A DNA stretch of 64,000 bases from Halomarina rubra (GTDB lineage: Archaea; Halobacteriota; Halobacteria; Halobacteriales; Haloarculaceae). Below the pieces are notes generated by a model. It was given only the letters and a program-made list of their open reading frames with translations, did not search any database and had not been told where the DNA came from. The translations under genes and the position numbers were made by a program. The number at the start of each line of letters is the position of its first letter. Within the stretch, counting starts at the first letter, position 1. This document shows positions 1 to 64,000 of the stretch, in pieces. The DNA lies in contig NZ_JALXFV010000008.1 in NCBI RefSeq assembly GCF_023699475.1, positions 596,583-660,582 of the forward strand, in the 5' to 3' direction.

Positions 1-1
1 C

Positions 2-241
2 GCGCCCGACGTCCCCACGCAACCGACGTTCGAGGGGTCGCGCCGCATGTTCCGGGGGCGCGTCGTGAAGCTGCTCCGGGAACACGACGAACTCGACGTC
101 GACACGCTCGGCCACCGCGTCCGCGTGGACTACGCGCCCGACGGCCGGTACGGACGGGAGTGGTTGCGGGAGCTCCTCGACGACCTCGAATCGGACGGCC
201 TAGTGGAGGTGACGGCGGGTCGCGCCCGCCTCCAGCGATGA
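2..241 (+). CDS. Probable A/G-specific adenine glycosylase (MutY), C-terminal end only
   Basis: The frame is open to the left edge, so only the last 79 residues are visible. They include a segment reading QPTFEGSRRMFRGRVVKLL and a later HRVRVDYAPDGRYGREWLR, and end in a helical, winged-helix-like tail. From memory this resembles the C-terminal extension of haloarchaeal MutY, which removes adenine opposite 8-oxoguanine in base excision repair. No catalytic helix-hairpin-helix or iron-sulfur cysteines lie inside the window, so the name rests on tail similarity alone. The stop codon overlaps the next gene by ATGA, which suggests co-transcription. It could be another winged-helix protein. Confidence 0.5.
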   Translation, partial: APDVPTQPTFEGSRRMFRGRVVKLLREHDELDVDTLGHRVRVDYAPDGRYGREWLRELLDDLESDGLVEVTAGRARLQR

Positions 242-417
242 AGGTCGGGTTCAGGTCGGAGAACCTCGGCCGGGCGCTGGTGGGGTTCACCGCGGCGATG
301 CTGGGCGTCGCCGTGGTCGGTGCGCTCGTCGGGATGACCGTCCAGGAGATACTCGTCTTCGGCGTCGCCCTCGGCGTCGGGTTCGCGCTCGGCGTGCTGT
401 TCTTCGACCAGGGCTAA
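238..417 (+). CDS. Small two-TM membrane protein
   Basis: A 59-residue protein that begins at the ATG overlapping the stop of the upstream gene (ATGA), so the start is well defined. Two hydrophobic segments, about residues 12-34 and 37-55, are separated by a short Thr-Val-Gln-Glu turn, giving a helical hairpin with both ends probably on one side of the membrane. A short charged start (MKVGFRSEN) precedes the first segment. The function is not recognised. It converges on the next gene: its stop overlaps the end of the opposite-strand gene by four bases. Confidence 0.6.
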   Translation: MKVGFRSENLGRALVGFTAAMLGVAVVGALVGMTVQEILVFGVALGVGFALGVLFFDQG

Positions 418-626
418 CGGACGTGGTAGCCCAGGTCGCGAATCGCGACGACGGCGCGCTCGACGGCCTCGGTGTCGCCGACGAGGTCGAGCCAACCGCT
501 CATCCGGTCGAACTCGAACTCGGTGAGGCCGTCGACCTGGAACACGCGCCGCCGAATCGTGTTCTCGTCGAGGACCTCGCTCGCGCCCTCGACACGGAGG
601 AGTCGCCGCGTCTGTTCTTCGGGCAT
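414..626 (-). CDS. Small conserved-looking hypothetical protein (70 aa)
   Basis: The start is taken at the ATG of MPEEQTRRLL, because the longer upstream extension is Arg/Ser-rich shadow sequence. The 70-residue product is soluble and acidic, with a pattern of alternating strand and helix (VFQVDGLTEFEFDRMSGW, then AVERAVVAIRDLGYHVR) that suggests a small alpha/beta fold. No metal-binding or catalytic motif is visible. It lies convergent to the small membrane protein and downstream of the lipoprotein gene on the same strand, 73 bases away. The function is unknown. Confidence 0.5.
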   Translation of the reverse strand: MPEEQTRRLLRVEGASEVLDENTIRRRVFQVDGLTEFEFDRMSGWLDLVGDTEAVERAVVAIRDLGYHVR

Positions 627-699
627 ATCGTGAGCGGTACGACTGGTAGGTAAAGACGTTTCCGGGCGACGTGCGGCGAGCGTTCGGTACCGAACCCCG

Positions 700-1731
700 T
701 TACGCTCGCTCGCCGACGGTGAACACGGCGAGAGTCGTCTGCGTGCCCTCGGCGACGTACGACACGAGCACCTCGGCACCCTGGGGTGGGTTCAGTGCGA
801 TGCTCGACCCCGCGGCGACGGTCCCCTCGAACTGGGTGGCGGCCGGGTCGCCGTCGACGCTGACGAGGAGGTGGTCCGCGTCGACCGTGTCCCCGCCCGC
901 GTGGCGCAGTTCGTACCCGGTCTCCGTCTTCACGAACCCGAACCGGACCTGCGGGACGGTCTCGTCGACGCCGCCGGTGGCGGGCACGAGCGAGACGCCT
1001 GCGACTTCGGAGGGGCGGTCGTCGAGTATCTCCGCGACGGTGTAGTTCGTGACGGCGACCGTCAGTGGGTCGGTGGGGTCGGCCCCCACGTCGGTCGGCC
1101 GGAACACGTCGCGGTAGACGCCGGGGGCGTGCTCCTCGAACGCCGCAGAGCGGGTCGTGCGGTCGCCGCCCTTCCGGATGCGCCGTTCGCTCGACCCGGT
1201 CAGGTGCCAGTCGAAGGCGTCGCGGAACGCGCGATTGGCGTAGACCCGGTACTCGAACCCCTCGGACTCCCGGTACACCGGTGCGACGAACCCGGCGGGA
1301 GGACCGTCGAGGGGCAGTGTTCGCGAGACGACCAAGGGGCCCCCGTCGCCCGGGACGCTCGTCCCGCCCCACGTCCCGCGCAGTTCGAACGTCGTCTCGA
1401 CCGGTGCGGTGTACGCGACTCTCGACGCCGCGTCGACGGCGGCGCGCGCGTCGACGGTCACCGCCCCGTCGGTCACCGATGCGAGTTCGACCGCGACGCT
1501 GTCTGCTTCGATACGCACGTCGGGGGGCGAGGCGGACGGCGTCTCCGTTCCCGGTTCGGCCCCGGCGTCGGTCGTCGCCACGGCGGTGTGACCCGGCGTA
1601 CGTGTCGACGCGTCGGTTCCGTCCGGTGTCGTCGCGCCGTCTCCCGTCGGCCCTTGGAGACACCCCGCAAGGGTCGCGGTCCGACCGAGCACGCCGACGG
1701 CGAGCAACCGTCGTCGCGAGATGTCTTTCAC
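700..1731 (-). CDS. Tat-exported lipoprotein of unknown function
   Basis: A 343-residue protein beginning MKDISRRRLLAVGVLG, with a twin-arginine motif (SRRRLL) followed by a hydrophobic stretch and a lipobox LAGC with Cys at about residue 24. This fits the usual haloarchaeal route: folded export through Tat and lipid anchoring on the outer face of the membrane. After the Cys comes a low-complexity Thr/Gly/Asp linker (to about residue 70) and then a beta-rich domain without recognisable motifs. The ATG lies about 26 bases after an ATATATAAG box on this strand, supporting the start and a leaderless mRNA. It is divergent from the YIP1 gene. The function is not recognised. Confidence 0.7.
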   Translation of the reverse strand: MKDISRRRLLAVGVLGRTATLAGCLQGPTGDGATTPDGTDASTRTPGHTAVATTDAGAEPGTETPSASPPDVRIEADSVAVELASVTDGAVTVDARAAVDAASRVAYTAPVETTFELRGTWGGTSVPGDGGPLVVSRTLPLDGPPAGFVAPVYRESEGFEYRVYANRAFRDAFDWHLTGSSERRIRKGGDRTTRSAAFEEHAPGVYRDVFRPTDVGADPTDPLTVAVTNYTVAEILDDRPSEVAGVSLVPATGGVDETVPQVRFGFVKTETGYELRHAGGDTVDADHLLVSVDGDPAATQFEGTVAAGSSIALNPPQGAEVLVSYVAEGTQTTLAVFTVGERA

Positions 1732-1750
1732 GTTAGTGTGTTACTACAGA

Positions 1751-1765
1751 AAACTTATATATCTT
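1751..1765. promoter_or_regulatory. Shared bidirectional TATA box
   Basis: The AT-rich core CTTATATATC (1754-1763) reads as a TATA box in both directions. On the minus strand its centre is about 26 bases before the lipoprotein ATG at 1731, the leaderless spacing. On the plus strand it predicts transcription from about 1785, upstream of the YIP1-family start. It is the most AT-rich stretch of this region. Simultaneous two-way use is inferred. Confidence 0.6.
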
Positions 1766-1826
1766 GGGTCTACCCGGCGACGGTCGCTTCGGAACCCTCA
1801 TGCGGCGCGCGAGTCTCCGTTCGTGC

Positions 1827-2549
1827 GTGACGCAGTGGGTCGAGACCGCGGAGGGTGGCCGCGACCGCGGACCGGTCGGCATCGCCCGGGCGTGGGTCGA
1901 GGTGCTCGTCAGGCCACGGCGCTTCTTCCACAACGGCATCGCCCCCGGCGACCAGGCACCCGGGTTGGTGTTCGCCGTCGTCGTGGCGATGTGCCACCTC
2001 GCGGTGCGCTTCGCGCTCGAAGCCGAACCGCTCCCGAACGTCACGGGACGACCGACCGGCCTGCTCGTGTTCGGCTTCCTCGTCTCCGCGCTCATCCTCG
2101 CACCGCTGGCGCTCCACCTCGCGGCGGCGCTCCAGACGCTCGTGTTCCTCGCGCTGTCGACGCTCGGCCTGGCGCGGAATCGCGGCGGCGTCAGCCAGAC
2201 CGTCCAGGTCGTCGCGTACGCGACCGCCCCGTGTGCACTCTCCGGGGCACCGATTCCGGCCCTGCGGGTCGCCGCGGCCGCCTACGGCTTCCTCCTGCTC
2301 GTCGTCGGCCTCACCGTCGTCCACGACCTCTCGCCCGCGGTGGCCCTCCTCGCGGCCCTCGTCCCCGGGACGTTCGTGTTCGGCTACGCCTTCGGCGGGG
2401 TCTTCGCACTGGAGGCGTTCCTCGGCGTCGACCTCGTCGGCCCGACCGGGAACGCGACGAACGCGTCGGCCGCGTCGACCACCACGACCGCCGCCGTGAC
2501 CACAACCGACGTCGCGACCGCGCCCGCCACCGCCGCGAACGGCCCGTAG
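1827..2549 (+). CDS. YIP1-family integral membrane protein
   Basis: A 240-residue membrane protein with a soluble N-terminal segment (TQWVETAEGGRDRG, then ARAWVEVLVRPRRFF), typical of haloarchaeal YIP1-domain proteins, followed by about five hydrophobic helices and an Ala/Thr-rich low-complexity tail (last 30 residues). I chose the GTG at 1827 because family members usually begin with MTQWVE; an in-frame ATG at 1800 is the alternative. YIP1-domain proteins are polytopic membrane proteins whose prokaryotic role is not established. The gene is divergent from the Tat lipoprotein and shares its TATA region. Confidence 0.65.
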   Translation: MTQWVETAEGGRDRGPVGIARAWVEVLVRPRRFFHNGIAPGDQAPGLVFAVVVAMCHLAVRFALEAEPLPNVTGRPTGLLVFGFLVSALILAPLALHLAAALQTLVFLALSTLGLARNRGGVSQTVQVVAYATAPCALSGAPIPALRVAAAAYGFLLLVVGLTVVHDLSPAVALLAALVPGTFVFGYAFGGVFALEAFLGVDLVGPTGNATNASAASTTTTAAVTTTDVATAPATAANGP

Positions 2550-2656
2550 CGGGCTACCCTGTCGGGGTTCTGACCGAACGGGGTCGGTCCGACGGGGGCG
2601 GCGGCCGTGTAAGTTAATCCGACAACCGTTTCAAGCCGGGCAGGAACAGTCGAGTA

Positions 2657-4807
2657 ATGGGTAGCTGTATCATCTGCGGCACGTCGACCGACGGCCGTAT
2701 CTGTTCGAGCCACGAGGAGGACGTCGTCTTCGAGTTCAAGGGAAAGCACGCCAACCAACTGACCAGCGGCCGGTTCTACCGCGGCACCGTCGACGGCTAC
2801 GCCGACTTCGGCGTCTTCGTCGACATCGGTGACCACGTCACCGGCCTCCTCCACCGCAGCGAGATCGACCGCCGACTGGAGAGCCTGACGTGGGAACCCG
2901 GCGACACCGTCTACGTGCAGGTCAAGGGCGTCCGCGACAACGGCAACATCGACCTCGGCTGGTCCATCCGCCAGGCCGACCGCGAGTTCCGCGGCGCACT
3001 CGTCGACGACCCCTCCAGCGACGAAGGGACGTACCTCCCCGACGACACCGACGAGGACGACGACCCGACGCCGACGGTCACCACGTCCTCGCCCGACCCC
3101 GAGGCGTCCTCGCAGGACGACGACTCGCAGGCCGAGTCGGACGACGCGTCCGAGAGCGACGAGACTCCCGACCCGACCGACGCCGAGCCGGACCGCCGCG
3201 AGGGTGCGAAGGCCGAGTCCTCGACGCCGAACGGCGGTGCGGTCGTCACGCAGGAACCGGCCGAGGAGACCACCGAAACGGCTGAGACGGCCGAGACCGC
3301 AGAGAGCACCGAGGAGCAGGCCGCAGACGTCGAGCGCGCGAGCATCGAGACGCTGAACGACCAGGTCGGCGACGTCGTCCGTCTCGAAGGTCGCATCGTC
3401 GGCGTGCGTCAGACCTCCGGGCCGACCGTCTTCGAACTCCGCGACGAGTCGGGTATCGTCGACTGCGCGGCGTTCGTCGAGGCCGGCGTCCGCGCGTACC
3501 CGGACGTCGAGATGGGCGACCTCGTCCGACTCGACGGCGAGGTCCGCGAACGCCGCGGCGAGCTCCAGATCGAAACCGAGGCGCTCGTCGTCCTCGAGGA
3601 CGACGACGCGGCGACGGTCAGCAGCCGGATGGACGACGCGATGGACGAGCGCGCCCGCCCGCCCGAGACCGAACTGCTGGCCGACGACGACGCCGTGGCC
3701 GCGGTCCTCGACGACACGCGCGACGCCGCGACGGCCATCCGCCGCGCCATCATCGAGTCCCGACCCGTCGTCGTCCGTCACGACGCGACCGTCGACGGCT
3801 ACCTCGCCGGCGCGGCCATCGAGCGCGCCGTCCTCCCGCTGGTACGTGAGGAACACGCCTCCAGCGACGCGGTGTACCACTACTTCGACCGCCGCCCGCT
3901 GGAGACGGTGTACGACATGGACGACGCGACGAAGGACGTCACGTCGATGCTGTCGAACCGCGACCGCCACGACGAGAAGCTCCCGCTGATGGTGTTCGCC
4001 GGTGTGGGTGCGACCCGCGACTCCCTCGACGGGTTCGGCCTGCTCGACGTCTACGGCGCGGAGCGCGTCGTCGTCGACGCGGGGACCGTCGACGAGGGCG
4101 TCGCCGACGCGACCGACGTGCTGGTCACCCCGGACACCGACGACGCGACGAGCGCCACCGCGCTCGCCAGCGCCGTCGCGCTCCACGTCAACGACGGCGT
4201 GCGCGAGGACCTCCGGCACCTCCCGGCCGCCTCGTTCTGGGAGGACGCCCCCGCCGAGTACGTCGACCTCGCCGCCGACGCGGGCTACAAGACGAGCGAC
4301 GTCGAGCACCTCCAGGAGGCCATCGCGCTCGAAGCGTACTACCAGTCCTACGAGGACAAGCGCGAACTCGTCGAGGACCTGCTGTTCGACGACAGCGAGT
4401 CGCTCGTCGAGTCCATCAGCGAACAGTTCCGCGAGAAGCTCGCCACCGAGGTCGAGACGGCCGAGGCGAACCTCGAGGAACGCGCCGAGGGCGGCGTCGC
4501 CTTCGCGGTGCTCGACACCGACTCGTTCACCCACCGCTTCGACTTCCCGTCGACGGACATCCTCCTCGACGAGGTCCACCGACGCAACCGCGACGGCTCG
4601 TTCGTCACGCTCGGCGTCGCGACCGACGAACTGCACGTCCGGTCGACGTTCGACCTCGACACCCGCGCGGTCGCCGAGGCCGCCCGCGAGAACGTGGAGA
4701 ACGCCGGCATCGACGCCCGCGGCGGCCGCGACCGCATCGAGTTCGTCGCGGGCGAACGCGACGCCGTCGTCGACGCCGTCGTCGCGGCCATCGCCGACCT
4801 CGCCTGA
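2657..4807 (+). CDS. S1/OB-fold/DHH (RecJ-like) multidomain protein with degenerate DHH motifs
   Basis: A 716-residue protein. The domains in order are: an N-terminal zinc-finger-like C-x2-C-x8-C-x2-H (C4, C7, C16, H19); an S1 RNA-binding-type domain (about 40-115); a long acidic Ser/Thr/Glu linker (about 120-225); an OB-fold nucleic-acid-binding domain (about 232-315); a DHH-type domain (about 355-550); and a C-terminal DHHA1-like region ending with GGRDRIEFVAGERDAVV. Haloarchaea carry several RecJ-family proteins of this kind, generally annotated as ssDNA exonucleases. Here motif I reads HDATVDG (375-381) rather than HxDxDG, and the DHH triad position reads D474-A-G, so metal-dependent nuclease activity is doubtful. 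The gene stands alone with roughly 110-150 bp of flanking space. Confidence 0.8.
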   Translation: MGSCIICGTSTDGRICSSHEEDVVFEFKGKHANQLTSGRFYRGTVDGYADFGVFVDIGDHVTGLLHRSEIDRRLESLTWEPGDTVYVQVKGVRDNGNIDLGWSIRQADREFRGALVDDPSSDEGTYLPDDTDEDDDPTPTVTTSSPDPEASSQDDDSQAESDDASESDETPDPTDAEPDRREGAKAESSTPNGGAVVTQEPAEETTETAETAETAESTEEQAADVERASIETLNDQVGDVVRLEGRIVGVRQTSGPTVFELRDESGIVDCAAFVEAGVRAYPDVEMGDLVRLDGEVRERRGELQIETEALVVLEDDDAATVSSRMDDAMDERARPPETELLADDDAVAAVLDDTRDAATAIRRAIIESRPVVVRHDATVDGYLAGAAIERAVLPLVREEHASSDAVYHYFDRRPLETVYDMDDATKDVTSMLSNRDRHDEKLPLMVFAGVGATRDSLDGFGLLDVYGAERVVVDAGTVDEGVADATDVLVTPDTDDATSATALASAVALHVNDGVREDLRHLPAASFWEDAPAEYVDLAADAGYKTSDVEHLQEAIALEAYYQSYEDKRELVEDLLFDDSESLVESISEQFREKLATEVETAEANLEERAEGGVAFAVLDTDSFTHRFDFPSTDILLDEVHRRNRDGSFVTLGVATDELHVRSTFDLDTRAVAEAARENVENAGIDARGGRDRIEFVAGERDAVVDAVVAAIADLA

Positions 4808-4953
4808 GCGACTGTTTCGGACCTTCACCGCGAAACGCCGTCGTGGTTAATCACGGGATAGACGGCCTGTAGACGATATTTTTCCACGCCGAGACGACTC
4901 ACATCTTGTTACCCGAGCTATAGCTTAGTCCCCGGAGTGCCCGAGGTCGAGCC

Positions 4954-5241
4954 ATGAGTGGGGGAATCGACGGTCGTCGGAGGAGACTCCCGGACCCCGA
5001 GTCACGCCGCTGGACGCTCTCGGACCTGCCGTGGCTGCTCGACGGCGAGTGGGTGGTGCAGTCGGTCGCGAACCGTATCGTCGCCAGCCGTGAGCACGCC
5101 GCGGTCGTCGTGACGCGCGAGCGTGGCGTCTACCGAGCGACGACGCGCATCCACGGCCTAGAGTACAACCACCACCAGTCGGTGACGCTGCCGGGCGCGC
5201 TCGCGGGTGTCCGGCGCGACCTGCGGCGAGAAGGCCGCTGA
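4954..5241 (+). CDS. Hypothetical protein (95 aa)
   Basis: A 95-residue basic protein starting MSGGIDGRRRRLPD, with a Trp-rich N-terminal half (WTLSDLPWLLDGEWVVQSV) and a C-terminal half containing YRATTRIHGLEYNHHQSVTL. It has no transmembrane helix or signal peptide. Basic charge is unusual beside its acidic neighbours and could indicate nucleic-acid binding, but this is only a guess. A T-rich element (GATATTTTTCC, near 4875) lies about 75 bases upstream. It is followed 77 bases later by elp3 on the same strand. The function is not recognised. Confidence 0.5.
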   Translation: MSGGIDGRRRRLPDPESRRWTLSDLPWLLDGEWVVQSVANRIVASREHAAVVVTRERGVYRATTRIHGLEYNHHQSVTLPGALAGVRRDLRREGR

Positions 5242-5318
5242 ATCCACCGGGCGACGGCCCACCGGACCGTACCGAAACCACAGCCTCTTGTCCGCCCACG
5301 CCCTCGCTCCGCCAACGA

Positions 5319-7001
5319 ATGAGCAGCGAGGCGACCGAGACGGAGGCGTTCGAGCAGGCGTGTGAGGCGCTCGTCCAGCGCATCCTCGCGGGGGAGGTCG
5401 ACCGCGACGACGTCGAGAGCGAGAAACTGGCGGTCTGTTCGGAGTTCTCCGCGCCGAAGGTGCCCAAGAACTCGGAGATTCTCGACCACGCCGGTCCGGA
5501 GTTGCGCGAGGAACTCGAACCCGTCCTCCGGCGGAAACCGGTCCGTACCGCCTCCGGCGTCTCGCCCATCGCGGTGATGACCTCGCCGCACATGTGCCCC
5601 CACGGGAAGTGTCTCTACTGTCCGGGCGGCCCAGCCTCGGAGTTCGACTCCTCTCAGAGCTACACGGGTCACGAACCCGCCGCCGCCCGCGGCGTCCAGA
5701 ACGACTACGACCCCTACGGGATGGTCACGCTCCGATTGGAGCAACTGCGCGAAATCGGGCACCCCGTCGACAAGGCCGAACTCATCGTGATGGGCGGGAC
5801 GATGACCGCCCGCAGCCACGACTACCAGGAGCACTTCGTCAAGCGCTGTCTGGAGGCGATGAACGACTACGACGTGGAGAAGGAGCCCGAACCCGCACAG
5901 GACGAGAGCTTCGCGCAGGACCCCGCGGACTACGAGTTCAGCTACCTCGAGGACGTCGTCGCGGAGAACGAGACGGCCGACGTGCGCAACATCGGGACGA
6001 CGTTCGAGACCAAACCGGACTGGTGTGACCCCGAGCAGGTCGACCGGATGCTCGCGCTCGGCGGGACGAAGGTCGAGGTCGGCGTCCAGACGACCTACGA
6101 GCGCATCAACCGCGAGATGCACCGCGGGCACGGTATCCAGGCCAGCGTCGACGCCAACCGCCGCCTGCGCGACGCCGGGTTCAAGGTGGGCTTTCACATG
6201 ATGCCCGGCCAGCCGGGGATGACTCCCGAGATGTGTCTGGAGGACTTCCGAGAGCTGTTCGACTCGACCGACTGGCGACCGGACTACCTCAAGATATACC
6301 CCACGCTCGTCGTCCGGGGCACCCGCACCTACGACATGTGGCGACGCGACGAGTACGACCCGCTCACCAACGAGGAAGCCGCCGACCTCGTCGCGGAGAT
6401 CAAGTCGATGATTCCGAAGTACACCCGCCTCCAGCGCGTCCAGCGTGACATCCCCGCGGACTTCATCGACGCCGGCGTCTGGAAGTCGAACCTCCGCCAA
6501 CTCGCCCGCAAGCGCATGGACGAGCACGGCTGGACGTGTGACTGCATCCGCTGTCGCGAGGTCGGGATGAACGACGAGAGCCCCGAGTCCATCGAGATGG
6601 ACACGCTCACCTACGAGGTGTGTGGCGGCACCGAGCAGTTCATCTCCTTCGAGGACCCCGAGAAGGACCTGCTCGTCGGGTTCTGTCGCCTGCGGTTCCC
6701 GAACGACCCAGTGCGCCGCGAACTGGAGAACGCCGCTATCGTCCGCGAACTCCACGTCTACGGCAACGAGGTCGGCGTGGGCCGCGAGCCGCGAGACGAC
6801 GGTGGAACCGCGAGCGCCGACTCGGACGACGACTTCCAGCACAAAGGGTTCGGCAAGCGCCTGCTGGGGGAGGCCGAGCGCCGCGCCCGCGACGCCGGCT
6901 TCGACAAACTCGCCGTCATCTCCGGCATCGGCGTCCGCCAGTACTACCGCGAGAAACTGGGCTACTACCAGGACGGTCCGTACGTCTCGACGTCGCTGTA
7001 G
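5319..7001 (+). CDS. elp3: Elp3: tRNA uridine-34 5-carboxymethyl synthase (radical SAM/GNAT)
   Basis: A 560-residue protein with the full archaeal Elp3 layout. The N-terminal helical segment is followed by a radical SAM domain with the cluster motif C93-x4-C98-x2-C101 (MCPHGKCLYCPGG) and then a C-terminal GNAT acetyltransferase domain (QHKGFGKRLLGEAERRARDAG, shown in part, ending GYYQDGPYVSTSL). Elp3 uses acetyl-CoA and SAM chemistry to make the cm5U modification at wobble uridine 34 of certain tRNAs, acting alone in archaea without the other Elongator subunits. Length agrees with the family. Two further Cys pairs around 513-515 and in TCDCIRC support an additional zinc site, as known for Elp3. 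It stands as a single gene. Confidence 0.96.
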   Translation: MSSEATETEAFEQACEALVQRILAGEVDRDDVESEKLAVCSEFSAPKVPKNSEILDHAGPELREELEPVLRRKPVRTASGVSPIAVMTSPHMCPHGKCLYCPGGPASEFDSSQSYTGHEPAAARGVQNDYDPYGMVTLRLEQLREIGHPVDKAELIVMGGTMTARSHDYQEHFVKRCLEAMNDYDVEKEPEPAQDESFAQDPADYEFSYLEDVVAENETADVRNIGTTFETKPDWCDPEQVDRMLALGGTKVEVGVQTTYERINREMHRGHGIQASVDANRRLRDAGFKVGFHMMPGQPGMTPEMCLEDFRELFDSTDWRPDYLKIYPTLVVRGTRTYDMWRRDEYDPLTNEEAADLVAEIKSMIPKYTRLQRVQRDIPADFIDAGVWKSNLRQLARKRMDEHGWTCDCIRCREVGMNDESPESIEMDTLTYEVCGGTEQFISFEDPEKDLLVGFCRLRFPNDPVRRELENAAIVRELHVYGNEVGVGREPRDDGGTASADSDDDFQHKGFGKRLLGEAERRARDAGFDKLAVISGIGVRQYYREKLGYYQDGPYVSTSL

Positions 7002-7028
7002 AGAGGGTCCGGTGGTGGGTTGGTAGGG

Positions 7029-7033
7029 TTTTT
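7029..7033 (+). promoter_or_regulatory. T-tract core promoter of the SHOCT gene
   Basis: A five-T run (GGGTTTTTGTC context) centred 27 bases before the GTG at 7058. The same spacing recurs at several starts in this window, which fits a haloarchaeal TATA-like box with leaderless transcription. It also lies 28 bases after the elp3 stop, so it could equally act as an elp3 terminator. Confidence 0.4.
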
Positions 7034-7057
7034 GTCACCGGAGGAGAACAGTCGGTC

Positions 7058-7591
7058 GTGTCTCGCTCTCCACTCGCCGAATCGGCCCGAATCGTCGCGC
7101 TCGCCGCGAGTGTACTCGCAGCCGTCTCGATTCTCATCGGCGTCGGGGGGCTCGTCGTTACGATTCTGTTACTGACGGCCCTCGCTGGGGCCGCGACGAT
7201 GGCGTTCGGCGACGATCGGCAACAGGAGGTTCGGCGTCGCACGAGCACGGCTCTCGACGACGTCGTCCAGACCGCACCCACTCGGTCCACAGACGCCGGC
7301 GAGGCTCCGATGGTCGATTCCGACGGGCCGACGACCGACGACGCCCTCGCGGAACTCCGCCGTCGGTACGCCGCGGGCGAACTCAGCGAACCCCAGTTCG
7401 AGGGTCGCGTCGAACGCTTGCTCGCCGACGAGGACGACCCCGACGACGCTCGTGCAGTCCTCGAACTCCGCTACGCTCGGGGCGAACTCTCCGACGAACA
7501 GTTCGACAGGAAACTCGCTCGACTCGACGGGACGCGGACCGTCGAGTCCGCCGAGCGCACGTTCGACCGCGACGCCGTCTCGGAGTCCTGA
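7058..7591 (+). CDS. Membrane protein with two SHOCT domains
   Basis: A 177-residue protein. The GTG at 7058 is chosen because it follows a GGAGGAG ribosome-binding-like sequence and leads directly into two hydrophobic segments (about residues 12-32 and 34-50). After an acidic linker come two SHOCT-type short helical hairpins: ELRRRYAAGELSEPQFEGRV (about 110-130) and ELRYARGELSDEQFDRKLAR (about 140-160). SHOCT domains are small oligomerisation or linker modules often found at the ends of bacterial and archaeal membrane proteins. A related SHOCT protein lies 0.8 kb downstream, beyond an MBL hydrolase. The cellular role is unknown. Confidence 0.7.
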   Translation: MSRSPLAESARIVALAASVLAAVSILIGVGGLVVTILLLTALAGAATMAFGDDRQQEVRRRTSTALDDVVQTAPTRSTDAGEAPMVDSDGPTTDDALAELRRRYAAGELSEPQFEGRVERLLADEDDPDDARAVLELRYARGELSDEQFDRKLARLDGTRTVESAERTFDRDAVSES

Positions 7592-7617
7592 CCGGGGTCG
7601 ACGTCGGACTGCTCCGC

Positions 7618-7621
7618 TTTT
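7618..7621 (+). promoter_or_regulatory. T-tract core promoter of the MBL hydrolase
   Basis: Four T residues in the context GCTTTTCTCC, centred about 27 bases before the ATG at 7647, in otherwise GC-rich DNA. The position matches a leaderless haloarchaeal promoter. Confidence 0.4.
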
Positions 7622-7646
7622 CTCCCCGCGACCCCTCCGGACGAGC

Positions 7647-8351
7647 ATGGAACGGGTCCGCGCAGACACCCACCGCCTCCAACTGGGCTGGACCGAACCG
7701 TTCGTCGTCAACGCCTACGTCTTCGAGGGCGAGGACGGCGTGACGCTCGTCGACACCGGGATGCCGCTCAACCGTCGGTCGCTCCGGGCCGAACTCGCGG
7801 CGGCGGGCTACGTGCCCGCGGACGTCGACCGCGTCCTGCTGACGCACTACGACCTCGACCACGTCGGCGGGCTGACCAGCCTCGCACACCGACTCGGGGG
7901 AGCGCGGTTCGACGCCGAGGTCTACCTCGGCGCGGGGGACGTGGCGCTCGTCCGGGGGACCGCCGACCCGCCGTGGGTCCACCACAAGGGAGCGTTCCAC
8001 CGCCTCGCTCGCGAGCTGTTCGACCTCGACGGAGTGGCCTTCCGAGGCGTCGCCGAGGGCGACCGTATCGGGTCGTTCACCGCGTACCACACGCCCGGTC
8101 ACAACCCCGGCCACACCGTGTACGTCCACGACGCCGGGGTCGCGTTCGTCGGCGACCTGCTGTGGGAGACCGACGGCGAACTGACGCCGCCGTTCTGGGG
8201 CGACAGCTACTCCATGCGCGAGTTGCGCGCCAGCATCCGGGCGTTCAGCGACCGGGCGGGGTCGTTCGAGGTGGTCTGTCCCGGCCACGGGACGCCGTTC
8301 GTCCGCGGCGGGAGCGACCGCGTCGCGGCGCTCTCTTCGCGCGTCGACTGA
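7647..8351 (+). CDS. MBL-fold metallo-hydrolase
   Basis: A 234-residue metallo-beta-lactamase-fold protein. The N-terminal part holds the strand and turn VTLVDTGMP; the metal motif HxxxDH is present as LTHYDLDHVGG (about residues 69-79); later HTPGHNPGHTVYV and GDLLW supply the third His and bridging Asp; a final CPGHGTPF motif closes the site. Such enzymes hydrolyse diverse thioesters, lactones or phosphoesters with a dinuclear zinc centre; the substrate cannot be read from sequence. The start follows a T-rich promoter element by 27 bases. It sits between two SHOCT proteins, all on the plus strand and each with its own promoter-like element. Confidence 0.85.
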   Translation: MERVRADTHRLQLGWTEPFVVNAYVFEGEDGVTLVDTGMPLNRRSLRAELAAAGYVPADVDRVLLTHYDLDHVGGLTSLAHRLGGARFDAEVYLGAGDVALVRGTADPPWVHHKGAFHRLARELFDLDGVAFRGVAEGDRIGSFTAYHTPGHNPGHTVYVHDAGVAFVGDLLWETDGELTPPFWGDSYSMRELRASIRAFSDRAGSFEVVCPGHGTPFVRGGSDRVAALSSRVD

Positions 8352-8388
8352 GCGGTCGGTGGCCCCGACACCTGCCCATTCGGGAGTG

Positions 8389-8392
8389 TTTT
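8389..8392 (+). promoter_or_regulatory. T-tract core promoter of the second SHOCT gene
   Basis: Four T residues (GTGTTTTCACC context) about 28 bases before the ATG at 8419, matching the spacing seen for neighbouring genes. Confidence 0.35.
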
Positions 8393-8418
8393 CACCTCGT
8401 CGGCGAAACGGTCGTGCG

Positions 8419-8931
8419 ATGAGTGCCGACACGCCGCGAGAGCGCCTCCGAGAGAACGCGACGGGCATCGCCTCGACGCTGGTAACGGGCACCTGGCTCG
8501 CGGCGCTGTTCCTGGGTGTGGAGTGGTGGCTCCCGCTGATGCTGTTCGGCTACATCGTCGTCATCCCCATCGTCTCGTTGCTGTTTGGCGACGACGAGGA
8601 CCGCGAGGAGTGGTGGGACGAGGACGGTCAGTCGGCGTGGTGGGGGACCAAGGAGGACTGGTTCGGGACGGGGTGGGGGAGCGACCCGGAGACGGACCGC
8701 GACACCGCGACGACCGCTTCGCCGGCCTCGACGCCGGACGAGACGCCGCTGGAGACCCTCAGACGTCGCTACGCGGCGGGTGAACTCACCGACGCCCAGT
8801 TCGAGGCGAAACTGGAACGCCTGCTGGAGACGGACACGCTGGAGAACGCCGAGGAGCGGGCGGCCCGGCGCGAGCGCGAGAGTCTCCGCGACCGAGACCG
8901 ACTCGACGAGCGCGACCGGGAGTACGAGTGA
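8419..8931 (+). CDS. Membrane protein with one SHOCT domain
   Basis: A 170-residue protein. Two hydrophobic segments lie at about residues 18-35 and 37-55 (WWLPLMLFGYIVVIPIVSLL). A Trp-rich acidic stretch follows (EEWWDEDGQSAWWG). The single SHOCT domain near residues 115-138 reads LRRRYAAGELTDAQFEAKLE. A highly charged Arg/Glu C-terminal helix with repeated RDR/ERD steps is probably a coiled coil. The SHOCT block is nearly the same as the first one in the gene at 7058, so the two are likely paralogues. The function is unknown; SHOCT modules are generally taken as oligomerisation elements. Confidence 0.7.
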   Translation: MSADTPRERLRENATGIASTLVTGTWLAALFLGVEWWLPLMLFGYIVVIPIVSLLFGDDEDREEWWDEDGQSAWWGTKEDWFGTGWGSDPETDRDTATTASPASTPDETPLETLRRRYAAGELTDAQFEAKLERLLETDTLENAEERAARRERESLRDRDRLDERDREYE

Positions 8932-9000
8932 GAGCGCCGGGCGACGCCCACCGACCGCAGCGGGAGCCGAGTGTCGCGGTGGACTACCGCGGTCCGCGTC

Positions 9001-9005
9001 TTTTT
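9001..9005 (+). promoter_or_regulatory. T-tract core promoter of the FAD amine oxidase gene
   Basis: A TTTTT run (GTCTTTTTGCG context) centred 28 bases before the ATG at 9031, the expected distance for a leaderless transcript. Confidence 0.4.
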
Positions 9006-9030
9006 GCGTCGCACGGCCGTCGGTTCGGAC

Positions 9031-10074
9031 ATGACCGTCGCAATCGTCGGAGCCGGTGCAGCGGGTGCGGCCATCGCCTACGCGCTTCGAGACGCCGACG
9101 CCGACGTCACCGTCTTCGAGAAGTCCCGTGGCGTCTGTGGTCGGGCCGCGACCCGTCGCAAGGAGGGCTGTCGCTACGACTACGGCGCGAACTACGTCAA
9201 GGACGACGACGAGCGCGTCACCCGGCTGCTGACCGAGGAGTTGGACACGAACGGCCTCGTCGAGGTCGAAGAACCCGTCTGGACGTTCGACTCGGCGGGG
9301 GAGATATCGCCGGGGCGCGACAGCGACGAACGCAAGTGGACCTACGAGGACGGCATCACCCAGCTAGCCAAACGGCTGTTCGCGGCCACGGACGCGACGG
9401 TCCAGCGCGAGACGCGCGTCGAGACCGTCGCTCGCGAGGAGGGGCGGTGGTCGCTGGCCGACGCCGCCGACACCGTCCTCGGGTCGTTCGACACGGTCGT
9501 GCTCACGCCGCCGGCACCCCAGACCGCCGAGTTGCTCGCGGCGATGGCGTGGGACGACGACCGACGCGTCGCGGCGCACGACGCCGTCGCGGCCGTCGAC
9601 TACGCGTCGGTGTTCACCGCCGTGCTCCACTACCCGTTCACCCTCGACCGCTCGTGGTACGCCCTGATCGACACCGACGGCGAGCACCCCGTCGGCTGGC
9701 TCGCCCGCGAGGAGCTCAAACCCGGCCACGTCCCCGAGGGCGAGAGCCTGCTGGTCGCCCAGATGGGCCACGACTGGTCGGGCGACCGCATCGACGACGA
9801 CCGCGACCAGGTGCTCCGGGAGGCGGTGGGACACGTCGCGGAACTGCTCGACGACGACCGGTTCGCCGCCCCCGACTGGACCGACCGGCAGGGGTGGCGA
9901 TACGCGCTCCCGGACGGCGGCGTCACGGGCGACGCCCACCGGTCGACGGAGGACGCCGGGCTCTACTTCGCTGGCGACTGGGTGGCCGGCGAAGCCCGCG
10001 TCCACGCCGCACTGCGCAACGGGTTCGCGGTCGGCGAGCGCATCGTGGAGGCGCGGAACGCGAAGACGTACTGA
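9031..10074 (+). CDS. FAD-dependent amine oxidase/renalase-like oxidoreductase
   Basis: A 347-residue protein starting MTVAIVGAGAAGAAIAYALR, a classic GxGxxG Rossmann motif for FAD, then ADVTVFEKSRGVCGR (Glu binding the adenosine ribose, and the following Gly/Arg motif). The C-terminal flavin-binding motif is GLYFAGDWVAGEARVHAAL. This layout and length match bacterial and archaeal renalase-like or amine oxidase family proteins, which oxidise dihydronicotinamides or amines. The substrate is not determinable. It is a monocistronic gene with its own T-rich promoter, and its start is fixed by the Rossmann fold at residue 2. Confidence 0.8.
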   Translation: MTVAIVGAGAAGAAIAYALRDADADVTVFEKSRGVCGRAATRRKEGCRYDYGANYVKDDDERVTRLLTEELDTNGLVEVEEPVWTFDSAGEISPGRDSDERKWTYEDGITQLAKRLFAATDATVQRETRVETVAREEGRWSLADAADTVLGSFDTVVLTPPAPQTAELLAAMAWDDDRRVAAHDAVAAVDYASVFTAVLHYPFTLDRSWYALIDTDGEHPVGWLAREELKPGHVPEGESLLVAQMGHDWSGDRIDDDRDQVLREAVGHVAELLDDDRFAAPDWTDRQGWRYALPDGGVTGDAHRSTEDAGLYFAGDWVAGEARVHAALRNGFAVGERIVEARNAKTY

Positions 10075-10165
10075 CGACGGCTGCCTCGCGCGTCCGTCGT
10101 GCCGTCGGGAACCTGTGACCGAGGCGAGGGTTTTTGTCCTCCCTCTCAGAGTGCTAGCCGTCATC

Positions 10166-10192
10166 ATGCAACGAGGGGTGTGTCCGTGCTGA
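10166..10192 (+). other. Possible 8-codon upstream ORF overlapping the permease start
   Basis: An ATG 33 bases after the T-tract at 10131-10135 opens a reading frame of eight codons (MQRGVCPC) and stops at 10190-10192, overlapping the GTG start of the permease in another frame. The first ATG of the predicted transcript therefore does not belong to the permease. It may be chance or may couple translation. Confidence 0.25.
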
Positions 10193-11517
10193 CCGAACGG
10201 GAGGGCGGTGACGTCGGGTTGCTCGACGCCGTCGCCATCGAGGTCGGTCTGGTCGTCGGCGGTGCGCTGTTCAGTCTCACCGGAGTCGCGACGGGAATCG
10301 CGGGCACGGGCGTGTTCGTCTCGTTCGCGCTCGCGTTCGGTATCGTCGTGCTCGGTCTCGTCCCGACGGCGATGTTGGGTGCGGCGTTCCCGACGACCGG
10401 CGGGAACTACCGCTACCCGCGGGCGTTCGTCTCGCCCTTTGTCGCCTTCCTCGCGGCGTGGGGGCTGGGCGTGAGCATGTTCGGCGGCGGGTTGCCGCTG
10501 TACGCGCTCACGTTCGGCCAGTACGTCGAGTCGCTGGTCGCCGTCGACCCCGTCGTCGTCGGCTTGGCGGTGCTCACCGCGTTCTTCCTCGTCAACCTCG
10601 CGGGCATCCACGTCGCCGCCCGCGTCCAGGTGCTGCTGTTCGTCGCGCTCGTCGCCGCACTCGGCGTGTTCGTCGTCGGTGGCGCACCGGCCGTCGACAC
10701 CGCGAACCTGACGCCGCTGTTCTCGACTGGCCCGACGGGACTGGTCGCGGGCGCGGCCGTCCTCTACTTCGTCTGTCTGGGTGCGAACTTCGTCGTCGAC
10801 ATCGGCGGCGACGTCCGGGAGGCGACGGTCACGCTCCCGCAGTCGCTCGCCATCAGCGTCCCGCTCGTCCTCCTGTTGTACGTCGCGACGGCCGTCGTCG
10901 CCGTCGGGTCGGTCGGGGTCGGTGCGCTGACGGACGAACCGCTCACGGTCGCCGCCGACGCGTTCCTCTCGCCGGGGCTGCGTGGCTTCTTCGTCGTCGG
11001 TGGCGCGCTGTTCGCCATCACGACGTCCATCAACGCCGTGTTCATCATCGTCCCGAAGTACCTCGACGCGCTGGCGACCGACAGGTTGGTTCCGGGCGTC
11101 CTCGCGACGACGAACGACCGCTTCGGGACGCCACACTGGGGGCTGGCGCTGGTGTACCTGCTGTCGGTGCTGGCGCTCGTCAGCCCGCTCCCCATCGCGG
11201 AACTCGGGACGTTGCTCGGGTTCGGCGGCATCTTCCTCATCGTCCCCGTGATGCTCGCGGCCATCCGGGCGGTGCGTCGCCGACCCGAGGCGTTCGCGGC
11301 GGTCCCCTCGTACGTCGGGCGGCGCGCGACCACCGTCCTCGCGGCGAGCGCCGTGGTCTGCAACGCGCTCCTGTTCGTCGTCCTCGCCACCCAGTCGCCG
11401 GTCGTCTGTGCGACCTGGCTCGGTCTCGTCGCACTCGGCGCGGGCTACTACCTCGTCCGGACCCGACTCGGTGCCGGCGAGCGCGACCCCGACCCCGTCG
11501 TGGAGGGGTCGCTGTGA
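10186..11517 (+). CDS. APC-superfamily amino acid permease
   Basis: A 443-residue polytopic membrane protein with about 12 hydrophobic helices. The first helix carries the APC signature region GLVVGGALFSLTGVATGIAG; TTGGNYRYPRAFVSP follows helix 2-3, a conserved loop in amino acid/polyamine/organocation transporters. These are proton- or sodium-coupled symporters or exchangers of amino acids. The start is GTG 10186 (or GTG 10180, two codons earlier). The stop overlaps the next gene by GTGA, so the permease and the hydroxyacyl-CoA dehydrogenase are one operon. A hydroxyacid or amino-acid-derived substrate is possible but unproven. Confidence 0.85.
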   Translation: MLTEREGGDVGLLDAVAIEVGLVVGGALFSLTGVATGIAGTGVFVSFALAFGIVVLGLVPTAMLGAAFPTTGGNYRYPRAFVSPFVAFLAAWGLGVSMFGGGLPLYALTFGQYVESLVAVDPVVVGLAVLTAFFLVNLAGIHVAARVQVLLFVALVAALGVFVVGGAPAVDTANLTPLFSTGPTGLVAGAAVLYFVCLGANFVVDIGGDVREATVTLPQSLAISVPLVLLLYVATAVVAVGSVGVGALTDEPLTVAADAFLSPGLRGFFVVGGALFAITTSINAVFIIVPKYLDALATDRLVPGVLATTNDRFGTPHWGLALVYLLSVLALVSPLPIAELGTLLGFGGIFLIVPVMLAAIRAVRRRPEAFAAVPSYVGRRATTVLAASAVVCNALLFVVLATQSPVVCATWLGLVALGAGYYLVRTRLGAGERDPDPVVEGSL

Positions 11518-12608
11518 GGACCGGTGTCGTCGGCGCGGGCGTGATGGGTCGGGACATCGCCGGCCTGTTCGCCAACGGCGGCCACGACGTGACGCTCGTC
11601 GACGTCGACCCCGACGCGCTGGCGGCCGCTCGGGACTACCACCGCGAGACGCTCCGCGACGCGCTCGCCGACGCCGGTCTGGTCGCCGAGGACGACCCGG
11701 CCGAGCGCATCGTCTACGACCGGAGCATCGAATCGCTCGCGGACGCGCGGTTCGTCGTCGAGGCCGTCCCCGAGCGTCTCGGCCTGAAGCGGTCGTTGCT
11801 GGCGGACCTCGACGCGGTGCTCGACGCCGACACCGTCGTCGGGACGAACACCTCCTCGCTCACACCCTCGGCCATCGCCGCCGACTCCGAGCACCCCGAG
11901 CGTGTCGTCCTGTTCCACTTCGCCAACCCCGCCATCCCCCGGGACGTCGTCGAGATATCGGGCGACGACGCAAGCGACGCGGCCCTGAATCTGGCCGTCG
12001 AGGTTGCCGAGGACATCGGGAAACACCCCGTCGTCCTCGGTGCGGAGTACCGGGCGAACTGTCTCTCGCGGCTCTCGGCGAGCATCAAGTGCGCCGCGAC
12101 GTGGGAGTTGCGCGTCGCCTCGCCCGCGGCCATCGACGGCGCGGCCCGCGCCATCGGGTTCGACCGCGGTCCCCTGGAGTTCATCGACCTCATCGGCCTC
12201 GACGTCCACCTCGCGACAGTCGACAACCTCGCGGAGGCGTACGGCGACCGATACGCCCCGCCCGCCGAGTCCCGCGAACGCATGGAGCGGATGCGCGAGG
12301 AGGGCCGCCTCGGCACGAAGACCGGCGAGGGGTTCTTCGAGTGGGACGGCGAGACCTGCCTCGTCCCAGAGACCGACGAGACGTACGACGTGACGCCCGT
12401 CGTCGCCGCCCTCGTCAACGAGGGCCACCGCCTCGTCGCCGACGGCGTGGCCGACGCGGAGACGGTCAACGACGTCCTGAAACGCGGCTCCGGGGGCGAG
12501 GTCGGGCCGTTCGACGTCGAGGCGATGCTGGGTTCGGAGTACCTCCGCGAGACGCTGGTGCGCCGCCACGAGGAGACCGGCGCGGGCGTCTACGACCCCG
12601 TCTTCTGA
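11514..12608 (+). CDS. 3-hydroxyacyl-CoA dehydrogenase
   Basis: A 364-residue protein. The N-terminal NAD-binding domain starts RTGVVGAGVMGRDIAGLFA (GxGxMG), with VTLVDVDPDAL ending in the Asp that selects NAD. The central motif NTSSLTPSAIA plus VLFHFANPAIPRDVVEI gives the family His-x-x-x-Pro region (HFANP rather than the usual HFFNP). The C-terminal helical domain includes GPLEFIDLIGLDV and a GLGTKTGEGFFEW-like segment (RLGTKTGEGFFEW). The enzyme oxidises 3-hydroxyacyl-CoA in beta-oxidation. The GTG start overlaps the permease stop. A second small C-terminal domain occupies the last 70 residues. The substrate chain length is unknown. Confidence 0.88.
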   Translation: MRTGVVGAGVMGRDIAGLFANGGHDVTLVDVDPDALAAARDYHRETLRDALADAGLVAEDDPAERIVYDRSIESLADARFVVEAVPERLGLKRSLLADLDAVLDADTVVGTNTSSLTPSAIAADSEHPERVVLFHFANPAIPRDVVEISGDDASDAALNLAVEVAEDIGKHPVVLGAEYRANCLSRLSASIKCAATWELRVASPAAIDGAARAIGFDRGPLEFIDLIGLDVHLATVDNLAEAYGDRYAPPAESRERMERMREEGRLGTKTGEGFFEWDGETCLVPETDETYDVTPVVAALVNEGHRLVADGVADAETVNDVLKRGSGGEVGPFDVEAMLGSEYLRETLVRRHEETGAGVYDPVF

Positions 12609-12627
12609 CCGCCTCGGCGTGGATACA

Positions 12628-12637
12628 CTCTTATCAT
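12628..12637 (+). promoter_or_regulatory. TATA-like box of the small membrane protein gene
   Basis: CTCTTATCAT, an AT-rich island centred about 26 bases before the ATG at 12657, consistent with a leaderless promoter. Confidence 0.45.
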
Positions 12638-12656
12638 CGGATACCTAACACGAACC

Positions 12657-12989
12657 ATGGTCCTCCACACGGTCGGTCGCTGTCTCCTGCGGTACAGCCT
12701 CGTCTACGCCGGTCTCACCGTCGCGGTCGTCGCGATCGTCTTCGGCAGCGAACTCGCGGTGTTCAGTCTGTTCGGCGTCGGCCTCCTGCTGGTGCTGTTC
12801 GCGGTCGGTGCCAGCGACTACCGGGTCGTCGGGTCGAGCGTCCCCGAGGCGGGCCTCGCCCGGGGCCAACGAACCATCGTCAGCGAACACACCGCGATGC
12901 CACTGGACAAGGTGCTCCTCTTCTACGGGGTTGGCCTGGCGGTCATCGCCTTCGCGACGGTCGCCGTCGCCGGGGCGTACCTCGGGTAG
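12657..12989 (+). CDS. Small membrane protein (110 aa)
   Basis: A 110-residue protein with hydrophobic segments at about residues 13-32, 34-50 and 87-107. The middle section carries a short polar loop (SSVPEAGLARGQRTIVSEHT). No motif identifies a function. A TATA-like box lies 26 bases upstream. It is convergent with the lipoprotein gene on the other strand, separated by 26 bases. Confidence 0.6.
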   Translation: MVLHTVGRCLLRYSLVYAGLTVAVVAIVFGSELAVFSLFGVGLLLVLFAVGASDYRVVGSSVPEAGLARGQRTIVSEHTAMPLDKVLLFYGVGLAVIAFATVAVAGAYLG

Positions 12990-13015
12990 GCCACGCTGCC
13001 GCCGAACCGCCCCAC

Positions 13016-13855
13016 TCACTCGGGAGTTTCGTCGGCCGAATCGCGGGGCTCGTCGGTCGTCCCGCGAGTCTCGTCGAACCAGTCGGGGCGCTCGACCGTC
13101 GTCGACCCGACCGCCGAGTACCGGACCGTCTCGACCCCTTCGACGCGCGTCTCCGGGGCGTCGGCGAGTCGTCCCTCGAACTCGATGCGGTAGTGTTCGA
13201 CCCGCCCTTCGTTCGTCAGTCGGACGGTGACCGTCGCCTGGGTGACCTCGACCCGTTCGCCACCGACCGTCAGGTTCCCGGCGGGTCCACGGAGTCGAAG
13301 TTCGAGGTCGCTCCCGGCCGGCGTGACGCTCACCGTCTCGGCACCGAGGTAGAACGGTTCGAGCGCGAGTTCCGCGCGCTGGCCGGGCGTTCCGAGCCTG
13401 ACGACGTCGACGACGGCGGTCCCGTTCGGCCCCACCCCGCGGTAGTAGTGGCGCTGTCCGTCGTACCAGCCTTCGACGCGAGTCACAGGTCGGTCGAAAA
13501 ACCGCGTGACGTCGCCGGTCCCGTTCGTCGTCGAGCGCGTCCGCCCGTGGTCGCTCGCGATCCGGGTCGTGGTAGTCGAGTCGACGAGGACGGTCCCGTT
13601 CGCCGCCGTGAGGGTCTGGTTCTGTCGCACGGTGAAACTGGTGTTCGCCAGCGCCGCGGTGTGGGCGTCGGCCAGCGCGAACGGGTCGTCGATACCGGTC
13701 GCGTCCAACCCGTCGGGCGGGTGTTCGAGGGGGTCGTCGGTGGGGACGGCCGCCGGGGACGAGGGGGCCCGCGTCTCGGCGTCGTTCCCGACCCCGCCGC
13801 TACAGCCGGCGAGACAGACGACCACGACGAGAGCGAGCGAGAGCGTACGGCGCAC
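13016..13855 (-). CDS. Predicted lipoprotein of unknown function
   Basis: A 279-residue exported protein. The signal peptide MRRTLSLALVVVVCLAGC ends in a lipobox LAGC with Cys at residue 18, predicting lipid anchoring on the cell surface. A Ser/Pro/Asp-rich linker follows (about 25-55), then a beta-rich domain with several Asn-x-Thr/Ser sequons (NTSFTVRQNQTLTAANGT) that may be N-glycosylated, and a DWFDETRGTTDEPRD acidic tail. The shape, a lipoprotein that binds something like an outer-membrane carrier fold, recalls LolA/YcnI-like haloarchaeal lipoproteins, but I do not assign it. The start is GTG at 13855. An inverted repeat lies upstream at 13889-13910. Confidence 0.65.
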   Translation of the reverse strand: MRRTLSLALVVVVCLAGCSGGVGNDAETRAPSSPAAVPTDDPLEHPPDGLDATGIDDPFALADAHTAALANTSFTVRQNQTLTAANGTVLVDSTTTTRIASDHGRTRSTTNGTGDVTRFFDRPVTRVEGWYDGQRHYYRGVGPNGTAVVDVVRLGTPGQRAELALEPFYLGAETVSVTPAGSDLELRLRGPAGNLTVGGERVEVTQATVTVRLTNEGRVEHYRIEFEGRLADAPETRVEGVETVRYSAVGSTTVERPDWFDETRGTTDEPRDSADETPE

Positions 13856-13888
13856 AGCCCACTATCGACGGGTCGTCTGTTCAATCTT

Positions 13889-13910
13889 CTGTGAGGTCCG
13901 GGCCTCACAG
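13889..13910. promoter_or_regulatory. Perfect 8-bp inverted repeat between two minus-strand genes
   Basis: CTGTGAGG, a six-base loop, then CCTCACAG. It lies 28 bases after the TPP-enzyme stop and 34 bases before the lipoprotein start, just upstream of an AT-rich box (near 13879-13887). It could be an operator upstream of the lipoprotein promoter or a hairpin ending the TPP-enzyme transcript; no long T-tract follows, so the operator reading is slightly favoured. Confidence 0.4.
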
Positions 13911-13938
13911 CTGGGTCGAGGCGGTCCGGTCGGCATCC

Positions 13939-15588
13939 TCAGACCAGCACCGGCGGTGCGGCGTACGGGTCGACCACCACGTCGAGCAGCGTCGGGCGGT
14001 CGCTGTCGACGGCCTCGGCGAGCGCTCCGGCGAGTCGCGACGGGTCCTCGATGCGTTCGGCCGCACAGCCGAAGCCGCGAGCGACCTGCGCGTAGTCGAC
14101 GCTCGCGAAGTCCGTCGACTGGTCGACGGCGTAGTTCCCCAGTTGGCTCGCCTTCGAGGAGCCGAGCATCGCGTTGTCCGCGACGACGACGGTGACGGGG
14201 AGGTCCTCCCGGACGGCGGTCTCCAGGTCGGCGATGTGGTAGCCGAGACCGCCGTCGCCCGTCAGCACGACGACGGGTGCGTCGGGGCGAGCGACCTGGA
14301 TGCCGAGCGCCTGCGGGAGGGCGTAGTTGATGCCGTCGCTCCCGCGAGCCTGGACGTAGCCCAGACCGGCGCGGGGCACCTCGTGGAACGCTCCCGAGAA
14401 GAACCCGGAGTAGCTGGTCGCACTGACGAGGACGCCGTCGTCGGGCAGCGCGGTCCCGATGTCGGCGACGACGCGGGCCGGGCGGATGGGCGTCGCGTCG
14501 CTCTCCAGTTCGTCGCGGTGGTGTTCCTGCCAGTCGGCGCGGTCGGCCGCCAGCGACTCGACGCGACCCGCTCGGTCGGCGAACTCGTCGTCGTCGAGCG
14601 CGCCGGTCAGCGACTCGACGGCGGCCCGGAGGTCGGCGGCAATCGCCACCTCGGCGTCGTAGTTCCGGCCGAGCCAGGCGGGGTCGCGGTCGACGTGGAC
14701 CACCGTCGCATCGTCGTCGAGCAGCGACCAGCCGACGGTCGTGAGTTCGCCGAGCCGACAGCCCAGCGCGAGGACGAGGTCCGCGTCCGCGACGGCGTCG
14801 TTCGCCACCTGGCAGAACCCCCAGCGGCCGACGACGCCCAGCGCGTACGGGGCCGTCTCGGCGACCGCTCCCTTCCCGTTCATCGAGGTGACGACGGGTG
14901 TGTTCGTCGTCTCGGCGAACGCGACGAGCGCCCGGTGGGCCGCCGCGCGGTGGACGCCCTCGCCGGCGACGACGACCGGTCGCTCCGCCGCGCGGAGTAG
15001 GTCGGTCGCTCGCTCGACGTCCTCGGGGTCGGGGTGGGGACGGTCGGCGGGGAAGTCGGCGGCGACGGTACGCTCGGTCGTCTCACCGCTCGTCTCCGCA
15101 CGAAGTACGTCCTCGGGAACGTTGAGGTGGACGGGACCGGGGACGCCGCCGACCGCCTCGCGGAGCAACGACGCGGTGTCGTCGAGAACGCGCTCCGGCG
15201 TCACCGCGTCGGCGCTCGCCGCCACGTGTGGCGCGAGGATGGCCTCGTTGTCGGCGTCCTGGATGACGCCGGTGCCGCGGGTGGCGACGGGGTTGTCGCC
15301 GGTGAGCGCGAAGACGGGCGAGGACGCGCCGGTGGCCTCGACCAGACCGACGCCGAGGTTCGCCGCGCCGGGGCCGCCGACGCCGTCGACGACGCCGACC
15401 CGACCGCTGGCGCGGGCGTAGCCGTCCGCCATGATGGCCGCGCTCGCCTCGCTGCGGGCGAGGACGTGCCGGAGGTCGGAGTCGGCGAGGCTGGCGTAGT
15501 ACGGGTCCATCTGCTCGCAGGGGAAACCGAACACGGTGTCGAGGCCGGCGCGCTCGAACAGTGCGACGAGGTCGTCGGTCACCGGCAT
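13939..15588 (-). CDS. Thiamine-diphosphate-dependent enzyme (acetolactate synthase/benzoylformate decarboxylase family)
   Basis: A 549-residue protein with the three-domain TPP fold. The N-terminal PYR domain has the cofactor-activating Glu in ARSEASAAIMADGYARASG (about 45-63). The central domain follows. The C-terminal PP domain carries the Mg-TPP motif GDGGLGYHIADLETAV, ending in VVADNAMLG. These enzymes decarboxylate 2-keto acids or condense them. No regulatory subunit gene (ilvN) is adjacent, which argues against biosynthetic acetolactate synthase and for a decarboxylase or other ligase. The start is the ATG of MPVTDDLVALF, about 40 bases after a predicted TSS. A palindrome lies over that TSS. 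Confidence 0.85.
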   Translation of the reverse strand: MPVTDDLVALFERAGLDTVFGFPCEQMDPYYASLADSDLRHVLARSEASAAIMADGYARASGRVGVVDGVGGPGAANLGVGLVEATGASSPVFALTGDNPVATRGTGVIQDADNEAILAPHVAASADAVTPERVLDDTASLLREAVGGVPGPVHLNVPEDVLRAETSGETTERTVAADFPADRPHPDPEDVERATDLLRAAERPVVVAGEGVHRAAAHRALVAFAETTNTPVVTSMNGKGAVAETAPYALGVVGRWGFCQVANDAVADADLVLALGCRLGELTTVGWSLLDDDATVVHVDRDPAWLGRNYDAEVAIAADLRAAVESLTGALDDDEFADRAGRVESLAADRADWQEHHRDELESDATPIRPARVVADIGTALPDDGVLVSATSYSGFFSGAFHEVPRAGLGYVQARGSDGINYALPQALGIQVARPDAPVVVLTGDGGLGYHIADLETAVREDLPVTVVVADNAMLGSSKASQLGNYAVDQSTDFASVDYAQVARGFGCAAERIEDPSRLAGALAEAVDSDRPTLLDVVVDPYAAPPVLV

Positions 15589-15616
15589 CGCGTCGCCTCC
15601 ACGGGAGGGTCGGTTC

Positions 15617-15631
15617 GTGGTCGCATACCAC
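15617..15631. promoter_or_regulatory. Palindrome over the predicted TSS of the TPP-enzyme gene
   Basis: GTGGT-CGCAT-ACCAC, a five-base inverted repeat. The TATA-like box on the minus strand (CTAGTTATTTGT, 15649-15660) predicts transcription from about 15628, inside this palindrome, as expected of a repressor operator. It is short, so chance is possible. Confidence 0.35.
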
Positions 15632-15648
15632 AATCGACACACCGACCG

Positions 15649-15660
15649 ACAAATAACTAG
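15649..15660 (-). promoter_or_regulatory. TATA box of the TPP-enzyme gene
   Basis: CTAGTTATTTGT on the minus strand is the only AT-rich island upstream of the TPP-enzyme gene, about 65 bases before the ATG, predicting a leader of roughly 40 bases. Confidence 0.45.
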
Positions 15661-15711
15661 CCTCGGAGGGATTCCACGCGACTCGTGCCCGATTGGTCCC
15701 CAGGTGGGCCG

Positions 15712-16038
15712 TCAGGCCAGCGGCAGGAGGGTCGGGAGGTGTCTCCCCGGGGCGACGACTCCCGCGCCGTGGTCGAACTCGACGACGTTCGCCTCGGCGA
15801 GTTTCGGGAGGTGGTGGTGGACGAGGTCGACGAGGACTCGTCTGCGTCGGTCGTCGCCGACTCCCGACGAGTCCCGTGACGCGTCGGCGACGATCTCGGT
15901 GGCCAACGCATCGAGTTGCCACTCGACGGGGTGCGTTCCGAGCAGACGGACGACCGCACGGCGCGAACCGTGGCGCATGAGGTCGTAGGCGGTGTCCTTC
16001 GAGAGGCTCTGGGGGTCGTATCCTGTGAGCGGAAACAT
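15712..16038 (-). CDS. DUF7344-type winged-helix-like regulator (haloarchaeal)
   Basis: A 108-residue protein. The central sequence WQLDALATEIVADASR, then DDRRRRVLVDLVHHHLPKL and EANVVEFDHGAGVV, fits the haloarchaeal DUF7344 pattern, a short wHTH-like domain in which DRRRRVL... and HLPKLaeaGvV... form helices and wing. Such proteins are usually predicted transcription regulators. It is encoded upstream of the TPP enzyme on the same strand, 123 bases away, so it is a candidate regulator of that gene. The start is ATG 16038. Target and signal are unknown. Confidence 0.7.
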   Translation of the reverse strand: MFPLTGYDPQSLSKDTAYDLMRHGSRRAVVRLLGTHPVEWQLDALATEIVADASRDSSGVGDDRRRRVLVDLVHHHLPKLAEANVVEFDHGAGVVAPGRHLPTLLPLA

Positions 16039-16331
16039 GTGGGGGTGGGGGGTTGTGGAGTTGTTCGTCTCGCTGTTCGACCGCTGCCGGTCGGGTGTAT
16101 CGCGTCCGGCCGGTCACCGTGCGGCCCGTCGTGGACGGACCGACGGTGGTGGCTCACCGTCGAGGCGAACCACACGCGACGCAGGTCGAGTCACCGAATA
16201 AACATTTCCGGAGATTCCACCCAAATCTGTTCGGAGTTACACGTTCGTCGGGGAGTCTGGTGGAGGGAAGTGGAACGGAGCGGAGTGGGTGGTGTGAAGG
16301 GGAGTCGGACGACGACCGTGGCACCGCGGCG
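16039..16331. other. Intergenic region between two minus-strand genes
   Basis: Nearly 300 bases lie between the MBL hydrolase stop and the DUF7344 start. Reading the minus strand, an AT-rich box (GTTTATTCGG, revcomp near 16192-16203) is the only promoter-like element, about 155 bases before the ATG. No credible small ORF, tRNA or repeat is visible. Confidence 0.4.
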
Positions 16332-16967
16332 TCACTCCACGAGTTCGACGTACGTCCGGAGCTTCTCGCTGGCGGCCTCGAGCACCGACGAGCCGTGGTA
16401 GACCAGTCCGACCTCGAAGTCGTACTCGCGGAGCTTCGCGAGGCTCTCTTCGGCCAACAGGAGGTCTTCGGAGTAGACGCCCGGTGGGAGGTGGAAGTGG
16501 CCCTTCGGGAGCCCCCGCTGGTCCGCGCCACTGGCGGCGTCGGCCATGACGGCGACCCCCCGGTCCTCGTTCACGAGCAGGTGCTGGTGGGCGCGGTGGC
16601 CCGGCGCGTGGACGGCCTCGAACCCGGCGAAGGTGTCGCCCTCGCCGTAGAACTCGTGAGCCGACTCGACGTCCGGGTTCGACCCCTCCGGGAGGTAGAG
16701 GTCGCAGCCGTACTCGGCGCAGACCGCGTCGACACCGCCGACGTGGTCGCCGTCGGCGTGGGTGACGACGACCTGCTCGGGCGTGACACCCGTCGACTCG
16801 ATGCCCGCGAGGAGCGCGTCGGTGGTGTCGGGCAGGCCGGCGTCGAACAGCGTCGGCACGTCGGCGTCGGCGAGGAACGCCCGAATACGGCCGGTATCAC
16901 GCTCGACGCAGGTGACGTCGTAGATACCGTCGACCCGTTCGACCACGTCCGTGTCGGCTGTTGTCAT
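16332..16967 (-). CDS. MBL-fold metallo-hydrolase
   Basis: A 211-residue metallo-beta-lactamase-fold protein. The active-site motif HxDxDH is VTHADGDHVGG (about residues 73-83), followed by VHAPGHRAHQHLL (third His) and a C-terminal GLVYHGSSVL. The N-terminal strand ends in LFDAGLPDTTD. The site is consistent with a dinuclear zinc hydrolase, close to glyoxalase II-like and quorum-quenching lactonase-like families, but no specific substrate follows. It is divergent from rqcH with 122 bases between the starts. This is the second of three MBL enzymes in the window. Confidence 0.85.
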   Translation of the reverse strand: MTTADTDVVERVDGIYDVTCVERDTGRIRAFLADADVPTLFDAGLPDTTDALLAGIESTGVTPEQVVVTHADGDHVGGVDAVCAEYGCDLYLPEGSNPDVESAHEFYGEGDTFAGFEAVHAPGHRAHQHLLVNEDRGVAVMADAASGADQRGLPKGHFHLPPGVYSEDLLLAEESLAKLREYDFEVGLVYHGSSVLEAASEKLRTYVELVE

Positions 16968-17089
16968 GGCTGAGCGTGGGCGGGCCGAGCGGATACGTGT
17001 TCTGGCGGTGGCAGGTACACGACGAGACCGTGAGAGGCGGTGCCGACGGACCGATATCCCTTTTCACTCCGCCCGTAGACCGTGTGGGT

Positions 17090-19246
17090 ATGGAACGAAA
17101 GCGCGAGTTGACGAGCGTCGACTGCGCGGCCCTCGCGCGCGAACTCGGCAAGTACGAGGGCGCGAAGGTCGACAAGGCATACCTCTACGGCGAGGACATG
17201 CTGCGGCTGAAACTCCGGGACTTCGAGCGTGGCCGCCTCGAACTGCTCGTGGAGGTCGGCGAGCCGAAACGCGCCCACCTCGCGGCCCAGGAGCACGTCC
17301 CCGACGCCCCGGGGCGTCCGCCGAACTTCGCGATGATGCTCCGCAACCGCATCACGAGCGCGGACTTCGCCGGGGTCGAACAGTTCGAGTTCGACCGCAT
17401 CCTCACCTTCCACTTCGAGCGCGACGACGGCGACACCCACATCGTCGCCGAGCTGTTCGGCGACGGCAACGTCGCGGTCTGTGACGACAACTACGAGGTG
17501 CTCGGCAGTCTGGAGACCGTCCGTCTCAAGTCCCGGACCGTCGCGCCAGGGTCGCTGTACGACTATCCCTCTTCGCGCTTCAACCCGCTGAAGGTCGACG
17601 AGGAGGGGTTCACCGCTCGGATGCAGCAGTCCGACACGGACGTGGTTCGGACCATCGCCACCCAACTCAACTTCGGTGGGCTGTGGGCAGAGGAGCTGTG
17701 TACCCGCGCCGGCGTCGAGAAGACGAAGGACATCGCGGACGCCACCGAGGAGGACTACGCCGCGCTGTACGAACAGCTCGACCGCCTCCGGACCGTCCTG
17801 CGCTCGGGCGAGTTCGACCCACGGGTGTACTACGAGTCCGTCGACGGCGACGGGAGCGGCGACGACGGGAACGGGGACGACGCCGACGGCGAGAACGAGG
17901 TCCGTGCGGACGTCACGCCCGTCCCCCTCGAAGAGTACGAGGGCAAGCACGCCGAGGTGTTCTCGAACTTCAACGACGCGCTCGACGACTACTTCTTCAA
18001 CTTCGAGCGCGACCCCGGCGACGAGGCGACCGGTGGGGGAGCGTCTTCACGCCCCGACTTCGAAGAGGAGATCGCGAAGTTCGAGCGCATCATCGCCCAG
18101 CAGGAGGGTGCAATCGACAGCTTCGACGAGGACGCCCAGGAGGAACGCGAGCGCGCCGAACTGCTGTACGCGCGCTACGACCTCGTCGACGACGTCATCT
18201 CGGCGGTCCAGTCCGCCCGCGCGGAGGACGTGCCGTGGGACGACATCGCCGCCCGGTTCGAGGAGGGCGCGGAGAAGGGCATCGAGGCGGCCGAGGCCGT
18301 CGACGACGTGAACGGTGCGCAGGGTACCGTCACCCTCGTCGTCGACGACACGCGCGTCACCGTCGACCCCTCGATGGGCGTCGAGAAGAACGCCGACCGC
18401 CTCTATCAGGAGGCGAAGCGTGTCGAGGAGAAGAAGGAGGGTGCACTCGCGGCCATCGAGGACACGCGCGAACAGCTCGAAGACGCGAAACAGCGCCGCG
18501 ACGACTGGGAAGCCCCCGACGAACCGGACGAGGACGACGAGTCGATGGCCGACGTCGACTGGCTCTCGCGGGCGTCGATTCCGCGGCGACGCGACGAGCA
18601 GTGGTACGAGCGCTTTCGCTGGTTCCGCACGAGCGACGGCTACCTCGTGCTCGGCGGGCGCAACGCCGACCAGAACGAGGAGTTGGTCAAGAAGTACACC
18701 GAGAAGCACGACCGTTTCCTCCACACCCAGGCCCACGGCGCGCCCGTCACCATCCTGAAGGCGAGCGAACCGAACGAGCCCTCCGAGGCCGTCGACTTCC
18801 CCGACAGTTCGCTCGAACAGGCCGCGCAGTTCGCCATCACCTACTCGTCGGTGTGGAAGGACGGCCAGTTCGCCGGCGACGTCTACATGGCCGAACCGAG
18901 CCAGGTGTCGAAGACTCCCGAGAGCGGCGAGTACGTCGAGAAGGGGTCGTTCGTCGTCCGCGGCGACCGCACGTACTTCCGGGACACGCCCGTCGGCTGT
19001 GCGGTCGGTATCGCCGTCGAACCGCAGACGCAGGTGCTCGGCGGACCGCCCGAAGCCGTCGAACCGCGAACCGAGACCTCGATTCGCCTCGAACCCGGCC
19101 AGTACGCCCAGAACGACATGGCGAAGATGCTCTACCGGGAGTTCAAGGGCCGCTTCGAGGACCAGACGTTCGTCCGGAAGGTGGCGAGCGCCGACCGCAT
19201 CCAGGAGTTCCTCCCGAACGGCGGCAGTCGGATGGCAGAGGAGTAG
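17090..19246 (+). CDS. rqcH: RqcH: ribosome quality control factor (NEMF/Rqc2/FbpA family)
   Basis: A 718-residue protein. The N-terminal NFACT-N domain begins MERKRELTSVDCAALARELG and contains the D102-R103 pair (EFDRILTFHF), equivalent to the DR motif that RqcH needs for tRNA binding. A central coiled-coil region (about 370-510) is rich in Glu/Arg/Lys, and the NFACT-R domain follows (WYERFRWFRTSDGYLVLGGR, then NEELVKKYTEKHDRFLHTQ). RqcH binds the large subunit carrying a stalled peptidyl-tRNA and recruits tRNA-Ala to add C-terminal alanine tails; archaeal members are inferred to do the same. An acidic insert of about 20 residues occurs near residue 250-275 (GSGDDGNGDDADGE). Pelota lies 2 kb away. 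Confidence 0.92.
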   Translation: MERKRELTSVDCAALARELGKYEGAKVDKAYLYGEDMLRLKLRDFERGRLELLVEVGEPKRAHLAAQEHVPDAPGRPPNFAMMLRNRITSADFAGVEQFEFDRILTFHFERDDGDTHIVAELFGDGNVAVCDDNYEVLGSLETVRLKSRTVAPGSLYDYPSSRFNPLKVDEEGFTARMQQSDTDVVRTIATQLNFGGLWAEELCTRAGVEKTKDIADATEEDYAALYEQLDRLRTVLRSGEFDPRVYYESVDGDGSGDDGNGDDADGENEVRADVTPVPLEEYEGKHAEVFSNFNDALDDYFFNFERDPGDEATGGGASSRPDFEEEIAKFERIIAQQEGAIDSFDEDAQEERERAELLYARYDLVDDVISAVQSARAEDVPWDDIAARFEEGAEKGIEAAEAVDDVNGAQGTVTLVVDDTRVTVDPSMGVEKNADRLYQEAKRVEEKKEGALAAIEDTREQLEDAKQRRDDWEAPDEPDEDDESMADVDWLSRASIPRRRDEQWYERFRWFRTSDGYLVLGGRNADQNEELVKKYTEKHDRFLHTQAHGAPVTILKASEPNEPSEAVDFPDSSLEQAAQFAITYSSVWKDGQFAGDVYMAEPSQVSKTPESGEYVEKGSFVVRGDRTYFRDTPVGCAVGIAVEPQTQVLGGPPEAVEPRTETSIRLEPGQYAQNDMAKMLYREFKGRFEDQTFVRKVASADRIQEFLPNGGSRMAEE

Positions 19247-19378
19247 GGCGAGTCGAGCGCAGACGAGACTCGCCGGGATGCGAACGGGGAGCGGTTGCGA
19301 CCCGTGAGTAGCGAGGCCGACCGCAGGGAGGCCTCGACCATCCGAACGGGAGGTCGAGTGAGTGCCCGTGACGCCTCT

Positions 19379-19822
19379 TCAGTCCTCGATGGGGACGTCG
19401 ACGCCCAACTGCGAGAACAGCGAGGTCATCCCCACCATCGAGGCCATCTCGGTTATCTTCCCGTCCTCGACGCGCCGATAGTGGTAGCCGTCGACCTCGA
19501 TACGGGTACCGGTCGGTTCGATGCCCCGGAAGGTTCCCTCGTGAGTGCCGGTGACGGTGACGTACTCCATCACTTCGTCGCCCTCGGCGACGAGCGCGTG
19601 GGACACCTCCGCCAGGTCCGGGAACGCCGAGAACCACTCGCGATACAGGCTCTTGACGTCCTCGCGGCTGACGACGAGGTCGTCGGTCCCAGTGCGAGTC
19701 AACCGGACCCGGACGTCCTCGGCGTACAGGTCGTCGACGGCGTCGACGTTCTTGTTCTCGGTCAGTTCGACGGACTCGCGGCGTACGAGGTCCTTGTTGG
19801 CCTCCGTCTCTGTGGTCGCCAT
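19379..19822 (-). CDS. SnoaL-like polyketide-cyclase/ester-cyclase fold protein
   Basis: A 147-residue protein starting MATTETEANKDLVRRESVEL. It has the NTF2-like cone: helix, then YAEDVRVRLTRTG, DVKSLYREWFSAFPDLAEV, then strands VMEYVTVTGTHEGTFRGIEP and YHYRRVEDGKITEM. This pattern is that of SnoaL-like or ester cyclase family proteins, small enzymes or binding proteins of uncertain substrate. It is a single gene with its stop 132 bases from the rqcH stop (convergent). An N-terminal extension seen upstream is a shadow frame. Confidence 0.7.
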   Translation of the reverse strand: MATTETEANKDLVRRESVELTENKNVDAVDDLYAEDVRVRLTRTGTDDLVVSREDVKSLYREWFSAFPDLAEVSHALVAEGDEVMEYVTVTGTHEGTFRGIEPTGTRIEVDGYHYRRVEDGKITEMASMVGMTSLFSQLGVDVPIED

Positions 19823-19986
19823 GGTGTGCTCCGCGTCTCCCCCACCTATCACGCGACCGACCGGCCACACGGAGGACGCGGTTCGTGTTGCCACCGTGTC
19901 AGCATCAAGCTGTCTGCGTTCCGACCCGGTGACTCTCCGGGAGGTGCGAACGAGCAGGCCGAAGACGCGATGTCGGCGGTGTCCGC

Positions 19987-21051
19987 TCAGTCGAACTTGT
20001 CGATGACGGGGATGCCGACGGTCTCGAAGTCGGTCATGGACTCGAGGCGCGAGGTGACGTCGTCGAGTTCGACCGTCTCGCTGACGACGGCGCTGGGGTC
20101 GATCTTCCCGGTCTGGACCATGCGGAATATCTCGTCGTAGCGCGTCGGTGGCATCCCGAGCGAGCCGATGAACTCGATCTCCTGCATCACCATCGCGTCG
20201 GTCGGCACCGACACCATCCCCTGTTCGTCCTGTGTCGTCAGGCCGATCTGGATGTGCTGACCACGGTTGCCGAGACTGAGGATGGAGTTCTGACACGTCG
20301 TCGCGATACCGAGGGCGTCGACGCTGACGTTGGCCGCCCCGCCCGCGAGGTCCTTGACCGCCTCGGGGACGTCCTCGGCCTCGCCGGCGTTGACGACCTC
20401 GGACGCACCGAGTTCTTTCGCTTTGTCGAGTTTGTCGTCCATCAGGTCGACGGCGATGACGTTCGCGCCGAGGGCGTTCCCGATGTGGACCGCCGAGAGA
20501 CCGACACCGCCACAGCCGTGGACGGCCAGCCAGTCACCCGCCCCGATGTCGGCGCGGTGAGCGAGGCCGTGGAAAGCGGTCATGAACCGACAGCCCAGAC
20601 CGGCCATGTCCGTCGAGGAGACGCCGTCCGGGAGTTTGACGAGATTGTGGTTCGCCGCCGGGACGTGCATCTGTTCGGCGAACGCACCCTGAACCTGTTC
20701 GACGAACCCGAGCGGCATCACGTTCTCGCAGGTGTTGGAGTGGCCGGTCCGGCACTCGTGACAGGTGCCGTCGCCGATGTTGAACGGGACGGCGACGTGG
20801 TCGCCCTCCTGGACCTCCGTCACGTTCTCGCCGACCTCGACGACGTGACCGGCCGGTTCGTGGCCGAGAATCTGGCCGGACTGGGGCTGGATGCCCAGCC
20901 AGTCCCAGTCGCCCTGCCAGCCGTGCCAGTCCGACCGGCAGATACCACAGGCCTCCAACTCGATGACGGCACCGTCGGGCGTCACCTGCGGAGCGTCTAC
21001 GTCTTCGATTTCGAGCGGTTCGCCGTGTTCCTTGAGAACTGCTGCTCGCAT
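19987..21051 (-). CDS. Zinc-dependent alcohol dehydrogenase (MDR family)
   Basis: A 354-residue medium-chain dehydrogenase. Catalytic zinc ligands are Cys in GICRSDWHGW and the GHEPAGHVVEVG motif with a second His. The structural zinc lobe reads GTCHECRTGHSNTCENVM, which retains three Cys of the usual four. The Rossmann motif GCGGVGLSAVHIG lies near residue 178, and IAVDLMDDKLDKAKELG gives the Asp that selects NAD. Such enzymes oxidise primary or secondary alcohols. The ATG follows a CTTATG box by about 28 bases on this strand. It lies between RqcH and Pelota but is divergent from pelota with 252 bases between starts. Confidence 0.88.
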   Translation of the reverse strand: MRAAVLKEHGEPLEIEDVDAPQVTPDGAVIELEACGICRSDWHGWQGDWDWLGIQPQSGQILGHEPAGHVVEVGENVTEVQEGDHVAVPFNIGDGTCHECRTGHSNTCENVMPLGFVEQVQGAFAEQMHVPAANHNLVKLPDGVSSTDMAGLGCRFMTAFHGLAHRADIGAGDWLAVHGCGGVGLSAVHIGNALGANVIAVDLMDDKLDKAKELGASEVVNAGEAEDVPEAVKDLAGGAANVSVDALGIATTCQNSILSLGNRGQHIQIGLTTQDEQGMVSVPTDAMVMQEIEFIGSLGMPPTRYDEIFRMVQTGKIDPSAVVSETVELDDVTSRLESMTDFETVGIPVIDKFD

Positions 21052-21303
21052 AGCATATGTTGGTTGGTACCTCTTCCCATAAGCCTAATTTCGTGACGAG
21101 AGAGTGTATCGAAAAACGTTCAGTCTTACACGTTTCGAGTGAACGACTGGACACTCTCACGTGGATTCCGCCGAACGAGCGGCACAGAACGTGGCCAAAG
21201 GGACACAGTGTGAGCACGCGGCGACGGAGGGTGGTGCGTCGGAGCGGCGGACCGACGCCTCCGAGATAGCAGGACACTTCCCGGCCGCCCGCACACCTCG
21301 ACC

Positions 21304-22371
21304 ATGCGCATCGCGGACCGCTACCACGTCGAGGGCGGGAAGGAGAAGATAACGCTCGTTCCCGAGACGCTCGACGACCTCTGGCATCTCAACTACATCC
21401 TCGAACCCGGCGACCTCGTCGGCGGCGACACCCACCGACGGGTCCGCCGCGACGACGAGCAACTGCGCGACTCCGGCGGCGAGCGCGAACACATGTACGT
21501 CACGTTGAACGTCGACGAGACGGAGTTCGCCCGCTTCGCGAACCGCTTGCGAGTGTCGGGGGTCATCGAGGACTGCTCGCGGGAGGATCAACTCGGCTTC
21601 CACCACACGCTCAACGTCGAGGGAAACGAGGAGTTGGAGGTCACCAAACACTGGAAACCCGACCAGCTCGACCGGCTGGAGGAGGCCGTCGAGGCGACCG
21701 AGACTGCCGACGTCGCCGTCGCCACCGTCGAGGAGGGCGCGGCCCACGTCCACACCGTCGCCCAGTACGGCGCGGAAGAGCGCGTCGCGCTGACGGGGAC
21801 GACCGGGAAAGGCGAGTTCGCTCAGGGACGCGACCAGTTGTTCGCCGAACTCACGACGGTGCTCCAGCGGATGGACGTCGACGCCATCATCCTCGCCGGG
21901 CCGGGGTTCACGAAACAGGACGCGCTCGACTACATCGAGGAGAACGCCCGCGACCTCACCGAGAAGATAACGGTCGTCGACACGAGCGCCGTCGGCGACC
22001 GCGGGGTCCACGAGGTCCTCAAACGCGGCGCGGTCGAGGACGTACAGGCCGAGACCCGCATCACCCGCGAGGCCGAACTCATCGACGAGTTGATGAGCGA
22101 GATCGGGCAGGGCGCGAAGGCGGCCTACGGCGTCGAAGAGGTCCAGAAGGCCGTCGAGTTCGGCGCGGTCGAGACCCTGCTCGTCGTCGACGAGCGCCTC
22201 CGCCTCGAACGCGCCGGCGAGGGCGAGTGGGACGCCGACGCCAACGCGCTGCTCGAATCGGTCGACCAGAAAGGCGGGGACGTGGTCGTGTTCTCCCACG
22301 AGTTCGACCCCGGCGAGCAGTTGGCGAACCTCGGTGGCATCGCCGCGATTCTCCGCTACCGACTGCAGTGA
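21304..22371 (+). CDS. pelA: Pelota (Dom34) mRNA surveillance/ribosome rescue protein
   Basis: A 355-residue protein, the normal archaeal length. The N-terminal Sm-like domain begins [20 protein letters not shown] and continues [15 protein letters not shown]. The central and C-terminal eRF1-like domains follow ([15 protein letters not shown] and, near the end, [12 protein letters not shown]). There is no GGQ peptide-release loop, as expected of Pelota rather than aRF1. With its GTPase partner (aEF1A in archaea) it enters the empty A site of stalled ribosomes and, with ABCE1, splits subunits. It is adjacent to rqcH-side genes, which supports ribosome rescue as its role. The start is ATG 21304, no strong TATA visible. 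Confidence 0.95.
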
Positions 22372-22428
22372 GCGGTCCTCGCGAGACGTCCCCGCGTCCG
22401 GTGACGGCGTTCGTGCCCGCCCATCGTC

Positions 22429-22956
22429 TCAGACCAACTCGACCTGACGCGACTCGGAGTCCGGGAGGTCACGCAACACCGTCACGGTCCCCTCGAACGC
22501 CTCGACGACCTCGTCGACGACGTCGCGCGCACCGACCGCCCCCAGCGAGGAGCGCCGGCGGTCCGAGAGGAAGACGTGGCCGCAGGCGCGTTCGCTCGCC
22601 TCGACGAGGATGCGGTCCGGTTCCCGCCCGACGACGCCGACGCAGTCGTACTCGACGGGGACTCCCTCCAGCGCCTCGCGCGCGACGTACTCGGCCGAAC
22701 AGCGGCGCTCGGTCTCCGCCTGTGCGAGCGTGAACCGACCGAACCCGGCCAGGCGTTCCCTGGCGTGGCGGCGGTCGGCGAACGCGCCGCTCGGCATCAC
22801 GTTGAGGACGGTCAGTCGACCACCGGTCCAGGCGACGTACCGACCCGCTGCACGGACGAGTTCGCGGTCCGCCGCGGCACCCTCGACGCTCACCAGTGCG
22901 TTCGCCCGGTCGACCCCCCACGCGGACGGGTCTCCGTCCGACGCTGTTCTCGACAT
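22429..22956 (-). CDS. Universal stress protein family protein
   Basis: A 175-residue protein starting MSRTASDGDPSAWG (a 13-residue longer start at 22995 is possible). The USP alpha/beta fold is suggested by ALVSVEGAAADRELVRAA, then LTVLNVMPSGAFADRR, VPVEYDCVGVVGREPDRILVE and HVFLSDRRRSSLGAVGA, where the last segment would hold the ATP-binding G-2x-G-9x-G region in modified form. The typical N-terminal segment is short. USP domains bind nucleotides and serve in stress adaptation. Monocistronic; convergent with pelota by 57 bases. Confidence 0.65.
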   Translation of the reverse strand: MSRTASDGDPSAWGVDRANALVSVEGAAADRELVRAAGRYVAWTGGRLTVLNVMPSGAFADRRHARERLAGFGRFTLAQAETERRCSAEYVAREALEGVPVEYDCVGVVGREPDRILVEASERACGHVFLSDRRRSSLGAVGARDVVDEVVEAFEGTVTVLRDLPDSESRQVELV

Positions 22957-23068
22957 ACACCCTCTCGGGCAGCCGTCCGTATGAACCGCAGCCAAGTCCA
23001 GAGTGAAAGTGTAGCAACGGCGCTCGTACCGCCGAGGCGCGGCTCCGTGCGGGCCGCTGCGTTCACTT

Positions 23069-23893
23069 TCACTCGACGTTCTCGCCGTCGGGAGCGTCCC
23101 CTTGCGGCGGTCGATTCTCGGGTCCGCCCTCCGCGACGTCCGGGTCGTGGGTGACCGGGACGACGAGGCCGTCCCGGGCGAACTCGGCCCGTCCGTCGTA
23201 CCGGTCGCCCAGCGAGTCGAGCATCTCGTCGTGGTGGTCGTCGGTGTGCGGGTAGAGGTGGGTGAGGTAGACGGTTCCGAGGTCCGTCCCCGCGAGCGTC
23301 TCGCCGAGTTGGGAGGGCGTCGGGTGGTTCGCGACGTCCACCTCGTCGGGGAACGAACAGTCGTGGACGAGCACCGCCGACCCGTCGGCGAGGTCCGCGA
23401 CCGCGTCGGTCGCTTCGGTGTCGCCCGAGAACGTGAGGTCGCCGTCGGGACCGGCGAAGCGGTAGGCCAGACAGTACATCGAGTGGACCGTCTCGACGGC
23501 CGCTACGTCGTAGGCCCCCACTTCGAACTCGCCCGGACCGACCTCCTCGACGACGAGGTCCAGTCGGTCCTGCATGTACTCGTGGACGTCGAGTAGACCG
23601 TCGAGGAGGTCGCGCGTCCCCTCGGGGCCGACGACGGTGAGGTCGGTCGTCCCCGCCAGCCACTTCGCCTTCATCAGCGGGAGGAGGTCGGCGACGTGGT
23701 CGAGGTGGTGGTGGGTCAGCAGGACCGTCGAGACGCCCTCGTAGCCCACGTCGGTACGCGCCAGCGCGTGGAGGACGCCGCTCCCGCAGTCGACGAGGAG
23801 CGGGTCGTTCGCCTCCGATTCGAGCAACAGACCGGTCTGGAACCGCTCGCCGGTCGGCATCGCGCTGCCCGTCCCGAGGAAGGTGAGTCGCAT
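23069..23893 (-). CDS. MBL-fold hydrolase (RNase Z-like family)
   Basis: A 274-residue protein starting MRLTFLGTGSAMP, the RNase Z/beta-lactamase opening with the GTGSA loop. The metal-binding motif HxHxDH is LTHHHLDHVADLLP. Later features are ADGSAVLVHDCSFPDE, HPTPSQLGE and TVYLTHLYPH. The fold and motif order match RNase Z-like enzymes, which mature tRNA 3' ends, but the flexible exosite arm is not recognisable and the protein is slightly short of the family; a PQQ/AHL-lactonase-like role is possible. An ATG at 23893 is preferred over the GTG six bases upstream. Confidence 0.75.
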   Translation of the reverse strand: MRLTFLGTGSAMPTGERFQTGLLLESEANDPLLVDCGSGVLHALARTDVGYEGVSTVLLTHHHLDHVADLLPLMKAKWLAGTTDLTVVGPEGTRDLLDGLLDVHEYMQDRLDLVVEEVGPGEFEVGAYDVAAVETVHSMYCLAYRFAGPDGDLTFSGDTEATDAVADLADGSAVLVHDCSFPDEVDVANHPTPSQLGETLAGTDLGTVYLTHLYPHTDDHHDEMLDSLGDRYDGRAEFARDGLVVPVTHDPDVAEGGPENRPPQGDAPDGENVE

Positions 23894-24059
23894 GGTCACG
23901 CCTCTGTCCGCGCGGGCCAGCGGCTAAGGGGTTTCCGTCGTCGGGAACGCTACTTGTCGCCGAACGGAACCTCGGAGGGACGGAGACGTCGCTCACGGTG
24001 TCGAATCCACGTGAGGAGTGAATCGCGTTCGCCGGTCGTCGCGTCTGTCGAGCCGCGCG

Positions 24060-24185
24060 TCAGTTCAGCGGGCGGCCGCAGTCCAGACACTGGCAGTCGC
24101 CGTCACGCGCGAGGACGTGCATCGGCTGCGTACCGCAGTGGGGACAGCTCCGCGAACCGCCGTGGTCGTGTTGCGTAGTCGCCAT
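24060..24185 (-). CDS. Small CPxCG zinc-finger protein (41 aa)
   Basis: A 41-residue protein MATTQHDHGGSRSCPHCGTQ..., with two CxxC-type knuckles: CPHC (residues 14-17) and CQC-LDC (31-36), giving a C4 zinc ribbon. Many haloarchaea encode such one- or two-knuckle microproteins (CPxCG family), some involved in motility, biofilm or stress, mostly unknown. An AAAA/TTTT box (24211-24214) about 27 bases upstream supports the ATG and leaderless transcription. Confidence 0.7.
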   Translation of the reverse strand: MATTQHDHGGSRSCPHCGTQPMHVLARDGDCQCLDCGRPLN

Positions 24186-24517
24186 ACTACCGACGACAAC
24201 GCCCTCACGTAAAAGTCTACACCCGGCAACGAACACCAACCATCCATCAGTGTTTGAACGCGTCCGGGAGCGTATAAGGACACATAAAGTGAACCGAACG
24301 GATTCCGATTGGACATTCATCTACATTCGAGTCTGTAGTGTTACGAAGGGAGACAGAGCGCCGGGACCTTCACGGTTCATCGACCACTCGTGTCGGCGGA
24401 CGGTCGACAGAGCCGACCGATGGACCCGAACCGAGCGTTCGTGACCGCCACGACGGGAGTTTCAGTTACACTCCGGTAACCGAACCCACTTGTCGCCCGC
24501 GCCCGACGTCACGGTAG
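24186..24517. other. Divergent intergenic region before the helicase gene
   Basis: A 332-base gap between the zinc-finger gene (minus) and the Lhr helicase (plus). It holds the promoter of the zinc-finger gene (near 24212) and two AT-rich elements on the plus strand (GCGTATAAGG near 24270 and ACATAAAGTG near 24285). A 64-codon plus-strand ORF here is basic with no family signature and is not supported. No RNA gene was recognised. Confidence 0.5.
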
Positions 24518-27403
24518 ATGGGACGGGGCGATTCGACGGGGGGTCGCGACCTGCTCGACCGGTTCGACGTGGGCGTCGGTGCGGACGTGACCATCGACGA
24601 CGAGGACGTACTGGACCTGCTGGAACCCGCCACGCGCGAGTGGTGGGTCCGGGAGTTCGGCGAGTACGTCCCCGGCAACGGCGGCTTTTTCACGCCGCCA
24701 CAGAAGGAGGCGATTCCCCTGATACACGACAGCGAGAACGCACTCATCTGCTCGCCGACGGGGTCGGGCAAGACCCTCGCCTCGTTCACCGCCATCATCG
24801 ACGAACTGTACCGACGCGACCGAGAGGGTCGTGCGGCCGACGACGACTCCGGGGCGACCGATGGAGGGGGGCAGACGGGGACCGACGGCGACAGCGACCA
24901 CGGCGAGGACAGCGACGACGAGGCCGGCGATGCCGGGACGTCGGCCGACGGCGGTCTGGAGAACTCGGTGTACTGTCTGTACGTCTCGCCCCTGAAGTCG
25001 CTCGCCAACGACATCCACCGCAATCTGGAGGTTCCTCTGGAGGGTATCGCGGAGTTGGCCGACGAGGACGTCGAGATTCGCCACGCCATCCGCCACGGCG
25101 ACACCTCCTCGGCCGACCGCCAGAAGATGCTGGAGGAGACGCCCCACATCCTCAACACGACGCCCGAGACGCTCGCCATCCTGCTCAACAGCCCGAAGTT
25201 CTCCGAGAAACTGCGGACCGTCGAGTACGTCGTCGTCGACGAGATCCACAGTCTCGCGGAGAACAAACGGGGCACCCACCTCTCGGTGTCGCTCGAACGC
25301 CTCGAAGAACTGTGTCACGACTCGCCGACCCGCATCGGCTGTTCGGCGACGGTCGAACCGCTGTCGACGATGGCGGAGTTCCTCGTCGGCTGTGGAGAAC
25401 CGACGAGTGCGGGCGAGGACCCCCAGTTCCGGGACTACGAGATAGTGGACACCCGGTTCGTCCGGGAGTTCGACGTCGAACTCACCTGCCCCACCGACGA
25501 CCTCATCAACACCCCCCGAGAGGTGGTGACCGACCGCTTCTACACCGAGTTACACGACCTGGTCCGAGAGCACACGAACACGCTCGTGTTCACGAACACG
25601 CGGTCGGGAGCCGAGCGCGTCCTCCACAACCTCCGGGAACGATACGACGAGTTCGACGAGGAGAACTCCGGTTGTCACCACGGGTCGCTCTCGAGGGAGC
25701 GCCGCCACCGCGTCGAAGAGCAGTTGAAGGCGGGCGAGTTGGACGTCGTGACGACCTCGACGAGTCTCGAACTCGGCATCGACATGCCGTACATCGACCT
25801 CGTGGTGCAGGTCGGCTCCCCGAAGTCCGTCGCCTCGTTGCTCCAGCGCGTCGGGCGCGCGGGCCACCAGCTCGGCCAGACGGTGACGGGACGGGTCGTC
25901 GCGCTCGACCGCGACGAACTGGTCGAGTGTGCGGTGATGCTGAAGAAGGCCGAGGAGGGGTTCGTCGACCGCGTGTTCGTCCCCGAGGACGCCCAGGACG
26001 TCGCCGTCCAGCAGGTGTACGGGATGGCCATCAACGAGATTCGCCCCGAGTCGGAGTTGAAGGCCGTCCTCCGGCGGGCGTACCCGTATCGGAACTACTC
26101 CGACGCCGAGTGGGAGTCGCTGATGCGCTACATGACCGCCGACTACCCCGGGATGGAGGAGAAGAACGTCTACGCGAAGATATGGCGCGACGAGAACGAC
26201 CCGCCGGACGGCGAGTACCACTACCCCGCTTTCCCGGTCGGCGAGCGTCTCGTCGGCAAGCGCGGACGACTCGCGCGGGTCATCTACATGACGAACATCG
26301 GCACCATCCCCGACTCGTTCACCTGCGACGTCAAGACCCGAGGGTCGAACGAGTGGGTCGGCCAACTCGACGAGAACTACCTCGACACGCTCGAGGCGGG
26401 CGACGTGTTCGTCCTCGGCGGGTCGAACTACGAGTACCGCTACCGGCGTGGGAGCAAGGTGTACGTCGACCCGACCGGCGCACGCCCGACGGTCCCCTCG
26501 TGGTTCTCCGAACGGCTGCCGCTGAGCTACGACCTCGGGCGGGAGATTCTGGCGTTCCAGCGCGAACTGCTCGACGAACTGGAGTCGGGCGGACCCGCCG
26601 CGGTCAGGGCGTGGCTCCGGGAGTTCCCGCTCGACGAGAACAGCGTCCGGGCGACGACCCGGATGTACGACCAGCAGGTGCGCTACGCCGGCCCGGAGAG
26701 CGTCTCGACGGACGAACGCCTCGCCATCGAAGTCGAGTTGGACAAGGCGGAGTACCGCCGGCACTACTACGTCCACTCGAACTACGGCCGGCGGTTCAAC
26801 GACGGCTTCTCGCGCCTGCTGGCGTACCGCTGTGCCCAGGAGGCCAACGCGAACGTGCAGGTCGCCGTCGCCGACCACGGGTTCACGCTGTCGATGCCGC
26901 TCAACCGGAAGGTCGACATCGCCGGCATCGTCCGGGACGTCGCCCCAGAGGAGGCACGCGGCGACCTCCGGGCGAGTCTGGACGGCTCCGACCTGCTGAA
27001 ACGCTACTTCCGCATCAACGCGACGCGGGCGCTGATGATCCTCAAACGCTACAAGGGGTACGAGAAGACCGCGGCCCAACAGCAGGTCTCCAGCGAGATG
27101 CTCATCGGGTTCGCCGACGACCTGGACGGGTTCGCGGTGATGGAAGAGACCTACCGCGAGATTCTGGAGGACAAACTGAACGTCGGGGGTGTCGAGACCG
27201 CACTGCGGGCCATCCAGCGCGGCGACCTGACCGTCGAACGCCAGCAGGTGTCGTCGCCATCGCCGCGCGCGTTCGGGTTGGCGACGCTGATGGCCTCGGA
27301 CGTCGTCCTCGCCGAAGACGAGAGCGAGGTGCTTCGGGAGTTCCACGAGCGCGTCCTCCGGGACATCGGCGACGAGGAGTCCATCCCCGCCCGGAGCGAC
27401 TAG
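24518..27403 (+). CDS. Lhr-like DEAD/DEAH-box superfamily 2 helicase
   Basis: A 961-residue SF2 helicase. Motif I is SPTGSGKTLASF (about 85), motif Ia region YVSPLKSLANDI, motif II DEIH (VVVDEIHSLAENKRGTHL), motif III GCSATVEP; domain 2 has HHGSLSRERRHRVE, VTTSTSLELGIDMPYID and the Q-x-x-R-x-G-R-x-G motif VLQRVGRAGHQLG in variant form. The C-terminal Lhr-specific winged helix and beta-barrel domains follow. Archaeal Lhr/Hel308-type helicases unwind DNA-RNA or DNA forks during repair. An acidic Gly/Asp/Ser insert of about 50 residues separates motifs I and Ia (RDREGRAADDDSGATDGGGQ region), a haloarchaeal low-complexity insertion. No neighbouring nuclease gene is in operon. Confidence 0.9.
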   Translation: MGRGDSTGGRDLLDRFDVGVGADVTIDDEDVLDLLEPATREWWVREFGEYVPGNGGFFTPPQKEAIPLIHDSENALICSPTGSGKTLASFTAIIDELYRRDREGRAADDDSGATDGGGQTGTDGDSDHGEDSDDEAGDAGTSADGGLENSVYCLYVSPLKSLANDIHRNLEVPLEGIAELADEDVEIRHAIRHGDTSSADRQKMLEETPHILNTTPETLAILLNSPKFSEKLRTVEYVVVDEIHSLAENKRGTHLSVSLERLEELCHDSPTRIGCSATVEPLSTMAEFLVGCGEPTSAGEDPQFRDYEIVDTRFVREFDVELTCPTDDLINTPREVVTDRFYTELHDLVREHTNTLVFTNTRSGAERVLHNLRERYDEFDEENSGCHHGSLSRERRHRVEEQLKAGELDVVTTSTSLELGIDMPYIDLVVQVGSPKSVASLLQRVGRAGHQLGQTVTGRVVALDRDELVECAVMLKKAEEGFVDRVFVPEDAQDVAVQQVYGMAINEIRPESELKAVLRRAYPYRNYSDAEWESLMRYMTADYPGMEEKNVYAKIWRDENDPPDGEYHYPAFPVGERLVGKRGRLARVIYMTNIGTIPDSFTCDVKTRGSNEWVGQLDENYLDTLEAGDVFVLGGSNYEYRYRRGSKVYVDPTGARPTVPSWFSERLPLSYDLGREILAFQRELLDELESGGPAAVRAWLREFPLDENSVRATTRMYDQQVRYAGPESVSTDERLAIEVELDKAEYRRHYYVHSNYGRRFNDGFSRLLAYRCAQEANANVQVAVADHGFTLSMPLNRKVDIAGIVRDVAPEEARGDLRASLDGSDLLKRYFRINATRALMILKRYKGYEKTAAQQQVSSEMLIGFADDLDGFAVMEETYREILEDKLNVGGVETALRAIQRGDLTVERQQVSSPSPRAFGLATLMASDVVLAEDESEVLREFHERVLRDIGDEESIPARSD

Positions 27404-27458
27404 CGGGCGGCCGGCGTGGACGACCAGTTCGGGTGCCCGTCCGCCCGTCGACCCGGGG

Positions 27459-29156
27459 TCACTCTCGGACGCGCTCGGGGACCGGGTCGTCGTGAGACCG
27501 TCGGAACCGGACCAGTTCGCGGCGGTCGGCGTCCGCGGTGTCGTCGGTCTTGTCGACGGCGTAGGCGGTGTACGTGCAGTCCTCGCGGGTGAACTCCACG
27601 ACCGAGTAGCCCCAGTCGTGGCTGTCGAAGAACGCCATCTCCGGGTTCATCGCGGGAAACAGCTGGCGGAACAGCGGCCGGGTGAGTCGAGCCAGCGCTC
27701 CCGACGCGACGCCGGCGTTCTCGGCGATGTTGACGCTCGTCACCGCAGGCGTCATGAACTCGGTGCCGACGGCCGGGCCGTCCGCCCCGCCGAGACGTTG
27801 GGTGCCGACGACGTACGTGTGCAGGTCGCCCGAGAGCGTCACGACCGCGGGGTCGGCCGCCCCGAGGTCGGCGAACAAGCGGCGGCGCTCGGCCGCGTAG
27901 CCGTCCCACGTCGCGCCCACCTTCGGGTGGACCGACAGCGGGCCGACTCCCACCCGGAACGGTTGCGTGAGCACGGCGCTCGCCCACGTCAGCCAGCGCG
28001 CCTCCGAGGACCGAGCCTGCCGACCGAACCACTCGCGTTGGTCGCGGCCGAGCATCGTCCGGTCGGCGTCGTCGTCGACACCGAGGCCGAACGTCGCGCC
28101 GGCGAGCGTCACAGTCGGGGAGGGCGGGCCGTCGCGGTAGAACCGCTGGTCGGTGACCAGCAGGTCGAGGAGGTCGCCGAACCGGAGCGACCGGTACAGC
28201 CGGAAGCGGTCGTGGACGTGGTCGGCGTCGTCGTCGTACCGGACGCGAATCGGGACGAACTCGTGGAACGCCCGGATGCCCGCGTCGGTCAGGTCGGTCG
28301 CGTACCGGGGGTCCGCGCCCCGGTCGTGGTCGGGCACGACCGGAGCGTCGAGGGTCCGGTCCCAGTAGCGGTCGTCGGCAATCTCGTGGTCGTCCCAGCC
28401 AGCGACGAGCGTGTGAGCTTCGAGCGCGCGCTGGAGGTGGGGGTCTCGCCGGTAGGTCCCGTGGAGGTACCGGTAGTCCGCGAGCGAACTCGCCATCGGC
28501 TCACCGCTCGGGAGTTCGAGTTCGTGGCCCGCGACCGGGCCGTCGCCCGCGCCGAACAGGTTCGCGGCGGACTCGTAGACGACGTCGCCGAGGTGGAGGA
28601 GGAAGTCGACGTCCTCCGCCGCGACGTGGGAGAACGCGCCGTAGTAGCCGTTCTCGTAGTCCTGGCACGCGACGACGGCGAGACGCAGCGAGTCGGGTGA
28701 GGCGTCGGGGGCGGGCAGGGTTCGACAGTGCCCGGTTCGGGAGGCGACGCCGCCGTGGACGAAGCGGTAGGCGTACTCGGTGTCGGGGTCGAGGTGGCCG
28801 TCGACGTCGACGCGGACGGTGTGGCCCGTCCCCGGCCCGTACCGGTCGGTCGGAACCGTCCCCTCGACCACCGAGTCGGCGAACGAGTCGTCCTCGGCCA
28901 CCTCGACGACCAGTTCGGCGGAGTCCTCGTCGTCGCTCGTGTCCCCGCCGACCGAATCCGGCGAGAGTCGAGTCCAGAGGACGACGCCGTTCGCGGTCGG
29001 CCCACCGCTTGCGACCGACTGGGGGAACCGCTCGTCGTCGCTCGCGGTCGTCACGGTGTCTCCTGTCGGGGACGCTGCGTGCGTCGGCGTCGTCAGTTCG
29101 TCCGGCGTCACGTCGCCGCGGTACCCGCTCGTCGGCGTCCGTCGCGCTCCAGTCAC
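27459..29156 (-). CDS. PhoD-like alkaline phosphatase
   Basis: A 565-residue protein with the PhoD-type calcineurin-like phosphatase layout. The N-terminal Ig-like domain (DERFPQSVASGGPTANGVVL, then TVRVDVDGHLDPDTEYAYRF) precedes the metallo-phosphoesterase core: LAVVACQDYENGYYGAFSHV, DFLLHLGDVVYE, AGWDDHEIADD, TLSGDLHTYVVG. These motifs bind iron and calcium in PhoD and hydrolyse phosphate mono- and diesters. Unlike classical PhoD there is no Tat signal at the annotated start; a start at GTG 29054 (TTASDDERF) would also lack one, so the enzyme may be cytoplasmic or the true start elsewhere. It is convergent with the helicase gene. Confidence 0.85.
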   Translation of the reverse strand: MTGARRTPTSGYRGDVTPDELTTPTHAASPTGDTVTTASDDERFPQSVASGGPTANGVVLWTRLSPDSVGGDTSDDEDSAELVVEVAEDDSFADSVVEGTVPTDRYGPGTGHTVRVDVDGHLDPDTEYAYRFVHGGVASRTGHCRTLPAPDASPDSLRLAVVACQDYENGYYGAFSHVAAEDVDFLLHLGDVVYESAANLFGAGDGPVAGHELELPSGEPMASSLADYRYLHGTYRRDPHLQRALEAHTLVAGWDDHEIADDRYWDRTLDAPVVPDHDRGADPRYATDLTDAGIRAFHEFVPIRVRYDDDADHVHDRFRLYRSLRFGDLLDLLVTDQRFYRDGPPSPTVTLAGATFGLGVDDDADRTMLGRDQREWFGRQARSSEARWLTWASAVLTQPFRVGVGPLSVHPKVGATWDGYAAERRRLFADLGAADPAVVTLSGDLHTYVVGTQRLGGADGPAVGTEFMTPAVTSVNIAENAGVASGALARLTRPLFRQLFPAMNPEMAFFDSHDWGYSVVEFTREDCTYTAYAVDKTDDTADADRRELVRFRRSHDDPVPERVRE

Positions 29157-29225
29157 TACCGCTCCGCTCTCGCGGGGACGGGATGAACGTACTGCACGCA
29201 GACGGCCGGACCGACGGCGCGTCCG

Positions 29226-30455
29226 TCAGACCAGCAGCGTGTTCAGCGCGTCGGGGACGACGAGGACGCGACTCCCCGGGTCGACGGCGTCGGCGACGCC
29301 CTCCTCGGCGCGCATCAGACACCGCTCGACGACGTCGGGAGCCTCGCTGTCCGTGACGACCAGCGGGTGGTCGCGCAACGCGCGAGCGACGACGAACGCC
29401 CGCTGTGCACCCGGTTCGTACCCCTCGCGCATCTCCTCGTACAGCGTCCCGGCGTCGGTCGCTCCCGAGAGGCGGTCGAAGAAGCGCTGCTCGCCACGGC
29501 CGTCGCCCGCACCCTCCTGCAAGCGCGCGGGGACGACGACCCGCCCGCCCTCGCGAAGCGGGTTGGCCGCGCCCAGTACGACGTACGTCGCCGCCCTGGT
29601 CGCCTGGTAGAGGGTGGCGTCCTTCGGCGCGCCGACGCCGGCGACGACGGCGTCGTAGCCCTCCTCCACCTCGACGGCGAGCGCCTCGCGAGCGGTGGCG
29701 GCCAACTCGCGGACCACGGCGCGAGGGTCCCCCGCCGCGACCCCGAGGACGCCCTGCGGGCCGCGCGTGACGTTCAGACAGAACTCGACGCCGGCGACGT
29801 CGCCCGCCCTGTCGAGGAACTCCCGGAAGGGGTTGTCCGCCACGCGACCGAGACGGACGCCGTCGCGCGAGAGCATGTCCGGGCCGTGTGTGTAGCGGAT
29901 GAGTGGTTCGCCGCCCGCGCCGACGACGACGGTCTTCGCACCCCCGGAGAAGCCGGCGTACTGGTGAGGTTCGACCATCCCCGTCGAGAGGACGTGGTCG
30001 GCCGCCGCGACCGTACGGTGGAGTTCGACCGGCACGCCGTCGACCTCGCCGGCGACCACGGTGTCGTCGGGGTCGTGGTTCACCGCCAGCGGCGCGAACT
30101 CGCCGAGCATCGCGTCGAGTTCCTCGTCGGTCATCGGCCGGTGGAGACCCAGGCCGACGACGACCGTCACCTGCTCGCGGACGACACCGAGCCTCCCCAA
30201 CCGGTCGAGCAGCGGGGCGAGCAACGCCTCGTCGGGCGTCGCGCGGGTCAGGTCGGTGACGACGACGGCGACGGTGTCGTCGGGGTCGACGAGCGCCGAC
30301 AGCGACGGCCCGTTGGGGTCGTCGAGCGCACGCTCGGTGGCTACGGCGGGGTCGACGGCCTCGCCCCCCGCCGGCCGGGCCACGTCGACGGTGCAGTCGG
30401 GGAGGTCGACGGCGACGTGCCCCTCGCCCAGCGGGACGTCGACGGGGTCGCTCAT
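29226..30455 (-). CDS. LarA-type lactate racemase-like protein (nickel-pincer family)
   Basis: A 409-residue protein of the LarA (DUF2088) family. Catalytic-type residues are recognisable: R71 in DLTRATPDE, H105 in GLGLHRPMT, H164 in EPHQYAGFSGGAKTVVVG and K174 in the same motif. In Lactobacillus LarA the equivalents are R75, H108, H174 and K184, with the same 10-residue gap between the second His and the cofactor-binding Lys. LarA racemises 2-hydroxyacids with a nickel pincer nucleotide made by LarB/LarC/LarE, none of which is in this window. The stop of the upstream membrane protein overlaps the ATG, so the two are co-transcribed. The substrate need not be lactate. Confidence 0.85.
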   Translation of the reverse strand: MSDPVDVPLGEGHVAVDLPDCTVDVARPAGGEAVDPAVATERALDDPNGPSLSALVDPDDTVAVVVTDLTRATPDEALLAPLLDRLGRLGVVREQVTVVVGLGLHRPMTDEELDAMLGEFAPLAVNHDPDDTVVAGEVDGVPVELHRTVAAADHVLSTGMVEPHQYAGFSGGAKTVVVGAGGEPLIRYTHGPDMLSRDGVRLGRVADNPFREFLDRAGDVAGVEFCLNVTRGPQGVLGVAAGDPRAVVRELAATAREALAVEVEEGYDAVVAGVGAPKDATLYQATRAATYVVLGAANPLREGGRVVVPARLQEGAGDGRGEQRFFDRLSGATDAGTLYEEMREGYEPGAQRAFVVARALRDHPLVVTDSEAPDVVERCLMRAEEGVADAVDPGSRVLVVPDALNTLLV

Positions 30456-30985
30456 ACGATGTCCTCGCGTGTGGCGAAGTACTCGAAGACGAGGCCCAGT
30501 CCGAACCCGTAGGCGAAGTGCGCGAGGAGCGTCGCGACGATGTAGATGTAGAGCGCGTCGCCGGTCTGGTCGCCGTAGAACGCGATGACGAACCCCGTCC
30601 AGAGGACGAACCCGAACGAGACGCCCCGGAGCGGAAGCGACGACCCGGGCAGGTAACGCTCGACGGAGGCGTACAGCAGCGGCCACGTCGTCATCCCGCC
30701 GGCGAGGAAGATGAGGTAGCCCGCCGCGACGGTGAGGCCGGGGTCCAACACCGCGTCGAGACCGACCAGTCCCGCGATGTCGGCGAACGCGTCGAAGTCG
30801 AACGCGCCGAGCACCTGCGCGATGAGGAGGATGACGGTCATCATCGCGGTGCCGACGAACCCCCCCGCCGCGCCGATGATGCCGTCGCGGACGATGGCGG
30901 CGATGTCCTCCGCCGCCGTCGGGGTTATCTCGCCGCGGTTCTCCTCGGGATGAATCTCCCCCCGGTCGTCCGCGTCGGTTGACAT
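30452..30985 (-). CDS. Integral membrane protein co-transcribed with the LarA-like gene
   Basis: A 177-residue protein. After a charged cytoplasmic start (MSTDADDRGEIHPEENRGE) it has about four or five hydrophobic helices. GAAGGFVGTAMMTVILLIAQ starts the first, and a Gly-rich AAGYLIFLAGGMTTWPLLYA segment is in the third. The layout recalls the haloarchaeal DUF6789-type membrane proteins, whose function is not established. Its stop overlaps the larA-like start by ATGA, so they form one operon and might act on transport of the racemase substrate, an inference only. Confidence 0.6.
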   Translation of the reverse strand: MSTDADDRGEIHPEENRGEITPTAAEDIAAIVRDGIIGAAGGFVGTAMMTVILLIAQVLGAFDFDAFADIAGLVGLDAVLDPGLTVAAGYLIFLAGGMTTWPLLYASVERYLPGSSLPLRGVSFGFVLWTGFVIAFYGDQTGDALYIYIVATLLAHFAYGFGLGLVFEYFATREDIV

Positions 30986-31105
30986 GCTTCGACCGACGGC
31001 CGGGAGCATCAAAAAGCCGCCTCCACCTTCGACTCCCCGTCGGCCCGGCGAGTTACACGGAGACGGATGCGGTCAGTCGAGCGTGTGGCCGGTGGCGACG
31101 CGCCC

Positions 31106-33844
31106 CTACCGCGCCCACGCCAGCAGTCGCTCGTAGAACGGGTCGCTCGCCAGCGCGCGCTCGTCGCCGACGAGACACAGCGCGCGTTTCGCCCGCGAGA
31201 GGGCGACGTTCATCCGACGGTGGTCCTCGAAGATGGGACCGTCGAGGTCGCCCGTCGCCACCGTCGAGAGGACGACGACCTGCTTGTCCGACCCCTGGAA
31301 CCGGTCGACGGTGTCGACGGCGACGCCGTCGGGGGCACGACGTTGAATCTCCGAGACCTGCGCCCGGAACGGCGCGATGACGCCGACGTCCTCGGGTGCG
31401 AGGCCGGCGTCGAGGTACGAGTGGACGACCCCACAGACTCGCTCGGCCTCGATAGGGTTCGTGTTGCCTACGCGGCGGCCCGACGGGTCGACGAACGTAA
31501 CGGGGTCGGCGAGTTCGTCGGGGAGCGCCTCCTCGGAGACGCCCGGCAGGTCGCCGAGTCGCTGGGCCGCTATCTCGGGGCCCGCGGGGCGCAACTGCCC
31601 GTCGTAGAACTCCTGCGAGGAGAACCACTGGATGCGCTGGCTCATGCGGTACTGGCGGTCGAGCATGACGGAGGCGTCGGGGTACGTCTCGATGAGGCGC
31701 TGGAACAGCGACTCGGACAGCGAGTTCTCCGCGCGCACGACGGGCGGCAGTTGCTGGTGGTCGCCGACCAGTACGAAGCGGTCGGCGCGATTTACAGCGG
31801 CGAGGGTACCGGGTTCGGTGAGCTGTCCCGCCTCGTCGACGATGGCGGTGTCGAAGTCGAGAGACTGGACGACCCGTGAGCCACACGAGGCCGTCGTCGC
31901 TGCGACGACCGACGCACCCTCCAACTCGGCGACGCGCTCGTCGGGGTCGCCGCGTTTCGACAACCGGAACCGCTGCATGTCCTCGCGGACGCCCGACTCG
32001 GTGCCGACGCGGACGATATCGGTGAACCCCTGGTCGACGAGCGCTTCGAGCGCGTTGTCGACCGCACGGTTCGTGAACGCCGACAGCAGAACGCGTTCGC
32101 CACGGTCGACCAACTCCCGGACCGTCGTCGCGAGCGTGTACGTCTTCCCGGTGCCGGGCGGCCCCTGGACGATGGCGCAGTCCTCGGCGGTGACCGCGAG
32201 GCGGACCGCCTCGCCCTGGGCGGCGTTGTTGCCGATGAACGTCTCTCCCGCGGCGCGCGACTCGTCGAACTCGGGGGGACGGCGGCCGAACAGCACGTCC
32301 TTGCGGTCGGCGTCGCCCTTCAGGACGGCGTCGTGGACCGCCGTCAACATCCGGTCGACGCCGAGTTCGGAGGGGTAGACGTCGAGTCGTCGCAACTCGA
32401 CCGGTTCGTCGGTCGTGACGACGACCTCCTCACCCAACTCGACGACACGGGCGAGTTCGGCGACGCCACGCGTCGGGTGCCCGTCGCTGGCGAGCACCAC
32501 GTCTCCTTCCCGAATCTTCGAGACGGCCTCCGTGCCCTTCGCCCGCAGTTCCCAGCGACCGTCCTCGCGTTGGTGCTGACCGACTGGTTCGAGATTCACG
32601 AGCGCCCGGTCGTCGTCCGCGCGCTCCTCGGCGCTCTGTTCCCACAGTTTCGCGTACTCGCGGTGGACGAACCGGCGTTCCTCCTCGATAGCCCGGAACG
32701 TCTCGCGGAGGAACGCCCGTTCTTCCTCGGGCACTGGTTTCCCGATCTGGCCGGCCTTCGACTCCTCGTCGAGACGGCCGGCGACGACCATGCAGGTGTC
32801 CTGTTCGAAGCAGTACTCGCACTTCGCGCCCGACTCGTACCCCGTCGGCACGTCGCCGCGGACCGCCGTCGCCGCTATCTGGTTTCGCTGGCGGACGACG
32901 TACTGGAGGAACCCGCGACCGATGGTGAAGTCCTTCGCCGGCGAGAGGTCGCCGGTCTCCTCGTGGCGGTCGAGCACGCTGTTCTTGGTGTAGAGCAGGG
33001 TGCCGGTGTCGGGGTAGGTCGGTTCGTCTGCGGGTTCGGCCACCGTTCCCGACGCGTCCCCGCCGTCGGCGGCCATCCCCGTCGTCCGACCCTCCGCGCC
33101 GTACTCGCCGAGGAGGAGCGCGTAGCACGCGGCCTGCACCTTGTCCTGGAAGCGCGGTTCCTTCCGGAGGTTCTTCCCGGTCTTCAGTTCGACCGGGACA
33201 CCGCGACGGATGGCGTCGGCGCGGCCCTTGATGCCGAAGCGTTCGCCGATGAGCGTCCGTTCGGAGCGCCAGTCGTCCTCCTGGCCGAGCGCGCCCTGCG
33301 AGAGCCAGTTCTCGATGGCACGGGCGTTCTCGCGGACGTCGCCCGCGACTTCGTCGGCGGTCCGGCCGAGCAACCCGAGGTCGAGGCCGGCGTCGGCGAC
33401 GTGGTCCTCGATAGCCTCGTCCAGGTCCCGGCCGCGGAGCAGGTCGCCGAACACCTCGTGGACGAGCGTCCCCTTCACGACGGGGTAGTTCAGCGGCGTG
33501 GCTGTGAGTTTGCCCAGATAGTACATCCGGGGGCACTGGACCCACCCGCGGATGTCGGTCACGTTGACGAGGTAGGACGGTTCGACGACGACGAACGACT
33601 CCTTCGACGTGCTGTAGCGCGTCTGGCCGTTCCACTCCTCCTCTTCGGGGTCGGTGACCAGCAGGTCCATGCCGGGGTCGACCCACTCGGCGAGTTCGGT
33701 CCACTTCGGCCAGAGCGTCACCGTCACGGGGTCGCCGCGTCCCCCGTCGGGGCGCAGCGACAGTTCGAGCAGTTCGCGGTCGCCGTAGCGTGTGCTGACG
33801 GTCTTCGGTTCCTCGACCTCGGCCACGACGCCGCGAAGTGTCAC
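31106..33844 (-). CDS. Dna2-like nuclease-helicase fusion (Cas4-type nuclease + SF1B helicase)
   Basis: A 912-residue protein. The N-terminal half is a RecB/Cas4-like nuclease: a Cys in GWVQCPRMYYLGK and three Cys in AKCEYCFEQDTCMVV give a four-Cys iron-sulfur site, and HEVFGDLL and VELKTGKN supply the nuclease core motifs. The C-terminal half is an SF1B (Upf1/Dna2-like) helicase: QGPPGTGKTYTLAT (Walker A), VDEAGQLTEP (motif II), GDHQQLPPV (III), LDRQYRMS (IV), VDTVDRFQGSDKQVV (V), NVALSRAKRAL (VI). Eukaryotic Dna2 trims flaps and resects ends; archaeal homologues are taken to process DNA ends or flaps. The start is GTG 33844, but a GTG four codons upstream is possible. No cas genes are near. 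Confidence 0.88.
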   Translation of the reverse strand: MTLRGVVAEVEEPKTVSTRYGDRELLELSLRPDGGRGDPVTVTLWPKWTELAEWVDPGMDLLVTDPEEEEWNGQTRYSTSKESFVVVEPSYLVNVTDIRGWVQCPRMYYLGKLTATPLNYPVVKGTLVHEVFGDLLRGRDLDEAIEDHVADAGLDLGLLGRTADEVAGDVRENARAIENWLSQGALGQEDDWRSERTLIGERFGIKGRADAIRRGVPVELKTGKNLRKEPRFQDKVQAACYALLLGEYGAEGRTTGMAADGGDASGTVAEPADEPTYPDTGTLLYTKNSVLDRHEETGDLSPAKDFTIGRGFLQYVVRQRNQIAATAVRGDVPTGYESGAKCEYCFEQDTCMVVAGRLDEESKAGQIGKPVPEEERAFLRETFRAIEEERRFVHREYAKLWEQSAEERADDDRALVNLEPVGQHQREDGRWELRAKGTEAVSKIREGDVVLASDGHPTRGVAELARVVELGEEVVVTTDEPVELRRLDVYPSELGVDRMLTAVHDAVLKGDADRKDVLFGRRPPEFDESRAAGETFIGNNAAQGEAVRLAVTAEDCAIVQGPPGTGKTYTLATTVRELVDRGERVLLSAFTNRAVDNALEALVDQGFTDIVRVGTESGVREDMQRFRLSKRGDPDERVAELEGASVVAATTASCGSRVVQSLDFDTAIVDEAGQLTEPGTLAAVNRADRFVLVGDHQQLPPVVRAENSLSESLFQRLIETYPDASVMLDRQYRMSQRIQWFSSQEFYDGQLRPAGPEIAAQRLGDLPGVSEEALPDELADPVTFVDPSGRRVGNTNPIEAERVCGVVHSYLDAGLAPEDVGVIAPFRAQVSEIQRRAPDGVAVDTVDRFQGSDKQVVVLSTVATGDLDGPIFEDHRRMNVALSRAKRALCLVGDERALASDPFYERLLAWAR

Positions 33845-33903
33845 ACTCGAACGCACGTTGGGAGGGAAATGAGCGTGTCGGTCGGTCGGGTCCTCGACGG
33901 CGG

Positions 33904-34167
33904 TCACTCCCGGCGCTCGGCCATCCGTTCGGCCATCTTCGCTCTCTGTTCCATCCGGACGACCATGCCGAACGTCACCGCGAAGAACGCAGTCGTCCCG
34001 ACCACGATGAAGTACGCGGCGAACAGCGGGTCCGACCCGAAGATGACGTCCCGGACGCCGTCGAGGTAGAACGGGACGGCGAGGAACAGTACCGTGAGAC
34101 CGAACGCGAGCAGCCCGACTCCCGCGATGGTCTGGTCCGGATGCCGACGGTCGTCCTCGCCGTTCAT
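33904..34167 (-). CDS. Small membrane protein (87 aa)
   Basis: An 87-residue protein with a polar start (MNGEDDRRHPDQTIAG) and two hydrophobic helices (GLLAFGLTVLFLAVPFY and FAAYFIVVGTTAFFAVTFGM) ending in a basic tail RMEQRAKMAERMAERRE. The layout suggests a membrane hairpin with a positively charged cytoplasmic end. It lies 59 bases upstream of the Dna2-like gene on the same strand, so it could be co-transcribed. The function is unknown. Confidence 0.55.
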   Translation of the reverse strand: MNGEDDRRHPDQTIAGVGLLAFGLTVLFLAVPFYLDGVRDVIFGSDPLFAAYFIVVGTTAFFAVTFGMVVRMEQRAKMAERMAERRE

Positions 34168-34246
34168 GCCAACGGTGATTGGTCCACTGTCGTGAACGTT
34201 CCGGTGGTCCCCAACAGCTACGGTCGCGGCCACCGCGCACCACGGT

Positions 34247-34627
34247 ATGACCGACGTTGCCGAAGGCGACACGAGCAGTTACGAACGGACGTTCACTCGC
34301 GAGGACGTCGAGCGGTTCACCGAGGTGTCCGGCGACGAGGGTGAGCACCACGTGGAGGCCGACGAAGAGGGTCGTCTGCTCGTCCACGGCCTGTTGACCG
34401 CGACACTGCCGACGAAACTGGGCGGGGACCTCGACTTCGTCGCCCGGACGATGGACCTCACCTTCCACCGCCCCGTCTACACCGGCGAACCCGTCCACTG
34501 TGAGATGACGGTCACCGACGTCGAGCCACAGGACGGCCGCACGCGGGTGCAGTCCCGAGCGGAGTGTACGAACGAGGACGGCGAGACGGTGCTGGTCGGG
34601 GAGTACGACGGGGTCGTCTTCGACTGA
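34247..34627 (+). CDS. MaoC-like hotdog-fold dehydratase
   Basis: A 126-residue hotdog protein. After TREDVERFTEVSGDEGEHHVEAD (hydratase active-site region, with Asp and His but in a modified GDEGEHH form) the fold continues LLVHGLLTATLPTKLGG and FHRPVYTGEPVHCEMTVTDVE. MaoC-type enzymes hydrate (R)-enoyl-CoA or related thioesters. The catalytic GD-x-N-x-x-H signature is close to, but not identical with, the usual one, so activity is likely though substrate is unknown. A 79-base divergent region separates it from the membrane protein on the other strand. Confidence 0.75.
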   Translation: MTDVAEGDTSSYERTFTREDVERFTEVSGDEGEHHVEADEEGRLLVHGLLTATLPTKLGGDLDFVARTMDLTFHRPVYTGEPVHCEMTVTDVEPQDGRTRVQSRAECTNEDGETVLVGEYDGVVFD

Positions 34628-34774
34628 ACGCCGGCCCGGAGGTTCATCAGTGACGACGCGGCCAGGGTCCCCGTGCACTGAGCGTCGCCGCGAGTGGGTG
34701 AGCGGGTGTGCGATGCGGCCCCTCGCGGAGCGGTCCGCATCGCCTGTTCGCCACCCACACGAGCGGTCGTCAGG

Positions 34775-35539
34775 CTACTCGAACTCGGGGTCGCGCTTCT
34801 CGACGAACGCCTCCATCCCCTCGCGCTGGTCGTGCGTGCCGAACATCCCCGACCAGAGGCGGCGCTCGAACGCCAGCCCCGCGGACTGTGGCATCTCGTG
34901 GACCTGGTTGAGCGCCTCCTTCGCCGACTGGAGGGCGAACGCGGGTTTCTCCGCGAGCTGCTGGGCCATGTCGGCGACGTACTCGTCGAGTTCCTGCTGG
35001 GCGACGACTTCGCCGACGAGGCCGAGGCGCTGGGCGTCCTCGGCGTCGACGCGCTCACCGAAGAACACCATCCGACGAGCGGTCGCGTCGCCGACGATGC
35101 GCGAGAGCCGCTGGGTGCCGCCCCACCCGGGGACGATTCCGAGGTCGATCTCGGTCTGGCCGAGGACGGCGTTGTTGCTCGCGACCCGGAGGTCGGCCGC
35201 GAGTGCGACCTCACAGCCGCCGCCGAAGGCGTAGCCGTTGACCGCCGCGACGACCGCACCGGGGTACGTCTCGATGGCGTCGGTGACGCGGTGGCCCAAC
35301 TCCGCGTAGGCCTGTGCCTCCGGCGTCGAGAGGTCTTGCATGTACGCGATGTCCGCACCGGCGATGAACGCGTCGTCGCCCGCACCGGTGATGACGAGCA
35401 CCCGCGCGTCGGCGGACTCGACGGTGTCGAGGAGGTCCTCCAGGACGTCGGTGTTGAGCGCGTTGAGCGCGTCGGGGCGGTCGACGGTGATTGTCAGCAC
35501 GTCTCCGGCGTGTTCTCGGCGAATCGTGTCTCCGGCCAT
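34775..35539 (-). CDS. Enoyl-CoA hydratase (crotonase family)
   Basis: A 254-residue crotonase. The first motif is ITVDRPDALNALNTDVLEDL. The oxyanion-hole loop is GAVVAAVNGYAFGGGCEVAL, with the first catalytic Glu in GGGCE. The second is GQTEIDLGIVPGWGGTQRL, with the second Glu in GQTE. Having both glutamates, it is a real hydratase candidate of the enoyl-CoA hydratase type that adds water in beta-oxidation. The C-terminal helices end FVEKRDPEFE. The start is ATG 35539, preceded by a divergent region shared with the next gene. Confidence 0.9.
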   Translation of the reverse strand: MAGDTIRREHAGDVLTITVDRPDALNALNTDVLEDLLDTVESADARVLVITGAGDDAFIAGADIAYMQDLSTPEAQAYAELGHRVTDAIETYPGAVVAAVNGYAFGGGCEVALAADLRVASNNAVLGQTEIDLGIVPGWGGTQRLSRIVGDATARRMVFFGERVDAEDAQRLGLVGEVVAQQELDEYVADMAQQLAEKPAFALQSAKEALNQVHEMPQSAGLAFERRLWSGMFGTHDQREGMEAFVEKRDPEFE

Positions 35540-35629
35540 AGCGGGCCAACGGCCAGCGGTGCCGTAAGCGTTCGCGCCGACCCCTCCGAGGGCCGATACG
35601 TTCAAGCGCCCGCCTCTCCTCGCTCGGTT

Positions 35630-36178
35630 ATGCGCGTTCGAGACTGGCAGGACATCCTCGCGGACGTCACCGAGGGGTCGGCCGACGCCGACGGCTGGCG
35701 GGCGGTCGCCGGGGACCGACGCGACGGCATCGGCGAGGACCTCTACCTCGGGCACCCCGACGCGGGCGTCTACCAGGTGAAGACGTACGCGAAGAACCCC
35801 TTCGAGGTCCAGGGCGTCGGCACCGAACTCGCCCGTCGTATCGACGACGACCTCGACCCGTTGTTCCCGGAGCGAGCGGGCGGTCGCTTCGGCGTCCAGC
35901 GCGGCATCGCCGACGAGGACGACGCCGAACGGACCGCCAAACGCCTCGGGTCGGTCGTCGAGACCCACCGCGACGCGCCGACGACGGCCGCCGACTTCTT
36001 CGACGACGTGATGGGTGCACTCGACAGTCCGGCGTACGGCCCGATGGAGTACGACGCCTACGGCCGCCCCGAGGGACTGGACGCCCTCGCCGACGAGTTC
36101 GAGGAGGCCGAACGGCTGTTGAGCGCCGACCTCGACGACCTCGTCGACGAGGAGGGCGTCGCTCGCGGCTTCCAGTAG
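35630..36178 (+). CDS. Conserved hypothetical protein (182 aa)
   Basis: A 182-residue acidic soluble protein starting MRVRDWQDILADVTEGSADA. It contains LYLGHPDAGVYQVKTYAKNPF, then LARRIDDDLDPLFPER, VETHRDAPTTAADFFDDVMGA and SADLDDLVDEEGVARGFQ. The pattern of aromatics and the acidic surface suggest a compact alpha/beta domain. It recalls a haloarchaeal conserved family of unknown function, but no motif allows an assignment. It lies divergently to the enoyl-CoA hydratase, 90 bases away. Confidence 0.6.
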   Translation: MRVRDWQDILADVTEGSADADGWRAVAGDRRDGIGEDLYLGHPDAGVYQVKTYAKNPFEVQGVGTELARRIDDDLDPLFPERAGGRFGVQRGIADEDDAERTAKRLGSVVETHRDAPTTAADFFDDVMGALDSPAYGPMEYDAYGRPEGLDALADEFEEAERLLSADLDDLVDEEGVARGFQ

Positions 36179-36209
36179 CGGTAAGTCCCGCGCTCACCCA
36201 GCCCTCTGT

Positions 36210-36638
36210 ATGACCGTCGCGGACACCATCGAGGCGTACTACGCCGCCCTCCGTGCGGGCGACCCGCTCGCACCGTTCTTCCTCGACTCGCCGGACACGG
36301 TGAAGTTCGGCCTCTCGGAGCGACTCGACGGGGCCGACGCCGTGGCCGAGGCGCTCCGGACCCAGACCGAGACCACCCGTGCGTGGGTCGTCGAGAGCAC
36401 CGACCGCCACACGGGCCAGCGCGGCGAGACGGCGTGGTTCGCCGACAGCGTGTTCATGGGCTGGACCGACGTCGAGCGCGCGATTCGCTTCGAGTTCGAC
36501 ACCCGCTGGAGCGGGACGCTCGTCCGCGTCGACGCCGAGACGGAGGGGGCCGGAGGAGACGAGACCGGCGAGACCGACGAGAACGGCCACGAGTGGCGAT
36601 TCGCGAGTATGCACGTCTCGACGACGGAGGCGCTGTAG
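36210..36638 (+). CDS. NTF2-like (SnoaL/DUF3225-type) protein
   Basis: A 142-residue NTF2-like protein. The start is MTVADTIEAYYAALRAGDPL, a typical first helix, followed by FFLDSPDTVKFGLSERLDG, then strands TRAWVVESTDRHTGQRGETA and WSGTLVRVDAETEGAGG, ending ASMHVSTTEAL. Some members bind small ligands; no catalytic residues can be named. An acidic insert occurs near residue 120 (GAGGDETGETDENG). It stops one base before the next ATG, so the two are translationally coupled. Confidence 0.65.
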   Translation: MTVADTIEAYYAALRAGDPLAPFFLDSPDTVKFGLSERLDGADAVAEALRTQTETTRAWVVESTDRHTGQRGETAWFADSVFMGWTDVERAIRFEFDTRWSGTLVRVDAETEGAGGDETGETDENGHEWRFASMHVSTTEAL

Positions 36639-36860
36639 ATGGTCGGGCCGATGACCAGCGAGGAGCGCATGCGGATGACGCTCTGGCTCAAACTGTCGTT
36701 CGTCGTCCTCATCGGGTTCTCGGCGGGACTCATCACCCTGCTCGGGGACACGACGCTGTTGGAGACGGCGCTGGTGACCGGCGTCGGGTTGGTGTTCGGT
36801 GCGCTGGTCGTCCGGGTCGTCTTCCCGGGCACGGGCGAGACGAAGCAGTCCGGCCGCTGA
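36639..36860 (+). CDS. Small two-TM membrane protein
   Basis: A 73-residue protein whose ATG directly follows the stop of the NTF2-like gene; an internal ATG four codons on (TSEERMRM) is also possible. Two hydrophobic helices (LSFVVLIGFSAGLITLLG and ALVTGVGLVFGALVVRVVF) form a hairpin with a polar tail. The direct abutment suggests co-translation. The function is unknown. Confidence 0.6.
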   Translation: MVGPMTSEERMRMTLWLKLSFVVLIGFSAGLITLLGDTTLLETALVTGVGLVFGALVVRVVFPGTGETKQSGR

Positions 36861-36917
36861 CCGGTCGGCACTCCCGACCCTCGGTACGACTTAGTAGATG
36901 GGCGCTCGACAGCGTGT

Positions 36918-38084
36918 ATGCCACGAGCGAGCGTCGTGGGTGCCGGGATGACGAAGTTCGGCGTCCACGATTCGACACTCTCGGAACTGTTCGCGGGGGC
37001 CGCGCTGTCGGCGTTCGACGACGCCGGCGTCGGCCCCGACGACGTCGACGCACTGTACTTCGGCAACGCGATGGGCGGCCAGACGGAGAACGACACGCAC
37101 CTCGCCCCCAAGGCCGCCTCGCGTATCGGCCTCGCGGGCGTCCCGTGTCAACGCTACGAGGACGCCTGTGCGACCTCGGCCAACGCGTTCAAGAACGCCG
37201 TCCACGCCGTCGAGACCGGCGTCCACGACACCGTCCTCGTCGGCGGCGCGGAGCGCTGTACGCCCGTGACGGGCCTCGGAACCGACGAGATGACGCGCAT
37301 CTTCGCCAGCGCGTCGGACCGCCACTACGAGCAGCCCACCGGGCTGACGTTCCCCGGCGTGTTCGCACTGCTCACCAAGCGCCACATGCACGAGTACGGC
37401 ACGACCGAGGAGCAGTTGGCCCACGTCGCGGTGAAGAACCACGCCAACGGCCAGTTCAACCCGAACGCGCACTTCGGGAAGGAGACGACCGTCGAGGAGG
37501 TCCTGGAGACGCCCGTCATCGCCGACCCGTTCCGCCTGATGGACTGCTGTCCGTTCTCCGACGGGGCGAGTGCGGTCGTCGTCACCAGCACCGACCGCGC
37601 CGACTCGTTCGACGCGCCGGTCGACGTCTCGGGCGTCGGCCACGCGACGGACGTCGTCCCGCTGGGAGCGAAACCCGTCCCCCACCACACGCAGGCCGCC
37701 CGCGACGCCGCCGCCCAGGCCTACGACCAGTCGGGAACGACCGCCGACGAGATGGACCTCGCGGAGGTCCACGACTGCTTCACGGGGGCCGAGATCATGG
37801 CGAGCGAGGCCATCGGCTTCTTCGAGGACGGCGAGGGCGGCCCAGCCGCCGAGGCCGGACGCTCGGCGCTAGACGGCGACCGGCCCATCAACCCCTCGGG
37901 AGGCCTCAAGGCGAAGGGCCACCCCATCGGCGCGACCGGGACGGCTCAGATCGTCGAGTTGACCGAGCAGTTGCGCGGTGACGCGGAGGACCGACAGATT
38001 TCGGGCGCGGAGAAGGCGCTCGCACACAACCTGGGTGGGGACGCCGCGACCACCGTCGTCACGGTGATGGAGGTGCGCGGATGA
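36918..38084 (+). CDS. Thiolase-family protein (acetyl-CoA C-acyltransferase-like)
   Basis: A 388-residue thiolase fold. The nucleophile Cys is C84 in QRYEDACATSANAF, a degenerate GACATS motif. Other motifs are GMDR-like MDCCPFSDGASAVVVTS, the His in EVHDCFTGAEI and the C-terminal NPSGGLKAKGHPIGATG with the second His. It lacks the second acid-base Cys of degradative thiolases near the end (PSGGLKAKGHP in place of a CxG loop), as in SCP-x/archaeal acetoacetyl-CoA thiolases. In archaea such thiolases pair with a DUF35 protein, as here (ATGA overlap), and act in acetoacetyl-CoA formation or related chemistry. The start ATG follows a CTTAG box by 28 bases. Confidence 0.88.
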   Translation: MPRASVVGAGMTKFGVHDSTLSELFAGAALSAFDDAGVGPDDVDALYFGNAMGGQTENDTHLAPKAASRIGLAGVPCQRYEDACATSANAFKNAVHAVETGVHDTVLVGGAERCTPVTGLGTDEMTRIFASASDRHYEQPTGLTFPGVFALLTKRHMHEYGTTEEQLAHVAVKNHANGQFNPNAHFGKETTVEEVLETPVIADPFRLMDCCPFSDGASAVVVTSTDRADSFDAPVDVSGVGHATDVVPLGAKPVPHHTQAARDAAAQAYDQSGTTADEMDLAEVHDCFTGAEIMASEAIGFFEDGEGGPAAEAGRSALDGDRPINPSGGLKAKGHPIGATGTAQIVELTEQLRGDAEDRQISGAEKALAHNLGGDAATTVVTVMEVRG

Positions 38085-38440
38085 GCGCCCTGACCCACGA
38101 GCAGTGGGCCGAGGCGCTCCGAGAGGGCGACCTACTCGGCGTCACCTGCACCGACTGTGGGCGGACATACGCCACGCCGTTCCTCGTCTGTGACGAGTGC
38201 AAGAGCCGAGACCTCGAACGCACCGCGCTCCCCCGCGAGGGCGTCGTCTACTCGGAGACGACCATCCAGGTCCCGCCGCGGGACTTCGACGGGCCGTACC
38301 AGGTCGGGATGGTCGAGGTCGACGGCGCGAAGGTGATGGCCCGCCTCGAAGGTGGCGCGGCCATCGGCGACCGCGTCGTGTTCGACGACGTGCTGGAGGA
38401 GGGCGGCGACCCCGCTCCCGTCTTCCGCGTCGAGGAGTGA
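38081..38440 (+). CDS. DUF35 OB-fold/zinc-ribbon protein partnered with the thiolase
   Basis: A 119-residue protein of the DUF35 (OB-fold) type. It has a zinc ribbon with C-x2-C (VTCTDCG) and C-x2-C (FLVCDECKS) and an OB-fold C-terminal part (REGVVYSETTIQVPP and DGAKVMARLEGGAAIGDRVV). In archaea a DUF35 protein bridges thiolase and HMG-CoA synthase and passes the acyl-CoA intermediate between them. The ATG overlaps the thiolase stop (ATGA), confirming the pair. HMG-CoA synthase is not in this window. Confidence 0.85.
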   Translation: MSALTHEQWAEALREGDLLGVTCTDCGRTYATPFLVCDECKSRDLERTALPREGVVYSETTIQVPPRDFDGPYQVGMVEVDGAKVMARLEGGAAIGDRVVFDDVLEEGGDPAPVFRVEE

Positions 38441-38482
38441 GGAGAGAAGCGAGAAGCGACTTTTACGCGCAGTTCGACCGAC

Positions 38483-39433
38483 TCAGACGCCCATCCGGCG
38501 GAGCCACCGCACCGGGTGGTCGAGTTCGTCGTCGGTCGGGAGGTTGTCGGGGGACTCCCAGACGACGGCGGCGGTCTGCACGTCGCGAGCGGCGGCGACC
38601 GACTCGAAGAACTCCTTCCCGCGTTCGTACTGGCGACGTTTGCGACCGAGACCGAGCAGGCGACGGAACAGCGTCGAGACCGGCCCGCCCTGGTTGCGTC
38701 GGGCGTCGAGTTTCGCCCGGAGGTCGGCGTACTCCTCGTCAAAGGTGCGGTCCATCAGCAGCTCGGCGTACCCCTCGACGGCGGTCATCGTGGTGTCGAT
38801 CTCCTTCAGGTCGTCGCGGTTGAACCGGACCGCCGAGATGTCCTGGAGGGTGTCCTCGATGAGCGACTCGAGGTGGTCGTCGAGCCACGGGGCGGCCCCG
38901 AACTCGGCGGCGTGGCTCACCTCGTGGAACGCGATCCAGCGGCGGAACCGCGGGAAGTCGGCGTCGAGGATGTTCGCGACGTTGACGATGTTGGGGTGGA
39001 CGAAGTAGAGGCGGTGGTCGTCGTGCTCCGAGAGGAGCAACGGGTCGTACTGACCGAGGACGTGGTTGGCGAGGAAGCCCACCGAGGCGGCGATAGAGCC
39101 GGTGTTGAGCGTGCGGGCGACGCCCGGGACGACGGCGGGGCCGACCTCCAGTTCGTCGAGTACGCGCTCGAAGGTGGGGACGTTGGCGTCGATCCAGTGG
39201 TGGCGGTGGTGGAGTTCGACGGTGTCGGGCAGGTCGAACTCGACGCCGCCGACCTCCTCGATGCGGCGGTGGGCCGCCCGGACGTCGTCGGCGTACCCCT
39301 GCTGGGCACCGGGTGAGAGGTCGAGGTCGCCGGGGTCGGTCGCCGCCTTCGCCGCCTCGCCGACCGCGGACCAGTCGACGGGACCGTCGCCGGAGGCCTC
39401 CGAGACAGCGCGGACCGCACGAAAGAGATTCAT
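38483..39433 (-). CDS. DUF2342-type zinc metalloprotease-like protein
   Basis: A 316-residue protein. The zinc motif HExxH is visible as AFHEVSHAAEFGA (about residue 163), preceded by NIVNVANILDADFPRFRRW. The C-terminal half has helical segments and AELLMDRTFDEEYADLRA, with GKEFFESVAAARDVQTAAVV near the end. This matches the DUF2342 family (zinc-dependent metallopeptidase-like, co-occurring in actinobacteria with F420 genes). Whether it cleaves peptides is not known. Start ATG 39433. It is convergent with the DUF35 gene by 42 bases. Confidence 0.7.
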   Translation of the reverse strand: MNLFRAVRAVSEASGDGPVDWSAVGEAAKAATDPGDLDLSPGAQQGYADDVRAAHRRIEEVGGVEFDLPDTVELHHRHHWIDANVPTFERVLDELEVGPAVVPGVARTLNTGSIAASVGFLANHVLGQYDPLLLSEHDDHRLYFVHPNIVNVANILDADFPRFRRWIAFHEVSHAAEFGAAPWLDDHLESLIEDTLQDISAVRFNRDDLKEIDTTMTAVEGYAELLMDRTFDEEYADLRAKLDARRNQGGPVSTLFRRLLGLGRKRRQYERGKEFFESVAAARDVQTAAVVWESPDNLPTDDELDHPVRWLRRMGV

Positions 39434-39537
39434 GCACGATACAGGCGCACACGACGCAAAGGCCTTCCGGCTACCCGGCACGGTGGCGTCCGGCGACCGA
39501 AGGCGGGAGTGACGCGCTCGGCTCCTGTGCTCGCTCG

Positions 39538-40065
39538 TTACCGCTCCGCGGCGGCCGTCGCAGCCTCTGCGTCCTCGACGGCGTACTCGTCGGTGGTTGG
39601 GGTGGCGCGGCGACGGCGGACCAGCGCCGTGACGAACAGCAAGAACAGCAAGCCGACGACGGCGGCGACGGCCCCGCCCCGCGCCGACTCCTCGTCCGTC
39701 TGCGGGCCGAGTTCGACGAACCCCTCCTCGCGCGTGTCGCCGTCGAGTGCGTCGACATCGCTCCCGTCGTCCCCGAACCGCCTACCCTCGCGGTCGGCGC
39801 TCCAGTCGTCGTCGCCCCACTCGGTCTCCTCCGGTGGCTCTGCGTCGTCGTCTCCACCGCGGACCCGTCGGACCAGCGCGAACGCGAGTCCGCCGACGAG
39901 CGCGATACCGACGACCCCGGCGAGCAGCAGTTTCCCGCGGCCACCGCCCGATTCCTCGTCCGTCTCGTCGTCGGTCTCGACACGGTCGGCGACGACGTGC
40001 CGTCCGAACGGCGCGACGAACGTCGACTCCGAGAGGTCGACCTTGAACAGCGTGATGTCGGCCAT
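39538..40065 (-). CDS. Predicted membrane protein with acidic linker (175 aa)
   Basis: A 175-residue protein. The N-terminal part (MADITLFKVDLSESTFVAPF) is soluble. A hydrophobic helix (LLLAGVVGIALVGGLAFALV) at about 47-66 is followed by an acidic, poorly conserved section (DDDAEPPEETEWGDDDWSAD, about 75-120), then a second helix (GGAVAAVVGLLFLLFVTALV) before a basic and acidic tail. The function is unknown. It may be a membrane-anchored scaffold. It lies 104 bases from the DUF2342 start on the same strand. Confidence 0.55.
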   Translation of the reverse strand: MADITLFKVDLSESTFVAPFGRHVVADRVETDDETDEESGGGRGKLLLAGVVGIALVGGLAFALVRRVRGGDDDAEPPEETEWGDDDWSADREGRRFGDDGSDVDALDGDTREEGFVELGPQTDEESARGGAVAAVVGLLFLLFVTALVRRRRATPTTDEYAVEDAEAATAAAER

Positions 40066-40224
40066 GGGTCAGGAGTCGGCGGGGGAGGGCTTAGCGGTTG
40101 TCCCGAATCGAGACGCGAGTCGGGGGTCGAAGGGTGTTGGGGGTTCGGTGGTCCAGTAGTCCGGTGGTCCGGTGCGAGCGTCGAAATCGCGGGCTACTTA
40201 CTCGGTGCCGTGTCACCGTCGACC

Positions 40225-41286
40225 ATGGACGAGCGCCGCCGCGCGTTTCTCGACGAACTACTCACGACCGCCTCCCCCTCCGGGTTCGAGACGCCCGCCA
40301 CTCGCGTCTGGGTCGACTACGTCTCCGCGTTCGCCGACGACGTCAGTGTCGACGCCTACGGGAACGCCGTCGCCACGGTCGAGGGGAGTGGTGCGGGCGA
40401 GGTGGCCTTCGGCGGGCACGCCGACGAGATCGGCTTCATGGTACGGGACGTCGACGAGGACGGGTTCCTCTCGCTGACGCGCATCGGCGGGTCCGACAAG
40501 ACCGTCACCCGGGGCCAGCACGTCACGGTCCACGCCGACGAACCGGTCCACGGCGTCGTCGGACAGACAGCCATCCACCTCCGCGACGGTGACGACGACG
40601 AAGACGAGGTCCCGGACATCGGCGAGCAGGCCGTCGATATCGGCGCGACGAGTCGCGAGGAGGCCGCCGAACTCGTCGAGGTCGGCGACCCAGTCACGTT
40701 CTCCAGTGGCGTCCGAGACCTCCACGGCACGCGCCTCGCCGCCCGCGGCATGGACAACCGTATCGGCATCTGGGCCGCGGCGGAGGGTCTCCGCCGGGCG
40801 AACGAGCGCGGAACCGACGCGACGGTCCACGCGGTCGCCACCGTTCAGGAGGAGGTCGGTCTGAAGGGCGCGCGGATGGTCGGGTTCGACCTCGACCCCG
40901 ACGCCTTCGTCGCCGTCGACGTGACGCACGCGACCGACGCACCCGGCGCACCGGACGACAAGTCCACCGACATCGACCTCGGGGCAGGCCCCGTCGTCGC
41001 CCGCGGGTCGGCGAACCACCCCGGCCTCGTCGCGGGCGTCCGCGAGACGGCCCGCGAGGCGGGGATCGACGTGCAGTTGCAGGCCGCCGGGAGTTCGACG
41101 GGCACCGACGCCGACGCCGTGTTCACCGCACGCGGCGCGATTCCCTCGCTCAACGTCGGCCTGCCGAACCGCTACATGCACACTCCGGTCGAGGTCGTCG
41201 ACCTCGACGACCTCGACGCACTCGCGGAGTTGCTGGGGGCCGTCGGGACCCGCGTCGCGTCGTTCGACCTGGGTCCGGGGCTCTGA
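40225..41286 (+). CDS. M42-family metallopeptidase (glutamyl aminopeptidase/endoglucanase family)
   Basis: A 353-residue M42 protein. The conserved opening is LLTTASPSGFETPATRVW, then the metal site with GGHADEIGFMVRDVDEDG (His and Asp ligands), GHGTRLAARGMDNRIGIW-like RLAARGMDNRIGI (bridging Asp), TVQEEVGLKGARM (catalytic Glu pair) and VDVTHATDAPG, ending GLPNRYMHTPVEVVD (last His ligand). Such enzymes form tetrahedral self-compartmentalised aminopeptidases. Length and motif order agree with the family. The start follows an ACTTACTC box by 28 bases. Confidence 0.88.
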   Translation: MDERRRAFLDELLTTASPSGFETPATRVWVDYVSAFADDVSVDAYGNAVATVEGSGAGEVAFGGHADEIGFMVRDVDEDGFLSLTRIGGSDKTVTRGQHVTVHADEPVHGVVGQTAIHLRDGDDDEDEVPDIGEQAVDIGATSREEAAELVEVGDPVTFSSGVRDLHGTRLAARGMDNRIGIWAAAEGLRRANERGTDATVHAVATVQEEVGLKGARMVGFDLDPDAFVAVDVTHATDAPGAPDDKSTDIDLGAGPVVARGSANHPGLVAGVRETAREAGIDVQLQAAGSSTGTDADAVFTARGAIPSLNVGLPNRYMHTPVEVVDLDDLDALAELLGAVGTRVASFDLGPGL

Positions 41287-41383
41287 CGCCGGATGCCGCG
41301 TCGGCGTAGCCGTCGACACGCTCGATGCGAGGCCGGCCGTGTGCATCGCTCGCAGGCGGCGATTGCGCGGGGATTCCCGGTGG

Positions 41384-41390
41384 TATTAAG
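41384..41390 (+). promoter_or_regulatory. TATA box of the LSm-L37e operon
   Basis: TATTAAG (GGTATTAAGACG context) centred 28 bases before the LSm ATG at 41415, a clear leaderless haloarchaeal core promoter. Confidence 0.55.
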
Positions 41391-41414
41391 ACGATTCCCC
41401 GTTCGATTGCGGGT

Positions 41415-41600
41415 ATGACCGGTCGTCCGCTGGACGTACTCGAAGAATCGCTCGGTGAGGAAGTGACGGTGAACCTGAAAGGTGGGGAGGTCTACAGCGG
41501 GTCGCTCACCGGCTACGACCAGCACATGAACCTCGTCGTCGAGGACGGTGACAACGTAACCATTATCCGCGGGGATAACGTCGTCTCGATAACCCCATGA
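41415..41600 (+). CDS. LSm (Sm-like archaeal) RNA-binding protein
   Basis: A 61-residue LSm protein, short but complete. Sm1 is [20 protein letters not shown] and Sm2 is [10 protein letters not shown]. The archaeal Lsm protein (SmAP/Hfq-like) forms a heptameric ring binding U-rich RNA and is involved in RNA metabolism. The stop overlaps the rpl37e start by ATGA, a gene order conserved in haloarchaea. It follows a TATA box by 28 bases. Confidence 0.95.
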
Positions 41601-41770
41601 CTGGCGCAGGAACTCCATCCCAGGGTAAGAAGAACACGAAGACGCACGTCAAGTGCCGCCGCTGCGGCGAGAAGTCCTACCACAAGAAGAAGAAGGTCTG
41701 CTCGTCGTGTGGCTTCGGCAAGACCGCGAAACGCCGAGGCTACGACTGGCAGTCGAAGAAGGGCGAGTAA
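41597..41770 (+). CDS. rpl37e: 50S ribosomal protein L37e
   Basis: A 57-residue zinc-binding ribosomal protein of archaea and eukaryotes. Basic N-terminus ([18 protein letters not shown]), then a C-x2-C...C-x2-C zinc ribbon ([20 protein letters not shown]) and a basic tail [16 protein letters not shown]. It binds 23S rRNA on the large subunit. It is coupled to LSm by the four-base overlap, so both are made from one transcript. The gene is too short for many ORF callers but matches L37e throughout. Confidence 0.96.
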
Positions 41771-41963
41771 CGACGAACCACCGAACGGAACGCGGTTCTT
41801 TCTCTCTGTTCTCCACGCCCCAGAGCGACGGCGTCGACCCTCCGCCGGGCCGCTACTCGAACCATCGCCCACAGCGGCCGCTCTCGGCGCTCGTCCGCAC
41901 CACGTATCCACGTTCGTGCATATACTGTCGACAGAGAGCGGCGCACTGGTCACAACCACGAAC

Positions 41964-41970
41964 TTTTTAC
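41964..41970 (+). promoter_or_regulatory. Core promoter of purF
   Basis: TTTTTAC (AACTTTTTACTC context), the AT-rich island about 29 bases upstream of the purF ATG, a typical leaderless promoter. Confidence 0.5.
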
Positions 41971-41994
41971 TCGCGCCGTGGTCACACACACCTG

Positions 41995-43446
41995 ATGATA
42001 CACTCCGGGCCGCGAGAGAAGTGCGGTGTCGTCGGCATCGCCCTCGACGACCGGGCGGCGTCCCGACCGCTGTACTACGCGCTCTACGCCCTCCAGCACC
42101 GCGGACAGGAGTCGGCGGGCATCGTCACCCACGACGGGTTCCAGCAGTACGACCACGTCGAGATGGGCCTCGTGGGCGACGCGTTCGACGAGGCCGACCT
42201 CGACGGCCTCAACGGGAGCGTCGGTATCGGCCACGTCCGCTATCCGACGGCCGGCAGCGTCGACTCCTCGTGTGCCCAGCCGTTCTCCGTCTCGTTCAAG
42301 AGCGGGTCGCTCGGCCTCTCGCACAACGGCAACCTCGTCAACGCCGACGAGGTCCGCGACGCCCTGGGCGCACAGGGTCACGCGTTCACCAGCGACGGCG
42401 ACACCGAGGTCATCGCACACGACCTCGCGCGTAACCTGCTCGACGGCGACCTCGTCCGCGCCGTCCGGCGCACGATGGACCGCATCCACGGTTCGTACGC
42501 ACTCACCATCGTGCACGACGACACCGTCGTCGGCGTGCGCGACCCGGAGGGAAATCGCCCGCTCTGCATCGGGAAGCTCCCCGACGGCTACGTGCTGGCA
42601 TCGGAGTCGGCGGCCATCGACACACTCGACGGGGAACTCGTCCGGGACGTCCGCCCCGGCGAACTCGTCGTACTCGACCCCGACGGCTCGGGCTACGAGA
42701 CCTACCAACTCGTCGAACGCGACCGGACCGCTCACTGTTTCTTCGAACACGTCTACTTCGCCCGACCGGACTCCGTCATCGACGAGAAACTCGTCTACGA
42801 GACCCGGCGCGACCTCGGGCGAGCGCTCTGGGAGGAGTCGGGTGTCGACACCGACGTCGTGATGCCCGTCCCGGACTCGGGGCGGGCGTTCGCGACGGGC
42901 TACGCAGAAGCGTCACAGGAGGCCGGAGCGGACGTCGAGTTCGCCGAGGGGCTGATGAAGAACCGCTACGTCGGCCGGACGTTCATCATGCCGACCCAGG
43001 ACGCCCGCGAACGGGCGGTCCGTCTCAAACTCAACCCCATCCGCTCGACCGTCGAGGGGCGCACCGTCACGCTCATCGACGACTCCATCGTCCGCGGGAC
43101 GACGTCGAACCAGCTCGTCGACCTGCTGCGCGACGCCGGTGCCGAGGAGGTCCACCTCCGCATCGGCGCGCCGCCCATCGCCGCGCCCTGCTACATGGGT
43201 ATCGACATGGCGACCCGCGACGAACTCATCGCCGCGAACCAGGACGTCGAGGACATCACCGACGCCGTCGGTGCGGACTCGCTGGCGTACCTCTCGGTCG
43301 ACGCCATCGCCGACGCGCTCGACGAGTCACGCGCCGACCTCTGTCTGGGCTGTGTCACCGGCGAGTACCCCTACGACATCGACGACGAGGCCACCGACCG
43401 CGACGTCACGCGACCGTCGGTCGACACGCCGCTGGCCGACGACTGA
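41995..43446 (+). CDS. purF: Amidophosphoribosyltransferase PurF
   Basis: A 483-residue protein that starts the purine pathway, converting PRPP and glutamine to 5-phosphoribosylamine. The Ntn nucleophile is Cys10 (MIHSGPREKCGVVG), after a nine-residue propeptide that would be cleaved. The glutaminase domain follows (GVVGIALDDR, LQHRGQESAGIV, VGIGHVRYPT). The phosphoribosyltransferase domain has the PRPP loop TLIDDSIVRGTTS (359-371). Cys residues at 248, 399, 450 and 453 (LCLGC) match the four ligands of the Bacillus-type iron-sulfur cluster, so this is the Fe-S form. It is transcribed alone from its own promoter. Confidence 0.96.
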   Translation: MIHSGPREKCGVVGIALDDRAASRPLYYALYALQHRGQESAGIVTHDGFQQYDHVEMGLVGDAFDEADLDGLNGSVGIGHVRYPTAGSVDSSCAQPFSVSFKSGSLGLSHNGNLVNADEVRDALGAQGHAFTSDGDTEVIAHDLARNLLDGDLVRAVRRTMDRIHGSYALTIVHDDTVVGVRDPEGNRPLCIGKLPDGYVLASESAAIDTLDGELVRDVRPGELVVLDPDGSGYETYQLVERDRTAHCFFEHVYFARPDSVIDEKLVYETRRDLGRALWEESGVDTDVVMPVPDSGRAFATGYAEASQEAGADVEFAEGLMKNRYVGRTFIMPTQDARERAVRLKLNPIRSTVEGRTVTLIDDSIVRGTTSNQLVDLLRDAGAEEVHLRIGAPPIAAPCYMGIDMATRDELIAANQDVEDITDAVGADSLAYLSVDAIADALDESRADLCLGCVTGEYPYDIDDEATDRDVTRPSVDTPLADD

Positions 43447-43571
43447 CCCCTCCGCTCCGCGCTCGCTGACGGTCTCTCGTTCGGGGAAACCACGTCGTTC
43501 CGAGAGTCACGAGAGACTGATATCTCGCTGTAGAAGCCTTATCCGGGCCGTTGGCGGCTGTTTCGATTCCC

Positions 43572-43576
43572 TTAAA
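43572..43576 (+). promoter_or_regulatory. TATA box of the HalOD1 gene
   Basis: TTAAA (CCCTTAAACAGC context), centred 28 bases before the ATG at 43602. Confidence 0.45.
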
Positions 43577-43601
43577 CAGCGGGCATCGTAACCCACTGGT
43601 A

Positions 43602-43853
43602 ATGGGTTTTCACGAGGCATCGTACGACGGGTCCGACCCCATCTACACGGCGGTCGTCGAAGCCGTCGCCGAGACGAAGGGGGTCGACCCGCTCTCGCTC
43701 GAGCCACCGCTGTACGACGTTCTCGACCCCGAAGCGCTCGACTCACTGTACAGTTCTCCGACACGGACAGAGACACCGCTCCGCGTCAGCTTCTCCTACG
43801 CCGACTGCACCGTGACCGTCGACAGCGACGGCCAGATTCTGATCGAGAGTTGA
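43602..43853 (+). CDS. HalOD1 output-domain protein
   Basis: An 83-residue protein consisting of a single haloarchaeal output domain 1 (HalOD1): IYTAVVEAVAETKGVDPLSL, PLYDVLDPEALDSLYSSP and RVSFSYADCTVTVDSDGQI. HalOD1 proteins are standalone or fused to sensor domains and are predicted signal-transduction output modules; no enzymatic motif is known. It is monocistronic with a TATA box 28 bases upstream. Confidence 0.8.
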   Translation: MGFHEASYDGSDPIYTAVVEAVAETKGVDPLSLEPPLYDVLDPEALDSLYSSPTRTETPLRVSFSYADCTVTVDSDGQILIES

Positions 43854-44009
43854 CCTCACACGTCGAACTCGCAAGCCGCCACACCCGGTGGATGGGAGTC
43901 TGCGCGCCCGAGTCGCCACACGGGGCGACGGTGACCGGCCCGGAAGGTCACGAGCACGGCCCGTGTTGCAGGCTCAACCCACATCCGGCGCGAGACCCTT
44001 CCTCCTCAC

Positions 44010-44168
44010 ATGTCCGACTGTGACAACTGTGGGTCGTTCGTGACCGAGGCGTACGTCCGCGTGTTCGCCCCGGAGGGGATGGAGACGGTCCGTGTCTGCC
44101 CGAACTGTGAGAACAAGCTGCGCGACGGTGCCGAGATTCGCGAGGCCCGGTCCTCGCGAGGGAACTGA
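44010..44168 (+). CDS. Small C4 zinc-finger protein (52 aa)
   Basis: A 52-residue protein starting MSDCDNCGSFVTEAYVRVFA. It has two CxxC knuckles (C4-D-N-C7 and C30-P-N-C33), giving a C4 zinc finger of the haloarchaeal DUF7563-like type, and an Arg-rich C-terminus (EIREARSSRGN). Related haloarchaeal small zinc fingers have no established role. It is shorter than typical ORF cut-offs and stands alone. Confidence 0.65.
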   Translation: MSDCDNCGSFVTEAYVRVFAPEGMETVRVCPNCENKLRDGAEIREARSSRGN

Positions 44169-44270
44169 CCGGAGACCGGGACCACGCGGTCACCGAAGGG
44201 AGAGACGGACGACGGGCGCACGCGGTGGGTTTTCCGAATCGGTCGACCGTTCAGCGTTCGCTCGTAGAAA

Positions 44271-44295
44271 CGGCGAGGCTGGGATTCGAACCACG
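44271..44295 (-). repeat. tRNA 3'-end-like repeat, copy A
   Basis: On the minus strand this 25-base stretch contains GGTTCGAATCCCAGCC, the T-loop and acceptor end of a tRNA, followed by a CGCCG trailer. It differs from copy B at only three positions. The rest of a tRNA (anticodon and D arms) is not adjacent, so it is a fragment. Confidence 0.6.
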
Positions 44296-44391
44296 CCGAG
44301 ACGGTCGCTCACTGACGTTTGCGCCGCGTCTCGTCTCATTCGAATCCGCAGGTCCACGTTCTCGTCACTCACGTCCGTTCGTGACGAAGAA

Positions 44392-44416
44392 CGGTACGGC
44401 TGGGATTCGAACCACG
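44392..44416 (-). repeat. tRNA 3'-end-like repeat, copy B
   Basis: Second copy of the same fragment, 121 bases from copy A and 126 from the start of the functional tRNA-Ser match. It also contains GGTTCGAATCCCAGCC. The matching 5' side of the T-stem and the anticodon arm are missing. Confidence 0.6.
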
Positions 44417-44519
44417 GTCGCTCGCGCTGCTCGCTCCCTGATTCAAATCGCCAGCGGTCACGCTTTCGGGCCTCAAGCAGGATTCGCTTCGCTCATCCCG
44501 ATGGTCGAACCGAGAAGCG

Positions 44520-44600
44520 GTGAGGCTGGGATTTGAACCCAGGAGGCAAATGCCACCGGTTTTCAAGACCGGCGCGATAGGCCAGGCTCCGCCACCTCAC
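44520..44600 (-). tRNA. tRNA-Ser(UGA)
   Basis: Read on the minus strand: acceptor GTGAGGT pairs with the 3' GCCTCAC; the anticodon stem-loop CCGGTCTTGAAAACCGG exposes TGA, decoding UCA and other UCN codons; a long variable arm (TGGCATTTGCCTCC region) marks it as a serine tRNA; the T-arm is TGGGTTCAAATCCCA. CCA is not encoded. The closing match of the 5' D arm (GCGGAGCCTGGCCTATCGCG) is also present. A TTCAAAG box 28 bases upstream of the 5' end (44628-44634 on the minus strand) could be its promoter. Confidence 0.93.
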
Positions 44601-44627
44601 CACACCACGGCGTACCGGTCGCCCCCT

Positions 44628-44634
44628 CTTTGAA
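44628..44634 (-). promoter_or_regulatory. Possible TATA-like box of tRNA-Ser
   Basis: On the minus strand TTCAAAG lies about 28-34 bases before the tRNA 5' end at 44600, the only AT-rich element in the leader. Confidence 0.4.
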
Positions 44635-44641
44635 CTGTCGG

Positions 44642-45361
44642 TCAGCGGGCGAGCGAGAGGTCGTCGCCGTCGGCGACGACGGTCAGTCCCAGGTCGTCGA
44701 GGACGGCGGTCGTGCGCTCGGGGACGATGCGACCGGCGCGCTGACGCGCGCGGATCAACGTCAGCGCCTCGGCGAGGTCCGACCCGGTCTCGACGACCGG
44801 GAGCACCGGGAGGAAGTCGACGTCGTGGCCGGCGTCGAGACCCCGGTCGGTCAGCGTCTCGACGGCCGGTGCGGTGTACGCGCCCTCGAAGTCGACGGGC
44901 GCGGTGAACCCGGCGTAGTACGTCCGGCCGCGCGTCGCGGGACCGAGGACGACCTCGCTGGAGCGCAGTTTCATCGCCGCGTTGTCGACGTGCGAGCGCC
45001 CGAGGAACGCCGCAGTCGGTTCGACGACGGCGACGGAGACGACCTCCTCGCCTTCGAGGAGGTGGGTCGCGGTGTTGCCCGCCCGCCCCGCGAACGTCTC
45101 GCCGACCTGAACCTCGAAGCGCGCCGCGTCGGGGTCGGCGAGCGCCTCGCGGACCACGCTCCGGAGCTCCGCTTCTGCGTCCTCGTCCCCCCGGTAGTTG
45201 ACGAGCAGTTCGCCGCCGCTGGTCTCGATGGCTCGACAGACGTCGCCGAGCATCGCGGCGTAGAGGTCGGCGCACTCCGCGGGCGTGAGCGGGGAGCTGT
45301 CGGCGAGCGGTGCGAGGACGCCTTCGCGCGGCGGGTCACAGAGAACGGCGACGGTGGTCAT
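44642..45361 (-). CDS. DUF2064/TIGR04282-like glycosyltransferase-type protein
   Basis: A 239-residue protein starting MTTVAVLCDPPREGVLAPLA. Its internal pattern (PAECADLYAAMLGDVCRAIE, then GGELLVNYRGDEDAEAELRS and PARFEVQVGETFAGRAG-like ARFEVQVGETFAGRAG) matches, as I recall it, a haloarchaeal branch of DUF2064, a nucleotide-diphospho-sugar-transferase-like fold. The DxD motif of active glycosyltransferases is not obvious, so activity is uncertain. Convergent-free start at ATG 45361. It ends 41 bases before the tRNA. Confidence 0.55.
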   Translation of the reverse strand: MTTVAVLCDPPREGVLAPLADSSPLTPAECADLYAAMLGDVCRAIETSGGELLVNYRGDEDAEAELRSVVREALADPDAARFEVQVGETFAGRAGNTATHLLEGEEVVSVAVVEPTAAFLGRSHVDNAAMKLRSSEVVLGPATRGRTYYAGFTAPVDFEGAYTAPAVETLTDRGLDAGHDVDFLPVLPVVETGSDLAEALTLIRARQRAGRIVPERTTAVLDDLGLTVVADGDDLSLAR

Positions 45362-45415
45362 ACCGGGTGGTGTGCTCCCCGCGGGCTTTATGCCCTCGGT
45401 GTCGAACGGTTCGCC

Positions 45416-45622
45416 ATGGCATCGACTCGACTCCTCGGCTCGCTCGCCGTCCTCTCCATCGCCGTGCTCGTCGTCGGTTCGCTCTGGCGACTGCTCCAAC
45501 TGGCAACCGGCGACGACGTCGCCGCGGCGGGGGCAACCCTCGCCATCGTCGTCGTCCTCACTGTCGCGGGCGTCCTCGCCGGGCGACGCTCGGGGGGGTG
45601 GACCGCCAACCCGTACTGGTGA
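45416..45622 (+). CDS. Small two-TM membrane protein
   Basis: A 68-residue protein starting MASTRLLGSLAVLSIAVLVV, with a second hydrophobic helix (AGATLAIVVVLTVAGVLAG) and the tail RRSGGWTANPYW. It is divergent from the DUF2064 gene with 54 bases between starts. The function is unknown. Confidence 0.55.
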   Translation: MASTRLLGSLAVLSIAVLVVGSLWRLLQLATGDDVAAAGATLAIVVVLTVAGVLAGRRSGGWTANPYW

Positions 45623-45637
45623 GACGAAACAGCGCGC

Positions 45638-47302
45638 TCACCCCTCGATGCGGTCTCTGAGCTTCCGGCGTTGAATCTTCCCCGTCGTCGTCTGTGGTAG
45701 CTCCTGGACGAAGTGGACCTCGCGGGGGTACTCGTACTTCGCCAGTCGGTCGCGGACGAGGTCCTGAATGGCTGCCGCGAGCGCGTCGTCGCCCGTGACG
45801 CCGACGGCGGGTTGGACGAACGCGACGATGCGCTCACCCCGGGTCTCGTCGGGGACACCGACGACCCCGACCTGTGCGACGTCGGGGTGGTCCAGAATCG
45901 CGTTCTCGACCTCTCCCGGTCCGACGCGGTAGCCCGCGGTGATGATGACGTCGTCGTCGCGCGATTTGAACCAGCAGTAGCCGTCTTCGTCGCGACTGCC
46001 GAGGTCGCCCGTCAGGTGCCACTCGACGCCCTTCTCGTCGGTGACCGTCGCGGCGGCGGTCTTCTCCGGTCGATTCCAGTACTCCCGGAAGACGACGGGG
46101 TCGCCCGCGCGGCGGACGGCGAACTCGCCGACCTCGCCGGGGGGCAGTTCCGCACCTGTCTCCGAGTCGAGCACCCGAACGTCGTGGCCGGGGACGGGTT
46201 TGCCCATGCTCCCGACGCGGGCGGGGAACCACTCCCGACAGTTCGTCACCAGCAGGTTCGCCTCGGTCTGGCCGTACAGTTCGTTGACGACGGTGCCCGA
46301 GAGCGCATCGTCGGCCCACTCCAGGATCTCCGACGTGAGCGGTTCGCCTCCCGAGCAGATGGCCCGGAGCGAGAGGTCGTAGCGGTCGGTCGGGTCGTCG
46401 ACGCACATCAGCATCCGGATGGCCGTCGGGGGGAGGAACGCTCCCGTCACGTCGAACTCCGCGAGCAGTGAGAACGCTGTCTCTGGGGCGAACTTCCCCA
46501 TCGGGTAGCCGACGACCGGCTGGCCGTAGTGGAGCGCCGGGAAGACGAGGTCGCCGAGCGCACCGATCCACGCCCAGTCCGCGGGCGTCCAGTAGACGCC
46601 GTCGAGATTCCGTTCGAAGTACATCGAGTACGCAGGGCAGTGGCCGGCCCACACACCGTGACCGTGGAGGACGCCCTTCGGCGGCCCCGTCGACCCGCTC
46701 GTGTAGAGGACGACCGCGGGCGTCTCGTGGTCGGTGTCGACGATGGCGAACGACTCGCCCGCGGCGAGCAGGTCGGCGAACGCGACGGTGCCGGCAGTCG
46801 GCGTCCCGGCGTCGGTGAGGACGCCGTCGGTCGCCTCGACGACGTGGTCGAGCGACGGGAGGTCTCCGGCCACCTCGGCGACCGTCTCGCTCACCTGCGG
46901 GTCGGCGACGACGGCCGACGCGCCGCTGTCGTCCAGTCGGTAGCGCAGTGCGTCGGGGCCGAACAGTACCGAAAGCGGAATCGAGACCGCCCCGAGTTTC
47001 CAGGCCGCGAGGTGCGTCAGCAGGTTCTCGGGGCGCTGGGGGCAGACCACGGCGATGCGGTCACCGCGTCCGACGCCGCGCTCTCGCAGACCGGTCGCGA
47101 GGCGGTTCGACAGACGGTCGAGGTCGGCGAACGAGTAGGTCTCTCGTCGCCCGTCTGGGTACGCCTGGAACAGGGCCGGCCGGTCGGCGTCGGCGTGTTT
47201 CCGGAGCAGGTCGTGGGCGAGGTTGTACCCGTCCGGGAACGACCACTCGAACGACTCACGGCACTCCTCGTACGTCCCGTCGGGCGTGACGTGCCAAGCC
47301 AT
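45638..47302 (-). CDS. Acyl-CoA synthetase (AMP-forming)
   Basis: A 554-residue ANL-superfamily enzyme. The N-terminal segment starts MAWHVTPDGTYEECRESFEW. The AMP-binding motif is VVLYTSGSTGPPKGVLHGHG, the A5-type motif is VVNELYGQTEANLL, the hinge is GDLGSRDEDGYCWFKSRDDD and the catalytic Lys is in TTTGKIQRRKLRD near the C-terminus. Enzymes of this layout (short/medium-chain acyl-CoA synthetase) activate carboxylates with ATP to acyl-AMP then acyl-CoA. Exact chain length cannot be read. Single gene, stop 16 bases from the small membrane protein stop (convergent). Confidence 0.88.
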   Translation of the reverse strand: MAWHVTPDGTYEECRESFEWSFPDGYNLAHDLLRKHADADRPALFQAYPDGRRETYSFADLDRLSNRLATGLRERGVGRGDRIAVVCPQRPENLLTHLAAWKLGAVSIPLSVLFGPDALRYRLDDSGASAVVADPQVSETVAEVAGDLPSLDHVVEATDGVLTDAGTPTAGTVAFADLLAAGESFAIVDTDHETPAVVLYTSGSTGPPKGVLHGHGVWAGHCPAYSMYFERNLDGVYWTPADWAWIGALGDLVFPALHYGQPVVGYPMGKFAPETAFSLLAEFDVTGAFLPPTAIRMLMCVDDPTDRYDLSLRAICSGGEPLTSEILEWADDALSGTVVNELYGQTEANLLVTNCREWFPARVGSMGKPVPGHDVRVLDSETGAELPPGEVGEFAVRRAGDPVVFREYWNRPEKTAAATVTDEKGVEWHLTGDLGSRDEDGYCWFKSRDDDVIITAGYRVGPGEVENAILDHPDVAQVGVVGVPDETRGERIVAFVQPAVGVTGDDALAAAIQDLVRDRLAKYEYPREVHFVQELPQTTTGKIQRRKLRDRIEG

Positions 47303-47374
47303 ACCGCACGAGTACGCTCGGAGGTAAAGAAACCGCCCCCTCGACTCACCGGCCGGTAACGGGAGTCCGCCCGA

Positions 47375-48565
47375 CTACTCGTCGGTCGGTTCGGCGCGCG
47401 TCGCCGCGTCCGCCGGGTCGTTCTGTGGGCTGCTCGGGTGGTAGTCGGTGTCGTACTCGCCCGGGCGGTCGTCAAGTCGGTCGGGGTTGACGCGCCCCGC
47501 CAGGAGCATGAAGTCGAGGATGGTGCAGTGGAGCATCGCCTCGACGACGGGAACCGCACGCGGCGGGAGGACGGGGTCGTGGCGGCCGACGACCTGGATA
47601 CGCTTCTCCTCGCGGGTCTCCCAGTCCACCGTGGTCTGCTCTTTCGGGATGGAGGTGGGCGCGTGCCACGTCACCTCGCCGTAGATGGGTTCGCCAGTCG
47701 TGATACCGCCCTGGATGCCACCGTGGTCGTTTCCGACCGGGACGGGGTCGCCCTCTTCACTGAACTCCCAGTCCTCGTTCCGGTCGATGCCGGCCACCTC
47801 ACGGGCCGCTCGGCCGAGACCGAACTCGAAGGCGGTCGTCGCCGGAATCGCCATCATCAACTGCCCCAGACGGGCCGGGAACGAGTCGAAGCGCGGTGCG
47901 CCGAGTCCGCGAGGGACGCCGCGCGTCTCGAAGTATATCGAACCGCCGATGGAGTCACCCTCCTGTTGGTACTGGTCGATACGCTCGCGCATCTCCTCGG
48001 CGGTCTCGGGGTGGGCACACCGAACCGGGTTCTCCTCGGTGTGTTCGACCATCTCCTCGAAGCTGACGTCGGGGGCGACGATGTCGTCTATCTGATTGAC
48101 GTGCGCCTTCACCTCGACGCCCAACCGCTCGTTGATCTTCTTCGCGATGGCACCCGCCGCGACCCAGTTGACCGTCTCGCGGGCGCTGGAGCGTCCGCCG
48201 CCGCCCCAGTTGCGCGTCCCGAACTTCGCGGAGTAGGTGAAGTCGCCGTGGCTCGGTCGCGGGGCGGTGACGAACGGTTCGTACTTTCCCGAGCGGGCGT
48301 CCTTGTTCTGGACGACCATCCCGACCGGCGTGCCCGTCGTGTAGCCGTCCTGGACGCCGGAGTTGATGACGACCGCGTCGGGTTCGCCGCGACTCGTGGT
48401 GATCATCGACTGCCCCGGTTTCCGTCGGTCGAGTTCGCGCTGGACGTCCTCCTCGGTGAGTTCGAGACCCGCCGGGACGCCCGAGACGGTGACGCCCATC
48501 GCCGGCCCGTGGCTCTCACCGTAGGTGGTGACCCGGAACAGTCGGCCGAACTGGTTGCCGTTCAT
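47375..48565 (-). CDS. aroC: Chorismate synthase AroC
   Basis: A 396-residue chorismate synthase. Start MNGNQFGRLFRVTTYGESHG, with the family opening (FGESHG equivalent TYGESHG), RRKPGQSMITTSRGEPD, then GGGRSSARETVNWVAAGA (the signature around the Arg cluster), and a C-terminal motif DPVLPPRAVPVVEAMLHCTI. It makes chorismate from EPSP using reduced FMN. EPSP synthase (aroA) is 5 kb away on the same strand but not in an operon. The start is ATG 48565 with a CTTGAAAT box about 28 bases upstream on this strand. The C-terminal 40 residues are acidic and disordered. Confidence 0.95.
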   Translation of the reverse strand: MNGNQFGRLFRVTTYGESHGPAMGVTVSGVPAGLELTEEDVQRELDRRKPGQSMITTSRGEPDAVVINSGVQDGYTTGTPVGMVVQNKDARSGKYEPFVTAPRPSHGDFTYSAKFGTRNWGGGGRSSARETVNWVAAGAIAKKINERLGVEVKAHVNQIDDIVAPDVSFEEMVEHTEENPVRCAHPETAEEMRERIDQYQQEGDSIGGSIYFETRGVPRGLGAPRFDSFPARLGQLMMAIPATTAFEFGLGRAAREVAGIDRNEDWEFSEEGDPVPVGNDHGGIQGGITTGEPIYGEVTWHAPTSIPKEQTTVDWETREEKRIQVVGRHDPVLPPRAVPVVEAMLHCTILDFMLLAGRVNPDRLDDRPGEYDTDYHPSSPQNDPADAATRAEPTDE

Positions 48566-48588
48566 GGCCCAGATGGGGTGCGTGCCCA

Positions 48589-48596
48589 TTTCAAGC
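48589..48596 (-). promoter_or_regulatory. TATA-like box of aroC
   Basis: CTTGAAAT on the minus strand, centred about 28 bases upstream of the aroC ATG, the expected leaderless distance. Confidence 0.4.
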
Positions 48597-48763
48597 GAAC
48601 GGAAGCCGCAACGGTCGGCGGTCCGCCGCGTCACCCGTTCGCACGTCACCTACCGAACTCTTCAGGCACGACGGTGATGCCACGGACGCGAGTGGCCTAC
48701 TACACTGATGCGGACGAAATCGTTGACATCTGAAGGTATCGTTGGGTCGCACGGTGGTCGCTC

Positions 48764-48919
48764 GTGGTAGAGCAGGTCCTCGGGACGTGCTCGTCGTGCG
48801 GGCAGGTGTACTCGGTCAGGAAACACGGCGACGCGCTGGTCGTCCCGACCAGTGACGGGAACTGCCGGTGTGGCAACGAGTCGTTCCGGGAGGTCACCGC
48901 CGCCTCGCTCGCCGGGTGA
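48764..48919 (+). CDS. Small zinc-ribbon protein (51 aa)
   Basis: From the GTG at 48764 a 51-residue protein VVEQVLGTCSSCGQVYSVRK... is read. It has a CSSC knuckle and a CRC-type second knuckle (GNCRCGNESF), so it is a zinc ribbon; the rest is a beta-hairpin (GDALVVPTSDGN). The only in-frame start is this GTG, since a stop codon lies 33 bases upstream. It resembles haloarchaeal small zinc-ribbon proteins of unknown function. It is divergent to aroC and 120 bases before the regulator gene. Confidence 0.6.
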   Translation: MVEQVLGTCSSCGQVYSVRKHGDALVVPTSDGNCRCGNESFREVTAASLAG

Positions 48920-49039
48920 GTCGGTCGGTAGTTCGGTCGACGGATGGACGGCCGTCGGCCGTCGGTCCCCCGGCGGTCCAGTAACCGACGGGAGACGGCC
49001 CTCCACAACAGTTTTCGGCTGCGGGGCGGTGGCCCTCGC

Positions 49040-49897
49040 ATGGACGAGTCCCCCGAAATCTCCGTCGACCACCGCCCGCCCGACGAGGTGTTCGCCGTCC
49101 TCGGCAACGAGACGCGTGTCGACATCCTCCGGGCGTTCGTCGACGCCGACGGCCCGCTGACGTTCTCGGAACTGCGCGAGGCCGTCGGGATGCGCGACTC
49201 GGGACAGTTCAACTACCACCTCGGGAAACTCGTCGGGACGTTCGTCCGCGAGAGCGAGGACGGTGAGGGGTACCGACCGACCCTCGCCGGTCTGCAGGTC
49301 GTCGGCGCGCTCGTCGCTGGCACCTACACCGCCGACGCGACGGTCGCACCCATCGACATCGACGACCCCTGCCCGAACTGCGGGGGCCGGCCGCTCGTCG
49401 TCACGTTCCAGGACGACCACGTCGACATGGTCTGTTCGACCTGCGAGGAGTTCCACAACTACTACTCGTTCCCACCGGGCACCATCGACCAGTACACCCG
49501 CGACGAACTCCCCGAGACGTTCGACCGGTGGCTCTGGACGCTGTTCCAGCGCATCACCGCGGGGTTCTGTGCGAACTGTGCGGGACGGCTGACGGGGCGA
49601 CTCGACCCCGACCCGGACCCGGCGCGCGTCGAGTGGTCCTGTGACCGTTGTGGCGACCTCGCGACGGCGTCGGTGTCGACACCGGTGCTCTACCACCCGG
49701 CGACACAGGGGTTCTTCCACGACCACGGTGTCGACACGATGACGACGCCCTCGTGGCGACTCGCCTCCGCCCGTGACCTCGACGTCGAGGCCACACCCGA
49801 GGGTGCGACCGTTCGGCTCACCCTCGACGGCGAGACGCTGACCGGCCACGTCGACGCCACGGGGACGGTCACGGGCGTCGACCGCTCGACCCGCTGA
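49040..49897 (+). CDS. Winged-helix (ArsR-like) regulator with C-terminal zinc ribbon
   Basis: A 285-residue protein. The N-terminal wHTH domain is ARSR-like: VFAVLGNETRVDILRAFVDA, LTFSELREAVGMRDSGQFNY (recognition helix) and HLGKLVGTFVRESEDGEGYR (wing). Then two zinc ribbons: DPCPNCGGRPLVVTFQ with VCSTCEEF, and a second, FCANCAGRL with CDRCGD. The last 60 residues form a beta-rich domain (VRLTLDGETLTGHVDATGTV). It matches a haloarchaeal family of regulators (wHTH plus DUF7351-type zinc domain). The ACAGTTTTCG box about 27 bases upstream supports the ATG. The operator and ligand are unknown. Confidence 0.75.
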   Translation: MDESPEISVDHRPPDEVFAVLGNETRVDILRAFVDADGPLTFSELREAVGMRDSGQFNYHLGKLVGTFVRESEDGEGYRPTLAGLQVVGALVAGTYTADATVAPIDIDDPCPNCGGRPLVVTFQDDHVDMVCSTCEEFHNYYSFPPGTIDQYTRDELPETFDRWLWTLFQRITAGFCANCAGRLTGRLDPDPDPARVEWSCDRCGDLATASVSTPVLYHPATQGFFHDHGVDTMTTPSWRLASARDLDVEATPEGATVRLTLDGETLTGHVDATGTVTGVDRSTR

Positions 49898-49928
49898 GAA
49901 CTGCCGAGACCTACCTCGACGGTGCTCT

Positions 49929-51131
49929 TCACCACGCGGCTTGGAGGGTCGCCAACAGGTCGTCCTCGTCCGGGTCGAACTCCTCGGGGGCGTTCTCCAT
50001 GAACCCGTCCGCCGAGACGCGACGGGCGACCGCGGGGAGCGCCTCGCGGTCGACCTCGTCCAACTCGCGCAGTCCGGCCGGGAGGCCCAGTCCGTCCCTG
50101 ACCGCCGCGACGGTCTCGACGATCGCTCCGGCGCGGTCGTCGGCGTCTTCGACCCCGAGCGCCTCCGCGAGCAGGTCGCGACGGCCGTCGACGGACTCGA
50201 ACAGCAGTTCCAGCGCAGGCGGGGCCATCACTGCGTGCGCGACGCCCTGCTGGACGCCCTCGCCGCGGAGGCCGTGGCCGAACGCGTGGATCACCGAGAG
50301 CAACCCGCCGCCGGTCGTCGCTCGGGGGTACTGGACGAGGACGATGCCGGCGACCACTCGCTCCATCACCGACTCGTCGCCGGGGTCGATTACCTCGGGG
50401 AGCGCTTCCGTGAGCAGTCTGAGGCCACGAATCGCTGGCGCGTCGGTCAGCGGCGAGGCGTGGCGAGCGTACAGCGCCTCCAGTCCCTTGTCGAAGCCGT
50501 TCATCGCCGACCCGACGAGCGCGCCGGTCGGCGTCGTCTCGAACAGCGCGGGGTCGTACAGTAGCGCGTCGGGCATCAGGTCGGGAGCAGAGTAGCCCCC
50601 CGAGAGCGTCTCGTCGCCGTCGTAGAACGTCACCGACCCACCGGTCGAGAGGTCCGCGCCAGCGAGCGTGGTGGGGACGGCGACGAGCGTCGGGAGGTCG
50701 TCGTCCGGCACCGGCAGCGTCCCGTTCTCCGCGACGTACGCCCGGAGTTCGTCGTAATCCTGGCCCGTGACGCTGACCGCGCGCATCGCTCGTGCCACGT
50801 CGATGGACGACCCCCCACCGACGGCGACGAGGGCGTCCGCGTCGTGGTCGGCCATCGCGGCGACGCCTTCCGTCACCGCCCGAGCGTCCTTGTCGGGGGT
50901 CGTCCCGTCGAACACGCCTGCGAGGCGGTCGCCGAGGCCGGACTCGACGGGGGCCATCGTCTCGCGGTTCGCCCCGACGTTCGAGCCACAGACGACCAGC
51001 GCGCGCTCGCCACCGTCCGAGGCGGTCGTCTCGCTGTCGGCGAGGAGGTCCGCGAGGTCGTCGGTCCGTCCGCGACCGAACGCGATGCGGCCGGCGACGT
51101 TCTCGTAGTCGAAGGCGTCGAGATGGTCCAT
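49929..51131 (-). CDS. Iron-containing alcohol dehydrogenase-family protein, metal ligands altered
   Basis: A 400-residue protein of the iron-ADH/DHQS-like fold. The NAD-binding region is ALVVCGSNVGANRETM, then DALVAVGGGSSIDVARAMRA (GGGS motif) and LVAVPTTLAGADLSTGGSV. In FucO the metal is held by D194, H198, H263 and H277; here the D/H-bearing helix reads SAMNGFDKGLEALYARHASP, so the D198/H198 positions look like Asn and Lys, and the last His aligns with Gln in GEGVQQGVAHAV. The H263 equivalent is retained (VIHAFGHGL). A catalytic role without a normal metal centre is doubtful, or another metal site is used. No partner gene is near. Confidence 0.75.
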   Translation of the reverse strand: MDHLDAFDYENVAGRIAFGRGRTDDLADLLADSETTASDGGERALVVCGSNVGANRETMAPVESGLGDRLAGVFDGTTPDKDARAVTEGVAAMADHDADALVAVGGGSSIDVARAMRAVSVTGQDYDELRAYVAENGTLPVPDDDLPTLVAVPTTLAGADLSTGGSVTFYDGDETLSGGYSAPDLMPDALLYDPALFETTPTGALVGSAMNGFDKGLEALYARHASPLTDAPAIRGLRLLTEALPEVIDPGDESVMERVVAGIVLVQYPRATTGGGLLSVIHAFGHGLRGEGVQQGVAHAVMAPPALELLFESVDGRRDLLAEALGVEDADDRAGAIVETVAAVRDGLGLPAGLRELDEVDREALPAVARRVSADGFMENAPEEFDPDEDDLLATLQAAW

Positions 51132-51188
51132 GCCGGGACCGACGGTCGGTCCCTGGTTAACCGTTCACCCGTTCGACTGTGGGGGTGG

Positions 51189-52466
51189 TCACTCGCGGAG
51201 GTCGCTCACACGTGCTGTCGCGAACGGGACGAGCATCTCGTCGGGGTGTCCGCCGCCGTGCATGCCGACGAGCGAGAGTTCGTCGTGGTGGTCGTCGTAC
51301 CAGACTCCGCGGTCGCGCGGAACGACGAGCAGGTCGGGCAGGCGACGTTCGAACACCTCCGAGTTCCGCCGGTTGCCGAACACGCGCTCGTCGAGCTGTC
51401 GCTCGCGGTCGAACGTCGCGCAGTCGAGTTGCGCGGTGAGCGACGAGCGGAGGGCCTCAACGTGACCGTCACGAACACGGAACTGGAGCTGTCGGGGGCT
51501 CCCTACCGCGGGAATCGGCCTGCCCGCCTCGTCGCGTTCGAGGTGCGACTCGACGTCGTCCAGAGTTCCGATGGCGACGTTCTCCTCCGGAGTCGTGTCG
51601 AGGTGACCGTGGTCGGCGGTGACGACGAGCAGCGTCCGCTCGGCGACGGCGGGGGAGAGTGCGTCGACCAAGTTACGGCGCAGCGACTCGGTGACCGCGC
51701 GCAGTTGCTCGCGATAGTGGTCGCTCTCGGTCCCAGCAGAGTGGGCCGCGGCGTCGACCTGCGGGAAGTAACCGTAGGCGTAGGTAGGCGTCGACGACGC
51801 TTCGAGCCGTTCTCGGAGCGTCTCGGAGACAGAAGCGATGTCGGCCGTCCCCGACACCGTCGCCCCGTGCAGAGCGACGTCGCCGTGTGCCCCCTCGGCG
51901 ATGGTCTCCGGAACGACGACCTGCACGTCGACACCGGCGTCGGCCGCCCGGTCGTACGCAGTCTGGCCGTCGGCGACGAGCCACGAGGAGTCCGTACCGG
52001 GACAGACCTCCCGGAGAGGTGTGCCCTCGTAGTCCGTGAACGGGAGCATCTGTACGACGGTTTCGGTGGCTTCGTGGTACTGGAACCAGCCGAGGATGCC
52101 GTGCTCACACGGTAGGCGTCCTGTCTGCATCGTCGTGATAGCGGCAGCCGTTTCGGAGGGAAACACCGACGTCAGCGGCGTGACCCTCCCGCGGTCTGTG
52201 AGTGCCGAGAGGAGAGGGACCGTCTCGTAGTCGCGACGCCACTGCTCGTAGCCGTAGCCGTCGACGAGCGCGACCACGACGTGTTGAACGTCGGTGTCGA
52301 CGCCGCCGAACACGTCTTCGGGGAGCGGCCGCCGGGCGTCGGCACCTAACACGTCGAGTACGGTGTCGGGGACGTTCCCGAAACAGTATCGCTCGTAGTC
52401 GGGCCGGACCACCCCCGGCGCTAGTTCGTCCTCGCGGAGGTCGGCGGCGAGGTCGGTGCGGAGCAT
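51189..52466 (-). CDS. Alkaline phosphatase-superfamily phosphodiesterase (NPP type)
   Basis: A 425-residue protein. The N-terminal metal ligand is the Asp in HVVVALVDGYGYEQW, the nucleophile Thr/Ser region PLTSVFPSETAAAITTMQTG gives the PS(E)T motif, and later HLDTTPEENV, ADHGH and GMHGGGHPDEMLVP carry further metal-binding Asp/His. This arrangement (alkaline phosphatase fold) matches nucleotide pyrophosphatase/phosphodiesterase proteins. No signal peptide was found, so a cytoplasmic role is likely. The start MLRTDLAADLREDELAP is ATG 52466, 27 residues downstream of a longer shadow frame. Confidence 0.85.
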   Translation of the reverse strand: MLRTDLAADLREDELAPGVVRPDYERYCFGNVPDTVLDVLGADARRPLPEDVFGGVDTDVQHVVVALVDGYGYEQWRRDYETVPLLSALTDRGRVTPLTSVFPSETAAAITTMQTGRLPCEHGILGWFQYHEATETVVQMLPFTDYEGTPLREVCPGTDSSWLVADGQTAYDRAADAGVDVQVVVPETIAEGAHGDVALHGATVSGTADIASVSETLRERLEASSTPTYAYGYFPQVDAAAHSAGTESDHYREQLRAVTESLRRNLVDALSPAVAERTLLVVTADHGHLDTTPEENVAIGTLDDVESHLERDEAGRPIPAVGSPRQLQFRVRDGHVEALRSSLTAQLDCATFDRERQLDERVFGNRRNSEVFERRLPDLLVVPRDRGVWYDDHHDELSLVGMHGGGHPDEMLVPFATARVSDLRE

Positions 52467-52561
52467 ACCGTAACCGATTGACCGCCACCGAAAATCGCTA
52501 CTGGTCGTGCGGGTCGACCTGTCACACCCAAAACGTGCGTCGTGAGTGTGGGTTCGTCCGC

Positions 52562-53854
52562 TCACTCGACGCGCGTCAGGTCGGCACCGAGGTCGTCGAG
52601 CACGTCGAAGAACGTCGGGAACGAGACGTCGACGTGTTCGGCCCCCTGCACGGTCGTCTCGCCGTCGGCGACGAGTCCGGCGACCGCGAGCGACATGACG
52701 ATGCGGTGGTCGTGGTAGCCGTCGACGGTCGCCCCTTGGAGGGCCGAGTCGCCGCCGTGGACGGTCAACGAGTCGCGCTCCTCGGTCGTCTCGACGCCCA
52801 TCTTCCCGAGTTCGGTCGCCATCGCGCTCACCCGGTCGGTCTCCTTGAACCGGACGTGCTCGGCGTCCGTGATGTGGGTGTCACCGTCGGCGACCGCCCC
52901 GAGCGTCGCGATGGTGGGCAGGAGGTCCGGCGTGTCGGCGACGCTCACCTCGACCCCCGAGAGCGTCGAGCGCGAGACCTCGATGACCCCTGCCTCGCGG
53001 TCCCACTCGACGTCGCCGCCCATCCGCTCGAGGACGTCCACGATGGCGGTGTCGCCCTGAGCGCTCGGCACCGCGCCCTCGATTCGCAGGCCGTCGGGGG
53101 CGGCGAGCGCCCCCATCGCCAGCAGGTAGGAGAGAGAGGAGAAGTCCCCGGGGACGGTGTACGGCTCCTCGCGGCGGTACGACTGGCCGCCCGCCACCTC
53201 GAAGCCGTCGTCGGTCTCCTGCGTGTCGACGCCGAAGTCCGCGAGCAACTCGCGGGTGATGTCGACGTACGGCGCGCTCTTCAGTTCGGTCTCCAGGTCG
53301 ACGCGGATTCCCTCGTCGGTGACCGCTCCGGCCATCAACAGCGCGGTGATGTACTGGGAGGAGACGTCGCCCGGAATCGAGACCGTCCCGCCGCCGAGCG
53401 CACCGCCGACGACGAGCGGTGCCTGTCCGTTTCCGCGAGTCGACTCGGCGCGACCCCCCAGGTCCGTGATGGCGTCCAGCAGCGGTCCCTGCGGACGCGA
53501 GCGCAGCGAACCGTCGCCCGTGAGGACCGTCAGGCCGTCGCCGAGCGCCGCCGTCGCGGTCGTGAGACGCATCGTCGTCCCGCTGTTGGCGCAGTCGACG
53601 ACGTCGTCGGGCGTGTCGGGACGACCGTCGAACCCCGTGACGTGGTAGGCGTCGCCGTCCTCGCGCTCGGTGACCGTCCCCCCGTACGCCTCGACGGCGC
53701 GCATCGTCGCACGGGTGTCGGCGCTGACGAGCGGTCGGTCGACCGTCGCCTCGTCGGCGTAGCCGGCCGCGAGGACGGCGCGGTGGGTGTAGCTCTTCGA
53801 GGGCGGGGCACGAGCGGTGCCGGAGAGAAGCGACGGCGAGAGTCGAACGTCCAT
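52562..53854 (-). CDS. aroA: 3-phosphoshikimate 1-carboxyvinyltransferase (EPSP synthase)
   Basis: A 430-residue EPSP synthase. Active-site segments: [17 protein letters not shown] (PEP and shikimate-3-P contact), [18 protein letters not shown] (shikimate phosphate), [15 protein letters not shown], and [15 protein letters not shown] with the catalytic Asp/Glu/Arg cluster. It joins PEP and shikimate-3-phosphate to make EPSP, the substrate of AroC. The usual two-domain inverted barrel is complete. aroC is 4 kb away on the same strand, with three unrelated genes between. Confidence 0.95.
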
Positions 53855-53963
53855 GCGACGGCGTGGCGCGGACCTCGCAAGAGGGTTCCGGAGCGTGCAG
53901 GGATTGCGGTCGTCGCGGGGCAGACGAACGGTGAATCGAAGACGGGGCCGGCGTCGTGCCGAC

Positions 53964-54574
53964 TCAGAACCGGAGGTTGGTCATCACGTAGATAATGCCG
54001 AGCATCACGCCCGCCTCGAACAGGCCGATGGCGAGGTTCAGCTTCTCGATGCGGGCGAGCACCGAGGAGTCCGGCGACGCCGACTGGGCCTCGTAGTACG
54101 CCTTGAGGTGCAGTCGGTTCGGGACGACCAACCCGAACAGCCACAGACCCAACCGGCGGCGAGCGCGACGGTCACCCACCAGTCGACGGGCGCGAGCGGG
54201 TTCGCGAGGTCGAACATCCCCATCGTGTCGGCCAGGAGCGTCCCCGAGAGCACCGCCGTGAGGCTGATGCCCGTCATGAAGAACACGACCTTCGGCGTGA
54301 ACGCCGCCGAGAACTGCTTGGCCGCCGGCGGGTCCAGCGACCCGATGGCCGGCCCCAGCACCGCCGGGAAGAAGACGGCCACCGAGAACCACAGCGCGCC
54401 CGTCGCCACGTGGACGTAGAACAACCCCCGCCACTCCCCGTTCGTCGCCATCGCGTACGTCGCGGCGAGAATCGCCAACGGCACGGCGACGACGCCGACG
54501 GCGAACGCCGGGTTCGCTGCGCTGGCGAGCGTCTGCATCCGAGCCGAGAACCCTGTTCCGGTGGAAGTTGCCAT
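53964..54574 (-). pseudogene. Membrane protein gene interrupted by a one-base frameshift
   Basis: From the ATG at 54574 (MATSTGTGFSARMQTL) a polytopic protein with about four or five helices runs cleanly to ...WWVTVALAAG, after which the frame becomes Arg/Ser-rich shadow sequence. The correct continuation, LGLWLFGLVVPNRLHLKAYY then IEKLNLAIGLFEAGVMLGII, lies one frame over and runs to the stop at 53964. Restoring one base near 54151-54158 (GCCGCCGG|TTGGGTC) gives a continuous 203-residue protein with no stop codon on either side. Either the gene is decaying or a base was lost in sequencing of the GC-rich run. The family and function are not recognised. Confidence 0.85.
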
Positions 54575-54597
54575 CTCGACTGGCAGTACCGGCAGCA

Positions 54598-54606
54598 GGA
54601 AATAAC
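54598..54606 (-). promoter_or_regulatory. TATA box of the frameshifted membrane protein gene
   Basis: GTTATTTCC on the minus strand, centred 28 bases before the ATG at 54574, consistent with a live leaderless promoter. Confidence 0.45.
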
Positions 54607-54710
54607 TATTCGGTGATAATATCGGCGTAGCGACGCTGTACGCAACGATTCGAAGTCAAAAACCACCGAGGGAAACGACTTTGTGATGCGCTGACGCACC
54701 ACGCTCCATC

Positions 54711-55508
54711 GTGGACACCGACGCGCTCTCGACCGACGACCTCCGCATCGCGATGGACGACGACGGACTGGTCGTTCGTGCGACCATCGACCGCCCCGAC
54801 CAACGAAACGCCATGAACGAGGCCGTCATCGGCGGTCTCGTCGACGCCCTCGACGCCGCGGACGACGCCGACGCCCGCGTGTTCGTGATTCGCGGGGCGG
54901 GCGGAACGTTCTGCTCGGGAGGCGACCTCGCGGCCATGCCCATCGGAGAGGGTGCACAGGCCTACCGGGAGAACTTCTCGGGGCTCGCTCGGCTGCTGAA
55001 GCGGATGGAGTCGGCGTCCGTCGTCACCGTCGCGGCCGTCGAGGGCTACTGTCTCGCGGGAGGGTGTGGTCTCGCCGCCGCCTGCGAGTTCGTCGTCGCC
55101 GACCCGGGCGCGGAGTTCGGGACGCCAGAGGTTCGCGTCGGCCTGTTCCCCGCTCAGGCGATGGCTCCTATCACCCGCGCCGTCGGCGAGAAACAGGCGC
55201 TCAAACTCATGTTCACCGGCGAACGCATCGACGCCGCCGAGGCGAGGGAGGTGGGCCTCGTCACCACCGTCGCCGAGGAGGGAGCGTTCGACGAGACGCT
55301 CGACGACACCGTCGCCGCCGTCGCGAAGAACAGTCCCGTCATGCTCTCGATGGGCAAGGAGGCGTACTACGCCCAGCGCGACATGGGCTACGGTGAGGCG
55401 CTCGACTACCTCAAGGAGGTCATCGCGCTGCTCGCGCTCTCGGAGGACACCGAGGAGGGCATCGACGCGTTCCTCACCGACCGCGAACCGGAGTGGCGGG
55501 GGCGATAG
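54711..55508 (+). CDS. Crotonase-family enoyl-CoA hydratase/isomerase-like protein
   Basis: A 265-residue crotonase. The first motif is VRATIDRPDQRNAMNEAVIG. The oxyanion-hole region is VAAVEGYCLAGGCGLAAACE; here the usual first catalytic Glu (GGCE) is replaced by Gly (GGCG). The second is GTPEVRVGLFPAQAMAPI, where Glu is present. Loss of one Glu argues for an isomerase or another crotonase reaction (thioester hydrolase or dehalogenase-like) rather than hydration. The GTG start is used. It ends two bases before the BKACE gene, so they are probably co-transcribed. Confidence 0.85.
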   Translation: MDTDALSTDDLRIAMDDDGLVVRATIDRPDQRNAMNEAVIGGLVDALDAADDADARVFVIRGAGGTFCSGGDLAAMPIGEGAQAYRENFSGLARLLKRMESASVVTVAAVEGYCLAGGCGLAAACEFVVADPGAEFGTPEVRVGLFPAQAMAPITRAVGEKQALKLMFTGERIDAAEAREVGLVTTVAEEGAFDETLDDTVAAVAKNSPVMLSMGKEAYYAQRDMGYGEALDYLKEVIALLALSEDTEEGIDAFLTDREPEWRGR

Positions 55509-55510
55509 CG

Positions 55511-56389
55511 ATGTTCGACACCCAGGAGTCGGTGAAGGGGAACGACCCAGACAAGGCGGTCGTCTCGGCGGCGCTGACCGGCGCGCTCACGACGCGCGAC
55601 CAGTGTGAGGACATCCCCTACACGCCCGAGGAGATCGCCGAGGACGCCGCGGCCGCCCGCGAGGCCGGCGCGAGCGTCGCCCACATCCACGCCCGGACGC
55701 CCGAGGGGAGTCCGACGTTCGAGACCGAGGCCTACCGGGAGATTCACGACGCGGTCCGCGAGCGAACGGACATCGTCGTCAACTTCTCGACGGGTGCGAT
55801 AGACGTCCCCGTTGAGAAGCGCGTCGCGTACATCGAGGAGACGGCCCCGGAGATGGCCGCACTCAACATGGGGTCGATGAACTACGCGAAGTACTCCGAC
55901 TCCCGCGAGGAGTTCGTCTTCGACATGGTGTTCGAGAACTCCTTCTCGGAGATCCGCGAGTTCGTCACCGCGATGGCCGACGCCGGCGTCAAACCCGAGT
56001 TGGAGTGCTTCGACACGGGACACGTCGGGAACGCCCGCCCGCTCGTGAAACACGGCGACCTCGACGAACCGCTCCAGTTCAGCCTCGTCATGGGCGTCCT
56101 CGGGGGCATCCCGGCGAGCGTCGAGAACCTCGCTCACCAGGTCCGACAGTTGCCAGAGACCGCGACGTGGCAGGTCATCGGCATCTCGCGGGACCAGTGG
56201 CCGCTGTGTGCGGCGGCGCTGTCGATGGGTGGGAACGTCCGGGTCGGTCTGGAGGACAACTTCTACCTCCCGAACGGCGAGATGGCGACCAACGCGGAAC
56301 TGGTCGAACAGGCCGCCCGGATGGTCCGGGACGTGGGGCGGGAACCGGCGACGCCCGACGAGGCACGCGAGATTCTGAGCCTCGACTGA
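55511..56389 (+). CDS. BKACE-family 3-keto-5-aminohexanoate/beta-keto acid cleavage enzyme
   Basis: A 292-residue zinc-dependent BKACE protein. The metal-binding motif HxH is in ASVAHIHARTPEGSP, Glu in VRVGLEDNFYLPNGEM and a Ser/Asp-bearing QVIGISRDQWPLCAAALSMG region complete the active site; the N-terminal opening is KAVVSAALTGALTTRDQCED. The family cleaves beta-keto acids by transferring the acetyl part to acetyl-CoA or another CoA ester, giving acetoacetate and acyl-CoA. It is located directly after a crotonase in one transcript, which suggests a beta-keto acid breakdown route. The ATG at 55511 is preferred over the GTG at 55493. Confidence 0.9.
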   Translation: MFDTQESVKGNDPDKAVVSAALTGALTTRDQCEDIPYTPEEIAEDAAAAREAGASVAHIHARTPEGSPTFETEAYREIHDAVRERTDIVVNFSTGAIDVPVEKRVAYIEETAPEMAALNMGSMNYAKYSDSREEFVFDMVFENSFSEIREFVTAMADAGVKPELECFDTGHVGNARPLVKHGDLDEPLQFSLVMGVLGGIPASVENLAHQVRQLPETATWQVIGISRDQWPLCAAALSMGGNVRVGLEDNFYLPNGEMATNAELVEQAARMVRDVGREPATPDEAREILSLD

Positions 56390-56410
56390 GACGGGCATCC
56401 CACTCGCCTC

Positions 56411-56415
56411 TTTTT
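56411..56415 (+). promoter_or_regulatory. T-tract core promoter of the alpha/beta hydrolase
   Basis: TTTTT (CTCTTTTTCTCC context) centred 28 bases before the ATG at 56441. It could also terminate the BKACE transcript that ends at 56389. Confidence 0.4.
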
Positions 56416-56440
56416 CTCCTCGGATGTGGTAGGTCGACTC

Positions 56441-57679
56441 ATGCGCGTCCAGTTCTCCTCGAAGGCGTTCGACTACCAGACGCTCCGGGCGCTAGCGTAC
56501 GCTCCGTTCGGCGGTTCGGAGGCCGGTGAGGTGCTCACGACCGTCGAGCGCGTCCCCGACGGCGACACCGAGGCGTGGTACGAGGAGTGGCACCGGACGG
56601 CGGCGCTGGTCGACGGGGCCGCCGCGACCGCACTGGACAGCGGGCGCGAGCGGACCGCCGGCCACGCCCTCCTCCGGGCGCACACCTACTACCGGACCGC
56701 CGAGTTCTTCCTCGCGGCCGACGACGAGCGCCGTCCGTCGACGTACGACCGAAGCCGCGAGGCGTTCCGGGCGGGCCTCGACGCGCTCGGCGTCGCCTCC
56801 GACCGCCTCTCGATACCGTACGAGGGGACCACCATCCCGGGCTACCTGTTCGTCCCCGACGACCGCGAGGGACCGCGGCCCACCGTCGTCTGTGTCGGCG
56901 GCTTCGACTCGCTGGCCGAAGAGCTGTACTTCCTCTGTGGCGTCCCCGAGGCGCTGGCCAGGGGCTACGCCGTCGTCCTCTTCGAGGGTCCGGGTCAGGG
57001 TGCGCCGCTGCGCGAGCAGGGGTTGACCGCCCGTCCCGACTGGGAGCACGTCGTCGGCCCGGTGTTCGACGCGCTCGAAGACGAGGCGGCGGTCGACGAC
57101 GACCGCCTCGCACTCGTCGGCGTCAGCTTCGGCGGCTACTACGCCCCACGAGCGGCGGCGTTCGACGACCGCGTCGCCGCCTGCGTCGCGTTCGACCACA
57201 TGCACGACCTGTGGCGCGCGTCGGCGGCCGACGCACCCCGACTCGCGACGGCGATGCTGTACGCCCCCGACGCGTTCGTCAACGGCCTCGCACGGCTCGG
57301 TCAGCGGGTCAGCGCCGACTCGCGCTGGCTGATGGAGAACTCGCGGTGGGTGTTCGGCGTCGAGACGGCCGCCGACCTCCAGCGGACGCTCCGGGAGTAC
57401 TCGCTGGCCGACGACGCGCGACGCATCGACTGCCCGACGCTCGTGTTGGCGGGCGAGGACGACCACTTCGTCCCGGTCGAACTGGCCGACGAGTTCGTGG
57501 ACCTCGTCGGGGAGTCGGCCTCACGGCACGTCTTCCGGACGGAGGAGGGCGCGGGCGAACACTGTCAGGTCGGCAACCTCACGCTGGCGACCGACACCAT
57601 CTACGACTGGCTGGACGAGACGCTGGTGCGTCCCGGGAGTGGAACCGACGAGGAGGGTCGGCGGGAACGAGCCGTCTGA
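56441..57679 (+). CDS. Alpha/beta-hydrolase (FrsA/DUF1100-like)
   Basis: A 412-residue protein with an N-terminal helical lid (MRVQFSSKAFDYQTLRALAY, through TYYRTAEFFLAADDERRPST) and a C-terminal hydrolase core. The catalytic residues are Ser in LVGVSFGGYYAPRAA, Asp in TLVLAGEDDHFVPVE and His in EEGAGEHCQVGNL. The layout (N-terminal lid, then hydrolase) is that of FrsA-like and 2,6-dihydropseudooxynicotine-type C-C hydrolases. An alternative GTG start lies five codons upstream at 56426. The stop is one base before the opposite-strand S9 peptidase stop. Confidence 0.8.
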   Translation: MRVQFSSKAFDYQTLRALAYAPFGGSEAGEVLTTVERVPDGDTEAWYEEWHRTAALVDGAAATALDSGRERTAGHALLRAHTYYRTAEFFLAADDERRPSTYDRSREAFRAGLDALGVASDRLSIPYEGTTIPGYLFVPDDREGPRPTVVCVGGFDSLAEELYFLCGVPEALARGYAVVLFEGPGQGAPLREQGLTARPDWEHVVGPVFDALEDEAAVDDDRLALVGVSFGGYYAPRAAAFDDRVAACVAFDHMHDLWRASAADAPRLATAMLYAPDAFVNGLARLGQRVSADSRWLMENSRWVFGVETAADLQRTLREYSLADDARRIDCPTLVLAGEDDHFVPVELADEFVDLVGESASRHVFRTEEGAGEHCQVGNLTLATDTIYDWLDETLVRPGSGTDEEGRRERAV

Positions 57680-59746
57680 TTACGATTCGTCGACGGTCGG
57701 GTCGTGCTCGCGGAACCAGTTTTCCAGCTCTCGAAGCCGATGGATGGCGCGCTCGGGCGCGCCGACGTTGTGGTGCTCGTTCTGGTAGACGACGAGCTTC
57801 GCGTCGACGCCCTGCTTGCGGACGCTGACGTACAGTTGTTCGGCCTGGGTCGGGGGACAGCGCCAGTCGTGCTCGCCGGCGGTGACGAGCATCGGGGTGT
57901 CGACCTCGTCGACGCGGCTGATGGAGGAGATGTCGCGGTAGGTCTCCTCGTTCTCCCACGGGACGCCGAACTCGTCGTCGTGCCAGAGGTGGTTGTCGTC
58001 GGTGCCGTAGTTCGAGTAGAAGTCGTAGATGCCGTGTTCGGGCGCGATGGCCGCGAACGGGTTGTCACGGACGGCGACGTGCGCGCTCGTGATGCCGCCG
58101 TAGGAGAACCCCGTACAGAACAGGCGGTCGGGGTCGGCCCACCCCAGGTCGACGAGGTGCTCGACGCCGCTAATTACGTCGTCTGATTCGAGGTCGCCGC
58201 GCGAGCCTCGGAGCGACTCTGCGAACGCGCGACCGTACGACGTCGACCCGCGGTAGTTGACACAGAGGACGACGTAGCCCTGGTTCGCGAAGTAGCTGCG
58301 CTTGAACTGCCACCCTGGCGTGTCGCAGGCCATCGGGCCGCCGTGAATCTGGACGACGACGGGGTGTTCGACGGGGCTGTCCGGGTCGAGCGTCGGCGGG
58401 ACGAACGCGAGCGCCTCGATGGCCTCGCCGTCGCCGTTCTCCACCGTGAGCCGTTCGACGCTCGGCTGGTCGTACGCGGCGAGGAAGTCGGCGTTCAGGT
58501 CGGTCAGCCGACGTTCTTCCTCCAGCGCGTCGAGCGCGCACACGTCGAGGCCGTCACTCGCCCCCGAGACGATGGCGACCGCGGTGTCGCTGTCGGGAAC
58601 CGCGTCGAGCGTGTCGACGGTGCGGTCGTCGCCGAGCGTCGCGAACGCGCGCTCGACGCCGCTCCCGTCGGCGTCGATGCGAACCGGCCGAAATCGTGCT
58701 TCGTCCTGGGCGAGCGCCGTGACGGTCTCGTCGTCGCTCCAGGACAGCCCCGCCATGGGGACGACCGAGCGGTCGAACCCCTCGGTGGCGACGTGGGTCG
58801 CTCCCGAGTCGAGGTCGGCGACGTGGACGTCCTGTGGCTTGTACCAGTTCATCGGTGGGTTCCGGGCACCGTAGGCCAGTTGCTCGCCGTCCGGACTCCA
58901 CGTCGGGACCGCGGCGTAGTGCTCGCCGTCGGTGACGCGGTTCAGGTCGGTGCCGTCGGGGGCGACGGTGTAGACGTCGACGACTGCGGAGTCGTCGGGG
59001 TGGTCGGTCCGGTTGGTGACGAACGCGATGCGGTCTGTCGGCCCCCACGACGGATGGAGGCCGCCGACGGGTTCGAACGTGCCCGCACCGTACGCCTCGT
59101 CGAGCCGTTCGGTCTCGCGGCTCTCGACGTCGACGACGAACAGGTACGTCGTCACGTCGTCCAGCCAGCCCGCCCCGTCTCGCTTGTGCTGGAGACGGGT
59201 CACCTCGATGGGGCCGTCGTCGCGCACCTGGTCGAGGTACTCCCGTTCGTCGTCCGTGGGGTCGCGCGCCGAGACGACGATGCGCTCGCCGTCGGGTCCC
59301 CAGTCGAACTCGCGGACGCCCTCGTCGAACTGCGTCACCTGTCGGGCGTCGCCACCGAGCGCGAGGTCGAACGTCCAGACCTGCGGCTTCGGGCCGTCGT
59401 CGTCCGCACCGCCCGAGGGAGCCGCCTCCTTTTCTTCAGGGTCGGTGTCGTCGCCCCCGTCGTCTTCGGGACCCACTCGGAGCGCGCTGTCGCGCTCGCG
59501 TGCGGCGACGAACCCCAGTCGTTCGCCGTCGGGACTCCACGTCGGCTGGCTCGCGGTGGAAGCGCGCGTCAGGCGGTGGGGCGGTCGCGACCCGTCGGTC
59601 GGGACGACGAACAGCGAACTGCGCGAGCGGTCGTCGGCCTCGTCGTTCTCCTGGGCGACGAAGGCACACCGCTCGCCGTCGGGCGAGAGCGCGACCTGCC
59701 GCGGGAGTGTGAGGTCGTAGAGGGCCTCCAGGTCCATCTCCTGCAT
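57680..59746 (-). CDS. S9-family serine peptidase (prolyl oligopeptidase type)
   Basis: A 688-residue protein. The N-terminal beta-propeller has repeated SPDGER/SPDGEQ-like blades (LSPDGERCAFVAQENDE, WSPDGERLGFVA, WGPTDRIAFVTNR, WSPDGEQLAYGA). The C-terminal alpha/beta-hydrolase domain has Ser in FCTGFSYGGITSA, Asp in MLVTAGEHDWRCPP and His in YQNEHHNVGAPERA. This is the acylaminoacyl-peptidase/dipeptidyl-peptidase type, processing short peptides. Normal length. A start three codons downstream (MDLEALYD) is possible. It faces the alpha/beta-hydrolase gene with a one-base gap. Confidence 0.92.
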   Translation of the reverse strand: MQEMDLEALYDLTLPRQVALSPDGERCAFVAQENDEADDRSRSSLFVVPTDGSRPPHRLTRASTASQPTWSPDGERLGFVAARERDSALRVGPEDDGGDDTDPEEKEAAPSGGADDDGPKPQVWTFDLALGGDARQVTQFDEGVREFDWGPDGERIVVSARDPTDDEREYLDQVRDDGPIEVTRLQHKRDGAGWLDDVTTYLFVVDVESRETERLDEAYGAGTFEPVGGLHPSWGPTDRIAFVTNRTDHPDDSAVVDVYTVAPDGTDLNRVTDGEHYAAVPTWSPDGEQLAYGARNPPMNWYKPQDVHVADLDSGATHVATEGFDRSVVPMAGLSWSDDETVTALAQDEARFRPVRIDADGSGVERAFATLGDDRTVDTLDAVPDSDTAVAIVSGASDGLDVCALDALEEERRLTDLNADFLAAYDQPSVERLTVENGDGEAIEALAFVPPTLDPDSPVEHPVVVQIHGGPMACDTPGWQFKRSYFANQGYVVLCVNYRGSTSYGRAFAESLRGSRGDLESDDVISGVEHLVDLGWADPDRLFCTGFSYGGITSAHVAVRDNPFAAIAPEHGIYDFYSNYGTDDNHLWHDDEFGVPWENEETYRDISSISRVDEVDTPMLVTAGEHDWRCPPTQAEQLYVSVRKQGVDAKLVVYQNEHHNVGAPERAIHRLRELENWFREHDPTVDES

Positions 59747-59862
59747 GACACGATTCGTGGGTGGGGGCGTGTTATGCGTACTGGTACCGAGGGGAACATC
59801 CGGTCGTGGTGACAGCGACGGAACCCGAGCGATTCAAGCGTTCGGGGCCGTCACTGTGGGCA

Positions 59863-60501
59863 ATGACGCAGCCGTCGTTCGTCATCGGCATCGCGGGGGG
59901 CACGGGGGCCGGCAAGACCGCCGTGGCACGCGAGGTGAAGGAGGCCGTCGGGGAGGCCGTCACGCGAATCCCGCTGGACAACTACTACCGGGACCTCTCG
60001 CACCTCCCGATGGCCGAACGCGAGGAGGTCAACTACGACCACCCCTCGGCGTTCGAGTGGGACCTGCTGGCCGACCACGTCGCCGCGTTGATGCGCGGGG
60101 AGACCATCGAGATGCCCCAGTACGACTTCTCGGCGCACAACCGCGACCCCGAGCGAGTGACCGTCGAACCGTCGACGGTCATCGTCGTCGAGGGCATCCT
60201 CTCGCTGTACGAGGCCGACCTGCGCGAACTGATGGACCTCTGTGTCTACGTCCAGACGGACGCCGACGTGCGCATCCTCCGGCGCATCCAGCGTGACGTC
60301 ATCGAACGCGGCCGCGAACTGGAGGGCGTGATGGACCAGTACCTCGGGACGGTGAAACCGATGCACGAGCAGTTCATCGAACCGACGAAGAAACACGCCG
60401 ACATCATCATCCCCGAAGGCCTCAACCGCTCTGCGGTGGACCTGCTCATCAAGAAGATTCACGCCGAGATGCGCGAACACGACGGCGCGCTGGCGGACTG
60501 A
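59863..60501 (+). CDS. udk: Uridine kinase-like P-loop kinase
   Basis: A 212-residue P-loop kinase. The Walker A loop is GIAGGTGAGKTAVA (residues 9-22), DNYYRDLS is the conserved acceptor motif, and YDHPSAFEWDLLADHV and PQYDFSAHNRDPE are the family hallmarks. VVEGILSLYEADL is the lid-side motif. It phosphorylates uridine or cytidine in nucleotide salvage. The length matches archaeal uridine kinases. It is divergent from the S9 peptidase by 116 bases. Confidence 0.9.
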   Translation: MTQPSFVIGIAGGTGAGKTAVAREVKEAVGEAVTRIPLDNYYRDLSHLPMAEREEVNYDHPSAFEWDLLADHVAALMRGETIEMPQYDFSAHNRDPERVTVEPSTVIVVEGILSLYEADLRELMDLCVYVQTDADVRILRRIQRDVIERGRELEGVMDQYLGTVKPMHEQFIEPTKKHADIIIPEGLNRSAVDLLIKKIHAEMREHDGALAD

Positions 60502-60581
60502 CTCCGTCCCTTCTCTCGATACCCTACCGCCGTCCCCGTTCGACGGAACGGGAGAATATCGACGCCACCGCTCTCGCCCGG

Positions 60582-60821
60582 TCAGTCGGCCATCCGCTCG
60601 ACGGCGGCGACGAACCGGTAGAGCAGGTAGACGACGTACAGCGCGACACCGGCCCAGAAGAGTTGGTAGAGCATGCCGAACCAGACGGCGATGCCGGGGC
60701 CACGGAAACTGAACACGGTCACGAGGAGCGAGAGGCCGAGGAATCCGAGGATAGCCAGTGGGAGGTACTGTAGCCACGGCGGACCGCGTTCGTACAACTG
60801 GAGAGGAGTGTACGGCGACAT
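60582..60821 (-). CDS. Small membrane protein (79 aa)
   Basis: A 79-residue protein starting MSPYTPLQLYERGPPWLQYL. Two hydrophobic helices (LAILGFLGLSLLVTVFSF and WFGMLYQLFWAGVALYVVY) flank a short loop and the tail ends RFVAAVERMAD. The function is unknown. It lies between the uridine kinase (convergent) and the carboxyltransferase on the same strand, about 70 bases apart, so co-transcription with the carboxylase gene is possible. Confidence 0.55.
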   Translation of the reverse strand: MSPYTPLQLYERGPPWLQYLPLAILGFLGLSLLVTVFSFRGPGIAVWFGMLYQLFWAGVALYVVYLLYRFVAAVERMAD

Positions 60822-60892
60822 ACAGTTCAGATTTGGCGTCCGAACGATAACCGTTCCGGCCAGCGGACAGTGCCGGCCGGGGACATCTCCAC

Positions 60893-62692
60893 TCAGAACA
60901 GAACGGTGCCGTGGTGGCGGTCACGTTCAGTCCGTCGTTTGTTCCGAAACGCACGGAGGCGAGCGGCGAGTTGGTCGCGCAGGTCGCCCGCCGGGAGGAG
61001 TTCGTCGACCTGCATCGTCGCGGCCTGCGCGCGGACGTCGACGAACTTCTGGAACTCCGCCTTCGCGCTCTCGACGAACTGTTCTCGGGCTTCGCCGTCC
61101 ATCTCCGCCAACTGGCCGCCGAACAGTGCGTGGACGGCGGCGTCCGGCCCCATCACCGAAATCTCGGCGGAGGGGAGCGCGAGCGTCGCGTCGGGACCGA
61201 ACGACGGCCCACACATCGCGTAGATGCCCGCGCCGTACGCCTTCCGGGTGATGACGCAGAACTTCGGCACCTGGGCGTTCGAGGTGGCGTAGATGAACTT
61301 CCGACCGCGCTGGAGGATGCCGTCGCGTTCGACGGCGGAGCCGACCATGAACCCCGGCGTGTCACAGAGGTAAATCAGGGGAATGCCGTAGGCGTCGCAG
61401 ATCCAGACGAACTCCGCGCCCTTCTCGGCGCTGTCGGGGAAGATGGCTCCCGAGACGTGGTTGGGTTGGTTGGCGACGATTCCGACCGGCCGGCCCTCGA
61501 TGCGAGCGTACCCCGTCACGAGTTCCGGCGCGAAGCGGGGTTTGAGTTCGAACCACGAGTCGCGGTCGACGAGGCGGTCGATGACCTCGTGGACGTCGTA
61601 CGCCCTGTTCGGCTCCTCCGGGATGACCGCGTCCAGCCCCTTCGGGTTCGCGGCGGGCGGTTTCGGGGTGCGAGTCGGGAGGTCGGCGTCGAACGTCTGG
61701 GGGAGGTACCCCAGCAGGTCACGGACGGCGGTGGCGGCGGCGTCCTCGTCGGGGACCACGAGGTCGGCGCTCCCCGACTGGGTGGCGTGGACGTCGGGGC
61801 CGCCCAACTGCTGCATCGTCACCGCCTCGCCGGTCATCGCCTCGACGATACGCGGGGAGGCGATAGCCATCCCCGAAATCTCCTCGACCATCACGAGGTA
61901 GTCACAGAACACGGGCGTGTAGGCGCTCCCGGCGATGTCGGGGCCGTAGAGGACGCCGATCTGGGGCACCTGCCCGGAGTGGATACACTGGTTGTAGAAC
62001 ATCCGCCCGCCACGGTAGCGGTCCATGTGCGACCCGCCCTTCTCGCGCTCATCGGCGTCGAGACGCGCACCCGTCGAGTCGATGAGTCGGAGGATGGGTG
62101 CGCCCGCCTCGACGGCGCGTTCGGCGAGGCGAATCTCCTTCTCGACGCCCATCTGTCCGAGCGAGCCAGCCTTGACGGTGTAGTCGTTGGCCGCGAAGAA
62201 CACCTCGCGGTCGTGGATGTGTCCGACCCCGGTCAGGAGACCGTCGGCGGGGAACTCCAGTTGGTCGGCGTCGCCCGAGTCGAACCTGGCGAACGTGCCG
62301 TCCTCGTAGGTCACCTCGTCGAAGATGCGGTCGATGCGCTCGCGGACGAACAGTTTGCCGAGGGCGTCTATCTTCTCGTGACCGCGCTCGGGACCACCCG
62401 AGAGCACGCGCTCGATGTCCGTGCGCAGGCGGTCCTCGCGGTCGGTGACGACGTGGTCGCCGTCGTCCCACGACTCGTCGCCCGCCGCGGCGACTGGGCC
62501 GTCGTCCGCGACGAGTTCGACCGGTCGACCGAGGTGTTCGGCGAGTGCCGTCGCGATGACCCTGGCGGTCTCCTCGTCGGTGTCGCCCCGGACCGTTATC
62601 TCCATGTCGACCACCCCAGCGCTCCCCGCGCGGGGCCGGCCGTCGGTCGTGATGGCGTCGGGGAGGGCGTTGGTCGCGTCATGGTCGGACAC
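60893..62692 (-). CDS. Acyl-CoA carboxylase carboxyltransferase subunit with an N-terminal epsilon-like segment
   Basis: A 599-residue biotin-dependent acyl-CoA carboxylase carboxyltransferase subunit. The first 90 residues are an unusual extension: residues 28-62 (VVDMEITVRGDTDEETARVI, then ATALAEHLGRPVELV) look like the small epsilon-type subunits (actinobacterial AccE/PccE and Haloferax PccX) rather than a carboxyltransferase. The core follows: LGKLFVRERIDRIFDE, the GGSHMDRYRGGRMFYN region and the acyl-CoA site GFMVGSAVERDGILQRGRK. Biotin carboxylase is not in this window. The start is GTG 62692, or ATG 62605 (which begins exactly MEITVRGDT). Confidence 0.85.
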   Translation of the reverse strand: MSDHDATNALPDAITTDGRPRAGSAGVVDMEITVRGDTDEETARVIATALAEHLGRPVELVADDGPVAAAGDESWDDGDHVVTDREDRLRTDIERVLSGGPERGHEKIDALGKLFVRERIDRIFDEVTYEDGTFARFDSGDADQLEFPADGLLTGVGHIHDREVFFAANDYTVKAGSLGQMGVEKEIRLAERAVEAGAPILRLIDSTGARLDADEREKGGSHMDRYRGGRMFYNQCIHSGQVPQIGVLYGPDIAGSAYTPVFCDYLVMVEEISGMAIASPRIVEAMTGEAVTMQQLGGPDVHATQSGSADLVVPDEDAAATAVRDLLGYLPQTFDADLPTRTPKPPAANPKGLDAVIPEEPNRAYDVHEVIDRLVDRDSWFELKPRFAPELVTGYARIEGRPVGIVANQPNHVSGAIFPDSAEKGAEFVWICDAYGIPLIYLCDTPGFMVGSAVERDGILQRGRKFIYATSNAQVPKFCVITRKAYGAGIYAMCGPSFGPDATLALPSAEISVMGPDAAVHALFGGQLAEMDGEAREQFVESAKAEFQKFVDVRAQAATMQVDELLPAGDLRDQLAARLRAFRNKRRTERDRHHGTVLF

Positions 62693-62704
62693 GTCGCCCG
62701 GATG

Positions 62705-62717
62705 GCAAATAGCTATG
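62705..62717 (-). promoter_or_regulatory. TATA-like box of the carboxyltransferase gene
   Basis: The AT-rich CATAGCTATTTGC on the minus strand lies about 15-25 bases before the GTG at 62692, predicting transcription close to that codon. If the TSS is slightly downstream, the ATG at 62605 would be the start. Confidence 0.4.
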
Positions 62718-62786
62718 GGGGACGGCCCCGCGGCCCGTGGGTCGTGTCACCACAATCGTCATTAGCACGTGGCCCGGCGAACGTGT

Positions 62787-63953
62787 ATGGCGAGCGACAA
62801 CGAGGAGCTCCACGGCCTCATCCGCGAGTCGGTGCGGGGCATCGCGAGCGACTTCGACCGCGAGTACTGGCGCGAGCACGTCGACGAGAAGCAGTTCCCC
62901 GAGGAGTACTGGCAGGCGCTCGCCGACGACGGCTGGCTGGGCGTCGCCATTCCCGAGGAGTACGGCGGCGAGGGGATGGGGATGGAGGAGATGACCATCA
63001 TCGTCGAGGAACTGTCGCGGGGCGGCGGGCAGGGCGGCATCGTGTTTGTCCTCACCCCCGTCTTCGGCGGTATCGGCGTCACTCGCCACGGAACCGAGGA
63101 GCAGAAACAGCACTACCTCCCGAAGATCGCCTCTGGCGACATGCGCTTCTGCATGGGCTTGACCGAGGCCCACGCCGGGACGAACACGCTCAACATCGAG
63201 ACCCGCGCGGAGAAGGAGGGCGACGAGTACGTCGTCTCCGGTCAGAAGATGTGGATATCCGGCGTCGAGAACGCCGACACGATGTTGCTTATCGCCCGGA
63301 CCAGCGAGTTCGACCGGTCGAACCCGACCCACGGCGTCTCGATGTTCCTCGTCGACGACCCGGCCGAGCGCGATGCCATCTCGCTGTCGACGGTCGACGT
63401 CGCTCTGCCCTGGTTCGAGAAACAGTACCAGGTCGACATCGACGGGCTTCGCGTCCACGAAGAGGACATCCTCGGCGAGGAGGACGGCGGCCTCTACATG
63501 CTCTGGGACACGCTCAACACCGAGCGTATCGCGGGGGCGGCCTCCTCGCTCGGTGGTGGGCTTCGAGCCGTGGACCTCGCGGTCGACTACGCCTGCGAGC
63601 GCGAGGTGTTCGGCAAACCCATCGGTGCTCACCAGGCCATCCAGCACCCGCTGGCCGAGTCGTACGCGAAACTGCTGGCCTCACGTGAGATTCTCTACAA
63701 AGCTGCCCGACTGTGGGACGACGGTGAGGACTGCGGGATGGAGGCCAACGCCGCGAAACTGCTCACCAGCGAGTTCGGCACCGAGGCCGCCGACCGTGCC
63801 ATCCAAACCCACGGCGGCAACGGATTCACCCGCGAGTACGAGGTGTACGACATCTGGCAGAACATGCGCCTGACGCAGGTCGCACCGGTCACGAACCAGA
63901 TGGCGAAGAACTACATCGGCGAACACCACCTCGGTCTTCCCCGGAGCTACTAG
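62787..63953 (+). CDS. Acyl-CoA dehydrogenase
   Basis: A 388-residue flavoprotein dehydrogenase. FAD-binding segments are FCMGLTEAHAGTNTLNIETR and VVSGQKMWISGVENADTMLL; the second domain has YACEREVFGKPIGAHQAIQH. The usual catalytic Glu near the C-terminus (YEG motif) is absent: this segment reads RLTQVAPVTNQMAKN. However, LWDTLNTERIAGAASSLGGG retains a Glu at the isovaleryl/long-chain-type position, so the base may be located there. It oxidises acyl-CoA to enoyl-CoA with ETF. It is divergent from the carboxyltransferase gene. Confidence 0.9.
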   Translation: MASDNEELHGLIRESVRGIASDFDREYWREHVDEKQFPEEYWQALADDGWLGVAIPEEYGGEGMGMEEMTIIVEELSRGGGQGGIVFVLTPVFGGIGVTRHGTEEQKQHYLPKIASGDMRFCMGLTEAHAGTNTLNIETRAEKEGDEYVVSGQKMWISGVENADTMLLIARTSEFDRSNPTHGVSMFLVDDPAERDAISLSTVDVALPWFEKQYQVDIDGLRVHEEDILGEEDGGLYMLWDTLNTERIAGAASSLGGGLRAVDLAVDYACEREVFGKPIGAHQAIQHPLAESYAKLLASREILYKAARLWDDGEDCGMEANAAKLLTSEFGTEAADRAIQTHGGNGFTREYEVYDIWQNMRLTQVAPVTNQMAKNYIGEHHLGLPRSY

Positions 63954-64000
63954 CTCGGTGGCGCTCTCCTCGGTCGTCACTCGTCGGTCGAGAGTGGCCT

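Follow-up and report, generated by a model that had tools for sequence, protein, structure and literature searches.

RecJ4 of Halomarina rubra: a maintained DHH pseudoenzyme and probable scaffold for RecJ3 and aRNase J

What a RecJ-like protein might still do once its DHH active site has decayed is the question raised by an open reading frame near the start of a 64,000-nucleotide stretch of the Halomarina rubra genome (the window). The gene, recJ4 (2657..4807, + strand, as are all other features located in the window below), runs from an ATG start to a TGA stop and encodes a protein of 716 aa. A close orthologue is present in 144 of 145 sampled Halobacteria genomes, with a best E value of 6e-151 or lower.

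Domain layout and family placement

The product opens with a zinc-finger-like CxxC(8)CxxH motif visible in the translation (residues 4-19; 2666..2713), and an N-terminal MGxCIICG...C..H pattern is found in most RecJ4 orthologues. An S1 domain follows (residues 37-100; 2765..2956; Pfam PF00575, E 1.8e-10), connected by an acidic disordered linker (residues 126-222; 3032..3322; mean identity 0.37) to an OB-fold (residues 241-312; 3377..3592; Pfam PF01336, E 1.3e-12). The original prediction had described finger, S1 domain and OB-fold as intact, in agreement with the cysteine and histidine spacing in the reading frame and with both Pfam matches. The remainder of the chain comprises a degenerate DHH domain (residues 369-531; 3761..4249), delimited by alignment to PDB entry 5YH1 and to the RecJ3 paralogue of the same genome, and a C-terminal DHHA1-like region from which the GGGH loop is missing (residues 532-716; 4250..4804), identified from alignments and the AlphaFold model. 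Unlike the S1 domain and OB-fold, the DHH region gives no match to the Pfam DHH model anywhere in the 716-aa product. The AlphaFold model has a mean pLDDT of 82.1 and is confident throughout except in the linker, where values fall below 50.

Sequence, fold, partner set and synteny all point, with orthology-level similarity, to RecJ4 of H. volcanii (HVO_2889). The product combines S1, OB-fold and DHH-superfamily regions in one chain, places a long acidic disordered region (IDR) between S1 and OB at residues 126-222, and lacks active-site residues that its paralogue RecJ3 retains intact. HVO_2889 has the same domain order (S1, long IDR, OB, DHH) and the same active-site loss, and its setting is also alike, with an adjoining elp3 gene, the partners encoded and no exosome. 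No difference between the two is known at the level of family universality, architecture and the elp3 neighbour, on which the assignment rests. The published H. volcanii protein is devoid of active-site residues and carries its long IDR between S1 and OB at residues 100-235 (PMC10470531), which the linker described here matches.

Among solved structures, the DHH core of P. furiosus HAN is the best relative (5YH1, E 1.3e-43), and residues 319-711 are collinear with it. Against NF053577, the NCBIfam model for the Hef-associated nuclease, RecJ4 reaches 359.9 bits over residues 214-715, short of the curated cut-off of 840 bits, whereas the intact RecJ3 of the same genome scores 1055.6 bits; with this score and without intact DHH motifs, RecJ4 is not itself a HAN. 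The same relationship emerges from structure, as 5YH1 is also the best match to the RecJ4 model (TM-target 0.81), with RecJ, GAN and archaeal RecJ-Cdc45 structures far behind (0.31-0.56 for GAN and RecJ-Cdc45). In the phylogenetic tree, RecJ4 forms one clade apart from RecJ3, with a UFBoot value of 100 and a long stem. RecJ4 therefore belongs to the HAN/RecJ3 lineage as a paralogue of RecJ3/HAN (HVO_1018; P. furiosus PF0399, PDB 5YH1), homologous and collinear with it over the OB and DHH-DHHA1 regions and about 36% identical to RecJ3 of the same genome. HAN retains the HxDxDG motif, the motif II Asp, DHH, DRS and GGGH, all of which are missing as such from RecJ4, and its IDR spans 22 residues as compared with about 100. 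The H. rubra RecJ3 gene (G000:C9:338765-340591) lies about 5 kb from the gene for ribosomal protein S3Ae.

Loss of the active site and selection on the remnant

Motif I aligns without gaps, reading RHHADTDG in P. furiosus HAN, RHHADGDG in the RecJ3 of the same genome and RHDATVDG in RecJ4 (remnant HDATVDG, residues 375-381; 3779..3799). H375 corresponds to the His just before motif I in HAN, such that the motif His has become D376 and the first Asp T378, with D380-G381 kept. The original prediction located HDATVDG correctly, but counted the motif as one residue longer than HxDxDG because this first His was taken for the motif His; relative to HAN and RecJ3 there is no insertion. The motif II Asp is replaced by G449 (4001..4003), a position occupied by G in 46, A in 46, D in 17 and S in 1 of 110 orthologues. 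The DHH position reads D474-A475-G476 (4076..4084), as first proposed and as confirmed in the translation. The DRS segment of RecJ3/HAN is gone from the alignment, and the GGGH loop, GVSGGGHLVVGSI in RecJ3, has become GIDARGGRDRI. The original prediction had overlooked these two losses and that of the motif II Asp. In sum, RecJ4 lacks the motif I His and first Asp, the motif II Asp, both His residues of DHH, DRS and GGGH, and keeps D380-G381, D474 and H521-x-P523.

These losses are shared across the family and are not due to chance. Among the 110 haloarchaeal orthologues, D474 is present in 107, His occurs at position 476 in four and at 475 in none, and neither the motif I His nor the first DHH His is found in any. 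Two of the seven canonical residues are left in 89 sequences, three in 15 and one in 6. Within the tree set, by comparison, the motifs are intact in every haloarchaeal RecJ3 (30 of 30) and in each HAN from outside that was examined. The collinear alignment of residues 319-711 with the HAN core rules out that a true DHH or HxDxDG is concealed at another place in the protein, and the reading of a degenerate site accordingly stands.

The decayed domain nevertheless remains under constraint. Comparison with each of the three nearest relatives gives dN/dS values of 0.26-0.42 for the whole protein, 0.20-0.33 for the DHH domain and 0.57-0.93 for the linker at residues 126-222. Open frames in the 110 orthologues, together with purifying selection in the DHH domain, rule out a pseudogene or frameshift. 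Judged from these sequence comparisons, the combination of family-wide site loss and purifying selection on the DHH domain identifies RecJ4 as a maintained pseudoenzyme, in which the largely kept D380, D474 and H521 may still support residual metal binding.

Function of a catalytically dead RecJ

The H. volcanii proteins RecJ3, RecJ4 and aRNase J assemble at 2:2:1 into a complex that degrades RNA and ssDNA as a 3'-5' exonuclease (Jia et al. 2023, PMC10470531), and the RecJ3/4 subcomplex is likewise a 3'-5' exonuclease (PMC10470531). RecJ4 is required there for co-purification of RecJ3 with aRNase J, apparently as a non-catalytic scaffold, and both recJ3 and recJ4 matter when cells recover from DNA damage (PMC10470531). 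Co-purification with Cas1 is also documented for RecJ3, RecJ4, RNase J and Cdc48a (PMC9051519). The H. rubra genome encodes aRNase J as well as the intact RecJ3, and a search of it for the RNase PH subunits of the RNA exosome (RNase_PH) found none.

The best explanation, and one in which we place high confidence, is that catalytically dead RecJ4 scaffolds RecJ3 and aRNase J as in H. volcanii. It would most likely hetero-oligomerize with the cell's own active RecJ3, with its long acidic disordered linker and its S1, OB and zinc-finger part holding aRNase J; the substrates of the resulting 3'-5' exonuclease complex would be RNA and ssDNA, in a cell that lacks the RNA exosome. We infer that the same complex forms in H. 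rubra and that the dead DHH region would itself be a RecJ3-binding surface. The aRNase J contact within the IDR cannot be pinpointed because this region is poorly conserved. That RecJ4 might be a non-catalytic scaffold in repair had been suggested for this locus at the outset, a proposal now strengthened by the family-wide site loss and by the scaffold and DNA damage data for H. volcanii RecJ4 (PMC10470531).

The gene neighbourhood adds a second theme. Across 80 haloarchaeal recJ4 loci, examined with flanks of no more than 10 kb, the downstream neighbour elp3 (5319..7001; NCBIfam TIGR01211) recurs in 61, on the same strand in 60, and a Yip1-domain gene lies upstream in 48; H. volcanii elp3 is HVO_2888, the number adjoining HVO_2889. 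The gene for the archaeal ribosome rescue protein RqcH (17090..19246; NF041120) is found within about 10 kb of recJ4 in 36 of the 80 loci, always on the same strand, and that for the mRNA surveillance factor Pelota (21304..22371; TIGR00111) within about 10 kb in 14. No gene that separates elp3 from rqcH in the window is found in more than 17 of these loci. The order and strand of recJ4, elp3, rqcH and pelota (window positions 2657-22371) are kept across many haloarchaeal families, with variable spacing.

Since recJ4 is linked in this way to ribosome rescue genes, the complex may help to clear stalled-ribosome mRNA. A main role for RecJ4 in RNA surveillance, with the RecJ3/aRNase J complex degrading such mRNA after Pelota and RqcH have acted, in a part comparable to that of the exosome in eukaryotic no-go decay, is also consistent with the S1 and OB domains and with the absence of RNase PH subunits. 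The support is one of gene linkage, however, and the published phenotypes concern DNA damage (PMC10470531), in a paper whose main text makes no mention of Elp3, Pelota or RqcH. Such a main role is therefore unlikely, though it is compatible with the scaffold reading and does not exclude it. Similarly unlikely is the proposal that, in exosome-less haloarchaea, RecJ4 connects a complex degrading RNA in the 3'-5' direction with the rescue of ribosomes by Pelota and RqcH.

We consider it quite improbable that RecJ4 has kept nuclease activity by way of a rearranged metal site on D380, D474 and H521. Each of these residues is conserved in at least 89% of orthologues, and the H. volcanii RecJ3/4 subcomplex has 3'-5' exonuclease activity (PMC10470531), but only one to three of the seven canonical residues are left, GGGH and DRS are gone, and RecJ3 alone could account for the activity of the subcomplex.

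The least probable reading, raised as a replication parallel in the original prediction, makes RecJ4 the haloarchaeal Cdc45, the non-catalytic RecJ of a CMG helicase with GINS and MCM: RecJ4 is an inactive RecJ relative, and H. volcanii Cdc45 was left open among RecJ1-4 (PMC7776575), but the fold is closer to HAN than to GAN or archaeal RecJ-Cdc45 (TM-target 0.81 against 0.31-0.56), the S15/RecJ/Pcc1/S3Ae neighbourhood holds a different gene, and RecJ4 is missing from one haloarchaeal assembly, which is unexpected for a core replisome part. Eukaryotic Cdc45, in which catalysis is lost, and archaeal GAN have the DHH-family fold in common with RecJ4, yet the match is distant and both fold and sequence assign RecJ4 to the HAN rather than the GAN lineage. 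The haloarchaeal Cdc45/RecJ candidate of Makarova et al. (2012) is arCOG00428, an inactivated RecJ encoded among S15, S3Ae and Pcc1, from which the multi-OB branch arCOG00429 was kept apart (PMC3307487). Like RecJ4, arCOG00428 is an inactive RecJ-family protein of Halobacteria, but it is another gene in another neighbourhood. In H. rubra, the run S15, a 372-aa gene, Pcc1 and S3Ae lies on another contig (G000:C9, about 331.7-334.2 kb). The 372-aa protein (L189:3173-4291, G000:C9) matched no family and no credible PDB entry by sequence, and S1 and OB domains were undetected in it; its gene is thus a candidate for arCOG00428 by position. The assignment of RecJ4 as Cdc45 is not supported.

Distribution, origin and significance

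RecJ3 is present in 59 of 59 Halobacteria genomes, and outside Halobacteria, within the phylum, only HAN-level matches occur among the matches listed. The single exception among the Halobacteria, G021 (1.9 Mb, from the same order as H. rubra), lacks RecJ4 and has intact HAN only. A RecJ3/RecJ4 duplication after the split of G021 is weakly rejected (AU p 0.038), and this genome has therefore probably lost recJ4 or has an assembly gap there. A duplication in the haloarchaeal stem and an older one fare about equally (AU 0.44 vs 0.55). The HAN of G021 itself bears an N-terminal zinc finger, and RNase PH subunits are absent from this genome. They are also absent from two genomes of family f13, outside Halobacteria (G147 and G214), which have intact HAN and aRNase J and no RecJ4. 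RecJ4 does not mark exosome loss in general, because G021 and the two f13 genomes, all without RNase_PH, have HAN only.

The scaffold role of RecJ4 was published in 2023 and is thus mostly known. What the present analysis provides is class-wide confirmation that the RecJ3/4-aRNase J complex includes a maintained pseudoenzyme as one of its partners, and an argument against RecJ4 as the haloarchaeal Cdc45. The linkage of recJ4 with rqcH and pelota offers one lead worth testing, a possible tie between the nuclease complex and ribosome quality control; if it were true, a pseudoenzyme scaffold would replace the exosome in archaeal no-go/non-stop decay.
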